From a bacterium (GTDB taxonomy: Bacteria; Hinthialibacterota; Hinthialibacteria; OLB16), in NCBI GenBank assembly GCA_022072055.1, contig JAJVIK010000001.1, positions 62,001-126,000 on the forward strand: 64,000 bases of DNA, written 5' to 3'. Each line of letters begins with the position of its first letter. Within the stretch, counting starts at the first letter, position 1. Shown here piece after piece: positions 1 to 64,000 of this stretch. The position numbers and the translations under genes were made by a program. A model generated the notes under the pieces. It did no database searches, was not told the origin of the DNA, and saw only the letters and a list, made by a program, of their open reading frames with translations.

Positions 1-847
1 TCGTCGCCCCCAGGAGCCCAAAGAGCATGAGCGGAAGAACTCCATAGCGGAAAATGCTGTGTTGGATGGTCTCGGTGAGAACCGGGACGCCTTCCGAGCC
101 AAGGTGGATGAACCCGAGTTGCTCGAACTCCTTGGGGGCGAGATACAGCCAAGCGGTTCCGCCGGCCTCCTCCTCCCCGTAGATGCGGTGAACATAGCGA
201 TCGGGGCGCTCTTCGATCTTCTCGCGCGCCATTTGGAGGAGCTCCGAGCGCTTGCCGTAGGTGAGGCACATTGGCGGGCACATCTCGGCGCAGGCGGGGA
301 TCTTTCCTTCCGCGGTGCGCTCGGCGCAGAAATCGCACTTGCGGACCCTCGGGGCGAGCGGTTCAAGGAACTCGTAGGCTGGAACCTCGAAGGGGCAGGC
401 GACCATGCAGTAACGGCAGCCGATGCACTTCCAAGGGTCATAGACCACCGCGCCGGTTTCGGTCTTCTGGAGGGCGCCCACGAGGCAGGCGGAGACACAG
501 CCGGGGTTGAGACAGTGAAGGCAGTTGGATTTCACATAGGTGGGTTTGTCCGGTTCCTCTTCGTTGGGGAAACGATTGACCACGGTGAGGGCGTTCGCGT
601 CCATGCGTCGATGGTTCTCGAAGACCGCCTTGTCCTCGAAGGCCTCGACCGGGAGGTCATTGAGGTGGTGGGCCTGGCTGCAGGCAAACTCGCATTTCCG
701 ACAGCCGATGCAGTTGGTGGTGTCGACCAGCATGCCCATTGGGTCCTCGTGGGAATCGCCCCCCGAGGCCCCGGCGGGGGTCGCTCCGACCGCTGTAAAT
801 GCAGTGGTTCCAAGGACTTCCAGAAACTGACGGCGGTCGAGATGCAT
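1..847 (-). CDS. HybA/DmsB-like 4Fe-4S ferredoxin-type iron-sulfur subunit, partial (runs off the left edge)
   Basis: Hand translation of the minus strand gives MHLDRRQFLEVLG...CIGCRKCEFACSQAHH...CLHCLNPGCVSACLVGAL...CIGCRYCMVACPFEVPAY...CDFCAERTAEGKIPACAEMCPPMCLTYG: several CxxCxxC clusters. It is absent from the ORF track because there is no stop in the window. Confidence 0.85.
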   Translation of the reverse strand, partial: MHLDRRQFLEVLGTTAFTAVGATPAGASGGDSHEDPMGMLVDTTNCIGCRKCEFACSQAHHLNDLPVEAFEDKAVFENHRRMDANALTVVNRFPNEEEPDKPTYVKSNCLHCLNPGCVSACLVGALQKTETGAVVYDPWKCIGCRYCMVACPFEVPAYEFLEPLAPRVRKCDFCAERTAEGKIPACAEMCPPMCLTYGKRSELLQMAREKIEERPDRYVHRIYGEEEAGGTAWLYLAPKEFEQLGFIHLGSEGVPVLTETIQHSIFRYGVLPLMLFGLLGAT

Positions 848-984
848 GCCCTTGCCCTGCCCTTTTGGTCGGAGTCACCGAGCCGACTGACCTATTCTGG
901 TACTCTTCTACCAGTATACGCCACTGGGGTGGGAGAAACAAGGGTGTGGGGAACGAGTTGGGCGGTGAGGGAAGGACTTTCGTC

Positions 985-3900
985 TCAATAGAACTCCCAA
1001 TCCTCGACCGCGAGGGGTTCTTCCTCGGTGGGTGTGGGGGTCGAAGTGGGTGTCGCCGTGACGGTTTCCGTTGCGGTGGCGGTAACCGTTGAGGTCACGG
1101 TCGGGGTTTCTGTTGGGGTGTTGGTCACCGTGTTTGAAGGCGTTGCTGTGATACTGGGCGAGGGAGTCGCGCTCGGGGTCCGAGTGATCGTCGGGGTGGC
1201 GGTCACCGTCGGGGTCTGGGTGCGGGTGACGGTCGGGATTTGTGTGAGGGTGGGTGTCGGGGTTCGAGTGATGGTGGGGGTGCGGGTAATCGTGGGCGAA
1301 GGGGTTCGAGTGATAGTGGGGGTCCGGGTAATCGTGGGCGAAGGGGTTTGGGTGATGGTTGGGGTGCGAGTGATGGTGGGCGAGGGAGTTTGGGTGATGG
1401 TGGGGGTGTTTATATTTGTTGGCGTGGCTGTCACGGTATTTGTAGGGGTGTGGGTGGAGATGGATGTCTGTGTTTCCGTGGCTGTCGGACTGGGCGTGGT
1501 GGTGGGATCGGAGATCGTCAAAGTCGTTGTGCCCGTGTCTGTAAAGCCGAACTCATCGGCCACACGTAGGAGGATGGTGCGAGTCCCCGTTCCGAAAGCT
1601 GCAAGGACCGACCAAGGGACCGAAGCGTTGCAGCCGGCACAATCATAGGTCCCATCGTTGTTAATATCCCATTGCCAGGACACGATGGAATCACCGCATC
1701 CCTCGTTGGGGTCGTACGATCCCGAACCATCCAATGTCAACGGATCACCCACGCAGATGAAATATGGGCCACCCGCATCCGCGATCGGGGGTACGTTAGT
1801 CATTAGGACCGTCACATTGTCCGTGTCCATGGCCGACTGTGGGGGAACGTGGTTATCTCTCACGGTTAAGGCCGCCAGGTAAGTTGCAGCCGCGCTATAG
1901 GTGTGAGTTGTCCGGCCATCAAATACGCCATCCGGGGCGAGAACACTGGTTTCGGTATATGTCTCGCCGTCGCCAAAGCTCCATTCGTAGCTGACGATTT
2001 GGAGGGCAGGATTCTGGTGATAGCTTGCGCTCCCATCAAAGGTCACAGTCTGTCCGCAAGTTACAGTACTTGGTGAAGTGAGGATGGCAACGGGAGTGTC
2101 GCCGTAGATCGTCAATGAGGTCGAAGCCGAGCCTGTTGCGCCCAATGTGTCGGTCACCAACAGGGCGACGGCGTGAGTCCCGAGGCCGAGGGCATTCACT
2201 TGCGCCGCTGTAAGGGTAGGCGTGGCGCCGACAAGGGAAACCGCCCCACCGGCGATCGTCCATTCCCAGGACACGACGTGGTCGCCGCAGGCCGCATCGG
2301 GGTCGGACGAGGCGCTGCCGTTCAGGGAGATTGGAGAATTGATAACGCCTGCATACGGTCCTCCGTGTGAGGCCACTGGAGAGTGATTTCCCTGGTTGAC
2401 CGTGACCGTGTGCGTAACGGAGTCAACAAGGGGTGGGACAGAATCGTCAGTTACTGTCAGGGTCGTAGTGTAAGCGCCAAAGGCGCTGTACGCGTGGTTT
2501 ACGACCGCACCGGAACCGGTGTTGCCATCCCCGAAATCCCATTCATAACTCACAATGTGGCGCGCCGGATCGGGGTGGTAGCTTGCGCTTCCATCGAAGG
2601 TCACATTCACCTGACAGGGGGCTGGATTCGGATGTGCCGTGAAAGCGGCCACCGGTGGCGTGGGGCCTGGGTAATCGTAGGCGACATACTCGCTCCACAT
2701 CTCCGACGAAAACCGGCTGCCAGCCAGACTGATGCTCGAGGGGAAGGAGCCATAGATTTGGTTGCTGAAGAATCCCTGGCCGTACGCGCCGTCCGTGTAG
2801 CTGGGCACATCCGCCGTGCTGTCGGTCAGATAGGCCAGCCAGTAGTCTCCGGTGGTGAGTATGAGTGAGCTGGGCGTGCCGTTGGAAATCGGCTCGGTCA
2901 GCCACGCGCCGTTGGCTGTGTTGGCGATCGAGCCGGACTGCCAGAGGAGATTCCTGGGTTCGTTGTCGTCATAGATCGCCAAGCGCAGGTTCCCCGCGTT
3001 CTTGTGCGAATAGAAGCGGACATCGGTAAGGTCGCCGTCCTCGGCCAGGGTCATCGTCGTGGCTTTGATGTAGTGCTTGTGAGAGAGGGAGACCTTCACC
3101 ACCCGGCCCGGATCAAGAAGAGTTCCAGAACCAAAATAGAGAAACCCGTGGTACTCATCGATCCCTCCGGTCCATAGTTCGCTCTCTTCGGGACCAAGAA
3201 CAACTGCTCCCAGCCTCGAAAGCGGATTCATCCCAACTTTGACGACTTGTCCTGGAGTGGTGTCTGTCCCAAAATAAGCGCATCCATTGACGCCATCCAC
3301 CACCGCTCCGCGTAGCATGTCCTCGCCGGTGTTCAAGGTCAGCGACCCCACCCGACTCGGAACAGAATCAACTGTCGAACCGCAATTCACTTTGACGATT
3401 TGACCCGGCGCTGTATTGGCGCCGAAAAAGGCGTGATCCGTTATCATGTCATACGCGGCGGAGGACAAGTAGTCTTCGCCGCTGTTTAATGTGAGCGCCC
3501 CAAGCCTGGTAGGAGCCGCCGCGCCGGCGCCCAGTGAGACTTTCACAATCCTTCCGGGGCTTGTGTATGTCCCAAAGAAACCATAAGCGTATCCCCCAAA
3601 ACTTCCGATCACGCCGCATTGGAGCAGGTCCTCCCCGGTGTTCAGGGTCACCGCCCCAATCCGTGTGGGCAGAGCCACCCCCGCGCCCAGGGCCACCTTG
3701 ACCACGCGACCGGGAGTGGTGGCGGTGCCGAAATAGGCGTTGCCATTCACAGTGTCTATAATCCCACTCATGATGTTGTTTTCGCCTGAATTGAGGGTGA
3801 GCGCTCCGACTCGCGTGGGGAGATTTCCGCCGGAACCCAGAGCGACCTTCACAACCCTTGCGGGGGAGGTGTATGTCCCCAGGTACGCGTATCCGTTGGC

Positions 3901-6882
3901 CGCATCCACCAACAGAGCGCGGATGCCGTTTTCGCCGCTATTGAGAGTGAGGCCGCCAACCCGCGCGGGAGCGGCGTTCCCACTGCCCAGGGCCATCTTG
4001 ACCAGCCTGCCGGGACTGCTCTCCGTTCCGAAATACCCGTACCCATTGGTTGTGTCGAGTGCTACTCGGCGGAGGCTGTTCTCACCGGCGCTGACAGCCG
4101 TGGCCCCCACGCGCTTGAAGGGGTAGATGGACTCGATATCCAGTTTCACAACCCTCCCGGGCGTTGTGTAAGTCCCCAAGTATGCGTAGTGGTTGTCGGC
4201 GTCGATCAGCACCCCCCAGAGGCGGTTTTCGCCACTGTTCAAAGTGACCGCGCCCACGCGCGTGGGCGGATTTGATCCGACGCCCAAAGCCACCTTGATC
4301 ATTACGCCGGGAGATGTGTCGGTTCCAAAGTATGCGGTACTATTGGTCCGGTCGAGAACTGCCCCTACCAGTGAGTTTTCGCCGCTGTTAAACGTCAAAG
4401 CCCCCACCCGCGTAGGGGGATTGCTTCCACTCCCCAAGGCCACCTTCACCACCCTCCCGGGAGTAGTGTTTGTTCCGAAGTAAGCGTAACCGGCAGTCGA
4501 GTCGATCACCACGCTTGTCAGGTCATCCTCTCCTGAATTGAGGGTCACGGCCCCGATGCGCTGGAAGGACCTCGATGGATTAATGTCCACCTTCACGACG
4601 ACCCCCGGAGCGATTCCAGCTCCATCATTTGTTCCAAAATACACATACCCGTTCGACGGGTCGATCGCACCGCACCAGAGGCTATTTTCCCCCGCGTTCA
4701 GCGTGATCGCGCCCACCCGCGTCGGCGGGTTGCTCCCGCTCCCCAGGGCCACTTTCACGACAATTCCCGGAGCGGTATTCGTGCCGAAATAGGCGTAGCT
4801 GTTGGCGGAGTCGATCACGGCGCTCCAGGGACCATTCTCTCCGCTGTTTAGTGTTACCGCGCCGACTCGCGTGGGCGGATTCGCCCCGCTTCCCAAACCG
4901 ATTTTGACCACGCGGCCCGGAGTTGTGTTGGTTCCAAAATAAGCATAACCAGCCGAGGGGTCGATCACCCCGCAATTGAGGTTGTTTTCGCCTGTGTTGA
5001 GCATCACGGCCCCCACGCGGGTTGGGGGGTGACTCCCATCCCCCAGATCAACCTTAACCACCTGGCCCGGAGAGGTCCAGGTTCCGAAATAAGCATACCC
5101 GTTGGCTGAGTCCACCACGGCACTTTGGAAATTGTTTTCTCCACTCTGCGCGCTTATCGCGCTATGCCGCCGAGGGAGGTCCGGCTGGCCGAGGGAGACT
5201 TTGACCACTTGACCAGGGTTGGTGAGTGTCCCGAAATAGGCGTAGCCAGCAGATGGGTCAATCACAGCTGAAACGAGGTTATCCTCTGGCCAAACCGTGG
5301 CGGTTACTGAGCCCGCGATGGAGGGTGGCGCTACGCCGCCTCCCAGGGCAACTTTGACTACCAGCTCTGGATTTCCGTAATAGGTTCCAAAATACGCGTA
5401 TCCTGCGCCTGGATCAATAGCAGCACACCAAAAGCCATATCCGTATGGACCAGGAGGATGAGTTGCGGCGCCAATGCGCTGAAATGTACGACTTGGCGAA
5501 ATGTCAAGCTTGACCACTTGTGGTGAATATGTATCCGTTCCGAAATAGGCATAGCCGTTGACAGTATCGATCAGCGCACATCTGAGAGCATCCTCCCCCG
5601 GATTCAATGCGACCGACCCAACCCGCGAGGGAGGATCGCTGCCTTGACCTAAGGCCACCTTCACCACGATCCCGGGTGAGGTGTCCGTCCCAAAATAGGC
5701 GTAGCCATTCGCCGGATCGATAGCGCCGCACAGGAGAGAGTCCTCACCCGCATTGAGCGTCACGGCGCCCACACGGGTGGGAGGGTTACTCCCGCTGCCC
5801 AAGGCCACCTTCACCACGATCCCTGGGCTGGTCCACGTCCCAAAATAGGCGTAGCCGTTGGCTGTGTCGATCACAGCGCTCCAGAGATAGTTCTCGCCCG
5901 AATTCAGGGTCACCGCGCCCACACGGGTGGGAGGGTTACTCCCGCTGCCCAAGGCCACCTTCACCACGATCCCCGGGCTGGTGACCGTTCCGAAATAGGC
6001 GTAGCCGTTGGCTGTGTCGATCACCGCGCTCTCGAGACCGCTCTCGCCCGAATTCAGGGTCACCGCTCCCACACGGGTGGGGGGGGTGCTGCCGGACCCC
6101 AAGGCCACCTTCACCACGATCCCCGTACCAGTCCACGTCCCGAAATAGGCGTACCCGTTGGCTGTGTCGATCACCGCGCTCCGGAGACCAGATTCACCTG
6201 AACTCAGGCTCGCAGCACTCGCACGCCCGAACTGATTCGTGGGATACGAGTCACTCCCCACATTGCTATTCCCCGCCGCAGGGTCCGAAAAAGAGAGCGA
6301 GTGGTCCGTGAAGGTGTGGCCGCCTTTGTCCGTGACGCGCAGGGTGATGGGGTAAACCTTTTCCTCCAGGTCGTGCGCGGTCCAATCGGCGCTGTACATG
6401 CCGAGAGTGCCCAGCGCGTTGACCCCGCCGCTGTTCATCGGCGCGGGCTTCAATTCAACCGTTTCGATTCCGCCCAAGTCGGCCTCCACTTTCGCCACAC
6501 CCGCTTGCGCCTTCACAATGACCGAGAGCGAAAGCTTCTCGCCGTTCTTCACCGAGGGCGAGGAGAGCGTGGGAATGATGTGGATTCTGCCATCGCCTGC
6601 GCCGATGACCTCACCGGCGCGTGAGTCCGCTGTGGCGGATGATTCGCCCTCGGCCGCGACTGCCGCCGCGCGCGCGGCGGACATGCGCGAACTCAGGTCC
6701 GCCGCAAGGCCCTCCGCGGCGCCCGCATTCACGGCCCAGGCCCAGGCCAGGAGCGCGAAGATCAGCGCCGCGCGAACAACGACCCATGTGTGGGATCCGC
6801 ATGCGGCGAAAGTTGAGACGTACGGTTTTCCAGGCGAGTCATGCAGTCGGGTACTCATGGTGGCGCAACCCTCCCAAAGCAA
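985..6882 (-). CDS. Giant secreted repeat protein: signal peptide, 21 propeller-type repeats, jelly-roll-like domain, about 4 PKD domains, Thr/Pro-rich tail
   Basis: 1965-aa ORF; repeat consensus [50 protein letters not shown]; PKD motifs (VSYEWDFGDGN, VTFDGSASY); tail [11 protein letters not shown]-terminus [10 protein letters not shown]. Confidence 0.85.
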   Translation of the reverse strand: MLWEGCATMSTRLHDSPGKPYVSTFAACGSHTWVVVRAALIFALLAWAWAVNAGAAEGLAADLSSRMSAARAAAVAAEGESSATADSRAGEVIGAGDGRIHIIPTLSSPSVKNGEKLSLSVIVKAQAGVAKVEADLGGIETVELKPAPMNSGGVNALGTLGMYSADWTAHDLEEKVYPITLRVTDKGGHTFTDHSLSFSDPAAGNSNVGSDSYPTNQFGRASAASLSSGESGLRSAVIDTANGYAYFGTWTGTGIVVKVALGSGSTPPTRVGAVTLNSGESGLESAVIDTANGYAYFGTVTSPGIVVKVALGSGSNPPTRVGAVTLNSGENYLWSAVIDTANGYAYFGTWTSPGIVVKVALGSGSNPPTRVGAVTLNAGEDSLLCGAIDPANGYAYFGTDTSPGIVVKVALGQGSDPPSRVGSVALNPGEDALRCALIDTVNGYAYFGTDTYSPQVVKLDISPSRTFQRIGAATHPPGPYGYGFWCAAIDPGAGYAYFGTYYGNPELVVKVALGGGVAPPSIAGSVTATVWPEDNLVSAVIDPSAGYAYFGTLTNPGQVVKVSLGQPDLPRRHSAISAQSGENNFQSAVVDSANGYAYFGTWTSPGQVVKVDLGDGSHPPTRVGAVMLNTGENNLNCGVIDPSAGYAYFGTNTTPGRVVKIGLGSGANPPTRVGAVTLNSGENGPWSAVIDSANSYAYFGTNTAPGIVVKVALGSGSNPPTRVGAITLNAGENSLWCGAIDPSNGYVYFGTNDGAGIAPGVVVKVDINPSRSFQRIGAVTLNSGEDDLTSVVIDSTAGYAYFGTNTTPGRVVKVALGSGSNPPTRVGALTFNSGENSLVGAVLDRTNSTAYFGTDTSPGVMIKVALGVGSNPPTRVGAVTLNSGENRLWGVLIDADNHYAYLGTYTTPGRVVKLDIESIYPFKRVGATAVSAGENSLRRVALDTTNGYGYFGTESSPGRLVKMALGSGNAAPARVGGLTLNSGENGIRALLVDAANGYAYLGTYTSPARVVKVALGSGGNLPTRVGALTLNSGENNIMSGIIDTVNGNAYFGTATTPGRVVKVALGAGVALPTRIGAVTLNTGEDLLQCGVIGSFGGYAYGFFGTYTSPGRIVKVSLGAGAAAPTRLGALTLNSGEDYLSSAAYDMITDHAFFGANTAPGQIVKVNCGSTVDSVPSRVGSLTLNTGEDMLRGAVVDGVNGCAYFGTDTTPGQVVKVGMNPLSRLGAVVLGPEESELWTGGIDEYHGFLYFGSGTLLDPGRVVKVSLSHKHYIKATTMTLAEDGDLTDVRFYSHKNAGNLRLAIYDDNEPRNLLWQSGSIANTANGAWLTEPISNGTPSSLILTTGDYWLAYLTDSTADVPSYTDGAYGQGFFSNQIYGSFPSSISLAGSRFSSEMWSEYVAYDYPGPTPPVAAFTAHPNPAPCQVNVTFDGSASYHPDPARHIVSYEWDFGDGNTGSGAVVNHAYSAFGAYTTTLTVTDDSVPPLVDSVTHTVTVNQGNHSPVASHGGPYAGVINSPISLNGSASSDPDAACGDHVVSWEWTIAGGAVSLVGATPTLTAAQVNALGLGTHAVALLVTDTLGATGSASTSLTIYGDTPVAILTSPSTVTCGQTVTFDGSASYHQNPALQIVSYEWSFGDGETYTETSVLAPDGVFDGRTTHTYSAAATYLAALTVRDNHVPPQSAMDTDNVTVLMTNVPPIADAGGPYFICVGDPLTLDGSGSYDPNEGCGDSIVSWQWDINNDGTYDCAGCNASVPWSVLAAFGTGTRTILLRVADEFGFTDTGTTTLTISDPTTTPSPTATETQTSISTHTPTNTVTATPTNINTPTITQTPSPTITRTPTITQTPSPTITRTPTITRTPSPTITRTPTITRTPTPTLTQIPTVTRTQTPTVTATPTITRTPSATPSPSITATPSNTVTNTPTETPTVTSTVTATATETVTATPTSTPTPTEEEPLAVEDWEFY
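1255..1410 (-). repeat. 42-bp tandem repeat (14-aa unit TPTIT[QR]TPSPTITR) in the Thr/Pro tail
   Basis: Unit ggggttcgagtgatggtgggggtgcgggtaatcgtgggcgaa is iterated with small changes. Confidence 0.75.
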
Positions 6883-7134
6883 GGCGACAGGATCGCAGGG
6901 ATCAGTGGTAGTAATACATATCGTCTATACTTGTTCAGAGGCAGCTTGGGCCGTTTTCCGCGCTTCCTAGGTCGTCGGGGCGCGAGATCAGGAATCCGGC
7001 TTCACTCTATGGGTACGCAGCGCGGTGCCGGGTTGCTACAAGAAACTTCTGAATACCGGCATGGCTTCCGAATGGGGGGTGACGGAAGTGGAGTCGGTGC
7101 TTCGCGGGCCACGCCGTAAGGAGCTGTTGTCTTT

Positions 7135-10100
7135 TCAATAGAATTCCCAATCCTCGACCGCGAGGGGGTCTTCCTCGGTGGGTGTGGGGGTTTCCGGTGG
7201 GGTCTCGGTTTCAGTCGCCGTGGGTGTCGCTGTGACGGTTTCCGTGACCGTGGCGGTGGGGGTCAGGGTCACGGTTGAGGTAACGGTCGGGGTTACTGTG
7301 GGGGTGTTGGTCACCGTGTTTGACGGCGTTGCTGTGATACTGGGCGAGGGAGTCGCGCTGGGTGTTTGAGTCACCGTGCGCGTGGGTGTCCTGGTGATGG
7401 TCGGTGTGTGGCTTGGAACCGGGGTGTGAGTGGAAGTCGCGCTCGGGGTCCGAGTGATCGTCGGGGTGGCGGTCACCGTCGGGGTCTGGGTGCGGGTGAC
7501 GGTCGGGATTTGTGTGAGGGTGGGTGTCGGGGTTCGAGTGATGGTGGGGGTGCGCGTGATCGTGGGCGAAGGGGTACGGGTGGCTGTTGGAATTGAGATT
7601 GTCAGCGTTGTGCTTTCCGAATCTGTGCTGCCGAATTCATCCGTGACCAGAAGTGTGACCGCAAACGTTCCAATCCCAAGTCCATCAATTTGGGCCGCAG
7701 TGAGGGTTGGACTGCTGCCACTCAGGGAAATACTCTCCCCAACATTCCACGTCCACGCCACGATGGAGTCGCCACACCCCACATTCGGGTCTGAAGACCC
7801 CTGTCCATTCAGCGTTCGACCGTTCCCTATGGTTGTATAATATGGCCCACCGGCACTTGCCGTGGGCGCAATATTCCCTTGGTTAGTCAGGACTGTGTGC
7901 GTGACCGAATCGACAAGGGGCGGCACCGAGTTGTCTGTTACCGTAAGCACGGCATCGTAGCTGCCGTAGGCGCTATAGGCATGGTTCGCGATTGAACCCC
8001 AAGCAACATCCCCGTCTCCAAAATTCCACGCGTAACTCGTGATTACGCGATCGGGTCTCCCATGGCTGGTGGTTCTTCCGTCAAATGTAATCTGCTGACC
8101 ACAGGCGGCAGGATTCGGGCTCATATTGAAGTTTGCGGTAACCACACAGTTGTAAACAGTAAGGGTCGTAAATCCTTGTGAAGTCGCTCCGTATGAGTCC
8201 TGGACCCTCAAACGCAGGGAGTAGGTTTGCGGAGCTAATCCTAGTGCGGTGAGATCTACAGAAACTATCTCACCGGACGCATCATTGGTCCCATCCCCGT
8301 TTAAGTCCCAGTCCCACGCGACAATTGCGTCGCCAAAAGCTGCGTCGGGATCGTAGGACGCTGAGCCATTAAGCACAAACGCGGTATCATTTGAGCAAGG
8401 CCTATACGGCCCGCCAGGTTGCGCAACTGGTGGCTGGTTCGCATGTGTGGGCGTGGAGGTAACCGTCGGCGTCAATGTAGTCGTAACTGTCGGCGTTTGA
8501 GTCACGGTTGAGGTCGGGGTCACGGTCGGTGTCACCGTGTTGGTGGCGGTGGGCGTAACCGTCGCCGTGGGCGTGGCGGGATAATCATAAGTGATGTACT
8601 CGCTCCACATCTCCGAGGAGAATCGGCTGGCCGCCAGGCTGAGGGTGGAGGGGAACGCCGCAAATGGTTGACCGAAGTAGAAGCCTTCCCCATAACTCCC
8701 CTCGGTGTAGCTCGGGACCGACTGGGTGCTATCCGTCTGATACGCCAGCCAGTAATCCCCAGCTGAGAGGAACAGCGAGGAGGGGGTACCGTTTGAAATC
8801 AACTCGGTCAACCAAGCCCCGTTCGCGGTGTTTGCAATGGACCCGGACTGCCAGAGGAGATTCATCGGCTCGTCCTTGTCGTAGATCGCGAGTCGCAGAT
8901 TGCCCGCATTGGTGTGTGAATAGAAGCGAACATCGGTGAGCACACCGCTTTCGGGCATGGTCATGGAGGTGGCCTTGACATAGTTCTGCTGTGAGGTGAA
9001 GTAAATGGACTCCAAGTCGAGTTTGATGACCCGGCCCGGCGCGGTGTGAGTTCCGCAATAGCCATAGGCATTGGCGGTGTCGATAATCGTGCTGTAAACC
9101 TCGTTCTCGCCCGATTCCAGGGTCAAGGCTCCAACCCGCGTGGGGAGCGCCGAACCGGTCCCCAGCTTGACCTTGACAACCTTAGCGGGGCTGGTGATGG
9201 TCGTGAAATAAGCGACCCCCTCCGCGGGGTCAATCATCGCGCCGCCAAGGGAATCCTCCCCGGAGTCGAGTGTGAGCGTCCCGATCCGTTGAAATGTACC
9301 AGAGGGGTTGGTTTCGATCTTCACCACCTTTCCGGGAAAGGTTGCCGTTCCGAAGTAAGCATACCCGGCAGCCGTGTCGATCACCGCGGCGGCGAATTCC
9401 TCCTCGCCGGAGTTGAGAGTAATCGCTCCGACACGGGTGGGCGCGGAGCCCCCGTTTAACGCAACCTTCACAATCTTGCCGGGGGAGGCGAAGAAAGTCC
9501 CAAAATACGCGTAGCCCCCGGAGGGGTCGATGACCGCCGAGTAGGGGTTGTTTTCGCCGGAGTTTAGGGTCACCGCCCCAACTCGTGTCGGTGGATTGGA
9601 GCCACTGCCCAGCGCCACCTTCACGACTCGGCCGGGCGCGGTCCCGGTGGTGAAATAGGCGTACCCAGCGCTCGAGTCGATGACGCTTCGTTTGAGATAG
9701 TTTTCTCCCGAGTTGAGAGTCAGCGCCCCGACTCGCTGGAAGGTCCGCGAAGGATGAGTGTCCACCTTAATCACGCGACCGGGAATTGTGTCGGTTCCGA
9801 TGTAGGCGTAACCAGTGGTTGTATCGCGCGAGATGCATGTGGGATTATTTTCACCGGAGTCCAGCGCGATGCTTCCGACCCGAGCGGGAGCCTCGTTTCC
9901 ATTCCCTAGGTCGACTTTGATGATCTTCCCTGGGCTACCGGTGTTGTTCAGGAAGTACCCGTAACCATTGACCGTATCAATGGCGGCGTTGAGGGAGAAA
10001 TGGTCTTCTCCACTGTCACCCGTGATTGCGCTATGTCGCCGCGGCAGGTCCGACTGGCCGAGGGAGACTTTGACCACCTGGCCGGGATTTGTATAGGTCC

Positions 10101-11736
10101 CAAAATAGGCATAGCCATTGTTGGAGTCGATCACAGCGGAATGGAGAATATTCTCCGCGCTGTCCAATGTCACCGCACTCACCCGCGAGGGCGCATTGGT
10201 TCCCGATCCCAGAGACAACTTCACAACCCTTCCGGGGCTTGTATAGGTTCCAAAGTATGCGTACCCCGCAGCGGCATCGATGACCGCACTCCGGAGGTCA
10301 TTCTCTAGACTACTCAGCGTTACTGCCCCCACGCGTGTAGGAGAATTCGTCCCCGAACCTAGTGCAACCTTCACCACGATTGCAGGCCACACGTTAAACG
10401 TCCCGAAATAGGCGTATCCCGCAGCCGCGTCGATCACTGCGCTCCGGAGCTCGTTCTCCCCGCTGTTAAGAGACACCGCCCCAATCCGGGTCGGCGAATT
10501 ACTGCCACTCCCCAACGCCACCTTCGCCACTCGTCCGGGGCTGGTACCCGTCCCGAAGTAAGCGTAGTTGTTGGCGGTATCGATCACCGCACTTGTGAGG
10601 GGGCCCTCCCCGCTGTTCAAGGTTAGCGCGCCCACACGTGTCGGGAGATTGCTGCCGGACCCTAGAGCTACCTTGATGACAATCCCGGCCGCAAAGGTAA
10701 ATGTCCCGAAGTAGGCGTAGCCGTTGGCGGTGTCAATCACCGCGCTTGTAAGATTATTCTCCCCGCTGTTCAATGTTACAGACCCTACACGCGTGGGGGG
10801 ATTATTGCTTGAACCCAATGCGACCTTTACGACAATTCCCGGAGTGGAATTCGTCCCGAAGTAAGCATACCCGGCAGCCGTATCAATCACGGCGCTCGTT
10901 AGATCATTCTCCCCGGTCCCCAAAGTCACTGCTCCGACTCGCATGGGGGGAACGCTTTCCGAACCTAAGGCTATTTTTATGACGATCCCCGGGCTCGTAT
11001 ACGTCCCGAAATAGGCGTATCCCGCAGCCGTGTCGATCACCGCGCTGCGCAGTCCCTGCTCGTTTGCTCCGAAGGTATAGGTCTTTCCAACTCGCTGAAT
11101 CGAGTCGGAAGGATACACCGTACTCCCCACACTGCTGTTCCCTGCCGCGGGGTCGGAGAAGGATAGCGAGCGGTCGGTGAACTTGTGGCCCTCCTTGTCG
11201 GTGACACGCAGGGTGATGGCGTAAACCTTTTCCGCCAGGTCATGCGCGGTCCATTCGGCGCTGTACATGCCCAGAGTGCCCAGGGCGTTCACTCCGCCCG
11301 TGTTCAACGGCGCGGGCTTCAATTCAACCGTTTCGATTCCGCCCAAGTCGGCCTCCACTTTCGCCACACCCGCTAGCGCCTTCACAATCACGGACAGCGA
11401 AAACTTCTCGCCGTTCTTCACCGAGGGCGAAGAGAGCGTCGGGATGATGTGGATTCTGCCATCGCCGTGGCCGATGACCGCGCCCGCGCTCTGATTTGAA
11501 CCTGGCACGGAATCCACCGGCGCAAGGGCCACGACATTCGCGGCCGCAAAGCGCGCGCTCAGGTCATTTGCGGGGCAGTCGATGGCCTCCACCGCAGCGA
11601 CCCAAGCCACGAGGAAGAGGACCGGCGCGATGGGAAACAGCCAACGTGCTCGGATGACCGAGGCTGAGCATGGAGTGATTGGGACCTGGTTGAATCGGGA
11701 GGTGATGGAGCGGTGATGGGAGCGGGCGAACGCCAT
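7135..11736 (-). CDS. Giant secreted repeat protein, paralog of 985..6882: 14 propeller-type repeats, about 3 PKD domains, Thr/Pro-rich linkers
   Basis: 1533-aa ORF; same N-terminal domain ([21 protein letters not shown]), same repeat, same C-terminus [10 protein letters not shown]. Confidence 0.85.
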
Positions 11737-11827
11737 TGGAGGACCTCCTAACCGGATGCTGCAAGGAATATCCGAAATGCCACTCCCCGTCTGTCCTCTC
11801 TCCTATGATTCTCATGTCGTTTTTTTT

Positions 11828-12589
11828 CTACACCCGCGCGGCTTGAAGTTGGGGGTCATGCAATCGGATCTCACGGCCGGTTGGGTTCCCCGAGGCGTAC
11901 AGCGCCAGGTCCACATTGCCCTTGAGGCTCAGCTTCTCGAGGATCCGGCGGCGGTAGGTGCTCACCGTGGTCACGCTCAGGCAGAGCTCCTCCGCGATCT
12001 CCGCTTGGCGTTTGCCCAAGGTAATCCCCCTGAAAACCTGGTATTCCCGTTCCGAAAGGGTGTCGATCGGGGTCGCGCGGGTGACCGATTCCCGGAGGGC
12101 CAACGCCTCCGCCACAGTCTCATGAAGATAGCGCCCACCGGATAGCAGCCGCTCGACCGCGGTTCGGAGTTCCCCCGGCTCGCCGTTGCTGGGAAACACC
12201 CCGCCTGCCCCCGCGCGAAGCGCCCAGACCCCATCCAACACGAACTTTGTGTCGAAAAGAAACATCAGACCTCTGCTGGGACACTCCCGGTGAATTCGCT
12301 CGATACACCCCAGCGGACTGCAGTTGGGGCAGCTGGAGTCCAGGATGAGACAGGCCCAGTCCGTCTCGCTGACCTGCTTGAGGGCGCAAGGTCGAAGGGG
12401 ACCCTTTCCGTTGGCGTGGAAGGATGGGATGCCTTCGAGCGCTGCCTGGACCCCCAGCGCGAGCAGCGGGGACCCTACCGCGATGGCCACGCGGGAAGGT
12501 GGCGCGGGACGGCTAGGGGAACCGGCCTGGGAAACCTGCGGCATTCCAGCGCCGTTTGAGGAATAGTGAATATGAAGGGGTGTTCGCAT
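11828..12589 (-). CDS. LuxR/NarL-type transcriptional regulator with atypical receiver-like N-terminus
   Basis: C-terminal LSEREYQVFRGITLGKRQAEIAEELCLSVTTVSTYRRRILEKLSLKGNVDLALYA is a LuxR HTH; the receiver-like part keeps LILDSS but lacks the N-terminal acidic pair. Confidence 0.8.
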   Translation of the reverse strand: MRTPLHIHYSSNGAGMPQVSQAGSPSRPAPPSRVAIAVGSPLLALGVQAALEGIPSFHANGKGPLRPCALKQVSETDWACLILDSSCPNCSPLGCIERIHRECPSRGLMFLFDTKFVLDGVWALRAGAGGVFPSNGEPGELRTAVERLLSGGRYLHETVAEALALRESVTRATPIDTLSEREYQVFRGITLGKRQAEIAEELCLSVTTVSTYRRRILEKLSLKGNVDLALYASGNPTGREIRLHDPQLQAARV

Positions 12590-12713
12590 GGGCTCTACTT
12601 CGCCTCCATGTGAGCGGTCTTGATTAGGGGTACGAACCGCGCGGGAGGGATTGCTACATGAAAATTGCAGATTTTGCTTGGCGGGGGAAAGACGGGTATT
12701 CCCTATCCCCTGA

Positions 12714-13445
12714 ATGCATCAATCCGCCTCACTTCCAGAGTCTCGGAAGCTTGACCCGCCCGGATTGAACGTTTCAGCGGCCTCTGGAACAATCGCGGAG
12801 ATCATGCCGGAACTCCCATCCAATCCCCCTCCATCGGATGAGTGGCTCCGTGAACAACTCCTCCAGTCCCCAGAGGAGGGGTGGAGCCAGTTTTGGAGGG
12901 TCCATGGCCCCTTCGTCGAACGAATTGTGGGTCGATTCCAACTCCGCAAGGAGGACCGTGAGGAGGTCCTTCAAGAAGTCTCCCACGCCCTGGTCAAGGA
13001 GAATTTCAAGGTGCTCCGCGAGTGGAACCCGGAGCGCTGCTCCCTTCGCGGATTCCTTTCGGTGATCGTGGCCCGGAACGTGATCAGCTTCTTCCGCTCG
13101 GGCTTTCATTCCTATAACGCCCGCAAGTCTTCGTTGCCGAGCGAGGGGGTCTCCCCCGAGGGGTTCTCGCTCTTGCTGGAGGATTCGGCCAACACCCCGG
13201 CGGAACGTTTGCACCGCATCGAGCTGGTTCGCTCGCTGCTCAAACTTCTGGACGACTGGGTCGCGCAACACCAAATCAGCGCCACGGATCGAATGCTGGT
13301 CCTGCTTCGCTTGCGTGGAATGACTTTCACCCAGATCTCCAACGCGCTCGGGATCTCGCGCAGTTCGGCCACGGTCCGGTTCACACGGATCAAGCCGTTC
13401 CTGAAAAGGCGTTTCGAGGAAGAGGGGTTCTCTCCCCAGGATTAG
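12714..13445 (+). CDS. RNA polymerase sigma factor, ECF-like
   Basis: Region 2 FVERIVGRFQLRKEDREEVLQEVSHALVKE..FRGFLSVIVARNVISFFRS; region 4 RMLVLLRLRGMTFTQISNALGISRSSATVRFTRIKPFLKRR. The true start may be the internal Met near 12804. Confidence 0.8.
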   Translation: MHQSASLPESRKLDPPGLNVSAASGTIAEIMPELPSNPPPSDEWLREQLLQSPEEGWSQFWRVHGPFVERIVGRFQLRKEDREEVLQEVSHALVKENFKVLREWNPERCSLRGFLSVIVARNVISFFRSGFHSYNARKSSLPSEGVSPEGFSLLLEDSANTPAERLHRIELVRSLLKLLDDWVAQHQISATDRMLVLLRLRGMTFTQISNALGISRSSATVRFTRIKPFLKRRFEEEGFSPQD

Positions 13446-13453
13446 TTCCGAGG

Positions 13454-16400
13454 TCACTCCAGGCCGACAAGGCGCACCCCTTGGGCCTCCCATTCGGCGA
13501 GCACCGCCACATCACGTTTCGCCATCGGGGTGGAATGGATGTCGACCTCAAGCGGTTTGAGAGGATTTCCTCCAACCAGGGGCGACAGATCGGAGACCTG
13601 GGTCCCGTGAAGGTTGACTCTCCGGAGGTTCCGGAGGTTTCGGAGTGGGGAAACATCCTTGACCGGGTTGTCCTGAAGCGAGAGTTCACGGAGGGCTTGC
13701 AGCGGGGCGAGCGCCGAGAGATCTTCAATTCCCGTCCGGTCCAGATCCAGCCAGTTCAGGTTCTCCAAGGCCGCCAGGGTTTCCCGGTCCGGGGCGGGAG
13801 AGTCCATCAGGCTGAGGCGCTCCAACTCCCGGAGGTTGCGGAGGGGGCGGATGTCCGCCACCCGGTTTATGCCGAGGATCAGCCTTTTGAGGTGGACCAG
13901 GGTCGCCAACGGCCCGATATCCGAAAAGCCGCAATTCGCCAGGTTCAATCCGCGGAGATGGGTCAGTTCGGAGAGCGGCGCAAGGTCACGCACCGGATTC
14001 GAGGACAATTCAAGGACAACGAGATTTGACAGTTCCGAGAGGGGGTCGAGATCCTCAATCAGGTTGCCGTCGAGGTGCAGATGCTCAAGTTCGGTCAGAC
14101 CCGCAAGCGCGGAAACGTCTCTGATCCCGGCCCGGTTGGCGAGCAGGTGCGCGAGCTGCTTGAGGTTCCGCAGGGGTCCGAGGGACTCCACCTCGCAGCC
14201 TTCGAGGCCAAGGTGCAAGAGGCCGGACATTCTCGCGAGCGGAGATAGGTCGCGAACGTTGGTCTTGCTCAGGGTCAGGGAGGTCAGACCCTCGAGGCTC
14301 GCAAGGGTTTCCGGGGCGAGGAGGCTGGAGCGAGTGAGGTCAAGTCGAGTCAGCAGCGGCAGCCGCGCGAGCGGAGTCAGATTCCCGAGCGTGGAATCCA
14401 GGATGCAAAGGTCCGCGAGGTTCGGAAAGCACGAGAGTTGATCCAAGGGAGGGCCATTCGCCGCGGCAAGCCTGAGTCTCGACACGCGCTCAAGGTCCGA
14501 GGGAAGAAGCGGGCCATCTTGAATCTCCAAGATCGCGCGCGCTGCTTGCTCCCAGATCGGGTCCAGACCCGCCGGAACGGGCGGAGGGCTGCATTCTTCA
14601 GCGGTTCGGCGCTTGAGCTTCCAAAAGGACCGCTTGTATTCCTCTATCCGCGCCTCAGGAGAGGACCCGGCCGAGCTCGCATAGGCCGTGTTCAGCCAGG
14701 GGAAGGCAGGCCACAGACGAATCGTGCGGTCGATGCTCCCGCTTACGAGCGCGGGCGCGCTCGGCGAATAAGACAGGCAAGTCGCCGGCCTTGAGTGTCC
14801 CCTCAGGGTCAGCAGCTCCCGGCCCGTGGAGGCTTCCCAGACCTTACAGGTGGTGTCCTCCGAGGCGGTGAACAACCGGCTCCCATCGGGCGAATAGCAG
14901 ATCTGGTGAATGTACGCGTTGTGCCCCAAGAGTTTGAAAAGGGTCCGCCCGCCGTCGCGGTCCCAGACACGCCCGGTTTCATCATCGCTTCCACTGGCGA
15001 GCCTTTCCCCGTCGGGGCTGAAGGCCACGCTCTTGACCGCGTCCGTGTGTCCTTCAAGAGTCCTGAGGAGGGTTCCCTCGCGCGCATCCCAGACTCGGAC
15101 CAGGTTCTCACGGTCCCCGGTGGCCAAGAGAGCGCTATCGGGAGACCAAGCCACCCCGCACACCTCTTCTTGAGAAGCGCGCCAGTCTCTTTCAACGGTC
15201 CCGTCGGGCAGGCTCCAAATAACCACTCTTCCGTCGCGGTCTCCGGTCGCGAAATGCTTTCCATCCGGAGCGTAAGCGAAGCCCTTGGCCTCATTCAGGG
15301 GACCTCCCACGATTCGCGCAACCTGGTTTGATCCGCCGCGCCAAATGGCAACGGAGTCCCCATCCGTCACGGCCAGGACTCTGCCATCCGGCGAAAACTG
15401 TCCTCCATTCGCCCCGGTCAGGTGGCCCAAACGAGGCTCGGTGTTCTCCCAGGTTCCCAGCCAAAGCCCACGCACGAGGGGATCGGCATGCCCTCCCCCA
15501 ACGACCCAATCCTCCTTGGGGTTGGCGGCCACGAAGTGGACCTCGTCGGTTTGACGAAGGACGGGAGAAGGCTGAAAGTTCGGGGAGACATCCCAAAGCC
15601 TGCAAGAGCCGTCATCCCCTCCGCTGGCCAGGAGGTTTCCATCGGGGCTGAACGCCACGGCGCGAACCGAGTTCACGTGACCTTCAAGCAGACGCTCCTC
15701 CAGGCCGGTTTCCAGGTCCCACAGCCTGATGATTCCCTCAAGGGAGGGAGCGGCGATTCGCTTTCCATCCGGGGAGAACGCCACGGACCAAACCTGTCGT
15801 TTGTGGCCCTCCAGGGTCTTTACCAGCGCTTCATGCCTCCAGTCCCAGACGCGAACCACCCGATCTTGGTTCCCTGTGGCAATCAGGCGGCCATCGGGAC
15901 TGAACTCCAAGGCATAGATGTCCTGGCGGGGATTGGGCATGGTGTGAAGGAGCTCTCCAGTGGTGGCATCCCACACCCGCAGCGAGCAATCGCAGTCCCC
16001 CGGTTGCCCTCCACCGGTGGCCAGGACTGTTCCGTCCGGACTGAAGCCCACGGCATACACAATGTCCTGAGGGAGCCGCACCACGGTCAAAAGCTCTCCC
16101 GAGCTCACATCCCAGACCGAGGCGCTGGAGTTGGTCTGGCCCGCCACAATCCGGCTCCCATCGGAGCTGAAACGGAGCGCTCGAAACTCACCGCGGATGC
16201 GTGTGAATCTTCGAATCATTCGCCCTTCGGAGAGGCTCCAAAGTCGGATGGTCCCATCCTCCCCTCCAGCCGCCACCAGCTCCCCGGAGGGGCTGATTGC
16301 CAAGCCATGGACAGGCCCCCGACACCCTTCAAGACGCGCGACTTCCGCCCCGCTCAGGATGTCCCACGCCCGGACTGTCCCCTCCATGTCTCCGGTAAAC

Positions 16401-19363
16401 ACCCAGTTCCCCTTCGGATGAAAGGCAACCGCGCGGACCGCGCCCGGGCTAACTCTCAGGGTCATGAGGTCCTGATTGCATAGGAAGAGAAGTCGCCCCC
16501 ACTCCCAGTTTCTGAGGATGGGGGGCGCGCTCATCAGGAATTCGAGCGCCGGACCGAAGCGGCGGTCCTCAACCGCGCGCTCGGCCAGCTTGATGGTGGA
16601 GACATAAAGCTCCTCCTCCGCCTGTGCGCGCGCCGCCCGCGCCTCGATGACCGCCCGACGCTCCCGGACCAATCCGTAACCCAAGGCCACGGTCAGCAGG
16701 CAAACGCCAAGGAATATGAGGGATAGGAACACCAAGGCGCGCCTGTGTCTTTCTCGTTTGCGGTGAGCCTCTTCCATCGCGAGCCAGCTCGCGCGGCGCT
16801 CCTCCACGGACCTGAGACTCCTCGCAAGCTCCCCGGCGCTTGAGAAACGCTCCTGGGGATCTCCCGCGAGACACCGCTCCAGGTCCTTCCGCAGGATCGG
16901 ATCCTCGATGTCCGAGCGCCAATCGGCGGTCAGGGGACGCCTGAAATCCCCAATGAGCAGTTGATAAAGCACAACACCCAAGGAGTAGATGTCCGAACGG
17001 ATGGAGGAGGCCCTTCCGACGAGCAACTCGGGCGCCATGTAGAGGCGGCTCCCGGTGTGAGAAACGAATTCCGTCGGAGTGAAGGTCTGAGTGAACCCCC
17101 CGAGCGGAGAGTCCGGGAGAATCTGTGGGTCGATGACTTGGCCGATTCCGAAATCACCGAGTTTGACTCGGAGGTTCTTCAGTTCGGCCAGGCTCCCCAC
17201 AAGGAGAATGTTGGAGGGTTTGACATCGCGGTGAATCACCCCGGCGTCATGCGCCACCTGGAGTGCATCCGCCACCTTGGCCACAATCTCAAGGCGCGAC
17301 TGCTGGGGATGGGCAAGCGGGTCGCCCTCGACAAAATAATGTTCCAAATCGCTCCCGGGGACATCCTCCATGACAATGTAGTAAGGGGGGTGGTCGAGGA
17401 AGATGTCGTACAGGCGGACAATATTGGGGTGGTCTCCGACCGCCTCGCGCAGGAGCCGGAAGAGGGAGATCTCACGTTTAAGGGAGCGGACACGCTCCTC
17501 CCGGAAACAGAACTTGAAGACCCGTTGCTCCCCAATCTCCTTGCGTCTTGCCCGCCAGACCTCCCCGAATCCTCCCTCTCCGAGCTTTTCGACGAGCACC
17601 CAAGCGGGAGAGGTGGGGACCTCCTGATCCAGGGCGGGCCGCCACCCGAGAACCGGCTCCTGATCCCGAGAGACATGCCGGTACGCAAACTCCAAGTCCG
17701 GAGGGGGTGAAAGGGCGGCCCACCCAATCTCCCCCACTTCACAGACATCCACTGTCTGATCCAGGTCCGCGAACTTGTACGCGCCATGGTCGAGCCAAGC
17801 CACGGAGCAATCGGGCGCGATTTCACTCCCACGGAGCACGGCGCGCGCATCATCGAAGGTGGGGCGCGAGATCAGGATCTGGCGATCTGTCGCAAGCGAT
17901 AGGAGGCTTCTCCCGACTTCGAGCGGATACCCTTCGACGGACTCAAGGGCGCCGCCGCGCAAGGTTCGAACGGTTGTGATCTCTCCAGAGTGAACGGCGA
18001 CGCGCGGGGCCGACCGGGAGTCCCCCAGCGGGTCTTCGGAGCGAATCTTCCACTGCAACATGAGCGCGAATCGGACGGCATCCGAAGCGCGTGGCAGGAT
18101 GGCCAGGAACGTCCGGTCTTCCACCTTGAGGGTCTCCGCCCCCGAAAAGGAGCTCAGGAGGCTTTCGGCTTCTTTCGACGGAAACGGGGAGGGGTGAGAG
18201 GCGGAATTGCGTGGCGGCTCCGAGGAGAGGAGCACGAGGGCCTTGGTTTCCGTCCTGATTGTCCCGCCCGAGGGCAACCCGGTCGCCGGGTTCCCAAACA
18301 GAACATACTGCGCCCAGGAGAAGTCCGCCGCTCCCAAGGAGGCGCGTGTTTCCAACCTCGCGGAGCGGAGAGCGGATCCCACGGAGGCGCCCTCAAGCAG
18401 CGCTCGATAAAAGGCCCTGGCCATGAAGGTTGCCGCGTCATCTCGGACCTCTCGCCAGGCTCCGATGTAGTGGCTTGTCCCGGCGCTCAAAAAAGTCTCG
18501 GCCATTCCCCGAAAACCTTCGTCTAGAAGGCGGGGGCCGGCTTGGTCCGCGCCATGACAGGCATTGTTGAACACCAGTAGGGGGCCGGGGTCATTGCCAA
18601 GGGCTTTCTTGACCCAATCGGGGTCGAGGACCCCATCCTGGAGTTCCCATCCTCCTGTTCGACCGGTTGGGGCTGAGGTGTGACCGGAATAGTGGACCAG
18701 ATCGGCACGCGGGAGAGACTCGACCAGGTCTGGTTTTGAAACGCGCCCATTCAAAAGCAACAGTGCAATATGGATATTGTTTTCCAATAATGCGCAAAGG
18801 TTTGCCCCCTCGCGCGCCGCCCCGGCCAGATTCCCGGCGGGATCGGAGACCAGGAGAAAGGCAAGATGTGAATTCCGCGGCTCCCGAATGCGGCCGGAGC
18901 GCCATGCGGGGACCACCCTTCCCACGGCATAACGGCAGCCGAGGAAATCCACTCCGTCATGAAGCAATTCCCAGGGGAATTGGAGCCACCGTGGCTCCAA
19001 CTCAAGCGAAAGAAATTCGCCCGGGTGGCAATGCAACTCGCGTTGAATCTCGGATGGGAAGACTGACTGAAAGCCATGCCGCGTCAAACTCTCGATGGAT
19101 TCGGATCCGTTCCGAGATTGACCCCAGAGCGTGGTGTCGCCGATGGCCTCCCGCAATTGAGCGCCGAGATCCGCGATCCCCTCCTCGTTCAGCGCCGAGA
19201 CTCCCGCGGCGAGGCTTTCCGAACGCGGAGACAGGAGCCGGAATTCCACGCCGTCCGCGGTCTTGGTGACACGCAGGGTGAGGGGGGCGTCAGGAATCCC
19301 GCTCGGGTTTGTCATGATTCTTGACGAGGACCGACTCTTTGTAGTGCCGGACGTCACCGACAA
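13454..19363 (-). CDS. Multidomain signalling protein: CHAT caspase-like domain, class III cyclase-homology domain, Ser/Thr kinase, TM, 14 WD40 repeats, LRRs
   Basis: CHAT His/Cys motifs VHYSGHT and FNNACHGA; CHD-like GYPLEVGRSLLSLATDRQILISRPTFDDAR..WLDHGAYKF; kinase GEGGFGEVW, FKFC, HRDVKPSN, DFG, LYMAPE; TM ALVFLSLIFLGVCLLTVALGYGLV; WD40 units VAFSPDG..LASGSDD..RVWD; LRR units LxxLxxLxLxxNxIxDLxPL. Confidence 0.88.
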   Translation of the reverse strand: MSVTSGTTKSRSSSRIMTNPSGIPDAPLTLRVTKTADGVEFRLLSPRSESLAAGVSALNEEGIADLGAQLREAIGDTTLWGQSRNGSESIESLTRHGFQSVFPSEIQRELHCHPGEFLSLELEPRWLQFPWELLHDGVDFLGCRYAVGRVVPAWRSGRIREPRNSHLAFLLVSDPAGNLAGAAREGANLCALLENNIHIALLLLNGRVSKPDLVESLPRADLVHYSGHTSAPTGRTGGWELQDGVLDPDWVKKALGNDPGPLLVFNNACHGADQAGPRLLDEGFRGMAETFLSAGTSHYIGAWREVRDDAATFMARAFYRALLEGASVGSALRSARLETRASLGAADFSWAQYVLFGNPATGLPSGGTIRTETKALVLLSSEPPRNSASHPSPFPSKEAESLLSSFSGAETLKVEDRTFLAILPRASDAVRFALMLQWKIRSEDPLGDSRSAPRVAVHSGEITTVRTLRGGALESVEGYPLEVGRSLLSLATDRQILISRPTFDDARAVLRGSEIAPDCSVAWLDHGAYKFADLDQTVDVCEVGEIGWAALSPPPDLEFAYRHVSRDQEPVLGWRPALDQEVPTSPAWVLVEKLGEGGFGEVWRARRKEIGEQRVFKFCFREERVRSLKREISLFRLLREAVGDHPNIVRLYDIFLDHPPYYIVMEDVPGSDLEHYFVEGDPLAHPQQSRLEIVAKVADALQVAHDAGVIHRDVKPSNILLVGSLAELKNLRVKLGDFGIGQVIDPQILPDSPLGGFTQTFTPTEFVSHTGSRLYMAPELLVGRASSIRSDIYSLGVVLYQLLIGDFRRPLTADWRSDIEDPILRKDLERCLAGDPQERFSSAGELARSLRSVEERRASWLAMEEAHRKRERHRRALVFLSLIFLGVCLLTVALGYGLVRERRAVIEARAARAQAEEELYVSTIKLAERAVEDRRFGPALEFLMSAPPILRNWEWGRLLFLCNQDLMTLRVSPGAVRAVAFHPKGNWVFTGDMEGTVRAWDILSGAEVARLEGCRGPVHGLAISPSGELVAAGGEDGTIRLWSLSEGRMIRRFTRIRGEFRALRFSSDGSRIVAGQTNSSASVWDVSSGELLTVVRLPQDIVYAVGFSPDGTVLATGGGQPGDCDCSLRVWDATTGELLHTMPNPRQDIYALEFSPDGRLIATGNQDRVVRVWDWRHEALVKTLEGHKRQVWSVAFSPDGKRIAAPSLEGIIRLWDLETGLEERLLEGHVNSVRAVAFSPDGNLLASGGDDGSCRLWDVSPNFQPSPVLRQTDEVHFVAANPKEDWVVGGGHADPLVRGLWLGTWENTEPRLGHLTGANGGQFSPDGRVLAVTDGDSVAIWRGGSNQVARIVGGPLNEAKGFAYAPDGKHFATGDRDGRVVIWSLPDGTVERDWRASQEEVCGVAWSPDSALLATGDRENLVRVWDAREGTLLRTLEGHTDAVKSVAFSPDGERLASGSDDETGRVWDRDGGRTLFKLLGHNAYIHQICYSPDGSRLFTASEDTTCKVWEASTGRELLTLRGHSRPATCLSYSPSAPALVSGSIDRTIRLWPAFPWLNTAYASSAGSSPEARIEEYKRSFWKLKRRTAEECSPPPVPAGLDPIWEQAARAILEIQDGPLLPSDLERVSRLRLAAANGPPLDQLSCFPNLADLCILDSTLGNLTPLARLPLLTRLDLTRSSLLAPETLASLEGLTSLTLSKTNVRDLSPLARMSGLLHLGLEGCEVESLGPLRNLKQLAHLLANRAGIRDVSALAGLTELEHLHLDGNLIEDLDPLSELSNLVVLELSSNPVRDLAPLSELTHLRGLNLANCGFSDIGPLATLVHLKRLILGINRVADIRPLRNLRELERLSLMDSPAPDRETLAALENLNWLDLDRTGIEDLSALAPLQALRELSLQDNPVKDVSPLRNLRNLRRVNLHGTQVSDLSPLVGGNPLKPLEVDIHSTPMAKRDVAVLAEWEAQGVRLVGLE

Positions 19364-19468
19364 GCATCGGGGGCGCCCCAGCTTTGACCGATGGGGGAAT
19401 TGTACAACAGTTGGATTAAATCGCTAGTCGGAAAACCGCGGTCTCCGAAAAAAATGGGGAACTCAAGT

Positions 19469-20731
19469 TCACCGCAGAAGAGAGAACAGATCCTCCCAAA
19501 GCTCCGCGGTCCGTCGCACCTCATCCCTCCGCGGCCTTCGAGAGATGTCCATTTCGGCGAGATGGGCGGCGAGTCGGCTTGCCAAGGCAAGCCCGAAGCA
19601 ATCCTCCTCCCCAAGCGAGGCGGAGGAGAACTGCTCACAGGCAAGTCCAAAGTTCTGATCGGCCAGCCGGCTCCATCCCAGCAGGGAGGCTCGCGCCAAT
19701 TGGAAGTCCCCCACGCTCAAGTCCAGCTCTGAAATCCGACCGAGGATGTCTTGAGCGGATAAGTCGCCGGAGGTTGATATGGATACAAGATTCTCCTCAA
19801 GGCAAGAGTCGTCCTCCGCTTTTAGCGCGCGAACTCCCTCCAAGGTGGAGGCCATGGCCTCCACACGTTTTTCATGCGGCAAGGCGGCGCCACGAACCAC
19901 GGGGAGCGGTTTCAGGACAAACCCATCCGCTTGGGCGACCACGGATAGGCCCCTGAGAAAATTCCGAAAGCGGCCAGTGAGACGCTCCTGATCGAAGACC
20001 GGCCGCCCGGGATCGGAGAGCAGGCCTATCGCTTCTCGGAAACGGCCCTCCAGGCACAGGGCCGCGAGCAGCGCGCGCCACTCAGCCGGTCCGAACTCCA
20101 CCTCCTCGACAAGGACTTCCAGACCGGCATCCGAGTCGCCGGTGCGAATCGACATGCCAATATTCGGCTCAACCTCGACAGGTGTGCTGAGCGCTTCGCT
20201 ACTCCACGGAAACCGTCGAACCAGGATCCCCCGCGACCAAATCTCCAAATGGGCCTTGGAGCTGTTGGCAACCTCGCCCTCCACCGAAAGGAGTGTCCGC
20301 CCTTGATTTCTCTCCAGGCGAACTCGTAAACAGTCTCCCGAGGGAGGGCAATGCATGCACGCCACTCGTCCCGCGCAGACTGACAAGTTCTTGCGGCCGG
20401 TCAGTTTCCCCACCCAGTCCAGCAGGTGACTGAACTCCGGGGTGAAGTGAATGGAGTCGAGCGCGAGCACCCGGAGGTAGTCCGAATGGATCCCCACTTT
20501 GAGCGTGGCCTGGATCGAAAAAGGCAAATCCAGGTTGTTCACCTCCTGAAGCTCCGGAAGGCTCAGCAAGGCAAACACTTCACTAGAATCCTCGCCGCTT
20601 GGGTCCAAGCCCACTTCCGTGAACATCAAGGGATCATTCCCGGCGGACAAGAGGCGAGCCAGCTCATCCCTGATCGGTTTTGTGGCGCTCACAAGCTTCC
20701 CTCCGATTTCTCCTCCATCATATTCCACCAC
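19469..20731 (-). CDS. Hypothetical 420-aa protein, co-directional and immediately upstream of the CHAT-kinase gene
   Basis: Long ORF on the same strand as its neighbours, 105-bp gap to the next gene; no family recognised. Confidence 0.7.
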   Translation of the reverse strand: MVEYDGGEIGGKLVSATKPIRDELARLLSAGNDPLMFTEVGLDPSGEDSSEVFALLSLPELQEVNNLDLPFSIQATLKVGIHSDYLRVLALDSIHFTPEFSHLLDWVGKLTGRKNLSVCAGRVACMHCPPSGDCLRVRLERNQGRTLLSVEGEVANSSKAHLEIWSRGILVRRFPWSSEALSTPVEVEPNIGMSIRTGDSDAGLEVLVEEVEFGPAEWRALLAALCLEGRFREAIGLLSDPGRPVFDQERLTGRFRNFLRGLSVVAQADGFVLKPLPVVRGAALPHEKRVEAMASTLEGVRALKAEDDSCLEENLVSISTSGDLSAQDILGRISELDLSVGDFQLARASLLGWSRLADQNFGLACEQFSSASLGEEDCFGLALASRLAAHLAEMDISRRPRRDEVRRTAELWEDLFSLLR

Positions 20732-20800
20732 TTAGAGGTACGATGGGAGTCCCTCGGACGACTACACAAATTATATTCTGCGGGCGGGATGGCGGAGTTC

Positions 20801-21451
20801 CTAGCGAGTCCGCCGTCCCGGGCGGTAAGTCCTTTCCGGCGCGGACTGCGTCAAGCTGGCCGCGGTCCGCGCAAGATTGCCATCCACGGACACAAACAGG
20901 TTGCTGTAGGCCTCCTCAAGGCTGCGCTCCAAGGCTCGTTTCTCGGCCAATCGACCGAAGAAGATCCGGAAGAACCTCCCACCCTGCTCGGCCCCTTCCC
21001 CGGTGAGGGTGATCGGTTGAAGCTCCCTCCCGGTGTCGGGATCTCTCAAGACAAAGCGAAGCGGGGCGCGAGAGTCCAACCCACCGGCGCGGACCACCGG
21101 CTGCTCACACTGATACTCGAGCACATAGTCCCAGCGTTTGTCGCCCGCGTTTTCGGCCAGACCGGCGTTCTTGAAATGGCGTTTGGTGAGAACGGCCAGC
21201 CCCTCCTGAACCGTCTCCTCCGGGGAAAAGACATAGGTGGTTCCAGGCCAGATTCCGCTCCCCGGCTTGAGGTCATATTCGCGTCCCGGAGGGATGTAGA
21301 CTCCCACGCGCGAGGGGCTGCCGGTCACCGCCGATGCGCTCGGAAGGGTGGGGGACACTCGCAGGGCGGAGGTGCAGCCCGAAACAAGAAAGGCAAGCGC
21401 AAGAACAGAAAGAAAGACTCGGGGCTTCATGGAAGCGACGGGGAAAACCAC
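20801..21451 (-). CDS. Putative lipoprotein of unknown function
   Basis: Signal peptide and lipobox VFLSVLALAFLVSGC near the N-terminus. Confidence 0.7.
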   Translation of the reverse strand: MVFPVASMKPRVFLSVLALAFLVSGCTSALRVSPTLPSASAVTGSPSRVGVYIPPGREYDLKPGSGIWPGTTYVFSPEETVQEGLAVLTKRHFKNAGLAENAGDKRWDYVLEYQCEQPVVRAGGLDSRAPLRFVLRDPDTGRELQPITLTGEGAEQGGRFFRIFFGRLAEKRALERSLEEAYSNLFVSVDGNLARTAASLTQSAPERTYRPGRRTR

Positions 21452-21499
21452 CCACCAACAAGCTCAAAGCGGGATGAAGACACAACCAACCCCCAGCGG

Positions 21500-23371
21500 C
21501 TACACTGAGTTGCTTACGCCGATTTCCACCAGCGCAAGCAGGAAACAGAGCGCGAGAATCGCGGCGGTCCAATCATGGAGGGTCGAAGGAAGATTTTCAA
21601 TCTCCCCGATAAACTCATCCGCGTCCATCGAGTGGACGCCCCGTTCAGCCAGCAGTTCCCGTTCCGCCTCCGAAAGGGAGCGAAGATCGGATTCCCGAAT
21701 GGGGATCCCACCGGCGGCCTCCCGGTTCGTAAGGGCGTTCGGATCGATGAGCGTGCGTTTCACCATCTGGGAGAGAAGGGGCACCCATCCCGGAGAGAGC
21801 ACCAATCCAGTCTCCGATGGGGAAAGCGGAACGGTCCACGCGACGACTGTTCCGGCCCCGAACCGGCGCGTTTGGAAGAGCGGGAGCTCCTCGCCGAAAT
21901 CCGAGCGCGCGAGCCACTCATCGCTCCAGCCCGCGAGAGGGAAGGCCCGAAACCCTTGCTCCGCCCAGTCGGCGGCGCGCGCCGCGGAATCGAGCGCGGA
22001 ATCAAACCAAGGCTGCGCGCCAGCGATCAAGGAGATCGCCCCAGCCGGCGCGCGGACTTCACGCGAGACACACTCCCAGGCATTCCACCAATCCGACCAA
22101 GCTTGAGGTTGGGCTCCCACCGGCGCGCCTTCGATCAGGACTAGAAGACCCTCCCCACCCTCCACGCGGGCGCGCAGAAGACGCGTCCATTCCGGCGACA
22201 CAGCTTTCTCTCCGATCAGCAAAACAGCCGTGGCTTCAAGGCCGCCCTCGCTGGGAGGGGGCCCGCTCGGATCGGCCCCCTCGACCTCGAATGCTGATAG
22301 CGCGGCCTGGAGCAGGTGACGCCATTCCGGATCGGCGGCCAGAACCTGAAGGCGCGCCCCCTTGAGTGTCTTGGGAACCACGATCCGTTCATCATCGGCG
22401 CTGAGCGAGTCTTGCTCCCCTCGCGGGAACTCCAGCGCGGCGGTCACCGTGCGGATTCCCGGTGGAACCAGAGCCGAAGCGCCCAAAGCCAGTGGGGCGC
22501 TTCCGGACGCCGAGATCGGAACCTCCGCGCCAAAAGTTTTCCCCTCGCTGTCGACCCAACCATATCGGAGTCCGCGCGGGCGATCATCCGACTCTCCACT
22601 CCCCTGGAACGCCTCGGCGGAAACAGTAAGCAGGGCCGGTTCGCTCTCAAACAAGGGCTCGTTGCGGACGTCGAGCTCGGAAAGCGCCCAGTTCCCACCC
22701 GTCCAGGTCTCTCCGACAAGGAGCGCGCGCACCGGGATGGGGTGGGGACGCCCTTCCTCGGTGAGATTCCAATTGGAGGCGGTTCGGTCGGTCAGGACCC
22801 AGAGCGCCGCCCCCGGTCTCATTCCCGCCGCCACCCGTTTGAGCAGAGGTTGGATCGGCTGAGAAAACTCAAGACGACTTCGGGAGGCAACCCGTTCGGC
22901 AAGGGTTTCCCGGTCGGAGATTGAGAGTGAAAGGGGGTCCGCCTCCCGGTCGACGTCACTGGCGAGAACCACGCTCCAGTTCCCACCGCGCGCCTCCAGG
23001 ACACGGTCGGCGATGCCGACCGCGCGCTCGAACACGGACAGTCCGGCGGAGTCTTTCACCTCCAGCGAAACCGAGTCGTCCAGCAGCAGCACGTTTTCAA
23101 ATCCAAGCGCGGGAGTTTCTGGGGATGAAGAGGTGCGGGTGGAGGGGCCCGCGAAGGCCAGCGCGAGCAGCAACAGCACCAACATGCGCAAGATCATCAG
23201 AAGCTGATCCTGTATCCGAAGATGGAAGCGCTGCTGCATCGCGGCCTTTTTGAGGAAGCGGAAGGTGGGCAGTTCGAGCACTCGGACCCGCCTCCTGCGA
23301 ATCAGGTGCAGCAACACCGGTAGCGCGGCAAATCCGGCAAGGGCAAGGAGAAGCGGTTCGAGAAAGCTCAT
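21500..23371 (-). CDS. BatA N-terminal domain-containing membrane protein
   Basis: MSFLEPLLLALAGFAALPVLLHLIRRRRVRVLELPTFRFLKKA...LMILRMLVLLLLALAFAGP; the start is chosen at the ATG overlapping the upstream stop (ATGA). Confidence 0.8.
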   Translation of the reverse strand: MSFLEPLLLALAGFAALPVLLHLIRRRRVRVLELPTFRFLKKAAMQQRFHLRIQDQLLMILRMLVLLLLALAFAGPSTRTSSSPETPALGFENVLLLDDSVSLEVKDSAGLSVFERAVGIADRVLEARGGNWSVVLASDVDREADPLSLSISDRETLAERVASRSRLEFSQPIQPLLKRVAAGMRPGAALWVLTDRTASNWNLTEEGRPHPIPVRALLVGETWTGGNWALSELDVRNEPLFESEPALLTVSAEAFQGSGESDDRPRGLRYGWVDSEGKTFGAEVPISASGSAPLALGASALVPPGIRTVTAALEFPRGEQDSLSADDERIVVPKTLKGARLQVLAADPEWRHLLQAALSAFEVEGADPSGPPPSEGGLEATAVLLIGEKAVSPEWTRLLRARVEGGEGLLVLIEGAPVGAQPQAWSDWWNAWECVSREVRAPAGAISLIAGAQPWFDSALDSAARAADWAEQGFRAFPLAGWSDEWLARSDFGEELPLFQTRRFGAGTVVAWTVPLSPSETGLVLSPGWVPLLSQMVKRTLIDPNALTNREAAGGIPIRESDLRSLSEAERELLAERGVHSMDADEFIGEIENLPSTLHDWTAAILALCFLLALVEIGVSNSV

Positions 23372-24174
23372 GCGCCCGCGCGAATCGACTCTGGGGTTTG
23401 CTGGTAGGGATCGCGCCACTCATCGAGGAGGATGAGCAGCGAAAGGACCGAAAGTGCGGCAAACACCCCCGGAAGGACCAGCAGTAGCGGCGGGGCTTGC
23501 AGGCACAAGACCGCGAAAAGCGCCTGAATCCCAAAAATGAAGGCTGTTCGGAATGGCTTCCACAGCGCCACCATCGCCGAGCGCTTGAGCGCAACCCAGA
23601 AGGGGCGCTTCTGATGAACCAAGAACGGCCCCAGGTGAACTTGAACCATGCCCAGGAAAAGCCCCATCCAGAGAGTCACCGCCATGCCGAGCATGCGGAC
23701 CAACGGCCATTGCGGAAACATCCGCGGATAGATGGCGAGATTGAACGCCAGGACTCCAAACCCGAAACCGAGAACCAGCAGAGTGGTGAGCGCGGGGATT
23801 GGGAAACGAAGAAGCCCCGTGGGGAGGTCGGACCAAGCCGGATACTGAAAGGAGAGAATCAGGTCGAAGTAACCGAGCACCGCGAACCAAGCCATCACGG
23901 AGACGGATAGTCCGCACAGGGCCAGGACAATCTGGAGTACCACGGTCGAAGTGGGCGCGCTCCCCGGGGTTGGGAGATGGGACCCGACAAGCGCCAAGGG
24001 GGCGAAGGCCGCGAACAGGATCGCGATCAGGAAGGCTCCGCACAACACGGCTGCTCCGAGCTCATCGTAGGCCTGGCGAAGCCACTGCTTGAGCAAATAC
24101 CCAAGCGAGTGGTTCCCCTTTCCGCGACTCGCGATTTGATGGAGTTCTCCCTGTGTCATTTCAAGTAACGGCAT
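23368..24174 (-). CDS. Multi-pass membrane protein of unknown function
   Basis: Several hydrophobic segments (AAVLCGAFLIAILFAAFAPLALVG, LALCGLSVSVMAWFAVLGYFDLIL); coupled to the next gene. Confidence 0.7.
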   Translation of the reverse strand: MPLLEMTQGELHQIASRGKGNHSLGYLLKQWLRQAYDELGAAVLCGAFLIAILFAAFAPLALVGSHLPTPGSAPTSTVVLQIVLALCGLSVSVMAWFAVLGYFDLILSFQYPAWSDLPTGLLRFPIPALTTLLVLGFGFGVLAFNLAIYPRMFPQWPLVRMLGMAVTLWMGLFLGMVQVHLGPFLVHQKRPFWVALKRSAMVALWKPFRTAFIFGIQALFAVLCLQAPPLLLVLPGVFAALSVLSLLILLDEWRDPYQQTPESIRAGA

Positions 24175-24261
24175 AAGGTCCTCTTCCCCTCAAAGATGCC
24201 GTCAGGTGGGTCGAATGACAAGGGCTTCTCGCGATCGCATCCGCGCCGCGCGGGCCGGGGG

Positions 24262-25080
24262 TCAGGAGATGTACCCCTTTCCTCGCAAGAACGCCACGGA
24301 GTCAGCCATCACCTGATGCTTGCCCTCGAAGGTTTCCACTTCGCCCTCGATCCCCTCGACCTCCAGACTGATCGGACCGTTCCAGCTGTTTTTGCGAAGG
24401 ACATCAAAGAAGCGGTCGAAGGGGACAGTCCCGGCGCCAAGAGCGGGAAAGCTGAAATCATGATACTTGCAGTAGCTGTCCTTGAGGTGCATATGGGACA
24501 GGCGCTCCATTACTTGTTCGAGTTCGGCGGGACCATCGGGGGCTTGGTTGTAATAGTAAACATTGGCGGTGTCGAAGTTGGCCCTGAGGGGGAACCCCGA
24601 GAAGTCCTTGGCCACCTTCCAAAACACCTCGGCGTTGTCGTAGAGCGGCGGATGCAGTTCCAGCGCAAGGGAGAATTTGCACCGTGAGCAGTGTTCGAGC
24701 ACGGTCGGGAAGATCTTATAGGCCTCCTCAAGGGGTTTGCCCCAAGTGACCGAAAGGTCCACAACCAAAAGGCCCAGCTCCTCGGCGACATCAAACTTGA
24801 TCCGGTCCAGGGGGAACAGGGACTTGTCGGTGTTCTCCACAAAGATGAATCCTGTCTTAGCGACCAGACCGTAGCGCTCGAGAAGACCCTTAAGCCGCCC
24901 GACCTGACCGGGGTCCCAGTGGTCGAGGTCCTCAATACGCCTGGGGATGTCCAGAATGCCGGGGATGGTTTCGACCGAGAGTTCGATCTCTCGAAAGCCG
25001 AGACGGGAGATTCCTTCGAGCGCGGCGATGAAACCGAAGCGGGCGTAGCAGTTGGTGAAGATCTCAATCGGATTGGGCAC
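24262..25080 (-). CDS. Sugar phosphate isomerase/epimerase (xylose isomerase-like TIM barrel)
   Basis: FREIELSVETIPG..ALELHPPLYDNAEVFWKV..NFDTANVYYYNQ..HMHLKDSY. Confidence 0.8.
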   Translation of the reverse strand: MPNPIEIFTNCYARFGFIAALEGISRLGFREIELSVETIPGILDIPRRIEDLDHWDPGQVGRLKGLLERYGLVAKTGFIFVENTDKSLFPLDRIKFDVAEELGLLVVDLSVTWGKPLEEAYKIFPTVLEHCSRCKFSLALELHPPLYDNAEVFWKVAKDFSGFPLRANFDTANVYYYNQAPDGPAELEQVMERLSHMHLKDSYCKYHDFSFPALGAGTVPFDRFFDVLRKNSWNGPISLEVEGIEGEVETFEGKHQVMADSVAFLRGKGYIS

Positions 25081-25159
25081 GGATCAACCTCCCACGGGGA
25101 AAGTGTCGCTTGGACCGGGAGAGGGTCTCATACTCCAAACGCGGCTGTCAATTCGGGGA

Positions 25160-26440
25160 TCAGGGGGCGACCACCAAAACCGGGGTGTTTCCAAGCGCCT
25201 TGCGCAGGCGCGGAAGCATGTTCTCGGTCACTTGCATCCCACGCCGTCCGAGCAGCAAGCCGGAGGAGTCCATCAGATCCTCGGCGAGCTTCTGACCGGC
25301 GCGGAGCTGGCTCGCGGGGGTGTGCATGGTCCGCTCCCGCTCCTGCTCGACAATCAGGCTTTCGAGATGGCGTAATGCGATCTCCACGAGGTTCGGATCG
25401 TAGAGTGTTCCGGAGGACTCCCGCAGGTGGATCCGGGTTTCGTGCGCCAGGGTCTTGCTCTCACGGTGTCCCATGCGGAAGGTGTCGATTCCATCGGCGA
25501 GTCGAATGATGCGCGCTCCGAGGGGGATTTTGTGGCCCTCCTTGCCGTCGGGAAACCCGCTGCCGTCATGGTTTTCGGCGTGACTTTCCAGGAATTCCAC
25601 AATCGCCTCGGGCCCCGGAACCTGGCTGAGGAGAGTGGCGGATATCACGGGATAACGCTCGTAGGCCGCCCTTTCGACGGGGGTGAGTTCCCATGGGGGT
25701 TTGTGGCGAATCGAGTCGGGGAGACCGAACTGTCCGATTTCATGGAGGAGCGCCGCGACTTTAAGCGAGCGGAGCGGCAGGCCCTCGATCCCGCATAGCG
25801 GGCCGAGCTCGGAGACAATCGCCTCGACCCGCCCGGCGTGGCTTCCCTCATTCACCCCGGCTTGTTCGAAGAGGTTGGCCAGGAGTCGGACCGACCCCAA
25901 GTAGCTGTCCTCCAGCTCCGCTTCTTGCTTCTTGAGGGTGTCGATGGTCGATTGGAAGTTGCTCGAAATGGTCTTGAGCTGCTCCTGGAGGTTTGCGGTC
26001 ACCTCCCCGATCTGCCTGGAAACTCGGACCGCGACCTCCTCATCGGGGGTCTCTTGGGGCCGGCCCCGCATGGCTATCAGGTTCTTGATCTTGGCCACGA
26101 AGGGTCCGTAGTCCACGGGTTTTGAAACCACATCGAGCACGCCCCGTGAGAACAGATCCATCACCACGCGCCGGTCGGCCACCGCGGAAAGGACAATGAC
26201 CAACGGGGGATCGGACATCTCGATCAGTTTGGTGACCAGGGCGTGCCCATGCATGACCGGCATGAGCAGGTCGGTGATGACAAGGTCGAAGCGGGTGGTT
26301 TCGATGGCTTGGAGAGCCTCAGCGCCGTTGAGGGCCCCCTGGCAGAGGAAACCTTCTTCCTCCAAAGCGCGGATGGTCGCGGACAGGACCGCCCGTTCGT
26401 CATCCACCACCAGCACGTGGGGCATGGAAGCTTGAGTCAC
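25160..26440 (-). CDS. Response regulator with C-terminal (degenerate) HD-GYP-like domain
   Basis: REC: HVLVVDDERAVLSATIRALEEEGF..DLVITDLLMPVMHG; HD-GYP-like: LLHEIGQFGLPDSI..HAENHDGSGFPDGKEGHKIPLGARIIRLADGIDTF. Confidence 0.85.
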   Translation of the reverse strand: MTQASMPHVLVVDDERAVLSATIRALEEEGFLCQGALNGAEALQAIETTRFDLVITDLLMPVMHGHALVTKLIEMSDPPLVIVLSAVADRRVVMDLFSRGVLDVVSKPVDYGPFVAKIKNLIAMRGRPQETPDEEVAVRVSRQIGEVTANLQEQLKTISSNFQSTIDTLKKQEAELEDSYLGSVRLLANLFEQAGVNEGSHAGRVEAIVSELGPLCGIEGLPLRSLKVAALLHEIGQFGLPDSIRHKPPWELTPVERAAYERYPVISATLLSQVPGPEAIVEFLESHAENHDGSGFPDGKEGHKIPLGARIIRLADGIDTFRMGHRESKTLAHETRIHLRESSGTLYDPNLVEIALRHLESLIVEQERERTMHTPASQLRAGQKLAEDLMDSSGLLLGRRGMQVTENMLPRLRKALGNTPVLVVAP

Positions 26441-28743
26441 CGCCCTCCGCCTCGGGGGGGAGAATCGAGCGAGGTTCGGATGGTTCTCGCTAGGGCGTCG
26501 GTCTCAAAGGGTTTGTGTACAAAGCCCACCGAACCGAGCGCGGCGATACGGGATCGAATCTCCGAGTCGATGAAACCGCTTGAGAGCAAGACCCTCATGT
26601 CCGGGGATTGTTCAAGGATCCTCTCGCAGCAATCAAGACCGTCCATCTCCGGCATTTGAATGTCAAGGAGGACCGCGGCGATGTCGGACCTGTTGCTCTC
26701 GAAGACCCCAAGGGCCTCCCTTCCATCCCGCGCGGTGAGGACCGTGTAGCCGAGGCTGACCAGCCTCCGGCGGCAGATTTCCAGGATCGCTTCCTGGTCA
26801 TCCACCACCAAAACAGTCTCGGTTCCCCTCGGGAGGTCTCTCTCCTCAGGTGGGGGCTCCGCCTGGGTCTCCCTGCCGACCTTGGCGGGGAGATAAGCTC
26901 GAAACAGGGTCCCCTTGCTCACCTCGCTGTAGCAGGTGATAAACCCGCCATGCTGCTTGACAATTCCATAGACGGTGGCCAGTCCCAACCCGGTTCCCTT
27001 CCCCGCCTCCTTGGTTGTGAAGAAGGGCTCGAAGATATGGGGGAGCGCATCGGGGCCGATCCCCATTCCGGTGTCGGCGACCCCGATGACGACATGAAGT
27101 CCCGGTAGGGCCCCCGGGTTCTCCTTGCAGTAGGTGGGGGTGATGTCCTGGGTCGAGACGGAGATTTCCAGGCGCCCGCCATGCGGCATGGCATCCCGCG
27201 CGTTGACGCACAAATTCACGAGGAGCTGATGGATTCGGCCCAAATCGGCGACCACGGGGGGGAGACCCTCCTCGATCCGGTAATTCACGGAGATGGAGGT
27301 TGGGAAAGTCCTTTCGATCATGCGCGCCACTTCCTTGACCACCGGCTGAAGATCGAGCGGGAACATGACCAGCTCGGTCTTGCGACTGAAGGCGAGGAGC
27401 TGATGGGTCAGTTCCGCCGCGCGCTTGGCGGAGTCCAGAATCTTGTCCAAGTCGCGGGCCCCATTGGACCCGGGAGCCACCTCGCGCTGCAGAAACTGTC
27501 CATAGGCCAGGATGATCTGAAGCATGTTGTTGAAGTCGTGCGCGATTCCTCCGGCCAGCTGCCCGACAGCCTCCATTTTTTCGAGGTGACGGATGCGCGC
27601 CTCAAGGAGGAGCTCATCGGTCACATCCCGTTTGACCGCGACAAAGTTCATGAGCCGTCCCTCCGTGTCGAACACGGGAGAGATGGTGGCCTCCTCGGTG
27701 TAGGTGGAGCCATCCTTTCTCCGATTGACCATCCTTCCGGACCAGGAATTGCCGGAAAGGATGGTTTCCCAAAGGGAGCGGTAGTGCTCGGGGGGATGTT
27801 CCCCGCTCTTGAGGAATCTCGGGTTGAGGCCAAGGACCTCGAAGGCGGAGTAGCCGGTGGTTCGCTCGAAGGCCGGATTGACATACCGAATGGCCCCATC
27901 CGATTCGGTGATCATCACCGCGTCGGCGACATGCTCCATGGCCGCGGCGAGGCGTTTGAGCCGCAGGTCCATCTCCTTGCGCTCGGTGATATCCTCCGCC
28001 AGTCCCACCAGACGGTAGGTTTCGCCGAGATCGTTCTTGACCGGAAAGCCTCTATCTCGAATCCAGCGGACTGATCCCGAGGGGTGCAGAATGCGGTATT
28101 CCAGTTGGTAGCCGTTGCTGGGGACGCTTGGGCCGAAGGCGCCCGCCACGGAGGGTTGGTCCTCGGGGTGGACATTCATCGGCCAGGCGAGCGGCTCCTG
28201 GTGGAGGATCTCAATGGGCAGCCCCCACACGTGCTCGAAGCTCGGATTCACATAGATGATCTGCCCGTCCTCGATGTCCATCAGCCAGAAGACCTCGCGA
28301 ATGTTCTCGGCGAGTTGGCGGAAGCGCTCCTCGCTCTCGCGGAGCGCCCGTTCGGCGCTGGCCAGGGTGACCACGCGCTCCACCGCGAGGGGAAGGTCCT
28401 CCCAGAAGGTCCCGGTTTTGATGACATAGTCCGCGGCCCCCTCATGAATGGCGCGCGCGGCGACTTTCTCATCTCCAAGCGCGGTGACCATGATGACCGG
28501 GACGACCGGTTTGACGGCATTGGCCTCGGCCAGCACCGGCCAGGCCTCCCCATCCGGAAGTCGATAATCCAGCACCACCGCGGAGAAAGATTCGCTCCGG
28601 AGCATCCGGATGGCATCCTCGACCCGGGTGGCGGTGCGAAGCGCCCGCCCAACCCGTTGGAAGGCGCGCCGCTCCAACTCGATTGTGGCGGCGTCATCCT
28701 CGACTACCAGAATGGTCTGGGTTTGAGTCGGTTCCGCCATCAT
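26437..28743 (-). CDS. Hybrid sensor histidine kinase (REC-PAS-PAS-HisKA-HATPase-REC)
   Basis: [22 protein letters not shown] segments; [40 protein letters not shown]-terminal [24 protein letters not shown]. Confidence 0.9.
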
Positions 28744-29201
28744 CGCGAGACTCCATTTTCGACCGGCACGCTGATGACTGAGATGAACAGCCCCAACCGA
28801 GTGATCGCCTCGATGAAGGACTGGGGTTCAACGGGCTTGGTGATATAGACGCTACAGCCGAGGTCGTAACAGCGCTGAACCTCGCGCGGGTCATCCGTCG
28901 TGGTCAGCATGACCACCGGGATTTTTCGCTTGTGGGGGTCGGCCTTGATCCTCCGCAGGACTTCCACCCCATCCAGGCCGCCCGGCATATTGATGTCGAG
29001 AAGGACCAGCAGGTGGCCGTTTCCCGGACGGTTCGAATACGCGCCGTTCCGAAAAATGTAGTCAATCGCCGCCTCGCCGTCGGACACCGAGTCCATCGTG
29101 TTGTGGATGCCGACCCGGCGGAGATTCCGTTTGACCAGCTCGGTGTGCCCCTCGTCGTCATCGACTATCAGAATGTCGAGTTTGTGCTCCGTTTCCATCA
29201 A
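28740..29201 (-). CDS. Response regulator, single REC domain (Rcp1-like)
   Basis: DILIVDDDEGHTELVKRNLRRVGI..LVLLDINMPGGLDGVEVLRRIK..VVMLTTTDD..YITKPVEPQSF. Confidence 0.9.
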   Translation of the reverse strand: MMETEHKLDILIVDDDEGHTELVKRNLRRVGIHNTMDSVSDGEAAIDYIFRNGAYSNRPGNGHLLVLLDINMPGGLDGVEVLRRIKADPHKRKIPVVMLTTTDDPREVQRCYDLGCSVYITKPVEPQSFIEAITRLGLFISVISVPVENGVSR

Positions 29202-31255
29202 TCATGGCTCCTTTCCCTGGCAGACTTAGGAATTGAGAAACTAAAGGTCGACCCCTCCCCCTCCTGGCTTTCCACCCACACCCGGCCGCCGTGACGCTCG
29301 ATGATCCGTTTGACAATGGCGAGGCCCATCCCCTCGCCCGGCGACCTTTCCGGGTGGAATCGCTGAAACACCTGGAACAGGCGCGGCATGGCCGAGGCGG
29401 GGATTCCCAGCCCGTTGTCGCGAACCCAGCAGCGGGTGAACTCCCCGTTCGATTCCCCGCCGATGTCGACGGTCCCGGGACGGTCGGGATGGAGGTAATT
29501 CAGCGCGTTGGAGACCAGGTTGGAGAGGACCCGGTCGATGGCGGTTCGGTCCCCCCAGGCCTCGGGAAGGTCCGCGACGCGAACCTCCGCCCCGCGCTCA
29601 TCGATCACCTTACGCATCGAGTCCAGGGAGTTCCGCGCGATCTCGTTCAAATTCAGGGTCTCCATGCGCAGCTCCTGGCGCCCGGTGCGCGAGAGCTGCA
29701 GCAGGGCGTTGATCAGCCGCTCGAATTTGTCCACGGAAGCGGTGATGAATTTCAAGGCCCCGGAGATATCGCTCTGCAGAATCTGTTCGAGCGCGGGGTC
29801 TTCCGCGTTCGCGTCATTCGCGTGGAGGTGTTTGCGCAGGTCCGCGCAACTGAGCGCGAGCTCTCGGCTGAACCCCTGGAGGTTCACCAGCGGCGCGCGC
29901 AGGTCATGCGACACGGTGTAAACAAAGGCTTCGATCTCCTCGTTCTTTTTCTCAAGCTCCTCGGCGTGGCGGGCCAATTGTCCGAGGGCCTGGCGGAGCG
30001 CCGTGTCGGCGCGGACTCGCTCGGTCACGTCGAGGGCCAGAACCAGGCGCGCCTCGCGTCCCTCGAACATCAGATCATGGGTCGTGATCTCGGCGTCCAG
30101 CACGGAGCCATCCTTGCGAACCTCCTTCCAAATCCCGGGGCGGCGGATCGTGGTGGGAAACATCCGGGTGGACTCGCGCAGCCGCTCGGGATCATCCAGG
30201 GGGTGGAGGTCGAAGAGGGTCAGATCCAGGAACTCGGTCCGAGAGTACCCGTACTGTTCCAGCGCCGCGTGGTTCGCATCCAGAATCCGCAGGGACTCGC
30301 GCTCATACACGAACATGGGGTTGGGGTTGTTCTCGAAGAGCTGCCGGTAGTGCTCCTCGGACTCCCGCAGGATCGAAACCATTTGCTTTCGCTCGGTGTC
30401 CACGCGCGCGAGCAGGATGGCGCTCCCGCCGACCAGGAGAGTGAAGAAGACCATTGTCAGCACGACAACCAGCGCGAGGCCGAAGCGAGCTCCAAAGAAC
30501 CCTTCCTGGGTCCCCCAGATGGCGATCCCGGTGGTGAGCGCCGGAATCAGGATCGCCGCGGGGATCAGACCGCGAGCCAGCGCGCCACCCAGGGTGTCGC
30601 CGGTGAAGACCCGCATGACCCCCTCGGATCGACGCGAGAAAAGCGCCGCCAGAAAAAGCAGCATGAAACCAACCGATGTGGGCGTGGACATCGGCGTGTA
30701 GCTCGCAAGGCCGTAGAAGCTTCGCTCCCCGAAAACGTGACCGACAAAGGCAAGCATGGCGATAAAGGCGCCGGAAAAGCACATGGCCTCGTGCGCCCAG
30801 GCGTGCAGTCGTCGGAAGCCGACAATCACCACCCCGGCGAGGATAAGATTGAGAGCGGAAGTGGGGGCCATCCTCCCCGGCGAGTGCGAGGGGTCAAATT
30901 CGGCGGGGACGGCCGCGATCAACTGGTCGATTCTCAGATCGACCCCAAAGAGATCTTGCGAAAGGGTGGCCGCGCCGATCAATGCGATCACCCCTCCAAT
31001 CACATCCGCGGGCGCCCTCGGGAGAGACTTTCTCTCGGCGACACAAGCGAAATGGAGTCCGATGCCTGAGAGAAGAAAGCCAATGCCGAGATTCGGTTTG
31101 ACCCCGAACAAGGCAAGCCAACCGAGCTCGATTCCCGCATTCCCTAGTAGCCAAGCCGATACCACCAACGCGCCAAACAGGGACACCCAGATGGTCCCGA
31201 CAAGCGTGGCAGGGTGGAAGGAGAGCGGCTGTTCCGGAGGTGAATCTCTGCTCAT
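29198..31255 (-). CDS. Membrane PAS-domain sensor histidine kinase
   Basis: About 8 hydrophobic N-terminal segments, PAS, HisKA (VYTVSHDLRAPLVNLQGFSREL), HATPase (NLVSNALNYLHPDRPG..GEGMGLAIVKRIIERHGGRVWVES). Confidence 0.9.
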   Translation of the reverse strand: MSRDSPPEQPLSFHPATLVGTIWVSLFGALVVSAWLLGNAGIELGWLALFGVKPNLGIGFLLSGIGLHFACVAERKSLPRAPADVIGGVIALIGAATLSQDLFGVDLRIDQLIAAVPAEFDPSHSPGRMAPTSALNLILAGVVIVGFRRLHAWAHEAMCFSGAFIAMLAFVGHVFGERSFYGLASYTPMSTPTSVGFMLLFLAALFSRRSEGVMRVFTGDTLGGALARGLIPAAILIPALTTGIAIWGTQEGFFGARFGLALVVVLTMVFFTLLVGGSAILLARVDTERKQMVSILRESEEHYRQLFENNPNPMFVYERESLRILDANHAALEQYGYSRTEFLDLTLFDLHPLDDPERLRESTRMFPTTIRRPGIWKEVRKDGSVLDAEITTHDLMFEGREARLVLALDVTERVRADTALRQALGQLARHAEELEKKNEEIEAFVYTVSHDLRAPLVNLQGFSRELALSCADLRKHLHANDANAEDPALEQILQSDISGALKFITASVDKFERLINALLQLSRTGRQELRMETLNLNEIARNSLDSMRKVIDERGAEVRVADLPEAWGDRTAIDRVLSNLVSNALNYLHPDRPGTVDIGGESNGEFTRCWVRDNGLGIPASAMPRLFQVFQRFHPERSPGEGMGLAIVKRIIERHGGRVWVESQEGEGSTFSFSIPKSARERSHD

Positions 31256-31507
31256 CTGAAACCTCGCGAGGGTTAGGTGTCAGGTGGGACTTAGATCACT
31301 TTTCTCAATTTACACCAATCCTTCGTTTCAATCAAGTGGATTGTTTATTTATTTATCAATCAAACATCCTGGAGACAACCGGCTTGCGCTCCTGGCGGCA
31401 TCGAACGGGTCGGGTTATACTGAATCTCTCGACCCATCTGGGAGAGAATCCGGAAGTTTGCGGTCCGATTTCCTCCGAATAGCCGAGGATGTACAGAGGG
31501 AAAGGTC

Positions 31508-32992
31508 ATGGCCACCCCCCAACAGTCCGCTCCACCCGCAATTCGAACCTTGGGCGAGCTCCGCAAGTCGGAATACCGCTATCGAACCGTTAAAGAGGAG
31601 CTCCGCGAGAATTTGCTGAAGAGGCTCTCCGCTCGTGAAGCCGTGTTCCCCGGGATCATCGGGTATGACCGGACCGTGGTCCCCCAGGTCCAGCGGGCGC
31701 TGCTGGCCCTGCATGATTTCATCCTGCTCGGACTACGTGGCCAGGCGAAGACTCGGTTGATTCGTTCGCTGACCGGTCTGCTCGATCCCCACATCCCCAT
31801 CGTGGATGGGATCGAGGTCGCGGATGACCCCCTCGCGCCGGTTTTCGGGATGACCAAGCGGTTGATCGCGGAGAAGGGAGACAGCACCCCCATTCGCTGG
31901 CTGGCCGCCGCGGAGCGTTTTCAGGAGAAGCTCGCCACCCCGGATGTGAGCATCGCGGATTTGATCGGCGACATTGACCCGGTGAAGGTCATGTCGCGGC
32001 GGATCGAGCTTTCGGACGAGGCCGCGATCCACTACGGGATCATCCCTCGCAGCAACCGCTCGATCTTCGCGATCAACGAGTTGCCGGACCTTCAACCGCG
32101 CATCCAGGTGGGACTGCTGAACATCCTTGAGGAGAACGACATCCAGATTCGCGGCTTCCCTGTTCGGATTCCCCTCGATCTGCTGATGGTCTTCACCGCC
32201 AATCCGGAGGACTACACCAACCGCGGCTCGATCATCACTCCGCTCAAGGACCGCATTGACGCCCAGATTCTCACGCACTACCCGAGGAGCGTGGAGGACG
32301 CCCTCGCGATCACCGCGCAGGAGGCCTGGGTTCCGCCGCTCAACGGAAAGCGGGTTGTGATTCCAGACTACATGCGCGAGATCGTGGAGATCGTGGCCTT
32401 CGAGGCGCGGGAAAGCGAGTATGTGGATCAGAACAGCGGGGTGTCCCAGCGTCTCTCGATTTCATTCTTTGAGACCCTGCATGGCGCGGTGGAGCGCCGG
32501 ATGGTGGTGCAAGGCGCGAACCGCGAAATCGCGCGGATGTGCGACCTGTACAACTGCGCGCCCGCGATGACCGGGAAGATGGAGCTGGTCTTCAAGGGGG
32601 AGCAGGAGGGGGTGGTGAACGTGGCCTACCGCCTGATCGGGCAGGCAGTCGGGAAGGCCTTTGACCGCCGTTTCCTGCCGATGGGGCGCCGCGCCAAGCC
32701 CAAGATCAATCCGGAACCCTACAAGGAGATCATCAACTGGTTCGAGCAGGGGAACCATCTGGATCTATCGGATGACCTTCCGTTCGTGGACTACCTGCGC
32801 CGGTTGCGGAATGTGGAAGGGTTGGAGGCGCTGGCCCGGAAACATTTGTGTCCCCCGGATGATCTCCATCTCGCGGCGGGGATGGAGTTCGCCTTGGAGG
32901 GCTTGGTGCAGCACTTCCTCATCAGCAAGAAGTATGACGCCGAAACGGTTCGCTACGTTGACACGGTGAGCGAGATGATGAGACAGTTATAG
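31508..32992 (+). CDS. AAA+ ATPase, magnesium chelatase subunit I/MoxR-like
   Basis: LHDFILLGLRGQAKTRLIRSLTGLLD (Walker A), IFAINELPDLQPRIQVGLLNILEENDIQIRGFPVRIPLDLLMVFTANPEDYTNRGSIITPLKDRI. Confidence 0.85.
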   Translation: MATPQQSAPPAIRTLGELRKSEYRYRTVKEELRENLLKRLSAREAVFPGIIGYDRTVVPQVQRALLALHDFILLGLRGQAKTRLIRSLTGLLDPHIPIVDGIEVADDPLAPVFGMTKRLIAEKGDSTPIRWLAAAERFQEKLATPDVSIADLIGDIDPVKVMSRRIELSDEAAIHYGIIPRSNRSIFAINELPDLQPRIQVGLLNILEENDIQIRGFPVRIPLDLLMVFTANPEDYTNRGSIITPLKDRIDAQILTHYPRSVEDALAITAQEAWVPPLNGKRVVIPDYMREIVEIVAFEARESEYVDQNSGVSQRLSISFFETLHGAVERRMVVQGANREIARMCDLYNCAPAMTGKMELVFKGEQEGVVNVAYRLIGQAVGKAFDRRFLPMGRRAKPKINPEPYKEIINWFEQGNHLDLSDDLPFVDYLRRLRNVEGLEALARKHLCPPDDLHLAAGMEFALEGLVQHFLISKKYDAETVRYVDTVSEMMRQL

Positions 32993-33002
32993 GGCGTTCA
33001 TC

Positions 33003-33338
33003 ATGGTGATATTGAGCGAGGAAACCCTATCCGAAATGTGCGAGGCCGTTGTGAAGGCGGTGAACCCGGAAGAGGTTTACCTCTTGGGCTCACGGGCCAG
33101 GGGCGAGGCTCGCTTTGATTCGGATGTCGATCTGCTGGTCGTGGAATCCGAACCGTTCGGGCCGAATCGCAGCCGCTTGGATGAAATCAACAGGGTCTAC
33201 GACGCACTCGATGTATTTGAAGTCCCCAAGGACATACTGGTTTTCTCTCGGGAAGAATTTGAGAACTGGAAGCACTCTCTCAACCACGTGATTGGGAGGT
33301 GCCACCGGGAGGGCAAGCGCCTTTATGGGGGATCTTGA
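33003..33338 (+). CDS. MNT-type nucleotidyltransferase domain protein
   Basis: EVYLLGSRARGEARFDSDVDLLVVES (GSxARGxxxxxSDxDL motif). Confidence 0.88.
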   Translation: MVILSEETLSEMCEAVVKAVNPEEVYLLGSRARGEARFDSDVDLLVVESEPFGPNRSRLDEINRVYDALDVFEVPKDILVFSREEFENWKHSLNHVIGRCHREGKRLYGGS

Positions 33339-33732
33339 GCACGCAAGGCTGCTTCTCATCCTGGTTGACCACGAAATCGAGGCCCTCGATGTGATGGCGA
33401 AGTCCTTTCGCGTGTCGCCAGAGATCTTCGGTTTTCACGCACAACAAGCAGTGGAGAAATCGCTCAAAGCTTGGCTCAGCCTTAAGGGCGTTTCATATCC
33501 AAAAACCCACGATCTGAGAGGTTTATTGAGGCTCCTCGAATCAAGCGGGGCCAAGTTGATCGATGAGGTTCGTTCGCTCCAGTGGCTGACACCCTATGCT
33601 GTCCACTTCCGTTACGAAGGCGCGGTCTATCTCCCCGAACACCTTGATAGAGAGACCCTTGTGATGAGCGTTCGAAAGGTGGCGGAATATGTCGGCAGCT
33701 TAGTAAGAGATGCGAATGGCACTCATGGCTGA
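33325..33732 (+). CDS. HEPN domain protein, partner of the upstream MNT
   Basis: FHAQQAVEKSLKAWLSLKGVSYPKTHDLRGLLRLLE is HEPN-like; 14-nt overlap with the MNT gene; start taken at MGDLEHARLL. Confidence 0.85.
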   Translation: MGDLEHARLLLILVDHEIEALDVMAKSFRVSPEIFGFHAQQAVEKSLKAWLSLKGVSYPKTHDLRGLLRLLESSGAKLIDEVRSLQWLTPYAVHFRYEGAVYLPEHLDRETLVMSVRKVAEYVGSLVRDANGTHG

Positions 33733-33884
33733 CCTCTTAGGATTCACCACGGACACGGCTGATTTCCACCGCGCGCGGCCACACATTCTGGATGTTCCCT
33801 CTTTCGACACGATTCAATCTCCCCCATTCCCCTGGCCATTCTTCCGCGACCGGGCCGACTGGAGGGGCGAATCCACAATAAACG

Positions 33885-33908
33885 TGGATTCCGGCTTTCG
33901 CCGGAATG
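33885..33908. repeat. REP-like palindromic intergenic repeat (tggattccggctttcgccggaatg)
   Basis: Perfect stem attccggc/gccggaat; the antisense ORF there reads RHSGESRNP, typical of such repeats. Confidence 0.75.
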
Positions 33909-33992
33909 TCTTCCCTCGCTGGAGAGGGCGTTTCCCATCATCGATTGGAGAGCCGATGTGCGAGGAGCGGGCACATTCCTCAACCAGCCCCA

Positions 33993-35000
33993 ATGAGTAA
34001 CCGCCTCAAAATCTGTCTGGCATGCTCGGGCGGCGGGCATCTTCGCCAGCTCCTCCTGCTGCGCGACTTTCTCTCGAATCACGATGTATTCCTGATTACC
34101 GCGCGGACCCCGCTGGCCGAATCGGTCGCGGGCGAGCTTCGCGTGGAGTATGTCGAGGACATCGCCCTCGGTCTGCTTAAAAAAAGCCCGAAGGCCTGGT
34201 GGGCTTTCCTGAAAAACCTTCTTGCCACGATCCGAATCCTCGCCAGGGAACGTCCGGATGTGGTCCTGAGCAGCGGCGCGGGGACCGCGTTGAACGCGAT
34301 CTTCTGCTCGCGGCTGCTTGGCTCGCGGTGTATCTTCCTTGAAACCTTCGCCCACTCGCAGACACCTTCGCTCACAGGCCGCTTGGTGGCGCGCTGGGTG
34401 AACGCCCATCTGGTGCAGTGGAAGGCGCTCCTGGAGCGCTTCCCGCGCGCGGTCCTGGTTTCGCCACTGGAAGAAACCGGGGAAGAGATCCCCCCAAAAC
34501 CACCCGAGATCCGCCAGGTGTTGGTCACGGTCGGCACGCATGGCCCGTTCGATCGCCTCGTCCGGGAAGTGGACCACCTGATCGAGACTGGAGTTCTTAC
34601 CGATCCGGTGGTCGCCCAGGCGGGGAGGAGCCTGTTTCGGTCATTCAACATGCGCTGCTTCGAGAGTTGCGGCCAGGATGAGATGAAGAACTTGCTCCGC
34701 GAGTCGCGCCTGCTGATCACCCACGCCGGAACGGGGTCGATTCTCTCCGGGCTGGAGGCGGGCTGCCGGGTGATCGCAATCCCACGCCGCGCTTCCGAGG
34801 GCGAGCACTATGACGATCACCAATTCGAGATCCTCCAGGAAATGGTCTCACGAGGCGCGATCTTGGGCGGAAATGATCCCACGGATCTGGAGCGCCTCGT
34901 TGGCGAAGCGGAGAGCTTTCGCCCGATGCGGATTCGGATCAGCACGGAACGGATCGAGGCTGAACTCACCCGGCTATTCGAGGAATGGTTTGGGAGTTAG
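33993..35000 (+). CDS. Fused Alg14/PssD-like and Alg13/PssE-like glycosyltransferase
   Basis: N-half ICLACSGGGHLRQLLLLRDF..PDVVLSSGAGTALNAIFCSRLLGSRCIFLETFAHS; C-half VLVTVGTHGPFDRLVREVDHL..LLITHAGTGSILSGLEAGCRVIAIPRRASEGEHYDDHQFEI. Confidence 0.85.
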   Translation: MSNRLKICLACSGGGHLRQLLLLRDFLSNHDVFLITARTPLAESVAGELRVEYVEDIALGLLKKSPKAWWAFLKNLLATIRILARERPDVVLSSGAGTALNAIFCSRLLGSRCIFLETFAHSQTPSLTGRLVARWVNAHLVQWKALLERFPRAVLVSPLEETGEEIPPKPPEIRQVLVTVGTHGPFDRLVREVDHLIETGVLTDPVVAQAGRSLFRSFNMRCFESCGQDEMKNLLRESRLLITHAGTGSILSGLEAGCRVIAIPRRASEGEHYDDHQFEILQEMVSRGAILGGNDPTDLERLVGEAESFRPMRIRISTERIEAELTRLFEEWFGS

Positions 35001-35143
35001 CGAGCCTCGCCGCAGAGACCAACCTCACCCTATCCTCTTCAATCACAAGTGGGAGCGTGAGAAAAGCTTGTTTGGTCGGGTTGGGCGGTCTATTCTCCCC
35101 GCTTCCTGAGTCCATTTCTCCGCCCCGCCGGGAGGCATGCCCC

Positions 35144-35542
35144 ATGATTGAAACCGTCGCCTTGCTCATGAAGAAAGCCATGGGAGTGGGCATGATGGGC
35201 ACGGTGACCATCACGGGGATCGATGTCAGCCAGGATGCTCTCAAGGCGGTCAAGGATTTCCTTGCGGCGTCCGCCAGCCGGATCGAGATGAACGAGTGTC
35301 ACAAGGTCATCTTTTCCTTCTACCTGAGAGACAATCGCTATCCCCAAACCGCTCAAGAGCTGTGGTCATGGTTCGAGGAGAACTACAACAAGGAGGCCCT
35401 GGTCACGGTCAAGACCGATGGCTGGTTTACTCAATACCATTTTCTCACGGATGACTATGAGATTCAGTGCGCGGGGCCGGACAAGAAACACGACACGCGC
35501 GACGATTTTGGCGAGAGTTATCCGAGCCTGGCCAAGCGATGA
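35144..35542 (+). CDS. Small protein, weakly GspG/pseudopilin C-terminus-like
   Basis: NRYPQTAQELWSWFEENYNKEALVTVKTDGWFTQYHFLTDDYEIQCAGPDKKHDTRDDF resembles the end of secretin-system pseudopilins. Confidence 0.5.
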   Translation: MIETVALLMKKAMGVGMMGTVTITGIDVSQDALKAVKDFLAASASRIEMNECHKVIFSFYLRDNRYPQTAQELWSWFEENYNKEALVTVKTDGWFTQYHFLTDDYEIQCAGPDKKHDTRDDFGESYPSLAKR

Positions 35543-36561
35543 AAACCTTCTTTCTCAGAGTCCTCGGTCATGAAGCCCCGCCAAATGCCGGTGCGACGGA
35601 GGTTGAACCCAGTGACGCCCGCCTCTGGGGTCGGGAAATCCGCTGGCGTGAAACGCCGCGCCTTGCTCCCGTGTTCCAGGCGCTCGGAGGCTTCTTTTCG
35701 CGTCCCGCGGTTTTTGGGACCTCGATCGTGGTGGGATTTGTCGCCTATCTGTGGTTCGGATTCTTGATACGGAGAGGTTGGATCACCTTCATTCCCCATG
35801 GGCCACGGTCGTTCTGGTGGAAGATTCTCGGCCTGTGGGTGTGCGCGAACCTGGCGAACCTTGTTCGCATGGGCGGGGCTATGAACATCAAGGGGGAGGG
35901 GAGACCTTGCTTAATCGGTTGGGGAAGTGTGTGGGGTGTTCCCGTATTGCGTGTCCGCGACTCGAACCTCGATTTGCTCCCTTGGAAGGACGCCCTGCGA
36001 GTGAGGCTCTCAGGAGTGGCCTTTTTGTGGGCTGTCGCCACGCTGGTTTCCGTGTGGGTTTCGGTGGATGCCCAGAAGCGACTTGTGGAGGGCGCCTTGG
36101 TGGTCATGGCCACGGGGTATTTCATGGGTCTGCTGCAGCTTTCGCCGTGGTGGAGGACACCGCTGCGGCTTTCATTGGAACAGGCCAGTCCGGGCATGGG
36201 CGCGCCGTGGTGTTGGTGGAATCACTTGTGGGGCGGGCTGTGGCGCTCGTTGTTCGCCAACCGTTCCCTGACCCCTCAGGAGACCTTCTTGGCGTCCACA
36301 ACAGTGTACTTCCTCCTGTGGAATCTGCTAATCGCTCGCTCCGCCGCGTTTGTCAAGCGACACTTGGCGGTGCTCTTGTACATTGACTCGATCAACGCGG
36401 GCGAGGGGGGTTATGGGTGGCTTGTTTTCGCCGCGATGGTCCTTACCGCGCTGGGTTGTATCGGAGTCCTGCTTGTCTTCGTGGTGATGATTGTAACCCG
36501 CGCGGTCGCGGAGATTGGAAGGCTCTTCCGGGGAGGATCACGGGCGGAGGCCTCAAACTGA
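35539..36561 (+). CDS. Multi-pass membrane protein of unknown function
   Basis: Hydrophobic segments; ATGA overlap with the preceding gene at 35539-35542. Confidence 0.7.
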   Translation: MKTFFLRVLGHEAPPNAGATEVEPSDARLWGREIRWRETPRLAPVFQALGGFFSRPAVFGTSIVVGFVAYLWFGFLIRRGWITFIPHGPRSFWWKILGLWVCANLANLVRMGGAMNIKGEGRPCLIGWGSVWGVPVLRVRDSNLDLLPWKDALRVRLSGVAFLWAVATLVSVWVSVDAQKRLVEGALVVMATGYFMGLLQLSPWWRTPLRLSLEQASPGMGAPWCWWNHLWGGLWRSLFANRSLTPQETFLASTTVYFLLWNLLIARSAAFVKRHLAVLLYIDSINAGEGGYGWLVFAAMVLTALGCIGVLLVFVVMIVTRAVAEIGRLFRGGSRAEASN

Positions 36562-36695
36562 TCCTGTGCGATTCCCGAAGCGCCCCCTTTCCCTCTCCCC
36601 CCTCCCCCCGCTATGGTACCGCCCGTTCGTTCGACGGGCGTGTGCATCCCCAGGTGGTCTAGGACAAACCCCCGCGAACCTTGCGGTCTGACCGA

Positions 36696-36722
36696 TGGAT
36701 TCCCGCTTGCGCGGGAATGACG
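36696..36722. repeat. REP-like palindromic intergenic repeat (tggattcccgcttgcgcgggaatgacg)
   Basis: Stem attcccgc/gcgggaat; the opposite-strand translation reads VIPAQAGIH. Confidence 0.8.
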
Positions 36723-36736
36723 ATTGACAGGAGACT

Positions 36737-37513
36737 TTGCCGTTGCCTCAACCCATTCAAGCCATCACCTTCGACCTGTGGGACACCCTCATCCACGACG
36801 ATTCCGATGAACCCAAACGCGCCGCGCAAGGACTGGAGCCCAAGGCCCTCGCGCGACCGAGGACCGTGTACGAGGCCCTCAAGCCCCATCACCCCGACCT
36901 CGATTTCGCCACGGTCGAGCTCGCGCACCGGGTCGCCACCTCGGCTTTCAACAAGGTCTGGCACGACCAACTGGTCACCTGGACTGTCCGCGAGCGCATG
37001 GCGGTGCTCCTCAGCGGACTTAAGGTGAACCTTCCGGAAGCGGACCTCGCACACTTGGTCCGGACCTTGGAGGACATGGAGACCGTGGTTCGCCCGGATG
37101 CGATTCCGGGTGTCCGTGAGGCGCTCTCCGAACTCAAGAAGAAATACAAGCTCGCGGTGATTTCGGACGCGATCTATTCCCCCGGGCGCGCGCTCCGGGA
37201 GCTTCTGCGCGGCGAGGGGCTGCTCGATTTCTTCGACACCTTCATCTTTTCCGATGAGGTGGGCTGCTGCAAACCCGATCCGCGCGTGTTCACCACCGCC
37301 GCCGAACGCCTCGGGGTCGAGGTGACTGGGATCGTTCACATCGGCGACCGTGACCACAACGATGTCAAAGGCCCTCAGCGCCTCGGCGCGCGCGCGGTGC
37401 TGTTCACCGCCACCCGCGATCGCGACAAGGCCAACACCACAGCCGACGCCATCTGCGAGCGCTACGCCGACCTGCCGGGAATCATCGCCCGCCTGGACGG
37501 CGCCGTCTCTTGA
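36737..37513 (+). CDS. HAD superfamily hydrolase
   Basis: ITFDLWDTLIHDD..LAVISDA..FIFSDEVGCCKPDPRVFTTAAERLGV..HIGDRDHNDVKGPQRLGARAV; TTG start. Confidence 0.85.
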   Translation: MPLPQPIQAITFDLWDTLIHDDSDEPKRAAQGLEPKALARPRTVYEALKPHHPDLDFATVELAHRVATSAFNKVWHDQLVTWTVRERMAVLLSGLKVNLPEADLAHLVRTLEDMETVVRPDAIPGVREALSELKKKYKLAVISDAIYSPGRALRELLRGEGLLDFFDTFIFSDEVGCCKPDPRVFTTAAERLGVEVTGIVHIGDRDHNDVKGPQRLGARAVLFTATRDRDKANTTADAICERYADLPGIIARLDGAVS

Positions 37514-37527
37514 GGAGAAACCACCCG

Positions 37528-38367
37528 ATGTCCGCTCAACGGTTCCTGATTGTCGATGGATACGCCCGCTCCAGCCGCTGCGAGCTGGAGGATGCCGGTT
37601 GTTCGACCGCGAGCAACCTGTACAAGGGGCTACTCGAACGCTATTCGCCGCTTTGCCGGGTCGAGATGGTTTTCCCCTCCGATGACGAATCCTTCGGCAT
37701 GTCCGCCTCCGAACTCCAAGCCTATAGCGCGGTGGTCTGGACCGGCTGCAATCTGACCATCTACGACAAAGAGGACAAACGGGTCCAGCGTCAGATCGCC
37801 CTTTGCGCCAATGCCTATGAGGCCGGTGTCCCGCAGTTCGGGAGTTGCTGGGGGGCGCAGATGGCGGTGTATGTCGCGGGAGGGCTGGTGCACCCGCACC
37901 CGAAGGGGCGTGAGATGGGCCTCGCGCGAAAAATCACCCTCACTCCGGAGGGGCGCGCGCACCCGATGTATGTCGGCAAGCCTTCGGTCTTCGATGGCTA
38001 CATCTCGCACGATGATGAGATCACCCATCTCCCCGCTGGGGCCATGGTCCTTTCGGGCAACAGCTACACGCGGGTCCAGTCCGTGGCGGTCAGACACCGC
38101 GGCGGCTTCTTCTGGGCGCTTCAGTACCATCCGGAGTATGACCTCAAGGAGATCGCGCGCCTGATCTACTGCCGCGCGGACAAGCTCATCCAACGCGGGT
38201 TCTTCAAGGACCGCGCCGCGATGCAGGCCTATGTGGACATGATGATGGCGCTTTACGTTGAGCCGGGTCGGAAGGACCTGCGCTGGGCGCTCGGCATCGA
38301 TGAGGATGTGCTCACCGACGAGGTCCGCCACTGCGAGTTTGTGAACTGGCTGGCGCACACCCGCTAG
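37528..38367 (+). CDS. Class I glutamine amidotransferase-like protein
   Basis: VPQFGSCWGAQMAVYVAGG (nucleophile elbow) and FFWALQYHPEYDLKEIA. Confidence 0.85.
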   Translation: MSAQRFLIVDGYARSSRCELEDAGCSTASNLYKGLLERYSPLCRVEMVFPSDDESFGMSASELQAYSAVVWTGCNLTIYDKEDKRVQRQIALCANAYEAGVPQFGSCWGAQMAVYVAGGLVHPHPKGREMGLARKITLTPEGRAHPMYVGKPSVFDGYISHDDEITHLPAGAMVLSGNSYTRVQSVAVRHRGGFFWALQYHPEYDLKEIARLIYCRADKLIQRGFFKDRAAMQAYVDMMMALYVEPGRKDLRWALGIDEDVLTDEVRHCEFVNWLAHTR

Positions 38368-38375
38368 GGGAGTGA

Positions 38376-38450
38376 CGCGCGCGGTCGCGTCCCCCGCATA
38401 TCCCCGTGTCTTGCGCACACTAACGGCCACGACAGAGCGTGGCCCTCCTC
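38376..38450. repeat. Dispersed intergenic repeat, copy A
   Basis: gcgcggtcgcgtccc...ggccacgacagagcgtggccctcc; second copy near 63191-63250; core inverted repeat gccacg/cgtggc. Confidence 0.6.
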
Positions 38451-38556
38451 GATTTGGGAAATCCGCCGAGATCTCTATTGGCTTGACAAGTAAATCTGCA
38501 CTTCTATACCATATATCACCCTGAAAAGGTCCACGCTCTCACCGGAGGAACCGCCC

Positions 38557-39498
38557 ATGCACCGGCGTTCAAGCCTTGAGTTGTGTCGAGTTGCCCCCCT
38601 TGGATTAGCGCTCCTTCTTTTTCAATCCATCTCAGCCCCGGTCGCGGCGGAGGCGCCCGCCATGAAAGCAAGCAAGGATGACAAGGTGATTGTGATCCGG
38701 CGCGGAGACCAAGTCGCGCTCAAGTACCTCCATGGCGGGGTCCCCTACAAGCCGTACGTGTCCGAGTTCGCCACCCCCTCCGGAGTCAATGTTCTCCGCG
38801 ATGCTCCCGCCGACCATTTGCATCATCACGGTCTCATGTTTGCGATCACCATCGATGGAGTGAATTTCTGGGAGGAGGCCAAGACCCCGGGAACCGAAAA
38901 GACACGCGATATCTCCGAGCCTCAGTTGGACGGCAAGACCAAGGCCATCGCCTTTCGCGAGACCCTGGACTGGATCGGACCGGAGGGCGGAAAAGTCCTT
39001 GCGGTGGAGGAGCGGATGATCGCGCTCGATGGCGCCATCGAGAATGTCTCGCTGCTCACTTGGTGGTCCACTTTCAGCCTTCCCGCTGGGAAGGACTCGG
39101 CCAAACTGACCGGAACCCATTACCACGGCCTCGGGATGCGCTTCCTGGAATCCATGGACAAAGGGGAGGGGTTCCTCAACGCGGAAGGCGGCAAGGGAGT
39201 GGAGGGCACCAACGACAAGCGCAGCTTGTGGTGCGCCTATTCCGCGAGCGCGGAGGGAAAACCGGTGACCGTGAGTTGCTTTGATCATCCCAAGAACCAC
39301 CGTCACCCGGCGACTTGGTTCACCATGAACACCCCGTTTTCGTACATCTCGGCGACTCTCAACCTTTCCAAGGAGCCGTTTGAGCTCAAGGGAAAAGACA
39401 AGCTTCCCCTGCGCTATGGGGTCGCGCTCTGGGATGGGGAGGTCGGGGCGAAGGAAATCGGCAAAGTCTACGAACAGTGGATCAAACTGTACCCTTAA
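38557..39498 (+). CDS. DUF6807 (PmoA-like) family protein
   Basis: YKPYVSEFATPSGVNVLRDAPADHLHHHGLMFAITIDGVNFW..HPKNHRHPATWFTMNTPFSYISATLNLSKEPFELKGKDKLPLRYGVALWDG. Confidence 0.75.
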   Translation: MHRRSSLELCRVAPLGLALLLFQSISAPVAAEAPAMKASKDDKVIVIRRGDQVALKYLHGGVPYKPYVSEFATPSGVNVLRDAPADHLHHHGLMFAITIDGVNFWEEAKTPGTEKTRDISEPQLDGKTKAIAFRETLDWIGPEGGKVLAVEERMIALDGAIENVSLLTWWSTFSLPAGKDSAKLTGTHYHGLGMRFLESMDKGEGFLNAEGGKGVEGTNDKRSLWCAYSASAEGKPVTVSCFDHPKNHRHPATWFTMNTPFSYISATLNLSKEPFELKGKDKLPLRYGVALWDGEVGAKEIGKVYEQWIKLYP

Positions 39499-39508
39499 GG
39501 AGCGGAAC

Positions 39509-40771
39509 ATGAACGGCAACACAACCAGACGCGAGTTCTTGAAAGAGTCCGGCTTGGCCGCGGCGGCTGTGGCGGCGGGCGCTGCTTCCACGCGCCGAGC
39601 CTTTTCCCAGGGGGCCAACGAGCGCATGGGTGTCGGGGTGATCGGCTGCGGGGGACGCGGCGCGGAACATCTGAAGCGCCTCGCCGAGCTCAAGAACGAG
39701 GGGGAGAATATTGAGATTGTGGCGGTGTGCGACACCTATCGCCCCCGCGCGGTTCAGAAGTCCGAAAAGTATGGCGGCAAGGTCTACATGGACCACCGCG
39801 AGCTGTTGGCCGATCCGAACGTGGATGTGGTGACCATCGCCACTCCGGACCATATTCACGGGTATCAGGCCATCGACGCGGTTCAGGCCAAGAAGCATGT
39901 CTACTGCGAGAAGCCGGTCACTCATTGGCGCCAGTTTGAGCTCACCAAGCAGCTCGCCGAGGAGGTCAATAAGAGCGGCTGCACCTTCCAGCTCGGCAGC
40001 CAGGGGATGTCCGATCAAGCCTGGCAGAACATGCGCAAGATGATCGAAGAAGGGAAGATCGGGCAACCGATTCACGCCGAATGCGGGTACTTCCGTGTGG
40101 GGGATTGGGGCGAGCGCGGCATGCCCATCGATGACCCCAACATCAAACCCGGCCCCGACCTGAACTGGGAGGCCTTTCTCGGGGACTCCCCCAAGCGCGA
40201 CTTCGATGTGAGCCGCTATTTTCGTTGGAGGATGTATGAGGATTACTCCGGCGGGCCGGGCACCGACCTTTTCCCGCACTCGCTCACCCCGGTGGTGTAC
40301 ATGCTGGGGGTGACCATGCCGAGCTCGGCGGTGGCGACGGGCGGCAAGTTCCGCTACCAGGAGCGCGAAGTTCCCGACACGTTCAACATGCTGATCGACT
40401 ACCCGGAGAACATCACCATTGCGGTGCTGGGCACTCAGGGGAACGACTACAGCGGCACCGGCGCGCGCGGCGCGGGCGGGAAGATCCCGGTGATTCGCGG
40501 TTGGGAAGCGACGCTTACGATTATCGGTGAGGAGATTGTCCTGACCCCCGCGGATGGCAAGAAGGAGTCGGTGCGCTTCCCGGCCGGAGAGCAAGAGCGT
40601 GTCAAGGGCCACATCCTGGATTTCCTCCGCTGCTGCAAGGCGGGGACACAGCCGAGGAGTCCGATGGACCTGGCCTTTTATGTCCAGACGGCGCTGCAGA
40701 TGGGCATTCTCGCCCACCGCGCCGGACGCACCGCGAAGTACGAGCCGGGGGAGGGGAAGATTTTGGTGTGA
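39509..40771 (+). CDS. Gfo/Idh/MocA family oxidoreductase with Tat signal
   Basis: TRREFLKESGLAAAAVAAGA; GVGVIGCGGRGAEHLKRL; DVVTIATPDHIHGYQAIDAVQAKKHVYCEKPVTH. Confidence 0.92.
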   Translation: MNGNTTRREFLKESGLAAAAVAAGAASTRRAFSQGANERMGVGVIGCGGRGAEHLKRLAELKNEGENIEIVAVCDTYRPRAVQKSEKYGGKVYMDHRELLADPNVDVVTIATPDHIHGYQAIDAVQAKKHVYCEKPVTHWRQFELTKQLAEEVNKSGCTFQLGSQGMSDQAWQNMRKMIEEGKIGQPIHAECGYFRVGDWGERGMPIDDPNIKPGPDLNWEAFLGDSPKRDFDVSRYFRWRMYEDYSGGPGTDLFPHSLTPVVYMLGVTMPSSAVATGGKFRYQEREVPDTFNMLIDYPENITIAVLGTQGNDYSGTGARGAGGKIPVIRGWEATLTIIGEEIVLTPADGKKESVRFPAGEQERVKGHILDFLRCCKAGTQPRSPMDLAFYVQTALQMGILAHRAGRTAKYEPGEGKILV

Positions 40772-40802
40772 TAGCCAAAGATGGCGGGACTTTATGGGTA
40801 CT

Positions 40803-40824
40803 CCCCCCGCCAAGAGGCGGGGGG
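40803..40824. terminator. Strong GC hairpin between convergent genes, possible bidirectional terminator
   Basis: Perfect 9-bp stem ccccccgcc-aaga-ggcgggggg between stops at 40771 (+) and 40883 (-); no T-tract, so intrinsic termination is uncertain. Confidence 0.4.
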
Positions 40825-40882
40825 GGTCGGCTGCCCTCCTGGATTTCCGTCCTGAGTAATCGGAGTCGTTGCCGTCAACGGG

Positions 40883-43345
40883 TTAGGAATCCAAGGTCAG
40901 CGCCCTGAGCTGGTACGAAACCGGCGTTCCAAGGAACAGGATTTCAATCCAGTAATCCACCCCTGCGGGAACGTCATTGAAAGTCCGTTCGAAGTACTCA
41001 TCGAAGTTCTCAGTGTAAACGAGATTTCCGAAGCTTGGGGACCCCGCATAGATGTTGATTTGCAGGCCGGTTCCCTGAAGATTCTGGACGAGGATATAGA
41101 GATCCGCGGTGGTGGTCGCCGAAAGAACTCGAAAAGCGTCCCAGAAATCTCCATCAGAAACGCTCGCCCGGTAACATTCGTCGCGCGCGAGCGTGGCGAA
41201 TTGGTCCTGAAAGCCCCCGATGTCCACGGTTTCCACCATGCAGCCCAATGGCCCGCCGCCATCATCCGTCGCATCCGGAATCCTCCCGTAGGAAAGACAC
41301 TTCCGCTCCCCCATGAGCTCCCAGCAGAGTTGGATGAACTGCAATCCATCCTGGTCGAAGAACAAGTTCCATTCCGCGTGCGCCTCAAACCCTCCCGGCT
41401 CTCCGAGGGAGCCCTCTCCCGACACCAAGATGAGGCCGCTCTGGGGCCGGACCGGGCCCTTGGCGCCTGTTGAGCCAAGTTCGATCCCCTGGGAAAGGTC
41501 GACGGATTTGACGACTCCATCCCTGTTATAAAAGAAATTTACTGCCTTTTCTCCATCATAACCGACCATTACAACCTCCGAATCCCCATCGCCATCCATA
41601 TCCGAGGCGGCGATGTCATATTGATACGACTCAAGAAGGCTGTGAATCCTAGACCTCGTACCAAGTGGCTCGCCATTAAACTCATGGTAACGGAGATCGG
41701 TGATCCCCCGACCGATCGCGATCAGATCGAGGAATTCGCGGCGGACAAACTTGCCCAACGCGACTGCCCGGAATCCGCCCACCTCGAGCCTGGCATCGAG
41801 CTCGAGATCGCGACCCATTACACCCGCGAAAGGAGTCGTGGTTCCGTTGTTGGCGTAGAACCGGATGGGGCCTTCCAGGCTTGCCTCCACCACATCCAGG
41901 TCTCCATCGAAATCCACATCTCCAAGCTCAATATCGGATGTCCTTCTAGGTTCTCCCTCGAATTCGAAACCGCCCACAAGCAAGAAAGGCTGCGATGTGC
42001 CATTGTTCAGGTAGAGTCGATTGGTCCTGTCATAGTTTCCCTCGACCACATCCAGGTCCCCGTCCCCGTCCAAGTCTCCGATGGCGACCGACCTCGTGGT
42101 CAACGGGCTGTCCGTGAGATCCGTTCCCGCCACTCCCTCAAATGGACTGTCCGTTTGATTATTGAAATAGACGCGTGTAGGCGTATCCACATTGGCATCA
42201 AGCAAGTCGAGAAAGCCGTCGTTGTTAAAATCACCCAGCCCCACCGAGGAACTGTTCTCAGTTGTGGGCGAGGAGCCGATGTCGGTGCGCGTGAAAGCGT
42301 CCCCGGTTCCGTTATTCAGATAGACGCCATCCGGATCCTCGATATTACCCGCGACGAAGTCCGTGGTGCCGTCTCCATCCACATCCCCCGATGCTAGAGA
42401 AATCGTGATCCCTTGATGTTTGACGATGTCATTCGAATGACTCAGATTGAGGGCCCCTGATGGAAGTTGGGAAATGAGATACACGCGCAATGTCCCGTCA
42501 TCCAGGCCCGCGACGACATCCTCAATGCCATCGCCGTTGAACTCTCCGATCTCCACCGACCTCCCGAAGACGGGATTCCCGGGGACAGATTTGCCCTCCA
42601 CCAGGATCCGAACGATCGTTTCGCAGACCTGATCAAGTGGGGTGTCACCTCCTTTCACCAGGCTATAAGTAAGCGAGGCGGTTTCGTTCCCCACGACAGG
42701 CGATCCGGGATAAACCGTTTCGGAGGTCGTCCAGGGGATGAGTCCCGAAATCCCAATGGTCTGTGGCACCAGAGTAAGCCCCGGCAGCAGGTCAGGTTTG
42801 CCGGCCTTTTCCACTCCCAGGAATCCGAGGTCACCTTCCATCGTCAAATACAAGATCGCCCAGGGTTCGCCGGACCCTGAACCCCAAATGATGGGTAAGA
42901 CCATCCGTCCGTTGATCTCTGTCAGCCCCCCGCCGGTCACGGTCCTCTTTTCACCGAGGCAATCCTCGGAGCCTCCCAAGAGACACTTGAACCGCCAAGT
43001 CTTGCCGGAAAGGTCGTTTAACCCCGTTCGGTCGAGGAATTCTTCGGTCGAGATCGGGTCGGAACGGGTCGCAACGCCCCTCCAGCCGTACTGGAATTCC
43101 AGAAGGTCCTCGCCATCGATGTTCCCGTCTGATTGTAGGTCATGGCCCACGCTGTAGCTTTCTTGCCCGATATAGGCCCCGAATCGATCGAGCAGTGAGA
43201 GCAGGTCCTGGTCATCAATGCGACCATCCAGATTGAGATCATAGTTCCCTCTTGTCGGGGATGGGTCGCCCGCGCGAACAGGGGCCTCGTCGATGGATAA
43301 CAGGAGCAAGAGCGCCCAGCGATAGGGCAAGAGCTGGCGGGACAT
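40883..43345 (-). CDS. Secreted FG-GAP/VCBS repeat protein with dockerin-like N-terminal EF-hand repeats
   Basis: Repeats GDLDGDGDLDVVEGNYDRTNRLYLNNG; N-terminal NYDLNLDGRIDDQDLLSLLDRFG..LQSDGNIDGEDLLEFQYGW. Confidence 0.8.
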   Translation of the reverse strand: MSRQLLPYRWALLLLLSIDEAPVRAGDPSPTRGNYDLNLDGRIDDQDLLSLLDRFGAYIGQESYSVGHDLQSDGNIDGEDLLEFQYGWRGVATRSDPISTEEFLDRTGLNDLSGKTWRFKCLLGGSEDCLGEKRTVTGGGLTEINGRMVLPIIWGSGSGEPWAILYLTMEGDLGFLGVEKAGKPDLLPGLTLVPQTIGISGLIPWTTSETVYPGSPVVGNETASLTYSLVKGGDTPLDQVCETIVRILVEGKSVPGNPVFGRSVEIGEFNGDGIEDVVAGLDDGTLRVYLISQLPSGALNLSHSNDIVKHQGITISLASGDVDGDGTTDFVAGNIEDPDGVYLNNGTGDAFTRTDIGSSPTTENSSSVGLGDFNNDGFLDLLDANVDTPTRVYFNNQTDSPFEGVAGTDLTDSPLTTRSVAIGDLDGDGDLDVVEGNYDRTNRLYLNNGTSQPFLLVGGFEFEGEPRRTSDIELGDVDFDGDLDVVEASLEGPIRFYANNGTTTPFAGVMGRDLELDARLEVGGFRAVALGKFVRREFLDLIAIGRGITDLRYHEFNGEPLGTRSRIHSLLESYQYDIAASDMDGDGDSEVVMVGYDGEKAVNFFYNRDGVVKSVDLSQGIELGSTGAKGPVRPQSGLILVSGEGSLGEPGGFEAHAEWNLFFDQDGLQFIQLCWELMGERKCLSYGRIPDATDDGGGPLGCMVETVDIGGFQDQFATLARDECYRASVSDGDFWDAFRVLSATTTADLYILVQNLQGTGLQINIYAGSPSFGNLVYTENFDEYFERTFNDVPAGVDYWIEILFLGTPVSYQLRALTLDS

Positions 43346-43492
43346 TCGATGTCCTCCTTTCGGGCGGGAAAGGGAGGCAGATCTCGGGGCAGCGATCCCG
43401 GCTTGGGGATTGACGATAGTACCGTCGACCGCCCATGGTCAACCAGGAAAATCCAGCAACTTGTGGTGTCTGGGGGCGGTTCTCCCCCCGCC

Positions 43493-43585
43493 ACGATTCA
43501 AACCCTCCCGATCCTGCCCTATGCTCTCCCCATTCTTCCGACTGGGAGGCGGGGCTGTGTCCAAGAAGCCGATCTCTCGCCGTGA
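43493..43585 (+). repeat. Direct repeat copy 1 (93 bp), orphan duplicate of the 5' end of the downstream GH116-like gene
   Basis: acgattcaaaccctcccgatcctgccctatgctctccccattcttccgactgggaggcgggg...gccgtga matches 44052-44144 with 3 mismatches; encodes truncated MLSPFFRLGGGAVSKKPISRRESGRR*. Confidence 0.9.
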
Positions 43586-43701
43586 GTCAGGGCGACGGTA
43601 GATCACAATCCTTCTCCAGGTTGGTTTCCAGATAAGACATTGCTAGACTAGTCCTGAACCATTTGAGTGGAGGAGAACTCGAGTCCGGTTGGGAGTTTTG
43701 G

Positions 43702-43941
43702 ATGAGTCCGAAGGTCACTCAGATTTATCTCGATCATATCGAGCCCTTGGCGCGCGCCGAGCGCCAGGAACTCCTTTCGCTCTTGGAGCGAGAGCTGAGA
43801 GGGGAACCTCATGCTGGGAGGGCTGGGGAGAAGCACAGCATTCTCGAGCTCGAGGGCTTGGGAAGCGAAGTCTGGGGGGGGATTGACGCCCAGGAGTATG
43901 TGGACCGGCTGCGAGCCGAGTGGGATGCGCCCTCTCGATGA
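43702..43941 (+). CDS. Antitoxin-like protein (VapB-type)
   Basis: MSPKVTQIYLDHIEPLARAERQELLSLLERELRG...HSILELEGLGSEVWGGIDAQEYVDRLRAEWD; the C-terminal IDAQEYVxxLRxEWD resembles antitoxins encoded upstream of PIN toxins. Confidence 0.65.
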   Translation: MSPKVTQIYLDHIEPLARAERQELLSLLERELRGEPHAGRAGEKHSILELEGLGSEVWGGIDAQEYVDRLRAEWDAPSR

Positions 43942-44039
43942 ATCTGGAGAATGCGCTTCAAGGCGTTACACGGCTGGGTCTCGATACAAGTCCCATCATC
44001 TATTACATGGAAGAGCTCCTCGATGAAATGACTCTCTGA
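43938..44039 (+). pseudogene. Truncated PIN-domain (VapC-like) toxin remnant, 33 aa
   Basis: Hand translation MNLENALQGVTRLGLDTSPIIYYMEELLDEMTL*; LGLDTSPIIYYME is the start of a PIN domain; ATGA overlap with the antitoxin; too short for the ORF track. Confidence 0.7.
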
Positions 44040-44051
44040 TCCCCCGCCTTT

Positions 44052-44144
44052 ACGATTCAAACCCTCCCGATCCTGCCCTATGCTCTCCCCATTCTTCCGA
44101 CTGGGAGGCGGGTCCGTGTCCAAGAAGCCGATTTCTCGCCGTGA
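44052..44144 (+). repeat. Direct repeat copy 2 (93 bp), leader and signal-peptide start of the GH116-like gene
   Basis: See copy 1 at 43493-43585; offset 559 bp. Confidence 0.9.
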
Positions 44145-47100
44145 ATTCCTCTCTCTGGCCGGGCGCATGGGGGTCGCCGGATCCCTCGCCGCGCGCCTCT
44201 ATGAACAGCGCGCCTGGAGCAGCCCGGTCGAGGTCCGCGAAAGCCTCACGCCCCTGGTGGATTGTGGCCTCGTGCAAGGGCCGGTGTATGAAGGGGAGTT
44301 CCTCGAACACATCGCCTTCCCGCTGGGCGGCATTGGAACCGGATCGATTGCACTCTCCGGAAGCGCCGAGCTCGTGGAGTGGCAGATCTGGAACAAGGTC
44401 CACAAACCCGCCCGGGTGGGACAGACCTTCTTTGCCCTTTCCGGAAAATCCGGCGACACCCAATTCCAACGCGTGCTCCAAACAAAGGCCAGCTCCGAGC
44501 TGCCGGACCTCGCGCCGATGAAATCGCTGCGGTTTCGCGGGGAGTTCCCGATAGCGTATGTCGAGTTTGAGGATGACCTGCCCGTGGAGGTTTCGCTCGA
44601 GGCCCTCTCCCCGATGATTCCGCTCCAACCGGAGAACAGCGCCTACCCGCTCGCGCTCTTTACCTGGAAGCTCAAGAACAAGAGCGACAAGCGGATCGAG
44701 GGACACCTGGTCGCCAGCCTGCAGAACGCGGTGGGGCATGATGGCTTCGCGGCGGTGCGGGAGCATCTCTTCAGCGGCTACGGCAAGAACCGGGTGAGGG
44801 TGGCCAAAGGGAGGAAATCCACCCAGCTCTTCTTTGATGCCGCCATCGGGCGCGCGGGGCGCTTCGACAAGAGCGTCATCGCCGCCACCAACCTGCGCGA
44901 GATCGAGCGCGTGCTGGCGGCCACCGAGCGCGCCAAGGTCCACTACAAGGGGGACTGGGAAAAGGGGGCGATCCTCCTTTCCGAATCGGTGCTCAAGGAC
45001 GGGGTCGATGTGATCTGGCATGGGCCGCTGGGTGACCAGGGTTTTTCCGAGCCATCCCAACTCCTGGCGATGGCACGCGCCGTGGAGGCCGGCACCCATC
45101 TGGTCCTCATCGGCGGACCTAGCAGCTTGGCGCGAACACTCCTCGATCCGCCGCTTGCCGAGAACAACTCGGTGTTGATCGCCGATTTTGAGGGGGACCA
45201 GTACGCCCCCGGCTGGCGGACCGAGGGCGAGGCCTTCGGGGATGGACCGATCAAAGGGCCCCTGCCCGGCCAGAGCCCGGTGGGCGGCTATCTCGGTCTG
45301 GGGCTGGTGAACTCCTACCGGGGAACCGATGTCACGGTCGGGAAACTGATTTCGCCCGATTTCACCCTCTCCAAACCCTACCTCCAATTCCTGATCGGAG
45401 GCGGAGACAGCGCCGAAACTCAGATTCGCTTGGTGGTCGGCGGCCAGGTGGTCCGCAAGGACTCGGGTTTCAACACGGAGACCCTGCGCCGCAAGGTGTG
45501 GGATGTGAGCGAGTTCCTGAACCAGATCGCGCATCTTGAGATTGTGGACGAGAACAAGGGGGGCTGGGGGCACATCAATGTCGATGACATCCGTCTTTCC
45601 GACCGTAAGGATGTGGCCTTCACCCCGGAGGAGGCCGAGGTTATCCGCAAGTTGCTCCCCTTCTCCGCCGAGGCTTTTTCCGAAAACAGCGAGACCTGGA
45701 ACGGGGAGAGGAAACACGATCTGTTCAGGGCGGTCACTCCAAGTGTCTTCGCGGAGATTTGTCCCGCGCGAATCGAGGGGCTGACGCTGAAAGATGAAGC
45801 GGAATCGATTGGCGCGGGGAAAGATGCCGCTCCGCTCGCGATCCTGGGAACTTGCGGCAAGGGCAAGGTCTTGTTCCTCAACTTCGACCTGGAGAGCCTT
45901 CATCCTGGGCAGCTCACGCCGCTCTTGGGTGGGGTCACCGCGTTCCTTGCAGGAAGGAGGTATTCCCCTCGCACGGGGTGGCCCTCGGATTCGCCTCACG
46001 CGGGAAGCATGGCGCTCGCGGCGCTCGTCCCGGAGGCGGAAGTCCTTCCGGCCTGGCGGGATGTGTCGGAAATCGACCCCTTCCTTCGAGGCGAGGACCT
46101 GGAGGAACAGGCGCCTGCGATCCCCTCTCCGTTGGGTGAGACTTTCGCCGGGGCGCTCCGTGTCCCTTACTCGCTTGAGCCGGGAGAGGAGACCGTGGCG
46201 TCCTTCGCGCTGGCCTGGCATTTTCCGAACCACTATCTCAGCGCCTTTCATGAACCGGCCGAGATCCTTGGGAACAGATACAACACGCTCTTCCGGGATG
46301 CCGGGGATGTGGTGCGGACGTTTGTGAGGAAGCGGGAGGAGGTCGAGGGACTCACTCGACTGTTTCATGACACCTTCTACGGCTCCACGCTGCCGGTGGA
46401 CCTGCTCGACTGTGTTTCCTCCCAGTTCTCGATTCTCAAGAGCCAGACCAGCCTGTGGCTCGCGGATGGAACCTTCGCGGGCTGGGAGGGAGTGGTCGGG
46501 GAGGGCGGTTGTTGCCCGATGAACTGCACCCATGTCTACAACTACGCCCAGGCGATGGCGTGTCTGTATCCATCCCTGGAGCGGGATGTGAGAAGTAAGG
46601 ACCTGGGGATTCAGCTCACCGAAGAGGGAGTGATCCACCATCGTCTGGCGCTCCCGCTTTCCGCCGAACGAGCCAGCGGCGAGGCGCTGGATGGGCAGCT
46701 CGGGACGCTCCTTAAGCTGTATCGCGAATATCGACGATGCCCGGACGACAAATTCCTGAGGAAATGGTGGGAGAACGCCAAGCGCGCGCTTCAGTTTGTT
46801 TGGAGGAACCATGATCCCGAGGGCAAAGGGGTCATCCGGGACCGTCAATTCAACACCTATGATGACGCGGTCTATGAGCTCAATTCGTTCATCGGCTCGC
46901 TTTATCTCGCGGCCCTGCGAGCGATGGAGGAAATGGCCCTCCGTATGGGGGACAGCGCCACCGCGGAGGAATGCCGCAAGCGCTTCGAGCTGGGGAGCGA
47001 GAGCGTGGCGGCGGAGTGTTGGGACGGTGAGTATTTCATGCAGCCCGCCGACCTGGAGACCATCGAGGGGCGGAACTATGGGAAGGGGTGTCTATCCGAT

Positions 47101-47904
47101 CAGGTAGTCGGGCAGTGGTGGGCGCACATCCTCCGTTTGGGGCATATCCTCCCATCGGAGAAGGTGCGCGTGGCCCTGGAGAGTATCCTCAAGTACAACT
47201 GGATGGAGCGGATGGGGGATTTCAAACAGAATCCGCGGGTCTATGCCGGACCGGAGGATTCGGGGCTGCTGTGTTGCACTTGGCCAAAGGGGGGGCGTCC
47301 CAAGGTCCCCATTCTCTATTGCGATGAGGCCTGGACCGGGATCGAGTATCAGGTTGCGGGGCATCTGATCTTTGAAGGGATGGCCGAGCGCGGCGCTGAG
47401 ATTGTTCGCAAGGCGCGGAGACGGTCCAACGGGAAGTTGCGCCCTGGGACGCACCCTTCCGGTGTGGGGAATCCCTGGAACGAGATCGAGTGTGGGGATC
47501 ATTACGCGCGGGCGATGAGCAGCTACGCCCTCCTGCTCGCCGCTCAGGGGCAGGACTACGAGGGTCCCGCCGGGCGGATCGCCTTCCATCCTGCGATCGG
47601 GGGAGAGTGTCACCGGTCGTTCTTCAGCGCCGCCGAGGGATGGGGGTCGTTCGAGCAGGTGCGCGAAGGGACCGCCCAGCGGGAGGCGGTCTTTGTCGCT
47701 TGGGGTCGTGTCGAGGCGCGCGAGCTCCGATTCACGCTCCCCACCGAGGCTCGCGAGCTTACCGAAAGCAGGCTGCTTCTTTCGGGCAACGCCATCCCGT
47801 GCGCGGTCGTCCTCGAATCGAACGTGGCGCGGTTCGCGCTCGCGAAGCCGCTTGCGCTCGCCGCGGGCGACCGTCTCCTTGTGGAAATGGCCTGGCGCGC
47901 CTGA
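44116..47904 (+). CDS. GH116-like (GBA2-type) glycoside hydrolase, Tat-exported, with an inserted module
   Basis: SRREFLSLAGRMGVAGS Tat signal; FPLGGIGTGSIALSGSAELVEWQIWN; NCTHVYNYAQAMACLYPSLERDVR; DDAVYELNSFIGSLYLAALRAM. GTG start at 44116 preferred (ggagg, 7-nt spacer) over the ATG at 44080. Confidence 0.82.
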   Translation: MSKKPISRREFLSLAGRMGVAGSLAARLYEQRAWSSPVEVRESLTPLVDCGLVQGPVYEGEFLEHIAFPLGGIGTGSIALSGSAELVEWQIWNKVHKPARVGQTFFALSGKSGDTQFQRVLQTKASSELPDLAPMKSLRFRGEFPIAYVEFEDDLPVEVSLEALSPMIPLQPENSAYPLALFTWKLKNKSDKRIEGHLVASLQNAVGHDGFAAVREHLFSGYGKNRVRVAKGRKSTQLFFDAAIGRAGRFDKSVIAATNLREIERVLAATERAKVHYKGDWEKGAILLSESVLKDGVDVIWHGPLGDQGFSEPSQLLAMARAVEAGTHLVLIGGPSSLARTLLDPPLAENNSVLIADFEGDQYAPGWRTEGEAFGDGPIKGPLPGQSPVGGYLGLGLVNSYRGTDVTVGKLISPDFTLSKPYLQFLIGGGDSAETQIRLVVGGQVVRKDSGFNTETLRRKVWDVSEFLNQIAHLEIVDENKGGWGHINVDDIRLSDRKDVAFTPEEAEVIRKLLPFSAEAFSENSETWNGERKHDLFRAVTPSVFAEICPARIEGLTLKDEAESIGAGKDAAPLAILGTCGKGKVLFLNFDLESLHPGQLTPLLGGVTAFLAGRRYSPRTGWPSDSPHAGSMALAALVPEAEVLPAWRDVSEIDPFLRGEDLEEQAPAIPSPLGETFAGALRVPYSLEPGEETVASFALAWHFPNHYLSAFHEPAEILGNRYNTLFRDAGDVVRTFVRKREEVEGLTRLFHDTFYGSTLPVDLLDCVSSQFSILKSQTSLWLADGTFAGWEGVVGEGGCCPMNCTHVYNYAQAMACLYPSLERDVRSKDLGIQLTEEGVIHHRLALPLSAERASGEALDGQLGTLLKLYREYRRCPDDKFLRKWWENAKRALQFVWRNHDPEGKGVIRDRQFNTYDDAVYELNSFIGSLYLAALRAMEEMALRMGDSATAEECRKRFELGSESVAAECWDGEYFMQPADLETIEGRNYGKGCLSDQVVGQWWAHILRLGHILPSEKVRVALESILKYNWMERMGDFKQNPRVYAGPEDSGLLCCTWPKGGRPKVPILYCDEAWTGIEYQVAGHLIFEGMAERGAEIVRKARRRSNGKLRPGTHPSGVGNPWNEIECGDHYARAMSSYALLLAAQGQDYEGPAGRIAFHPAIGGECHRSFFSAAEGWGSFEQVREGTAQREAVFVAWGRVEARELRFTLPTEARELTESRLLLSGNAIPCAVVLESNVARFALAKPLALAAGDRLLVEMAWRA

Positions 47905-48623
47905 TGCTGCTCTCGATCATCATCCCCATTTACAACGAGGAGCCGCAGCTGGAGGAGATCCTCGAGCGGGTCTACAAGGTCCCGCATGAGCCCAAGGAGC
48001 TGATTCTGGTCGATGATTTTTCCAGCGATGGAACGAGGGACATACTGGAAAGATATCGAGCGCGCCCCAACACCAAGGTCATCTTCCAGGAAATGAACCG
48101 GGGGAAGGGATTCGCGATCCGCACCGGACTCAAGGAGGCCGGCGGCGAGATTGTCATTATTCAGGACGCCGACCTGGAATATGACCCGGAGGACATTCCG
48201 GCTGTAATCGAACCAATCCTCAAGGGACGGACGGATGTTTGTTACGGCTCCCGTTTCATCGGCGGACTCGAGCGAATGGCGATCCCCAATCGAGTGGCCA
48301 ACTGGTTGCTCGCAAAGATGGTCTCCTGGTTGTTCTGGGTTCGCATCACGGACGAAGCCACCGCTTACAAGGCGTTTCGCCGAAATGTGCTTGACCGGAT
48401 CGAGCTGGAATGCGAGGGCTTTGAGTTCTGTCCGGAAGTGACCGCCAAGGTCTTGCGTCTCGGCTACCGGATCCCGGAGGTCTCCGTCCGCTTCCGCGCG
48501 CGCACGGTCTGGGAGGGAAAGAAAATTGGCTGGGAGGATTTTTTCGTCGCGGTGAAAACCCTGCTCAAATTCCGATTCGTAAGGCCGCGAGTCTTCTCGA
48601 AGGAAGCCGAACCGAGACTGTGA
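47904..48623 (+). CDS. Family 2 glycosyltransferase
   Basis: LLSIIIPIYNEEPQLEEILERV..ELILVDDFSSDGTRDILERY..GKGFAIRTGLKEAGGEIVIIQDADLEYDPEDIP; start overlaps the previous stop. Confidence 0.9.
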   Translation: MLLSIIIPIYNEEPQLEEILERVYKVPHEPKELILVDDFSSDGTRDILERYRARPNTKVIFQEMNRGKGFAIRTGLKEAGGEIVIIQDADLEYDPEDIPAVIEPILKGRTDVCYGSRFIGGLERMAIPNRVANWLLAKMVSWLFWVRITDEATAYKAFRRNVLDRIELECEGFEFCPEVTAKVLRLGYRIPEVSVRFRARTVWEGKKIGWEDFFVAVKTLLKFRFVRPRVFSKEAEPRL

Positions 48624-48675
48624 GGGAGCTGTCTAACGAACTTGAACCCCCGGCGCATGCGGCTCATAATGGCGA

Positions 48676-48984
48676 ATGGATCCGGAGGAGAGCCAAGTGA
48701 CCACCAAGACCTTTGATGTCGGCGAAATCCGCGAGCGGGGATTCGAAATCCTGGATGAGGCCCTTAAGGAGGGACCGGTCCACATCACCAAGGGCAGCGA
48801 ACCGGCCTATGTCCTGGTCAGCGAGGAGGATTACGCGCAATTCGTGGGAAATGGCGAGAACGACATGGATGAGGAGGAACCATTCGAGGAAAGGATGCGA
48901 AAGTCTCTAGAGGACATCGGAGCTGGGAGGGTGAGCCGGGGCACGGCGGAGGACCTTCTCAAGGAACTCGGCATCCGCCAATGA
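48676..48984 (+). CDS. Phd/YefM-type antitoxin
   Basis: ARG-like FDVGEIRERGFEILDEALKEGPVHITKGSEPAYVLVSEEDYAQF; overlaps the toxin gene by 4 nt. Confidence 0.75.
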   Translation: MDPEESQVTTKTFDVGEIRERGFEILDEALKEGPVHITKGSEPAYVLVSEEDYAQFVGNGENDMDEEEPFEERMRKSLEDIGAGRVSRGTAEDLLKELGIRQ

Positions 48985-49262
48985 CGCATCAGCTGGTCTG
49001 GTCCGCCCACTTCAAGCGTTCGGCGGAGCGATTCATCCGAAAACATCGCGATCTCGCCCACAAGCTGGATGTGGTAGTCAGCCAGCTCGAAACTGACCCG
49101 ACCGATCCAAGACTCAAACTGCACCCCTTGCTTGGAGGCCTTTCAGGTTTTCAAGCCGCGAGCCTCGGCCACAAATTCAGAATCGTTCTTCAGATTGACG
49201 ATGAAAGCAAAGAGATCACCCTCGTGGACATCGGCTCCCACGACGAGGCGTACGGAGGGTGA
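48981..49262 (+). CDS. RelE/YafQ-type toxin
   Basis: LVWSAHFKRSAERFIRKHRDLAHKLDVVVSQLETDPTDPRLKLHPLLGGLSGFQAASLGHKFRIVLQIDDESKEITLVDIGSHDEAY. Confidence 0.85.
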   Translation: MTHQLVWSAHFKRSAERFIRKHRDLAHKLDVVVSQLETDPTDPRLKLHPLLGGLSGFQAASLGHKFRIVLQIDDESKEITLVDIGSHDEAYGG

Positions 49263-49268
49263 GGCCCC

Positions 49269-49568
49269 CTATTCGTCCTTGATCCTCACGATGTACTCCC
49301 CCGGTTTGGTCCATTGCAGACGCTCTCGGGCGAGACGCTCCTGCTCGAAGAGGGTCGAGGCGCGGCTCCTTTCCTGCTCGGAAAGCTGTTGAATCTCCTC
49401 GGCGAGCGACACAAGGTCCCGCTGCACGCGCTCCACTTCCGCGGCGCGACGGTTGACCCCATCCTGATTCGAGAGCAGGAGCCCCCCAATAAGGACCGCG
49501 AGGATCAGCATCAGCCCGGTGACCCATGTCCCGCCCGAGGACTCGGACGGTTCAACCCTTCTCCCCAT
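49269..49568 (-). CDS. FtsB/DivIC-like septum formation initiator family protein
   Basis: TM LMLILAVLIGGLLLSNQDG followed by coiled-coil and ERLARERLQWTKPGEYIVRI. Confidence 0.7.
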   Translation of the reverse strand: MGRRVEPSESSGGTWVTGLMLILAVLIGGLLLSNQDGVNRRAAEVERVQRDLVSLAEEIQQLSEQERSRASTLFEQERLARERLQWTKPGEYIVRIKDE

Positions 49569-49621
49569 TTATTCTTCCCCAATGTCCGCCCTGGACAGGC
49601 GGAACCACTTTCAAGTCGCCC

Positions 49622-50665
49622 CTACTTCCAGCCCCCATAGACCTCAATCACGCGCTTCTTCACCCGCGCGATGAAATCCCCGTCGGCCACGCGGTCATCC
49701 GCCACGGTGTACCACAGACCCGCCTCGCGGACATAACGTGGCAAGATCCGAAGCGCCTCGGCCACATCCTCCCAAGTGACCCCCATCGCCTCAGGTCGGA
49801 TATCCACACCCACATGGTGAATCGCGGCGAGCATCTCCTCGGCCTTGTTTTCCTGCAGCGCGGAGCCGATGTAGATGCCGAGACACACCGGTTGACCGTG
49901 GATAAAATGCTTCCCGGTGAGGGATTCAAGAGCATAGAAGAAAAAATGTTCAACCCCCTCGATATGACAGGGGTTCCAACCCGCGTTGTGATAGGCCGCG
50001 CCGCCCCAGCGGTGCGCGTTCATCAACGTCCGGATGCCTTCCTCATTCACATCGCGGATGTCATCCAGGCGCGCCATCACGCCATCGAGGACAGTCTTGG
50101 CCTCATCCACAAGGCGCTGGTCATAGGGCCACTTCGGCTCGGTCTTGCCGCGGTCGAGCGCGATCTTCCAGTCGGCGTGCGCGGTGTGGTAGCACAGGAT
50201 GTCGCAGACACCGCTCCGGTTGAGGAGTTTGGGCGCGGACTGAATGACTTCGAAATCAATGTAAACCGCCTCGGGGACCACATACCCGATATAACGGACC
50301 TTGCCCCCCGTGCGGACCGCGCCGCGATGGCCGAAGGCCGCGTTGACCGTCATCGCGGTGGGAATCTGGAACAGGGGCAGCCTTCGGTTCCAGGCCACGA
50401 GCTTGGCGACATCCAGCGCCTGCCCGCCGCCGAGACCCACCACCGAATTGCAGGCGGGCATCCGCTCGATCTCCCGCGCGAGGTCCTCGGCATCCAAGGT
50501 GTTTACAAAGTAGGCTTGAGCCATCCCCTGGTCAAAGAAAGGCTCGAATTTGGGCCAAAGGTCCTCCATGGTGACCACCAAATAGGGGCGGTGGACAAAC
50601 GCCTTGATTTCGCCGATCAGGTTGCGACCATAGATGGTGGTGAAGAACTGCCCGGTTTGTTCCAT
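49622..50665 (-). CDS. Iron-containing alcohol dehydrogenase/glycerol-1-phosphate dehydrogenase-like protein
   Basis: NSVVGLGGGQALDVAKLVAWNRRLPLFQIPTAMTVNAAFGHRGAVR; later HGQPVCLGIYIGS. Confidence 0.75.
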   Translation of the reverse strand: MEQTGQFFTTIYGRNLIGEIKAFVHRPYLVVTMEDLWPKFEPFFDQGMAQAYFVNTLDAEDLAREIERMPACNSVVGLGGGQALDVAKLVAWNRRLPLFQIPTAMTVNAAFGHRGAVRTGGKVRYIGYVVPEAVYIDFEVIQSAPKLLNRSGVCDILCYHTAHADWKIALDRGKTEPKWPYDQRLVDEAKTVLDGVMARLDDIRDVNEEGIRTLMNAHRWGGAAYHNAGWNPCHIEGVEHFFFYALESLTGKHFIHGQPVCLGIYIGSALQENKAEEMLAAIHHVGVDIRPEAMGVTWEDVAEALRILPRYVREAGLWYTVADDRVADGDFIARVKKRVIEVYGGWK

Positions 50666-50878
50666 GAAGCCCCCTCCCGGCGCGGCCAGCGCCGGAACAT
50701 GATAACAGACTGGAATAAATCAGGATAAAGTAACTGATTTGAGGAGGTTTCGCAAGGTGCTTTACAGGCATTTCCTGAAACAGGCAGCCGCCCGTTCTCA
50801 TTGAGATGTGCGTACCGTCACAACCTGATTGACCAGCCGAGGAGCTGAGAAGGTGGCAGGGATCTGAATTGGCCCGGT

Positions 50879-51259
50879 CTAAGGCCGATTGAGAAACTTC
50901 TCCATCGCGTTGATGAACTCCATGCCTTGCTCGATCAACTCCTCCGCCTCCTCATGGTTCAGGGAGGCGTTGATCCCATAGTCGCCTTCTCTCCGCTTGT
51001 CGAAGGAATCCAAGAGCCAACGATGATACTTCTGTTCGATAAGGCCTCCCTTGGCTAGATGCTCCCCAAACGCGGCGTGGACGCCAGAGTGCTTTCGGAA
51101 CCTCAAACCCCGTCCAAGGAGCACCGCCTGGGCGGCATAAAACATGGCGTAATATGCCCTTCCCGCGGCAAACTCGGGTTCACCCTCGCGCAGGAGGACT
51201 CGAGCTGCCCACAACGATCGACGCGCCTTTTCGAGGAGCCTGACCGATTCGTCATTCAC
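50879..51259 (-). CDS. HEPN domain protein
   Basis: KARRSLWAARVLLREGEPEFAAGRAYYAMFYAAQAVLLGRGLRFRKHSGVHAAFGEHL; 4-nt overlap with the MNT gene. Confidence 0.85.
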   Translation of the reverse strand: MNDESVRLLEKARRSLWAARVLLREGEPEFAAGRAYYAMFYAAQAVLLGRGLRFRKHSGVHAAFGEHLAKGGLIEQKYHRWLLDSFDKRREGDYGINASLNHEEAEELIEQGMEFINAMEKFLNRP

Positions 51260-51582
51260 GCGGGGATAGCATCCTTCTCGATGGCTCTAAGAAATGACAA
51301 CTCCCGTCTATCCCACAGGTCCCGTGAAACAAAGGTCCGACTGATGGCTACCCCATATTTCAAGGAAAGATCGGACACAATCTCCCCAGTCAGGTCAACT
51401 TCCCCGGCATATCGGTTCATTGGATCAAGGACAATCAAGACATCCAGGTCCGATTCAGGGCCCTCTTCGCCACGAGAAAACGAACCGAAGAGGTAGACCC
51501 CGACAAGACGATTTCCGTAGAGGTCTCTGAGTTTTCCGCGGAGCTCCCGCAAGAGCTCCGCGACCATTGAATTCACGGACAT
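51256..51582 (-). CDS. MNT-type nucleotidyltransferase domain protein
   Basis: RLVGVYLFGSFSRGEEGPESDLDVLIVLD. Confidence 0.88.
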   Translation of the reverse strand: MSVNSMVAELLRELRGKLRDLYGNRLVGVYLFGSFSRGEEGPESDLDVLIVLDPMNRYAGEVDLTGEIVSDLSLKYGVAISRTFVSRDLWDRRELSFLRAIEKDAIPA

Positions 51583-51758
51583 GCCCTTTCCATCGGTTGA
51601 TCCGACAAGCGCCTTTGATTCCCTGTAGGGTTCTGCCTGTATCTCTCAGAAAGAATACAATCTCCAACCAAGATTCGCCAGACCAGCGCAAATTCACGGC
51701 GGCGTAACCTGCTTGGAGTTGTGGCGTAGGCTGGAGGGAGTAACATCCCCCCAAGACC

Positions 51759-52151
51759 ATGCCCCTCATCCGAACCAGTGAATCTGAAATGGGTCCGGGG
51801 AACCGTCCGGCGTGGAGCTCGGTCACCAGCGCGGGAGTTTTCCGAGTCCCCACCGAGGGCGGTTGGTTTGACCGCCACTATCACGACTGCCACGAGTATT
51901 GGCTGATCTTCAAGGGCAGCGCCAAGGTTCTCTCCGAAGGTCAAGAATACTATGTGAAAGCAGGAGACATCGTGTGCACCCGGGCCGGCGATGAGCATGA
52001 TGTGCTCGAGGTGTATGCGGACCTGGAGGCCTTCTGGTTCGAAGACGCCACTCCGCCGGGAGGGCGCACCGGGCACCTGCACAAGACCCCCTCCCTCGCG
52101 CGGGGGCATCCGGTTCCCCACAAGCCGCCGCCCGAGGATTTTCCCGCATGA
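51759..52151 (+). CDS. Cupin domain protein
   Basis: HYHDCHEYWLIFKGSAKVLSEGQEYYVKAGDIVCTRAGDEHDVLEVYADLEAFWFE. Confidence 0.85.
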   Translation: MPLIRTSESEMGPGNRPAWSSVTSAGVFRVPTEGGWFDRHYHDCHEYWLIFKGSAKVLSEGQEYYVKAGDIVCTRAGDEHDVLEVYADLEAFWFEDATPPGGRTGHLHKTPSLARGHPVPHKPPPEDFPA

Positions 52152-53197
52152 AGAAACCACTCGAGTGCATCCAAATCGGGGTCGGAGGCTGGGGGGAGCA
52201 TTGGTGTACCGAGGTCCTGCCGCGTCTCGGCGCGCTGGGTCTCGCCAAAACGGTCGCGGCGGTGGACATCAACCCGGATGTCCTGCCGCGCGCCAAGGAC
52301 ACTCTGGGCCTTTCCGATAATCAACTCCACACCAGCGCCGAGGAGGCGCTCTCCAAGCACAAGGCCGACTTTATCACCATCGTGGTTCCACCTTCGCAAC
52401 ATGAGAGGATGGTCGACCTGGCCCTTGAGCATGGTTGTCACATCCTATCCGAGAAGCCGATCGCCGAGAGCATGGAGGCCTGTTGCCGAATCCACCGGAA
52501 GGTGTTGAACGCCGGGCTTAAGATGGCGGTCACCATGAGCCACCGTTTCGACCAGGACAAGCAGTCGCTGGAGGCGGCGATCAAGAGCGGCGATTATGGA
52601 CGCTTAAACTATCTGGTGCACCGCTTCACCCACAACTGCCGGGAGTACGGAAGCTGGGGAAAGTTTCGGCATGAGATCCCGGATGCCCTGCTGGTCGAAG
52701 GAACGGTCCACCACTTCGATATTCATCGCGCCCTTTCCGGATCGAACGCGATGTCGGTTTACGCGGTCACTTGGAACCCGCCTTGGGGAGAGTTCAGAGG
52801 CGACTCCACCGCTCTGATCACGATCGGAATGGAGAATGGAACCCGCTGCCTCTACGAAGGGGCGAAGGCCAACGCCTCCACTCTGAACGGCTGGGAGAAC
52901 GATTACATCCGCGCCGAGTGCGAGCATGGAACGCTGGAGCTGGACCGTCGCATGCTCAGGGTTCTTCGCGGGGGTCCCTGGGAAGAACCGGTTTCGCATG
53001 CCCTGCCTCTCCTTGAGCGGCCCAGCTGGATGAACCCTTGGCTCGCGGAGATGTTCTGCGAGTGGCTCCTGGGCGGACCGGAACCTCCCAATTCCCTGGA
53101 AGACAATATCCAGTGCTGCGCGCTGCTCTTCGCCGCGATCCGTTCGGCGCACACCGGAGAGGTGGTGAATGTCCAGCGATTCCTCGCGGAGCACTAG
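52148..53197 (+). CDS. Gfo/Idh/MocA family oxidoreductase
   Basis: CIQIGVGGWGEHWCTEVLPRL..DFITIVVPPSQHERMVDLALEHGCHILSEKPIAES; ATGA overlap with the cupin gene. Confidence 0.9.
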   Translation: MKKPLECIQIGVGGWGEHWCTEVLPRLGALGLAKTVAAVDINPDVLPRAKDTLGLSDNQLHTSAEEALSKHKADFITIVVPPSQHERMVDLALEHGCHILSEKPIAESMEACCRIHRKVLNAGLKMAVTMSHRFDQDKQSLEAAIKSGDYGRLNYLVHRFTHNCREYGSWGKFRHEIPDALLVEGTVHHFDIHRALSGSNAMSVYAVTWNPPWGEFRGDSTALITIGMENGTRCLYEGAKANASTLNGWENDYIRAECEHGTLELDRRMLRVLRGGPWEEPVSHALPLLERPSWMNPWLAEMFCEWLLGGPEPPNSLEDNIQCCALLFAAIRSAHTGEVVNVQRFLAEH

Positions 53198-53234
53198 CGG
53201 TCTTGGCCGACCTCCTCCAGAATCCCACTCACCC

Positions 53235-54737
53235 ATGCGCCGCAGACTGCTCCTATCGCTCATGATTCTCGCGCCACTGCCCCTGGCGGCTCTCGCGGCC
53301 GACCAACCCCAGTGGGGTGAGCTCCATTCGCGCAATCAGGTCTCCAAGGAAACCGGACTCACCACCACCTTCAATCCGGAGACAGGCGAGAACATCCGCT
53401 GGTCGGTGGAACTCGGCACGAGCACTTACACCACCCCCATCATTGCCGGAGGAAGAGTGCTGATCGGGACCAACAACGAGGACCCGCGCGACCCGGAGCA
53501 CCTTGGGGATCGCGGGATCCTCCTGTGTCTCGACGAAAAGGATGGATCGCTTCTTTGGCAGTTGGTCATCCCGAAGATCGCGGCCTATCAGGACTGGCCC
53601 AAAGTGGGACTGACCTCGGTTCCGACAGTCGAGGGGGACCGGATTTACCTGATCACCAATCGTTGCGAGGCGATGTGCCTGGACCTGCAGGGACAATCCA
53701 ACGGAAACGATGGCCCCTTTGTTCAGGAAGGGGCCTACATGGCTCTCTCGGACGAGGGAACTCCGGTGGGCGAGAAAGACGCCGACATCCTGTGGGTGAC
53801 CGATCTGATCGAGACCCTCGGGGTCCACCCGCATGATTCCACGCACGGCTCGATTCTGGTCCAGGACCAGTACCTCTATCTCTGCACCTCAAACGGGGTG
53901 GATGCCGGTCACAAGTTCATCCCGGCGCTGGAGGCTCCCAGCCTCGCGGCTCTGGACAAGGCCACCGGCAAGGTGCTCGCGGTGGATGGGGAGAACATGG
54001 GCCCGCGCACGGTCCACTGCACTTGGTCCTCGCCTTCCCTCGGAACGGCCAACGGACAACCTGTCCTCTGCTTCGGGGGCGGGGATGGGGTGGTCTATGG
54101 ATTCAGGCCGCTGGATCCCGCAAAACCACCCACCGAAACCACAATCCTGCAACGTCTGTGGCGCTTCGACTGCGACCCCGAGGCTCCCAAAGAGAATGTT
54201 CATCAATACAAGGGCAACCTCAAGGTCAGCCCCAGCAACATCACCGGGATGCCGGTCTTTGTGGATGGCCGTGTGTATGTCGAGGCGGGAGGCGACTTGT
54301 GGCACGGCAAGACCGAGGCTTGGCTGAAATGCATTGATGCCGGCCGGAGCGGAACGGTCACCGATACCGCGCTGGTCTGGTCCTATCCCCTCGAAAAACA
54401 CTGCATGTCCACCCCGGCGGTGACCGAGGAGTTGGTGTTCATCGGAGACTGCGGACGTCACATGCACTGTGTGGAACGGAAAACGGGACAAGGCTGTTGG
54501 AAGCTGGACACCGAGGGGGAAATCTGGGGATCCCCGCTCGTGGCGGACGGCAAGGTCACCATCGGGACTCTGAGCGGCGAGCTCTGGGTTTTCTCCGCCA
54601 AGCGGGAGCTCGAAGTCCTCGCGCGAATCGACATGAAGTCTCCGATTCACGCCACCCCCAGCGCCGCAAATGGGGTCCTCTATGTGGCGACGATGAACCG
54701 GTTGTACGCCATTTCCTCAAAGAGCGTTGCGGATTAG
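53235..54737 (+). CDS. Secreted PQQ-like beta-propeller repeat protein
   Basis: Signal MRRRLLLSLMILAPLPLAALAA; GENIRWSVELGTSTYTTPIIAGGRVLIGTNNE..ILLCLDEKDGSLLWQL. Confidence 0.88.
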   Translation: MRRRLLLSLMILAPLPLAALAADQPQWGELHSRNQVSKETGLTTTFNPETGENIRWSVELGTSTYTTPIIAGGRVLIGTNNEDPRDPEHLGDRGILLCLDEKDGSLLWQLVIPKIAAYQDWPKVGLTSVPTVEGDRIYLITNRCEAMCLDLQGQSNGNDGPFVQEGAYMALSDEGTPVGEKDADILWVTDLIETLGVHPHDSTHGSILVQDQYLYLCTSNGVDAGHKFIPALEAPSLAALDKATGKVLAVDGENMGPRTVHCTWSSPSLGTANGQPVLCFGGGDGVVYGFRPLDPAKPPTETTILQRLWRFDCDPEAPKENVHQYKGNLKVSPSNITGMPVFVDGRVYVEAGGDLWHGKTEAWLKCIDAGRSGTVTDTALVWSYPLEKHCMSTPAVTEELVFIGDCGRHMHCVERKTGQGCWKLDTEGEIWGSPLVADGKVTIGTLSGELWVFSAKRELEVLARIDMKSPIHATPSAANGVLYVATMNRLYAISSKSVAD

Positions 54738-54747
54738 TCCACGCGGC

Positions 54748-55767
54748 CTACTCCTGGATCATCGGCTTCAGGACTTCCATCGCCCGGTCGGCCTCCCTGG
54801 CGACCGCATCGAGGAAAACCGGGAGAACGCGGATCGAGCGCCAGGCCAGAAGATCCTCCGGGACTTCGACATCTTCTCGCACGGGGAGCTGGCGCGAGGG
54901 GGAAAAGGCCATGCGCCTTTCCACCTCCGGATCAAGCAGCGCCTCCACAAACTCCCGCGCGGCTTCCGGGTGCGGACACTTGGCGAGAATCGCCACCGTG
55001 TTCGGGATCAGCAGGGTCCCCTCCCCTTCCGAATCAAACGGAACCGCATCGATGGGGCGCCCCTCCAGCTTCATCCGGAAGACATCATCGGTGTCCGTGA
55101 GCCCAAGCGGAAAGGCCCCTTCCGCCACCAGGCGCGCGACTTCCCCATTGCTCCGCACAATCCGAAACCGCTCTTTCCAGCGAGCCATCAGCGAGGTGAA
55201 CGGGGGTTCTCCCATCCGCGCCAAAAGGGCCGCGCAGTGGGTCCCGGTAGTGCCGAACATCGGGTTCGCCCAGATCACTCGCCCCTTCCACTCCTCGCCA
55301 AGCAATGCGGTGACCGACCGCGGAACCTTCGCGGCCTCGACCAAGCTTGGATTGAAAGCCAGAACACGGGCGCGCGCCGAAAGCCCGGTCCAAAAGCCTT
55401 CCGGGTCCTTGAAGCGCTCCGGAATCTGTTTGGACATCCTCGGCCGGTAACTGTCCAGAAGTCCCTTTTCCTTTAGGAGCAAGGTTCTTGAGAACTCTCC
55501 GTTCCAAAAGACATCCGCCCGAGGTCTCGACGCCTCCTGGATCAGTCTCAGGTACAACCCGGTGGTCTTGGTCGCCTCGGAGTCAAAGACAGGAAGGACA
55601 TCCAGCCCGGTTTGTTGCTCGATCCACGAGAAGATCTCCGTGGACAGGACCTCATCCACCGAGGTGTACACCACAACCTGTCGGGGATCCTGGCCCCAGG
55701 TCGGGCGCGGCGACAAGCACATGGCGACAGTCACGACAACCCAGCAAACGGATCGCCTCTGGGTCAT
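54748..55767 (-). CDS. ABC transporter substrate-binding protein (Fe3+-type extracellular solute-binding)
   Basis: VVVYTSVDEVLSTEIFSWIEQQTGLDVLPVFDSEATKTTGLYLRLIQEASRPRADVFWNGE; signal peptide. Confidence 0.85.
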   Translation of the reverse strand: MTQRRSVCWVVVTVAMCLSPRPTWGQDPRQVVVYTSVDEVLSTEIFSWIEQQTGLDVLPVFDSEATKTTGLYLRLIQEASRPRADVFWNGEFSRTLLLKEKGLLDSYRPRMSKQIPERFKDPEGFWTGLSARARVLAFNPSLVEAAKVPRSVTALLGEEWKGRVIWANPMFGTTGTHCAALLARMGEPPFTSLMARWKERFRIVRSNGEVARLVAEGAFPLGLTDTDDVFRMKLEGRPIDAVPFDSEGEGTLLIPNTVAILAKCPHPEAAREFVEALLDPEVERRMAFSPSRQLPVREDVEVPEDLLAWRSIRVLPVFLDAVAREADRAMEVLKPMIQE

Positions 55768-55770
55768 TCC

Positions 55771-56286
55771 CTACTCCTCCCAAGCTTCGTCGGTGAGTCC
55801 GAGTCGGATCAGGGCTTCGGCCGCGGCTTCCCGAACCACCAAGCTCTTGTCCCCTCGATGCACTCGTTCGAGATCCTCCTCAATCTCGCGGCAGCCCAAG
55901 CGGCCGCACGCCTCGGCGGCATGGAATCGGACATCCTCGGAGGAATCCTCGAGCAGCGCCGCCACGCTCCCAATCCGGGGGAAGCAGCGGAGCTCAAGCC
56001 CCTCGGAGGGACGTTTCCAGTGGGACAGTTCCTCCAACGCTCGTGCCGCTTGGTCATCCGACACCCGGCGCACTCCCGATTTGGCGCGCAAATCCAGAAT
56101 CGAAACCAGCTTTTCGATTCGTTCGGGTGAAGGTGACTGGCTGGCCGACCGCTCAACTCGTGCGGGGTCATGAACGAGTGTCTCCAGAGGGGTTTCCTGG
56201 CGGAGATAACACCCACCCAGGAGGGCAAGAAGGAGACATGGAATCACCTTCGCGGGCAGCTCGGGGGCGTTTCCTGACAATTCCAT
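55771..56286 (-). CDS. Lipoprotein with HEAT-type repeats
   Basis: LLLALLGGC lipobox; ALLEDSSEDVRFHAAEACGRLGCREIEEDLERVHRGDKSLVVREAAAEALIRLG. Confidence 0.75.
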   Translation of the reverse strand: MELSGNAPELPAKVIPCLLLALLGGCYLRQETPLETLVHDPARVERSASQSPSPERIEKLVSILDLRAKSGVRRVSDDQAARALEELSHWKRPSEGLELRCFPRIGSVAALLEDSSEDVRFHAAEACGRLGCREIEEDLERVHRGDKSLVVREAAAEALIRLGLTDEAWEE

Positions 56287-56292
56287 CGCGCT

Positions 56293-57480
56293 GTGCTAGC
56301 TTCTTTCAATCCGTGGAGGAACGCCTTCATTGTGGTGAAGGCGATCAGTATTTCAAGGTCGAAGCGGTCGGGGAAGGGGTGTCCGTTGCACGGTGAATCC
56401 GAGGCGGTGAGGCGTTACTTCACTCACTTCCTTCCCCAATACGCCGGAAAGCAGTGGGTGGAGGGCTTGGCCGCGGTCTCGGCCCTGATCGGCTTCCGCG
56501 TGGATGGTCCCGACTCCACTCAAGCCTGGGCGATCCGACTCGAAAAGGGCTGTGTCACGGAGATTCTCCCCGGCAGCGACAGCCGCCCCGAGGTCTCGTA
56601 CCAGGTGAGCGAGGAGACCTTCCTGCAGGTGTCCGGAGGGACCTTGCGCGCGGAAGAGGCTTTTCTGCGGGGGCGAGTGAAGATTCAGGGTGGCCTCCTC
56701 AAAGGGCTGAAGCTCGCCGCGCTCCTCCAGAAGTTCTTCCGGGATCACCCTTATCCCGTGGCCGCGCTCCATCAGATCGACATGCGCGAGGGCCGGCCCG
56801 CGCCGGAGCTCGACACCGCGGGCGTGGTGGAGGAGATCGGAGCCGTGGAGGCGTCCGGACGCTCGATTCCACTCCGATTGGTTTACCCGGAACGGGGAGC
56901 GGCGGAGCGGAAGATCCTGCTCGCGCCCCCGCACCCGCTCTTGGGAGCCACGGTGGACAACCCCACACTCCGCTCGCTTTCGCTGGATCTGGCGAGAGCC
57001 GGGATGTTCGCGGCGCGCTTCGGGTATTCGTTCGATGCGGCCACGACCGAGGCGGGGGCGGTGGAGACTTTTTGGAACACTTCAGACACGCTGAACCGCC
57101 TGGGGCTTCCCGACCTGCTCGCGGCATGGGACTGGCTTGCCGAGCAGCCGCCGAGGGGCTCAGGCGGGATGGCTTTGATTGGGTATTCGTATGGCGCGCA
57201 GCTCGCGCTGTGGGCCTTGGATCGCGCCGCCCCAGAGAGGTTTGTCCTGATGGCCCCGGTGGTTTCCCAGCTCGGTCCCGAGCGGCTTTCCGCGAAGGTT
57301 CCCACGCTCCTGGTGCATGGGGATGGGGACTTCGCCACCGCGAGCCATGAATTCGCCGCGATGGAAAAGGACCTGCCGCCCGGCTCAAGACGGGCTGAGC
57401 TCCGCGGAGCGGATCACTTCTTCCAGGGGTGCGGAGACTCCCTTTCCAAGGCAATCCTCCAGCACCTTACCGAGCGCTGA
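56293..57480 (+). CDS. Protein with N-terminal SCP2-like sterol-transfer domain and C-terminal alpha/beta hydrolase
   Basis: SCP2-like AWAIRLEKGCVTEILPGSDSRPEVSYQVSEETFLQVSGGTLRAEEAFLRGRVKIQGGLLKGLKLAALL; hydrolase MALIGYSYGAQLALW (GxSxG). The true start is probably near 56387. Confidence 0.78.
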   Translation: MLASFNPWRNAFIVVKAISISRSKRSGKGCPLHGESEAVRRYFTHFLPQYAGKQWVEGLAAVSALIGFRVDGPDSTQAWAIRLEKGCVTEILPGSDSRPEVSYQVSEETFLQVSGGTLRAEEAFLRGRVKIQGGLLKGLKLAALLQKFFRDHPYPVAALHQIDMREGRPAPELDTAGVVEEIGAVEASGRSIPLRLVYPERGAAERKILLAPPHPLLGATVDNPTLRSLSLDLARAGMFAARFGYSFDAATTEAGAVETFWNTSDTLNRLGLPDLLAAWDWLAEQPPRGSGGMALIGYSYGAQLALWALDRAAPERFVLMAPVVSQLGPERLSAKVPTLLVHGDGDFATASHEFAAMEKDLPPGSRRAELRGADHFFQGCGDSLSKAILQHLTER

Positions 57481-57503
57481 TTCCATTGGTACCGGAAGCT
57501 CCC

Positions 57504-59669
57504 ATGCGATGGCATCCCTCCCGTTGGCGGCTCTGGCGCTTGTTCTTGAACCCCAGACTGGGTCTTGGAATCCTGGTGCTGATACTCCTACTTATGGCGG
57601 GCTTCCCGCGCCTGGTGTCGGACAACTCGATTGACCGCTGGCTCCGCTACTCGGAAAGCGAGCGCGCCGACCGAACGCTATTCCGGAAAGCCTTCGGCTC
57701 GGATGATTTCATCCTGGTCGCGCTGGAGGAGGCAGCGACGGAGGAGGAGACCTCTCGCCCTCTCATCGCATCCCTCAAGTCGGTGCTCGAACAGAACCTG
57801 CCGGAAGCGGAGGTGGTGACCCCTTACGACCTGGAGTTCCGTGGGCAGGGGGGCCTGCCGCGGTCTCTCTCGCTCGGCTCCCCCACCCATTCGGAATCAC
57901 CGGATTCACTCGGGACTTCGCTCCTGTTCAACCCCAAGAGTCACTCTCTTGGGGTCTTGCTCTTCCCGGAGAGGGAGCGCTTCGAGCGGGTCGAGGTGGA
58001 GGTTGTCCGAGAGGTTGTCGAGAGAATGCTCGCGGGTCGAACCTGGCATCTCGCGGGCCCTTCGGTATTCAATGAAGCTTTGTCGAAACTTGGGGAATCC
58101 AACGAACGTCGCCTGTATCCGTTTGTGGGCGCGCTCCTGGTGATCGCGGTCGCGGTTGTGTTCCGGTCGCTCTGGCTGGGGCTCCTTGCCTCGCTGTCGG
58201 TCCTTCTGTGCGTGCTGGGGACTTATGGGCTTGCGGGGCTTGCGGGAATCCGGATCGACTTGGTTTCCGGTTCGCTCCCTCCGCTCCTGATGGTCATCTG
58301 CCTGACCTCGGCGATCCACTTGCTCAAGGCCTGGCAACGTTTGGGGGGGAGCGCGCGAAGGAATGCCCTTCCGCGAGCGCTCAGGGAAACCTCCGTGCCC
58401 TCGTTCCTCGCGGCGGTCACCACGGCGGTGGGGTTCGGGTCCTTCGCGGGGAGCGATATCCCGGCGCTCTCGGGTATGGGAATCCTCGCGCCGTTCGGAG
58501 TGGTGTTAGGGTGGCTTGTGGTCTATTCCCTTCCCTCTCTGTCGCTTCGGTTCCCCGGCTTCCAGGCCCCCGCGCTCCGAGAGCGCGAAAAAGTGCAAGT
58601 CCGGGTCAGGCAGCTCGATCCGGTCACCCTGCGCCGGAGGGACCATCGCGCGCGCCTTACTCTTGTCTGTGCCTTCCTCTTGGTCGCGCCGGTGGGAATG
58701 CTCTGCGGGCGTCTCTCCTTTGAATCCAATCCCCTTCTCTTCTTCAAGGAGAGTCACCCCCTTCCGACCGCGTACCGGACCATCGAATCTCATCTGATCG
58801 GACTATCCCCCATCGAGGCGGCGATTCATCGAAAGGGATTTGACATGCCCGTCCTGCTTAAGGCCGAGGACCGTCTCCGCGCCCTTCCGGAGGTTGTCCG
58901 GGTCTTTGGCGCGCCGGACCTCGCGGGCCCGATCTTGAGGGGAGCTGCTCCACCGCTCTCGGCTCAGGCTTCGGAGCATCCCCTGACCGAAAAATACGTG
59001 GACAACGAGGGCGATTATTTGCGGCTGACCGTGTTCGCGAAGACCCTTGGGAGCTCCGCTTACACCGACCTCTTGGAGCGGGTGGATCGAATCCTTGACG
59101 AAGAGCTGGGGGAAGGATCGATTGCCGCCCTCACCGGCGTGGTCCCGACCGTGGTGCGCGCGCAGGATTATTTGTTGCGCTCCCAATTCCAGGGTCTGGG
59201 AACAGCGAGCCTGGTCATCTTTCTGCTCACCCTCGTCGGACTCAGGTCGATCGGCTCCACGCTGATTTTCATGATCCCCAATATCGCCCCGGTCCTGGTT
59301 CTCCTTGCGCTTCTCGCCCTGTTCGGGGTGTCGCTGGATGTCGGGACGATCATGGTGGCGAGTGTCACGCTCGGAATCGCGGTGGATGACAGTTATCATG
59401 TCCTGTGGGCCTTTGCGCGCGCGCGGCGCGCTGGCCTCGGGCGTTTCGCCTCGACCGACAAGGTCCGGGAGCGCCTCGGCGGGGCCATCTTCGGCGCGAC
59501 CGCCGCCAACTCCGCGGGGTTTCTGGTGTTGTGCCTTTCAACCTTCCCACCGATGCGCAATTTCGGGATTCTGGTCACGGCGGGATTGTGGCTCGCGCTC
59601 CTGGCGGAGTGGCTGCTCATGCCCGCGCTGCTGGCGGTGTGGCGTCCGAGGCTTTCCGTGGTGGAGTGA
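57504..59669 (+). CDS. MMPL/RND-family transporter
   Basis: Repeated TM clusters (LLVIAVAVVFRSLWLGLLASLSVLLCVLG; VSLDVGTIMVASVTLGIAVDDSYHVLWAFARARRAG). Confidence 0.87.
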   Translation: MRWHPSRWRLWRLFLNPRLGLGILVLILLLMAGFPRLVSDNSIDRWLRYSESERADRTLFRKAFGSDDFILVALEEAATEEETSRPLIASLKSVLEQNLPEAEVVTPYDLEFRGQGGLPRSLSLGSPTHSESPDSLGTSLLFNPKSHSLGVLLFPERERFERVEVEVVREVVERMLAGRTWHLAGPSVFNEALSKLGESNERRLYPFVGALLVIAVAVVFRSLWLGLLASLSVLLCVLGTYGLAGLAGIRIDLVSGSLPPLLMVICLTSAIHLLKAWQRLGGSARRNALPRALRETSVPSFLAAVTTAVGFGSFAGSDIPALSGMGILAPFGVVLGWLVVYSLPSLSLRFPGFQAPALREREKVQVRVRQLDPVTLRRRDHRARLTLVCAFLLVAPVGMLCGRLSFESNPLLFFKESHPLPTAYRTIESHLIGLSPIEAAIHRKGFDMPVLLKAEDRLRALPEVVRVFGAPDLAGPILRGAAPPLSAQASEHPLTEKYVDNEGDYLRLTVFAKTLGSSAYTDLLERVDRILDEELGEGSIAALTGVVPTVVRAQDYLLRSQFQGLGTASLVIFLLTLVGLRSIGSTLIFMIPNIAPVLVLLALLALFGVSLDVGTIMVASVTLGIAVDDSYHVLWAFARARRAGLGRFASTDKVRERLGGAIFGATAANSAGFLVLCLSTFPPMRNFGILVTAGLWLALLAEWLLMPALLAVWRPRLSVVE

Positions 59670-59674
59670 GGGCC

Positions 59675-60757
59675 ATGAACAACACGCTCATAAATCCCTC
59701 CATCCCAGAGCTCATGCAGCTCCATTTCGATCCCAAGTGGGGCGCGCCATTCTGGCTGGATCGTCGCGGATCACTCGGATTCGATCCGCGACGGGAGGTC
59801 ATGAGCGAGGGGGACCTTTTCCGGTTCGGGCCCTTTCCGGAAGAGGAGATCCGTCACGGCCCCTCGCTCCGGTTTGTCCCCCGGCGCTTTCATGAAGAGG
59901 TCTGCAATCTGGTCTTGTCTGAAACGGGTGGGGCCACGGGACACCCGAAGCGTGTCTATTTCAGCCAAGACGAATTCCGCGCCGGATTCATCGACCCCTT
60001 TGTTTTGGTTGCCAAGCAGCTGGGTTGGCCGACGGGGGCGCGCTGGCTCTTTGTCGGACCGACCGGACCCCACATCATCGGGCAGGTGCTTGATCCGATT
60101 TGCCGGGAGCTCGGATCCCCGCCTCCCTTTCGGGTCGACTTCGATCCCCGCTGGGCAAGGAAGCTGGTGGAAGGATCGGTGGCCCGGGAGCGCTATCTTG
60201 AACACATTGTCGCTCAGGCCATGGACATCCTGGAGCGCGAGGAGGTGGGGGTCTTGTTCGCCACCCCCCCCACGCTCAAGCGTCTCGCCGAACGGATGAC
60301 GGACGAGGCTCGAGCGCAAGTCCGAGGGGTCCACTATGGCGGAACCGCGGTTTCCCCCGAGGAGCGCCGGGCGTTCGAGGAGGAGGCTTTTCCAAAAGCG
60401 GTTCACCTTTCCGGATATGGGAACAGCTTGGTGGGGGTGGCTTTTGAGGCGGACCCACGCCGAGAAGGCCCGCTGCGGTACTACCCTTCCGCGCCCAGGC
60501 ACCGCTTGCGCGTTGTGGCCCTGGAGGGAGGAAGCCGGGAGGAGCGACTGAGGGCAGCTGTCCCACCGGGCGAGTCCGGCCAGGTGGTTGTGAGTCGCCT
60601 GGATCGAACCTGTTTCATCCCCAACCTCTTTGAGCGTGACCGGGCCGAGCCGGTCGCTCCGAGCGAAGCGGCCAAGGCGCTTGGCTGGGACTTTCCTGGC
60701 ATTCACAACCCCCACCCGCTATCCTTAGGAGATTCCGCTCCCTCGGGACTGTATTGA
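59675..60757 (+). CDS. Adenylate-forming (ANL/phenylacetate-CoA ligase-like) enzyme
   Basis: LSETGGATGHPKRVYFS resembles the AMP-binding P-loop; VRGVHYGGTAVSPEERRAFEEEAFP..HLSGYGNSLVG. Confidence 0.65.
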   Translation: MNNTLINPSIPELMQLHFDPKWGAPFWLDRRGSLGFDPRREVMSEGDLFRFGPFPEEEIRHGPSLRFVPRRFHEEVCNLVLSETGGATGHPKRVYFSQDEFRAGFIDPFVLVAKQLGWPTGARWLFVGPTGPHIIGQVLDPICRELGSPPPFRVDFDPRWARKLVEGSVARERYLEHIVAQAMDILEREEVGVLFATPPTLKRLAERMTDEARAQVRGVHYGGTAVSPEERRAFEEEAFPKAVHLSGYGNSLVGVAFEADPRREGPLRYYPSAPRHRLRVVALEGGSREERLRAAVPPGESGQVVVSRLDRTCFIPNLFERDRAEPVAPSEAAKALGWDFPGIHNPHPLSLGDSAPSGLY

Positions 60758-62313
60758 TGTCGCGCTTCCGCTCCGTGGCCCTATTCGTGGCGGCATTGGC
60801 CGTTGCAGCCTCCCCTGTTATCGCTCTTGGGGAGGGATCCGGGGACTCCGCGCTCGATCTGGTCCTCCTTTGCCGAGATCAGTTTCACAAGGAGGGGCTT
60901 GCCGATTCCCACCTGCGTGTTCCTCGCTCCGCGCCGTGGCTTGCACTCCGCGAGGGGGATATCCGGGGCTTGGAGGGTCATCTCGCGGAGGGAAACCTGG
61001 ACGACGAGGACCTTCCGGCCTGGATTCGGGAGTGGAGCGCGCACGCCGGGCGTTCCGCGCGGAAGCTCGCCGACCGTCTCACCCCGGAGGGGCGCGCGGC
61101 GCTCCGCGAGAGGATGGGGCCTCTCCATCATCAGGGGGATTTCGCGCGGGAGATCCTCTCGGCTTACCTCAACCTCGGGGAACGCGAGGCGCGCCGTTTC
61201 CGGTCACTTCCGGCAGGGGACCGTCGCGAATGGGTCGAGAAGACGCTCGATGAGCTGGAGCCTTCGATCAAGACCAAGGGCAGATTCGCGAGAAAGATCG
61301 CGCTCGCTCCCCTCTCCCCGTTCGTGTATGGCTGGATGGGACAGCATATCCTTCGCGAGTACTATGGACCCAAGACACCGGAATTCGAGCAATACATCGT
61401 TTACTCCCCGGCGTTGAAATCACTTGCGGGCGACCCAAAGTCGGACCGCTTGGAGTCGCTGCTCTCCCGCTACTCTCCGATCATTGTCCAGGAGATTCCG
61501 AAGGAACCGGACTACCCTCCCACCGATGACCTGATCGGGCGGCTTGTGTGGAGGAAAGGTCCGGAGGGGGGGGTGGTCCTCGAGCCGGATGTACGACGTC
61601 CGGCGGTCTACGCTTACGCGCAACGTCGGCGGATCGGGGGCGAGGATCTGATCCAACTGATCTACACCCATTGGTACGCTGAACACCCGCCGCTCAAGTT
61701 CGCGGATGCCGAGGCGGGGAAGCTGGAGGGGCTGACTATCCGGATCACGCTGGACACCCGGAAGCGCCCGCTGGTTTACGAAACCATTTATGATTGCGGG
61801 TGCTATCACCGGATGTATGTCAGCCGCCGCCTGGAGACCCTCGCGCGCGAGAGATTCGGCGAGCCGCTTTCCGGCAAGACCTTTTCGATTGAAAAGAAGA
61901 CCCGGTTCAAGATTGATCTGGTGGTGTTGGATGCGCTCCGAGACCCGGAACCGGGCGAGCATCCGATCCTGTTCTGCTGGGCGGCCTACCATCTCCCGGG
62001 AAAGATTGCGCTGGGTCGGGTTGAGGAGTTTGCGAAGGGGAAACGGCTTGGAGAAAAGCGGTATGCGCTCTTGCCATACGCGGAACTCGAAAACTCGGAA
62101 TGGAACGGGATCTCACTTGGGGTCTTCAATCCTCAGGGCCTGATCTGGGGTGGCGGGCGAAGGGAGGGCTTGCTGCTCTCGCCCAGCGGGATTTATTACG
62201 CCGGGCATCCTCGTCAGCGTGGAACTCAGATGATCCATTTCGATCAAGAAGATTTCGAGGATCCGAACCTCTTCACCGAGCATCTTCGTTGGCCCGGAAT
62301 TCCCAAGGAGTGA
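60757..62313 (+). CDS. Secreted protein of unknown function
   Basis: Signal peptide MSRFRSVALFVAALAVAASPVIALG; start overlaps the preceding stop. Confidence 0.7.
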   Translation: MSRFRSVALFVAALAVAASPVIALGEGSGDSALDLVLLCRDQFHKEGLADSHLRVPRSAPWLALREGDIRGLEGHLAEGNLDDEDLPAWIREWSAHAGRSARKLADRLTPEGRAALRERMGPLHHQGDFAREILSAYLNLGEREARRFRSLPAGDRREWVEKTLDELEPSIKTKGRFARKIALAPLSPFVYGWMGQHILREYYGPKTPEFEQYIVYSPALKSLAGDPKSDRLESLLSRYSPIIVQEIPKEPDYPPTDDLIGRLVWRKGPEGGVVLEPDVRRPAVYAYAQRRRIGGEDLIQLIYTHWYAEHPPLKFADAEAGKLEGLTIRITLDTRKRPLVYETIYDCGCYHRMYVSRRLETLARERFGEPLSGKTFSIEKKTRFKIDLVVLDALRDPEPGEHPILFCWAAYHLPGKIALGRVEEFAKGKRLGEKRYALLPYAELENSEWNGISLGVFNPQGLIWGGGRREGLLLSPSGIYYAGHPRQRGTQMIHFDQEDFEDPNLFTEHLRWPGIPKE

Positions 62314-62325
62314 AGACCACCGCCC

Positions 62326-63162
62326 ATGTTCAATCGACTTGTTTACCTGCTCCTTTTCACCTTCTTTGCCTTCTCATCGCTTTCCGTGTACGGGCAGCAG
62401 AACCGGGTCTGGCCGGACGATGAAAAGAGGGGAACGAAACGAAAGCCCGCCGCCGTGCAGAAGTCTCCAGCGAATGTCGAGGAAGGCTCCCATACGCCGG
62501 AGGCTCGCCTTCAGAAGGCGGTGCGCCATTTTGACGAAAACGCCCTTGCGGTCCTGACCGAGGAACTGTCCGCGAATACCTTCGGGGAGGCCGAGTATAA
62601 GGTCGAACTTCTGCTCGCGAAATGCCATCTCGCGCGCTGTGATCTGAGGCGCTTCATGCGCAAAACTTATGACCTGGAGAAGAAACAGGACAAGGAATAT
62701 CGCAAAGAGGAGGCGGAGCTGGCCGAGGCGGGGCTTGTCCACGCTCAACGCGCGCTGGAGCTCGATCCCCGCTCCTCCGAGGCGCATCGGGTTGCCGGGG
62801 AGCTCTATATCCACGAGATCACCGGACCGATCGCGGGCTTCCGCTTTGGTCCGAAGGGCCGGACCGAGATCGAAAAGGCGATAGAATTGGACCCCAAGAA
62901 CCCGGAGGCGCGTCGGGCCATCGGCCTCATGTATCTCTACAACCCCGCCATCAACGGCGGCGATCCGAAGAAGGCCGCCGAAACCTTCGACTCCGTGGTG
63001 AAGATGGGCGGGGATGACCGGGCGTATGTGCTCGCCGGACGGGCGTACCTCAAGCTCGAGAACCTCTCCACCGCCAAGGAGCGCTTCGCGGCGGCGCTAA
63101 AGGCCAATCCGAAGAATGTGGAGGCCAAGGAGCTCTTGAAGCAGATGGAGGGAGGCAGGTGA
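62326..63162 (+). CDS. TPR-repeat protein
   Basis: LVHAQRALELDPRSSEAHRVAGELYI..IEKAIELDPKNPEARRAIGLMYLYNP..AKERFAAALKANPKNVEAKELLK. Confidence 0.85.
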   Translation: MFNRLVYLLLFTFFAFSSLSVYGQQNRVWPDDEKRGTKRKPAAVQKSPANVEEGSHTPEARLQKAVRHFDENALAVLTEELSANTFGEAEYKVELLLAKCHLARCDLRRFMRKTYDLEKKQDKEYRKEEAELAEAGLVHAQRALELDPRSSEAHRVAGELYIHEITGPIAGFRFGPKGRTEIEKAIELDPKNPEARRAIGLMYLYNPAINGGDPKKAAETFDSVVKMGGDDRAYVLAGRAYLKLENLSTAKERFAAALKANPKNVEAKELLKQMEGGR

Positions 63163-63190
63163 GGCAGGCTCGGAGGGGGAACGTTGGAGC

Positions 63191-63250
63191 GGCGCGCTCC
63201 GTCGCGTCCCGTTGCCGCGTAAGGATAGCCACGACTGAGCGTGGCCCTCC
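63191..63250. repeat. Dispersed intergenic repeat, copy B
   Basis: ggcgcgctccgtcgcgtccc...agccacgactgagcgtggccctcc; compare 38376-38450. Confidence 0.6.
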
Positions 63251-63278
63251 AATCAGCGACAACATGGCGCCCCTGTTC

Positions 63279-64000
63279 CTAATAGATCGACCAATTCTCC
63301 ACGGATGAGGTGTATTGTTGGAGATACGTGTAGGAGAGGTCGTCGAAATAGATGAACTGGGAATGTCCATCAATCTGAGTGGTGATGATGCCGAAGCGAT
63401 CGTAAAGGCCGCCCGCCTGCTTGTCTTGCGGGTCCAGGTTGACCGCCGCTTCTTCGTCATCAAGGAATAGAGATATCCGCCCGCTACCGGTTCCCCCGCT
63501 GGGATCGTAGAAAAGCTTCCAGTTATGAGTCGCGCCGTTGGGGAGGATGTGCGGACCGCTCGGCGGGATTTCTTGCCCAAGTTCGATCATCCGGAAAACC
63601 GGTCGAAAATAGAAACCCTCGCTGCTCGGTCCTTCGACCATGATTCCCAAGAAGCTCTGAGGGAGGGCGCTGGCGTCTGTCCCCGCCTCGCGGCTCAGGG
63701 TTGAATGGAACCACCCAATCAATGTGGTGCTGTCCGAGACCACTTGCCGGAAATTGACAGTCCCCGAGGCCATCAAGGGATGGTCGCTGCTCAAGAGATT
63801 GAGACGGTCCGCGTAGTGGGCCATTCGGTCCTCGAAATGCCAGTCGCCCCGGAAAACCACGCCGCCCATCTCGCCAGGCGCGGCGCCCGCATGGTTGGTC
63901 GGACTGAACCCGAAGTCGAACCGGGGGCGGATCACACAGTCGGTGTAAGAACGCCGATTCTGGAAGCCCTCCCATCCGGGGTCGGAGGCAAAACCCTCCG
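63279..64000 (-). CDS. Secreted protein, partial (5' end beyond the window), C-terminus VENWSIY
   Basis: Open frame continues to the window edge (EGFASDPGWEGFQNRRSYTDCVIRPRFDFGFSPTNHAG); C-terminus YLQQYTSSVENWSIY*. Confidence 0.65.
   Translation of the reverse strand, partial: EGFASDPGWEGFQNRRSYTDCVIRPRFDFGFSPTNHAGAAPGEMGGVVFRGDWHFEDRMAHYADRLNLLSSDHPLMASGTVNFRQVVSDSTTLIGWFHSTLSREAGTDASALPQSFLGIMVEGPSSEGFYFRPVFRMIELGQEIPPSGPHILPNGATHNWKLFYDPSGGTGSGRISLFLDDEEAAVNLDPQDKQAGGLYDRFGIITTQIDGHSQFIYFDDLSYTYLQQYTSSVENWSIY

Follow-up and report, generated by a model that had tools for sequence, protein, structure and literature searches.

A transmembrane CHAT protease-kinase fusion encoded beside an ECF sigma factor and its predicted inhibitor: a candidate CRISPR-free counterpart of Craspase signaling in Hinthialibacteria

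Classical proteolytic release of sigma factors involves membrane proteases that act on membrane-bound anti-sigma factors, as with RseA and RsiW. Cleavage of a sigma inhibitor by a CHAT protease has to date been seen mostly in rare CRISPR systems. The described case is the type III-E Craspase, where Csx30, which inhibits the ECF factor CASP-sigma, is cleaved by Csx29 (PMC10028731). A type III CRISPR relay has also been described for CalpL/CalpT/CalpS, from a Lon protease through an anti-sigma factor to an ECF sigma factor (PMC11417357). Moreover, in Myxococcus xanthus, DdvS is the cognate ECF sigma factor of DdvA, which keeps it inactive (PMC4374960) and which PDB entry 8rot names a transmembrane anti-sigma factor. 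ECF54 sigma factors have CHAT and subtilase neighbors, and proteolytic control has been proposed for them with no anti-sigma factor described (PMC8999054). Caspase-ECF neighborhoods have likewise been noted (PMC8195603).

Here, we analyzed a 64,000-nucleotide stretch of contig JAJVIK010000001.1 from a bacterium of the Hinthialibacteria OLB16 (the window), which encodes on its minus strand a 1969-aa protein (13454..19363) with the domain order CHAT, cyclase-homology domain (CHD), Ser/Thr kinase (STK), transmembrane segment (TM), WD40 repeats, and leucine-rich repeats (LRR). The first-pass annotation had read this as one uninterrupted fusion with an intact CHAT His/Cys pair, a CHD-like domain, complete kinase motifs, one TM, 14 WD40 repeats, and an LRR array, and every element of that description was recovered by the analyses given below. 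The ORF is intact and opens with a TTG at 19363; the sole Met near the N terminus is residue 17, and its ATG at 19315 is the likelier start. CHAT and LRR were found by separate Pfam scans of the N-terminal 540 aa and of the LRR part, WD40 families dominating the whole-protein listing. Since the catalytic residues of both CHAT and kinase are invariant in all six same-genome paralogs (6/6), the giant fusion is neither a chance product nor an assembly artifact.

The CHAT caspase-like protease domain occupies residues 90-362 (18278..19096, minus strand) and matches Pfam CHAT (PF12770) at 2.3e-20, with 73.7 bits against a cut-off of 24; Peptidase_C25 also matches the N-terminal part of the protein (1e-5). 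Its catalytic His228 (HYSGH; 18680..18682, minus strand) and Cys269 (NNACHG; 18557..18559, minus strand) are invariant in the six paralogs and across 13 CHATs drawn from several phyla. When residues 17-604, covering the CHAT and CHD part, were modeled with AlphaFold (mean pLDDT, 80), the best Foldseek match in the PDB was Csx29/TPR-CHAT (7y84; 2.5e-9), with further matches to separases, DdvA (8rot), and adenylyl cyclases.

The CHD follows at residues 366-560 (17684..18268, minus strand). Pfam did not detect it in the giant protein, and its profile matched class III cyclases in the PDB, with Ma1120 at 5.5e-14 and the match beginning past the N-terminal metal-site strand; together with the Foldseek cyclase matches, this places the domain in the class III cyclase fold. 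The GD motif is absent and the metal-site Asp positions are lost in all six paralogs, the window's included, and this loss makes the CHD a pseudo-cyclase, which, judging from its sequence, is probably inactive as a cyclase. The Hanks-type Ser/Thr kinase (residues 575-859; 16787..17641, minus strand; Pfam Pkinase, 1.9e-38) retains catalytic Lys617, Asp713, and Asp737, and its motifs GEGGFGEVW at 595, HRDVKPSN at 711, DFG at 737, and APE at 777 are intact, so that the VAIK Lys, HRD, and DFG elements are complete within a Pkinase fold.

A single transmembrane helix (residues 876-894; 16682..16738, minus strand; hydropathy, 2.82) lies directly C-terminal of the kinase, a position common to all six kinase paralogs. 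Positive charge is denser on its N-terminal side, and from this charge distribution CHAT and kinase would be cytoplasmic and the WD40/LRR part extracytoplasmic. The WD40 array (residues 960-1555; 14699..16486, minus strand; Pfam WD40, 3e-111) has a spacing of ~42 residues and comprises 14 units, 12 recognized by a strict motif, one (at 997) by a looser motif, and a degenerate one located in an 84-residue gap of the array; they probably form two propellers. The internalin-type LRR array (residues 1640-1945; 13529..14446, minus strand; Pfam LRR_4, 6.8e-39) has a 22-residue period and about 13 units. The tails of the paralogs differ from this one, being Laminin-G-like in L014, with similar sequence in L011 and L012, of another type in L013, and lacking in L009. 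Consequently, the C terminus is best seen as a variable sensor of which the LRR is not a constant part. The architecture proposed in the first-pass annotation, a membrane-anchored kinase and protease with C-terminal sensor arrays and no detected STAND NTPase, thus holds, and the arrays may gate the protease.

Two neighboring genes are central to the interpretation of this locus. An ECF sigma factor gene (12714..13445, plus strand) is convergent with the giant gene, with 8 bp between their ends; being on opposite strands, the two do not form one operon. The window sigma factor matches TIGR02937 at 7.4e-11, just under the cut-off, while its paralog in L013 is over it (4e-16), and it also matches ECF sigma structures in the PDB. 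The acidic residues of region 2.2 (EDREEVLQEV and similar) are kept in six of the seven sigma factors of this clade in the genome, the seventh not being read by the motif search, and a phosphomimic as in ECF43 is therefore not needed. On the other side of the giant gene lies the gene for a soluble partner of ~430 aa, a predicted anti-sigma factor (19469..20731, minus strand), with a degenerate zf-HC2-like N terminus, a middle beta region, and a helical C terminus.

Other genes surround these three. A LuxR/GacA-type response-regulator-like gene (11828-12589, minus strand) is divergent from the sigma gene, and a BatA-type aerotolerance gene (21500-23419, minus strand) lies just past the module. 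Two large PKD-domain proteins (985-6882 and 7135-11736, minus strand) cluster by similarity with large sigma-adjacent genes from other loci, encoding a beta-helix protein (L009) and a subtilase (L010), and are possible regulon members. A search upstream of the 21 module genes for a common -35/-10 dyad found no shared promoter motif, the matches not exceeding those in shuffled sequence.

The association of these genes is strict across the source draft genome (5.86 Mb), which holds eight CHAT ORFs. Six are CHAT-CHD-STK-TM-WD40 proteins, including that of the window, to which the other five show 34-36% identity. A seventh clade member is a CHD-CHAT-TM protein with a CsgG domain (C6:30626, locus L010), and the eighth is an unrelated TPR-CHAT with neither the clade sigma nor the 430-aa gene beside it. 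A profile of the ECF sigma factor found exactly seven members of this clade (224-336 bits; next best, 35 bits), a profile of the 430-aa protein found exactly seven copies, and all of these sigma and 430-aa genes are accounted for by the seven CHAT loci, the seventh 430-aa gene, on C6, belonging to L010. The same genome also encodes a CHD-STK protein lacking CHAT (L133, 7058-11011) that resembles those of Verrucomicrobia and Planctomycetota.

The triad of sigma factor, 430-aa protein, and CHAT protein recurs in genomes of the same family, at the two loci of OLB16 and at one of G002 (L122, L123, and L125). In L041 and L074, the CHAT-STK genes of Hinthialibacteria OLB16 are broken across several frames, via frameshift or assembly error. 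A genome of the same class but a different family (G004, locus L127) carries a partner whose N terminus is intermediate between the 430-aa and zf-HC2 types; its separate STK-CHAT-TM-TPR-CsgG fusion (836-4378) has a different domain order and its own sigma and 430-aa-like genes. In other phyla, CHATs of the clade occur with an ECF sigma factor and a soluble protein of ~215-305 aa bearing a zf-HC2 zinc motif (L132, L159, L161, L163, L167, L170, L160, and L169), and L168 has the anti-sigma gene with the sigma factor not detected. Pfam confirmed the zf-HC2 assignment in 4/4 middle genes tested. The usual gene order there is sigma, anti-sigma, CHAT, and all three are on one strand in L132, L159, L161, and L160. 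According to the listed kinship, the genomes G052, G275, G198, G146, and G282 lie outside the class and phylum of the window; among the genomes searched, three belong to the phylum of G052 and ten to that of G275, with G198, G146, and G282 outside both. Thus, the triad is present in at least four phyla.

Furthermore, we examined 13 additional strong-clade CHAT loci that had not contributed to building the sigma, anti-sigma, and CHAT models. The full triad was present in 7/13 (L204-L207, L211, L213, and L214); in L212 the anti-sigma gene was accompanied by a sigma match of just 14 bits; L215, at a contig edge, showed the anti-sigma gene alone; L216 begins at such an edge; and L208-L210 had neither gene. 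All 13 belong either to G275's phylum or to G198's family and, as both were represented in training, they are new loci rather than new phyla. Among 13 weakly related CHAT loci there was no anti-sigma gene and one weak sigma match, and 20 control stretches contained no triad genes. Within the clade, CHATs lacking the triad were found at L124, L128, L162, L165/L166, L097, and L208-L210, the last three being probably one orthologous set with neither sigma nor anti-sigma beside CHAT. The clade CHAT protein of L209 has a CHD with seemingly intact cyclase motifs. One TM is present in almost all clade CHAT proteins, immediately C-terminal to CHAT or following the kinase. L162, L168, and L165 are among the exceptions, and the L170 protein has its TM ahead of CHAT. 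On the CHAT-domain tree, the triad is clustered with gains or losses (9 changes versus a shuffled mean of 12.2), and thus the tree does not demonstrate a single origin. Related genes also recur near CHD-CHAT-TM genes at seven loci (L010, L126, L128, L130, L159, L161, and L164), represented in L126 by an OmpP1/FadL-like outer-membrane barrel adjoining a TPR protein, which suggests a role at the envelope.

The 430-aa protein is probably an anti-sigma factor, because it takes the place of the zf-HC2 anti-sigma genes found elsewhere and has an N terminus similar to theirs, though degenerate. At the sequence level this resemblance is modest. By hhalign, the 430-aa and zf-HC2 N termini align with P=1.2e-4 and a probability of 55%, against 0.3 and 0.64 in control comparisons, while the probability is 2.7% over the full length. 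The HxxxCxxC zinc ligands are absent from the 430-aa copies of the window's family, the window copy having one of the most diverged N termini, and the C-terminal beta region shows no similarity to its counterpart in the zf-HC2 proteins. None of 13 430-aa or anti-sigma proteins tested has a TM. The 430-aa protein gave no match in Pfam (searched with the window's copy), NCBIfam, or PADLOC. The best E value of the 430-aa profile against PDB sequences, a collection that includes the Csx30-bearing complex 8eey, was 0.12, with no anti-sigma or Csx30 match, and a poor AlphaFold model (three rows; pLDDT, 57) gave no fold match (best Foldseek E, 0.1).

Compared with the described systems, the locus is closest to the type III-E Craspase, in which a CHAT protease is also encoded with an ECF sigma factor and a sigma inhibitor (predicted here) and whose Csx29 gave the best fold match. 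It differs from Craspase in having no CRISPR-type array repeats in 23 module loci, in lacking TPR and presumably being activated by membrane receptor domains instead of a guide RNA, and in a 430-aa protein whose sequence matches none of the PDB chains, Csx30 included. The likeness to DdvA/DdvS, in sequence and fold, lies in an ECF sigma factor held off by a CHAT-domain membrane protein. However, DdvA is itself named the transmembrane anti-sigma factor, whereas here the predicted anti-sigma is soluble and encoded separately from CHAT, and no kinase, WD40, or LRR is known in the DdvA system. CalpL/CalpT/CalpS has the same protease-anti-sigma-sigma logic, but CalpL is a Lon rather than a CHAT protease, is activated by cA4, and has no membrane receptor. 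ECF54 shares the CHAT neighbors and, unlike this locus, is described without an anti-sigma factor. STK-regulated ECFs (ECF43 EcfP/PknT and EcfK/PknS) likewise have a kinase beside the sigma factor, yet ECF43 lacks both the acidic region 2.2 motif and an anti-sigma factor, while the window sigma clade keeps the acidic residues. Finally, CHD-STK proteins of Verrucomicrobia, Planctomycetota, and Acidobacteriota have the same CHD and kinase core (35-47% identity), although the match covers the CHD-kinase part only and not CHAT.

With seven CHAT proteins each encoded beside a sigma factor and a probable inhibitor, the module most likely conveys an outside signal to gene expression through cleavage of the inhibitor. 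From sequence, structure models, and analogy, we give a probability of roughly 60% to a transmembrane receptor protease, also a kinase, that cleaves or otherwise inactivates the predicted anti-sigma factor and frees the ECF sigma factor, following the logic of Craspase outside CRISPR. The extracytoplasmic WD40/LRR part of this one-pass receptor would sense a ligand, and its cytoplasmic part would carry two outputs, the CHAT cysteine protease and the Ser/Thr kinase, linked by the inactive CHD. At rest, the 430-aa protein would hold the sigma factor. Upon stimulus, the kinase domains would be activated and the CHAT protease would cut the 430-aa inhibitor or license its breakdown, and the freed sigma factor would transcribe a response regulon. 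The kinase might regulate the protease, or it might mark the anti-sigma factor. By analogy with Csx30, the 430-aa protein is a putative CHAT substrate; the order of kinase before protease and the nature of the regulon are likewise conjectural.

The invariant kinase motifs of the six paralogs could also mean that the kinase is the working output, phosphorylating the anti-sigma or sigma factor, with CHAT acting as a dock or scaffold that retains its partner uncut. ECF-kinase pairs such as EcfP/PknT and EcfK/PknS are established and PknB frees sigma factors by phosphorylating an anti-sigma (PMC8999054), and the separate STK-CHAT fusion of G004 has its own sigma gene. Nevertheless, we consider this reading unlikely, as the CHAT His/Cys pair is invariant even in triads lacking a kinase (L010, L132, L159, and L161), the constant part of the triad is CHAT and not the kinase, and the sigma factor retains acidic region 2.2 residues that ECF43 lacks. 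A strictly conserved catalytic pair, which a pure scaffold would not need, also weighs against a CHAT protein that belongs to an anti-sigma complex like DdvA and signals by conformational change only. The match to DdvA (8rot) in both fold and sequence and the requirement of DdvA inactivation for DdvS activity (PMC4374960) point in that direction, but the anti-sigma here is a separate soluble gene, and such a mechanism seems improbable.

The first-pass annotation had drawn an analogy to STAND/NLR-type defense and cell-death proteins, in which the protease would kill the cell on phage sensing under the regulation of the sigma factor and its partner. CHAT proteases do occur in bacterial immune systems, including type III-E CRISPR, and WD40/LRR arrays resemble immune sensors. 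Against this, the modules show no STAND NTPase, gasdermin, or other toxic effector and, as noted, no CRISPR-type repeats, and an anchored transmembrane receptor with an anti-sigma neighbor fits envelope signaling better. No NACHT/NB-ARC NTPase was found by Pfam in the N-terminal 540 aa or among the 25 of 53 whole-protein families listed. The PADLOC matches listed were generic; PD-T4-6, mad6, and similar entries covered the kinase region and the others the WD40 region, and no defense neighbor was found. The analogy was consequently abandoned, and we regard a role in defense as improbable.

Inhibitor cleavage by a transmembrane receptor protease is thus the preferred reading, and it invites a broader but more tentative one, to which we assign slightly less than even odds. 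Widespread, CRISPR-independent transmembrane receptor caspases with exchangeable envelope or outside sensors would cut soluble anti-sigma factors, the Craspase triad would be an offshoot recruited by CRISPR, and the kinase-WD40-LRR architecture would be a lineage-specific elaboration. We found no description of a sigma/zf-HC2 anti-sigma/CHAT triad outside CRISPR in the literature searched, from which subscription papers were mostly absent. The puzzling type III-E CRISPR triad of Csx29, Csx30, and CASP-sigma may have its origin in such loci, which also provide a CRISPR-free setting for testing caspase-like control of transcription. If the proposed mechanism is true, the kinase fusion would link phosphorylation and proteolysis, the two main controls of ECF sigma factors, in one polypeptide; and, with receptor and protease being one protein and the anti-sigma factor soluble, an outside signal would reach transcription by a simpler, one-step route.
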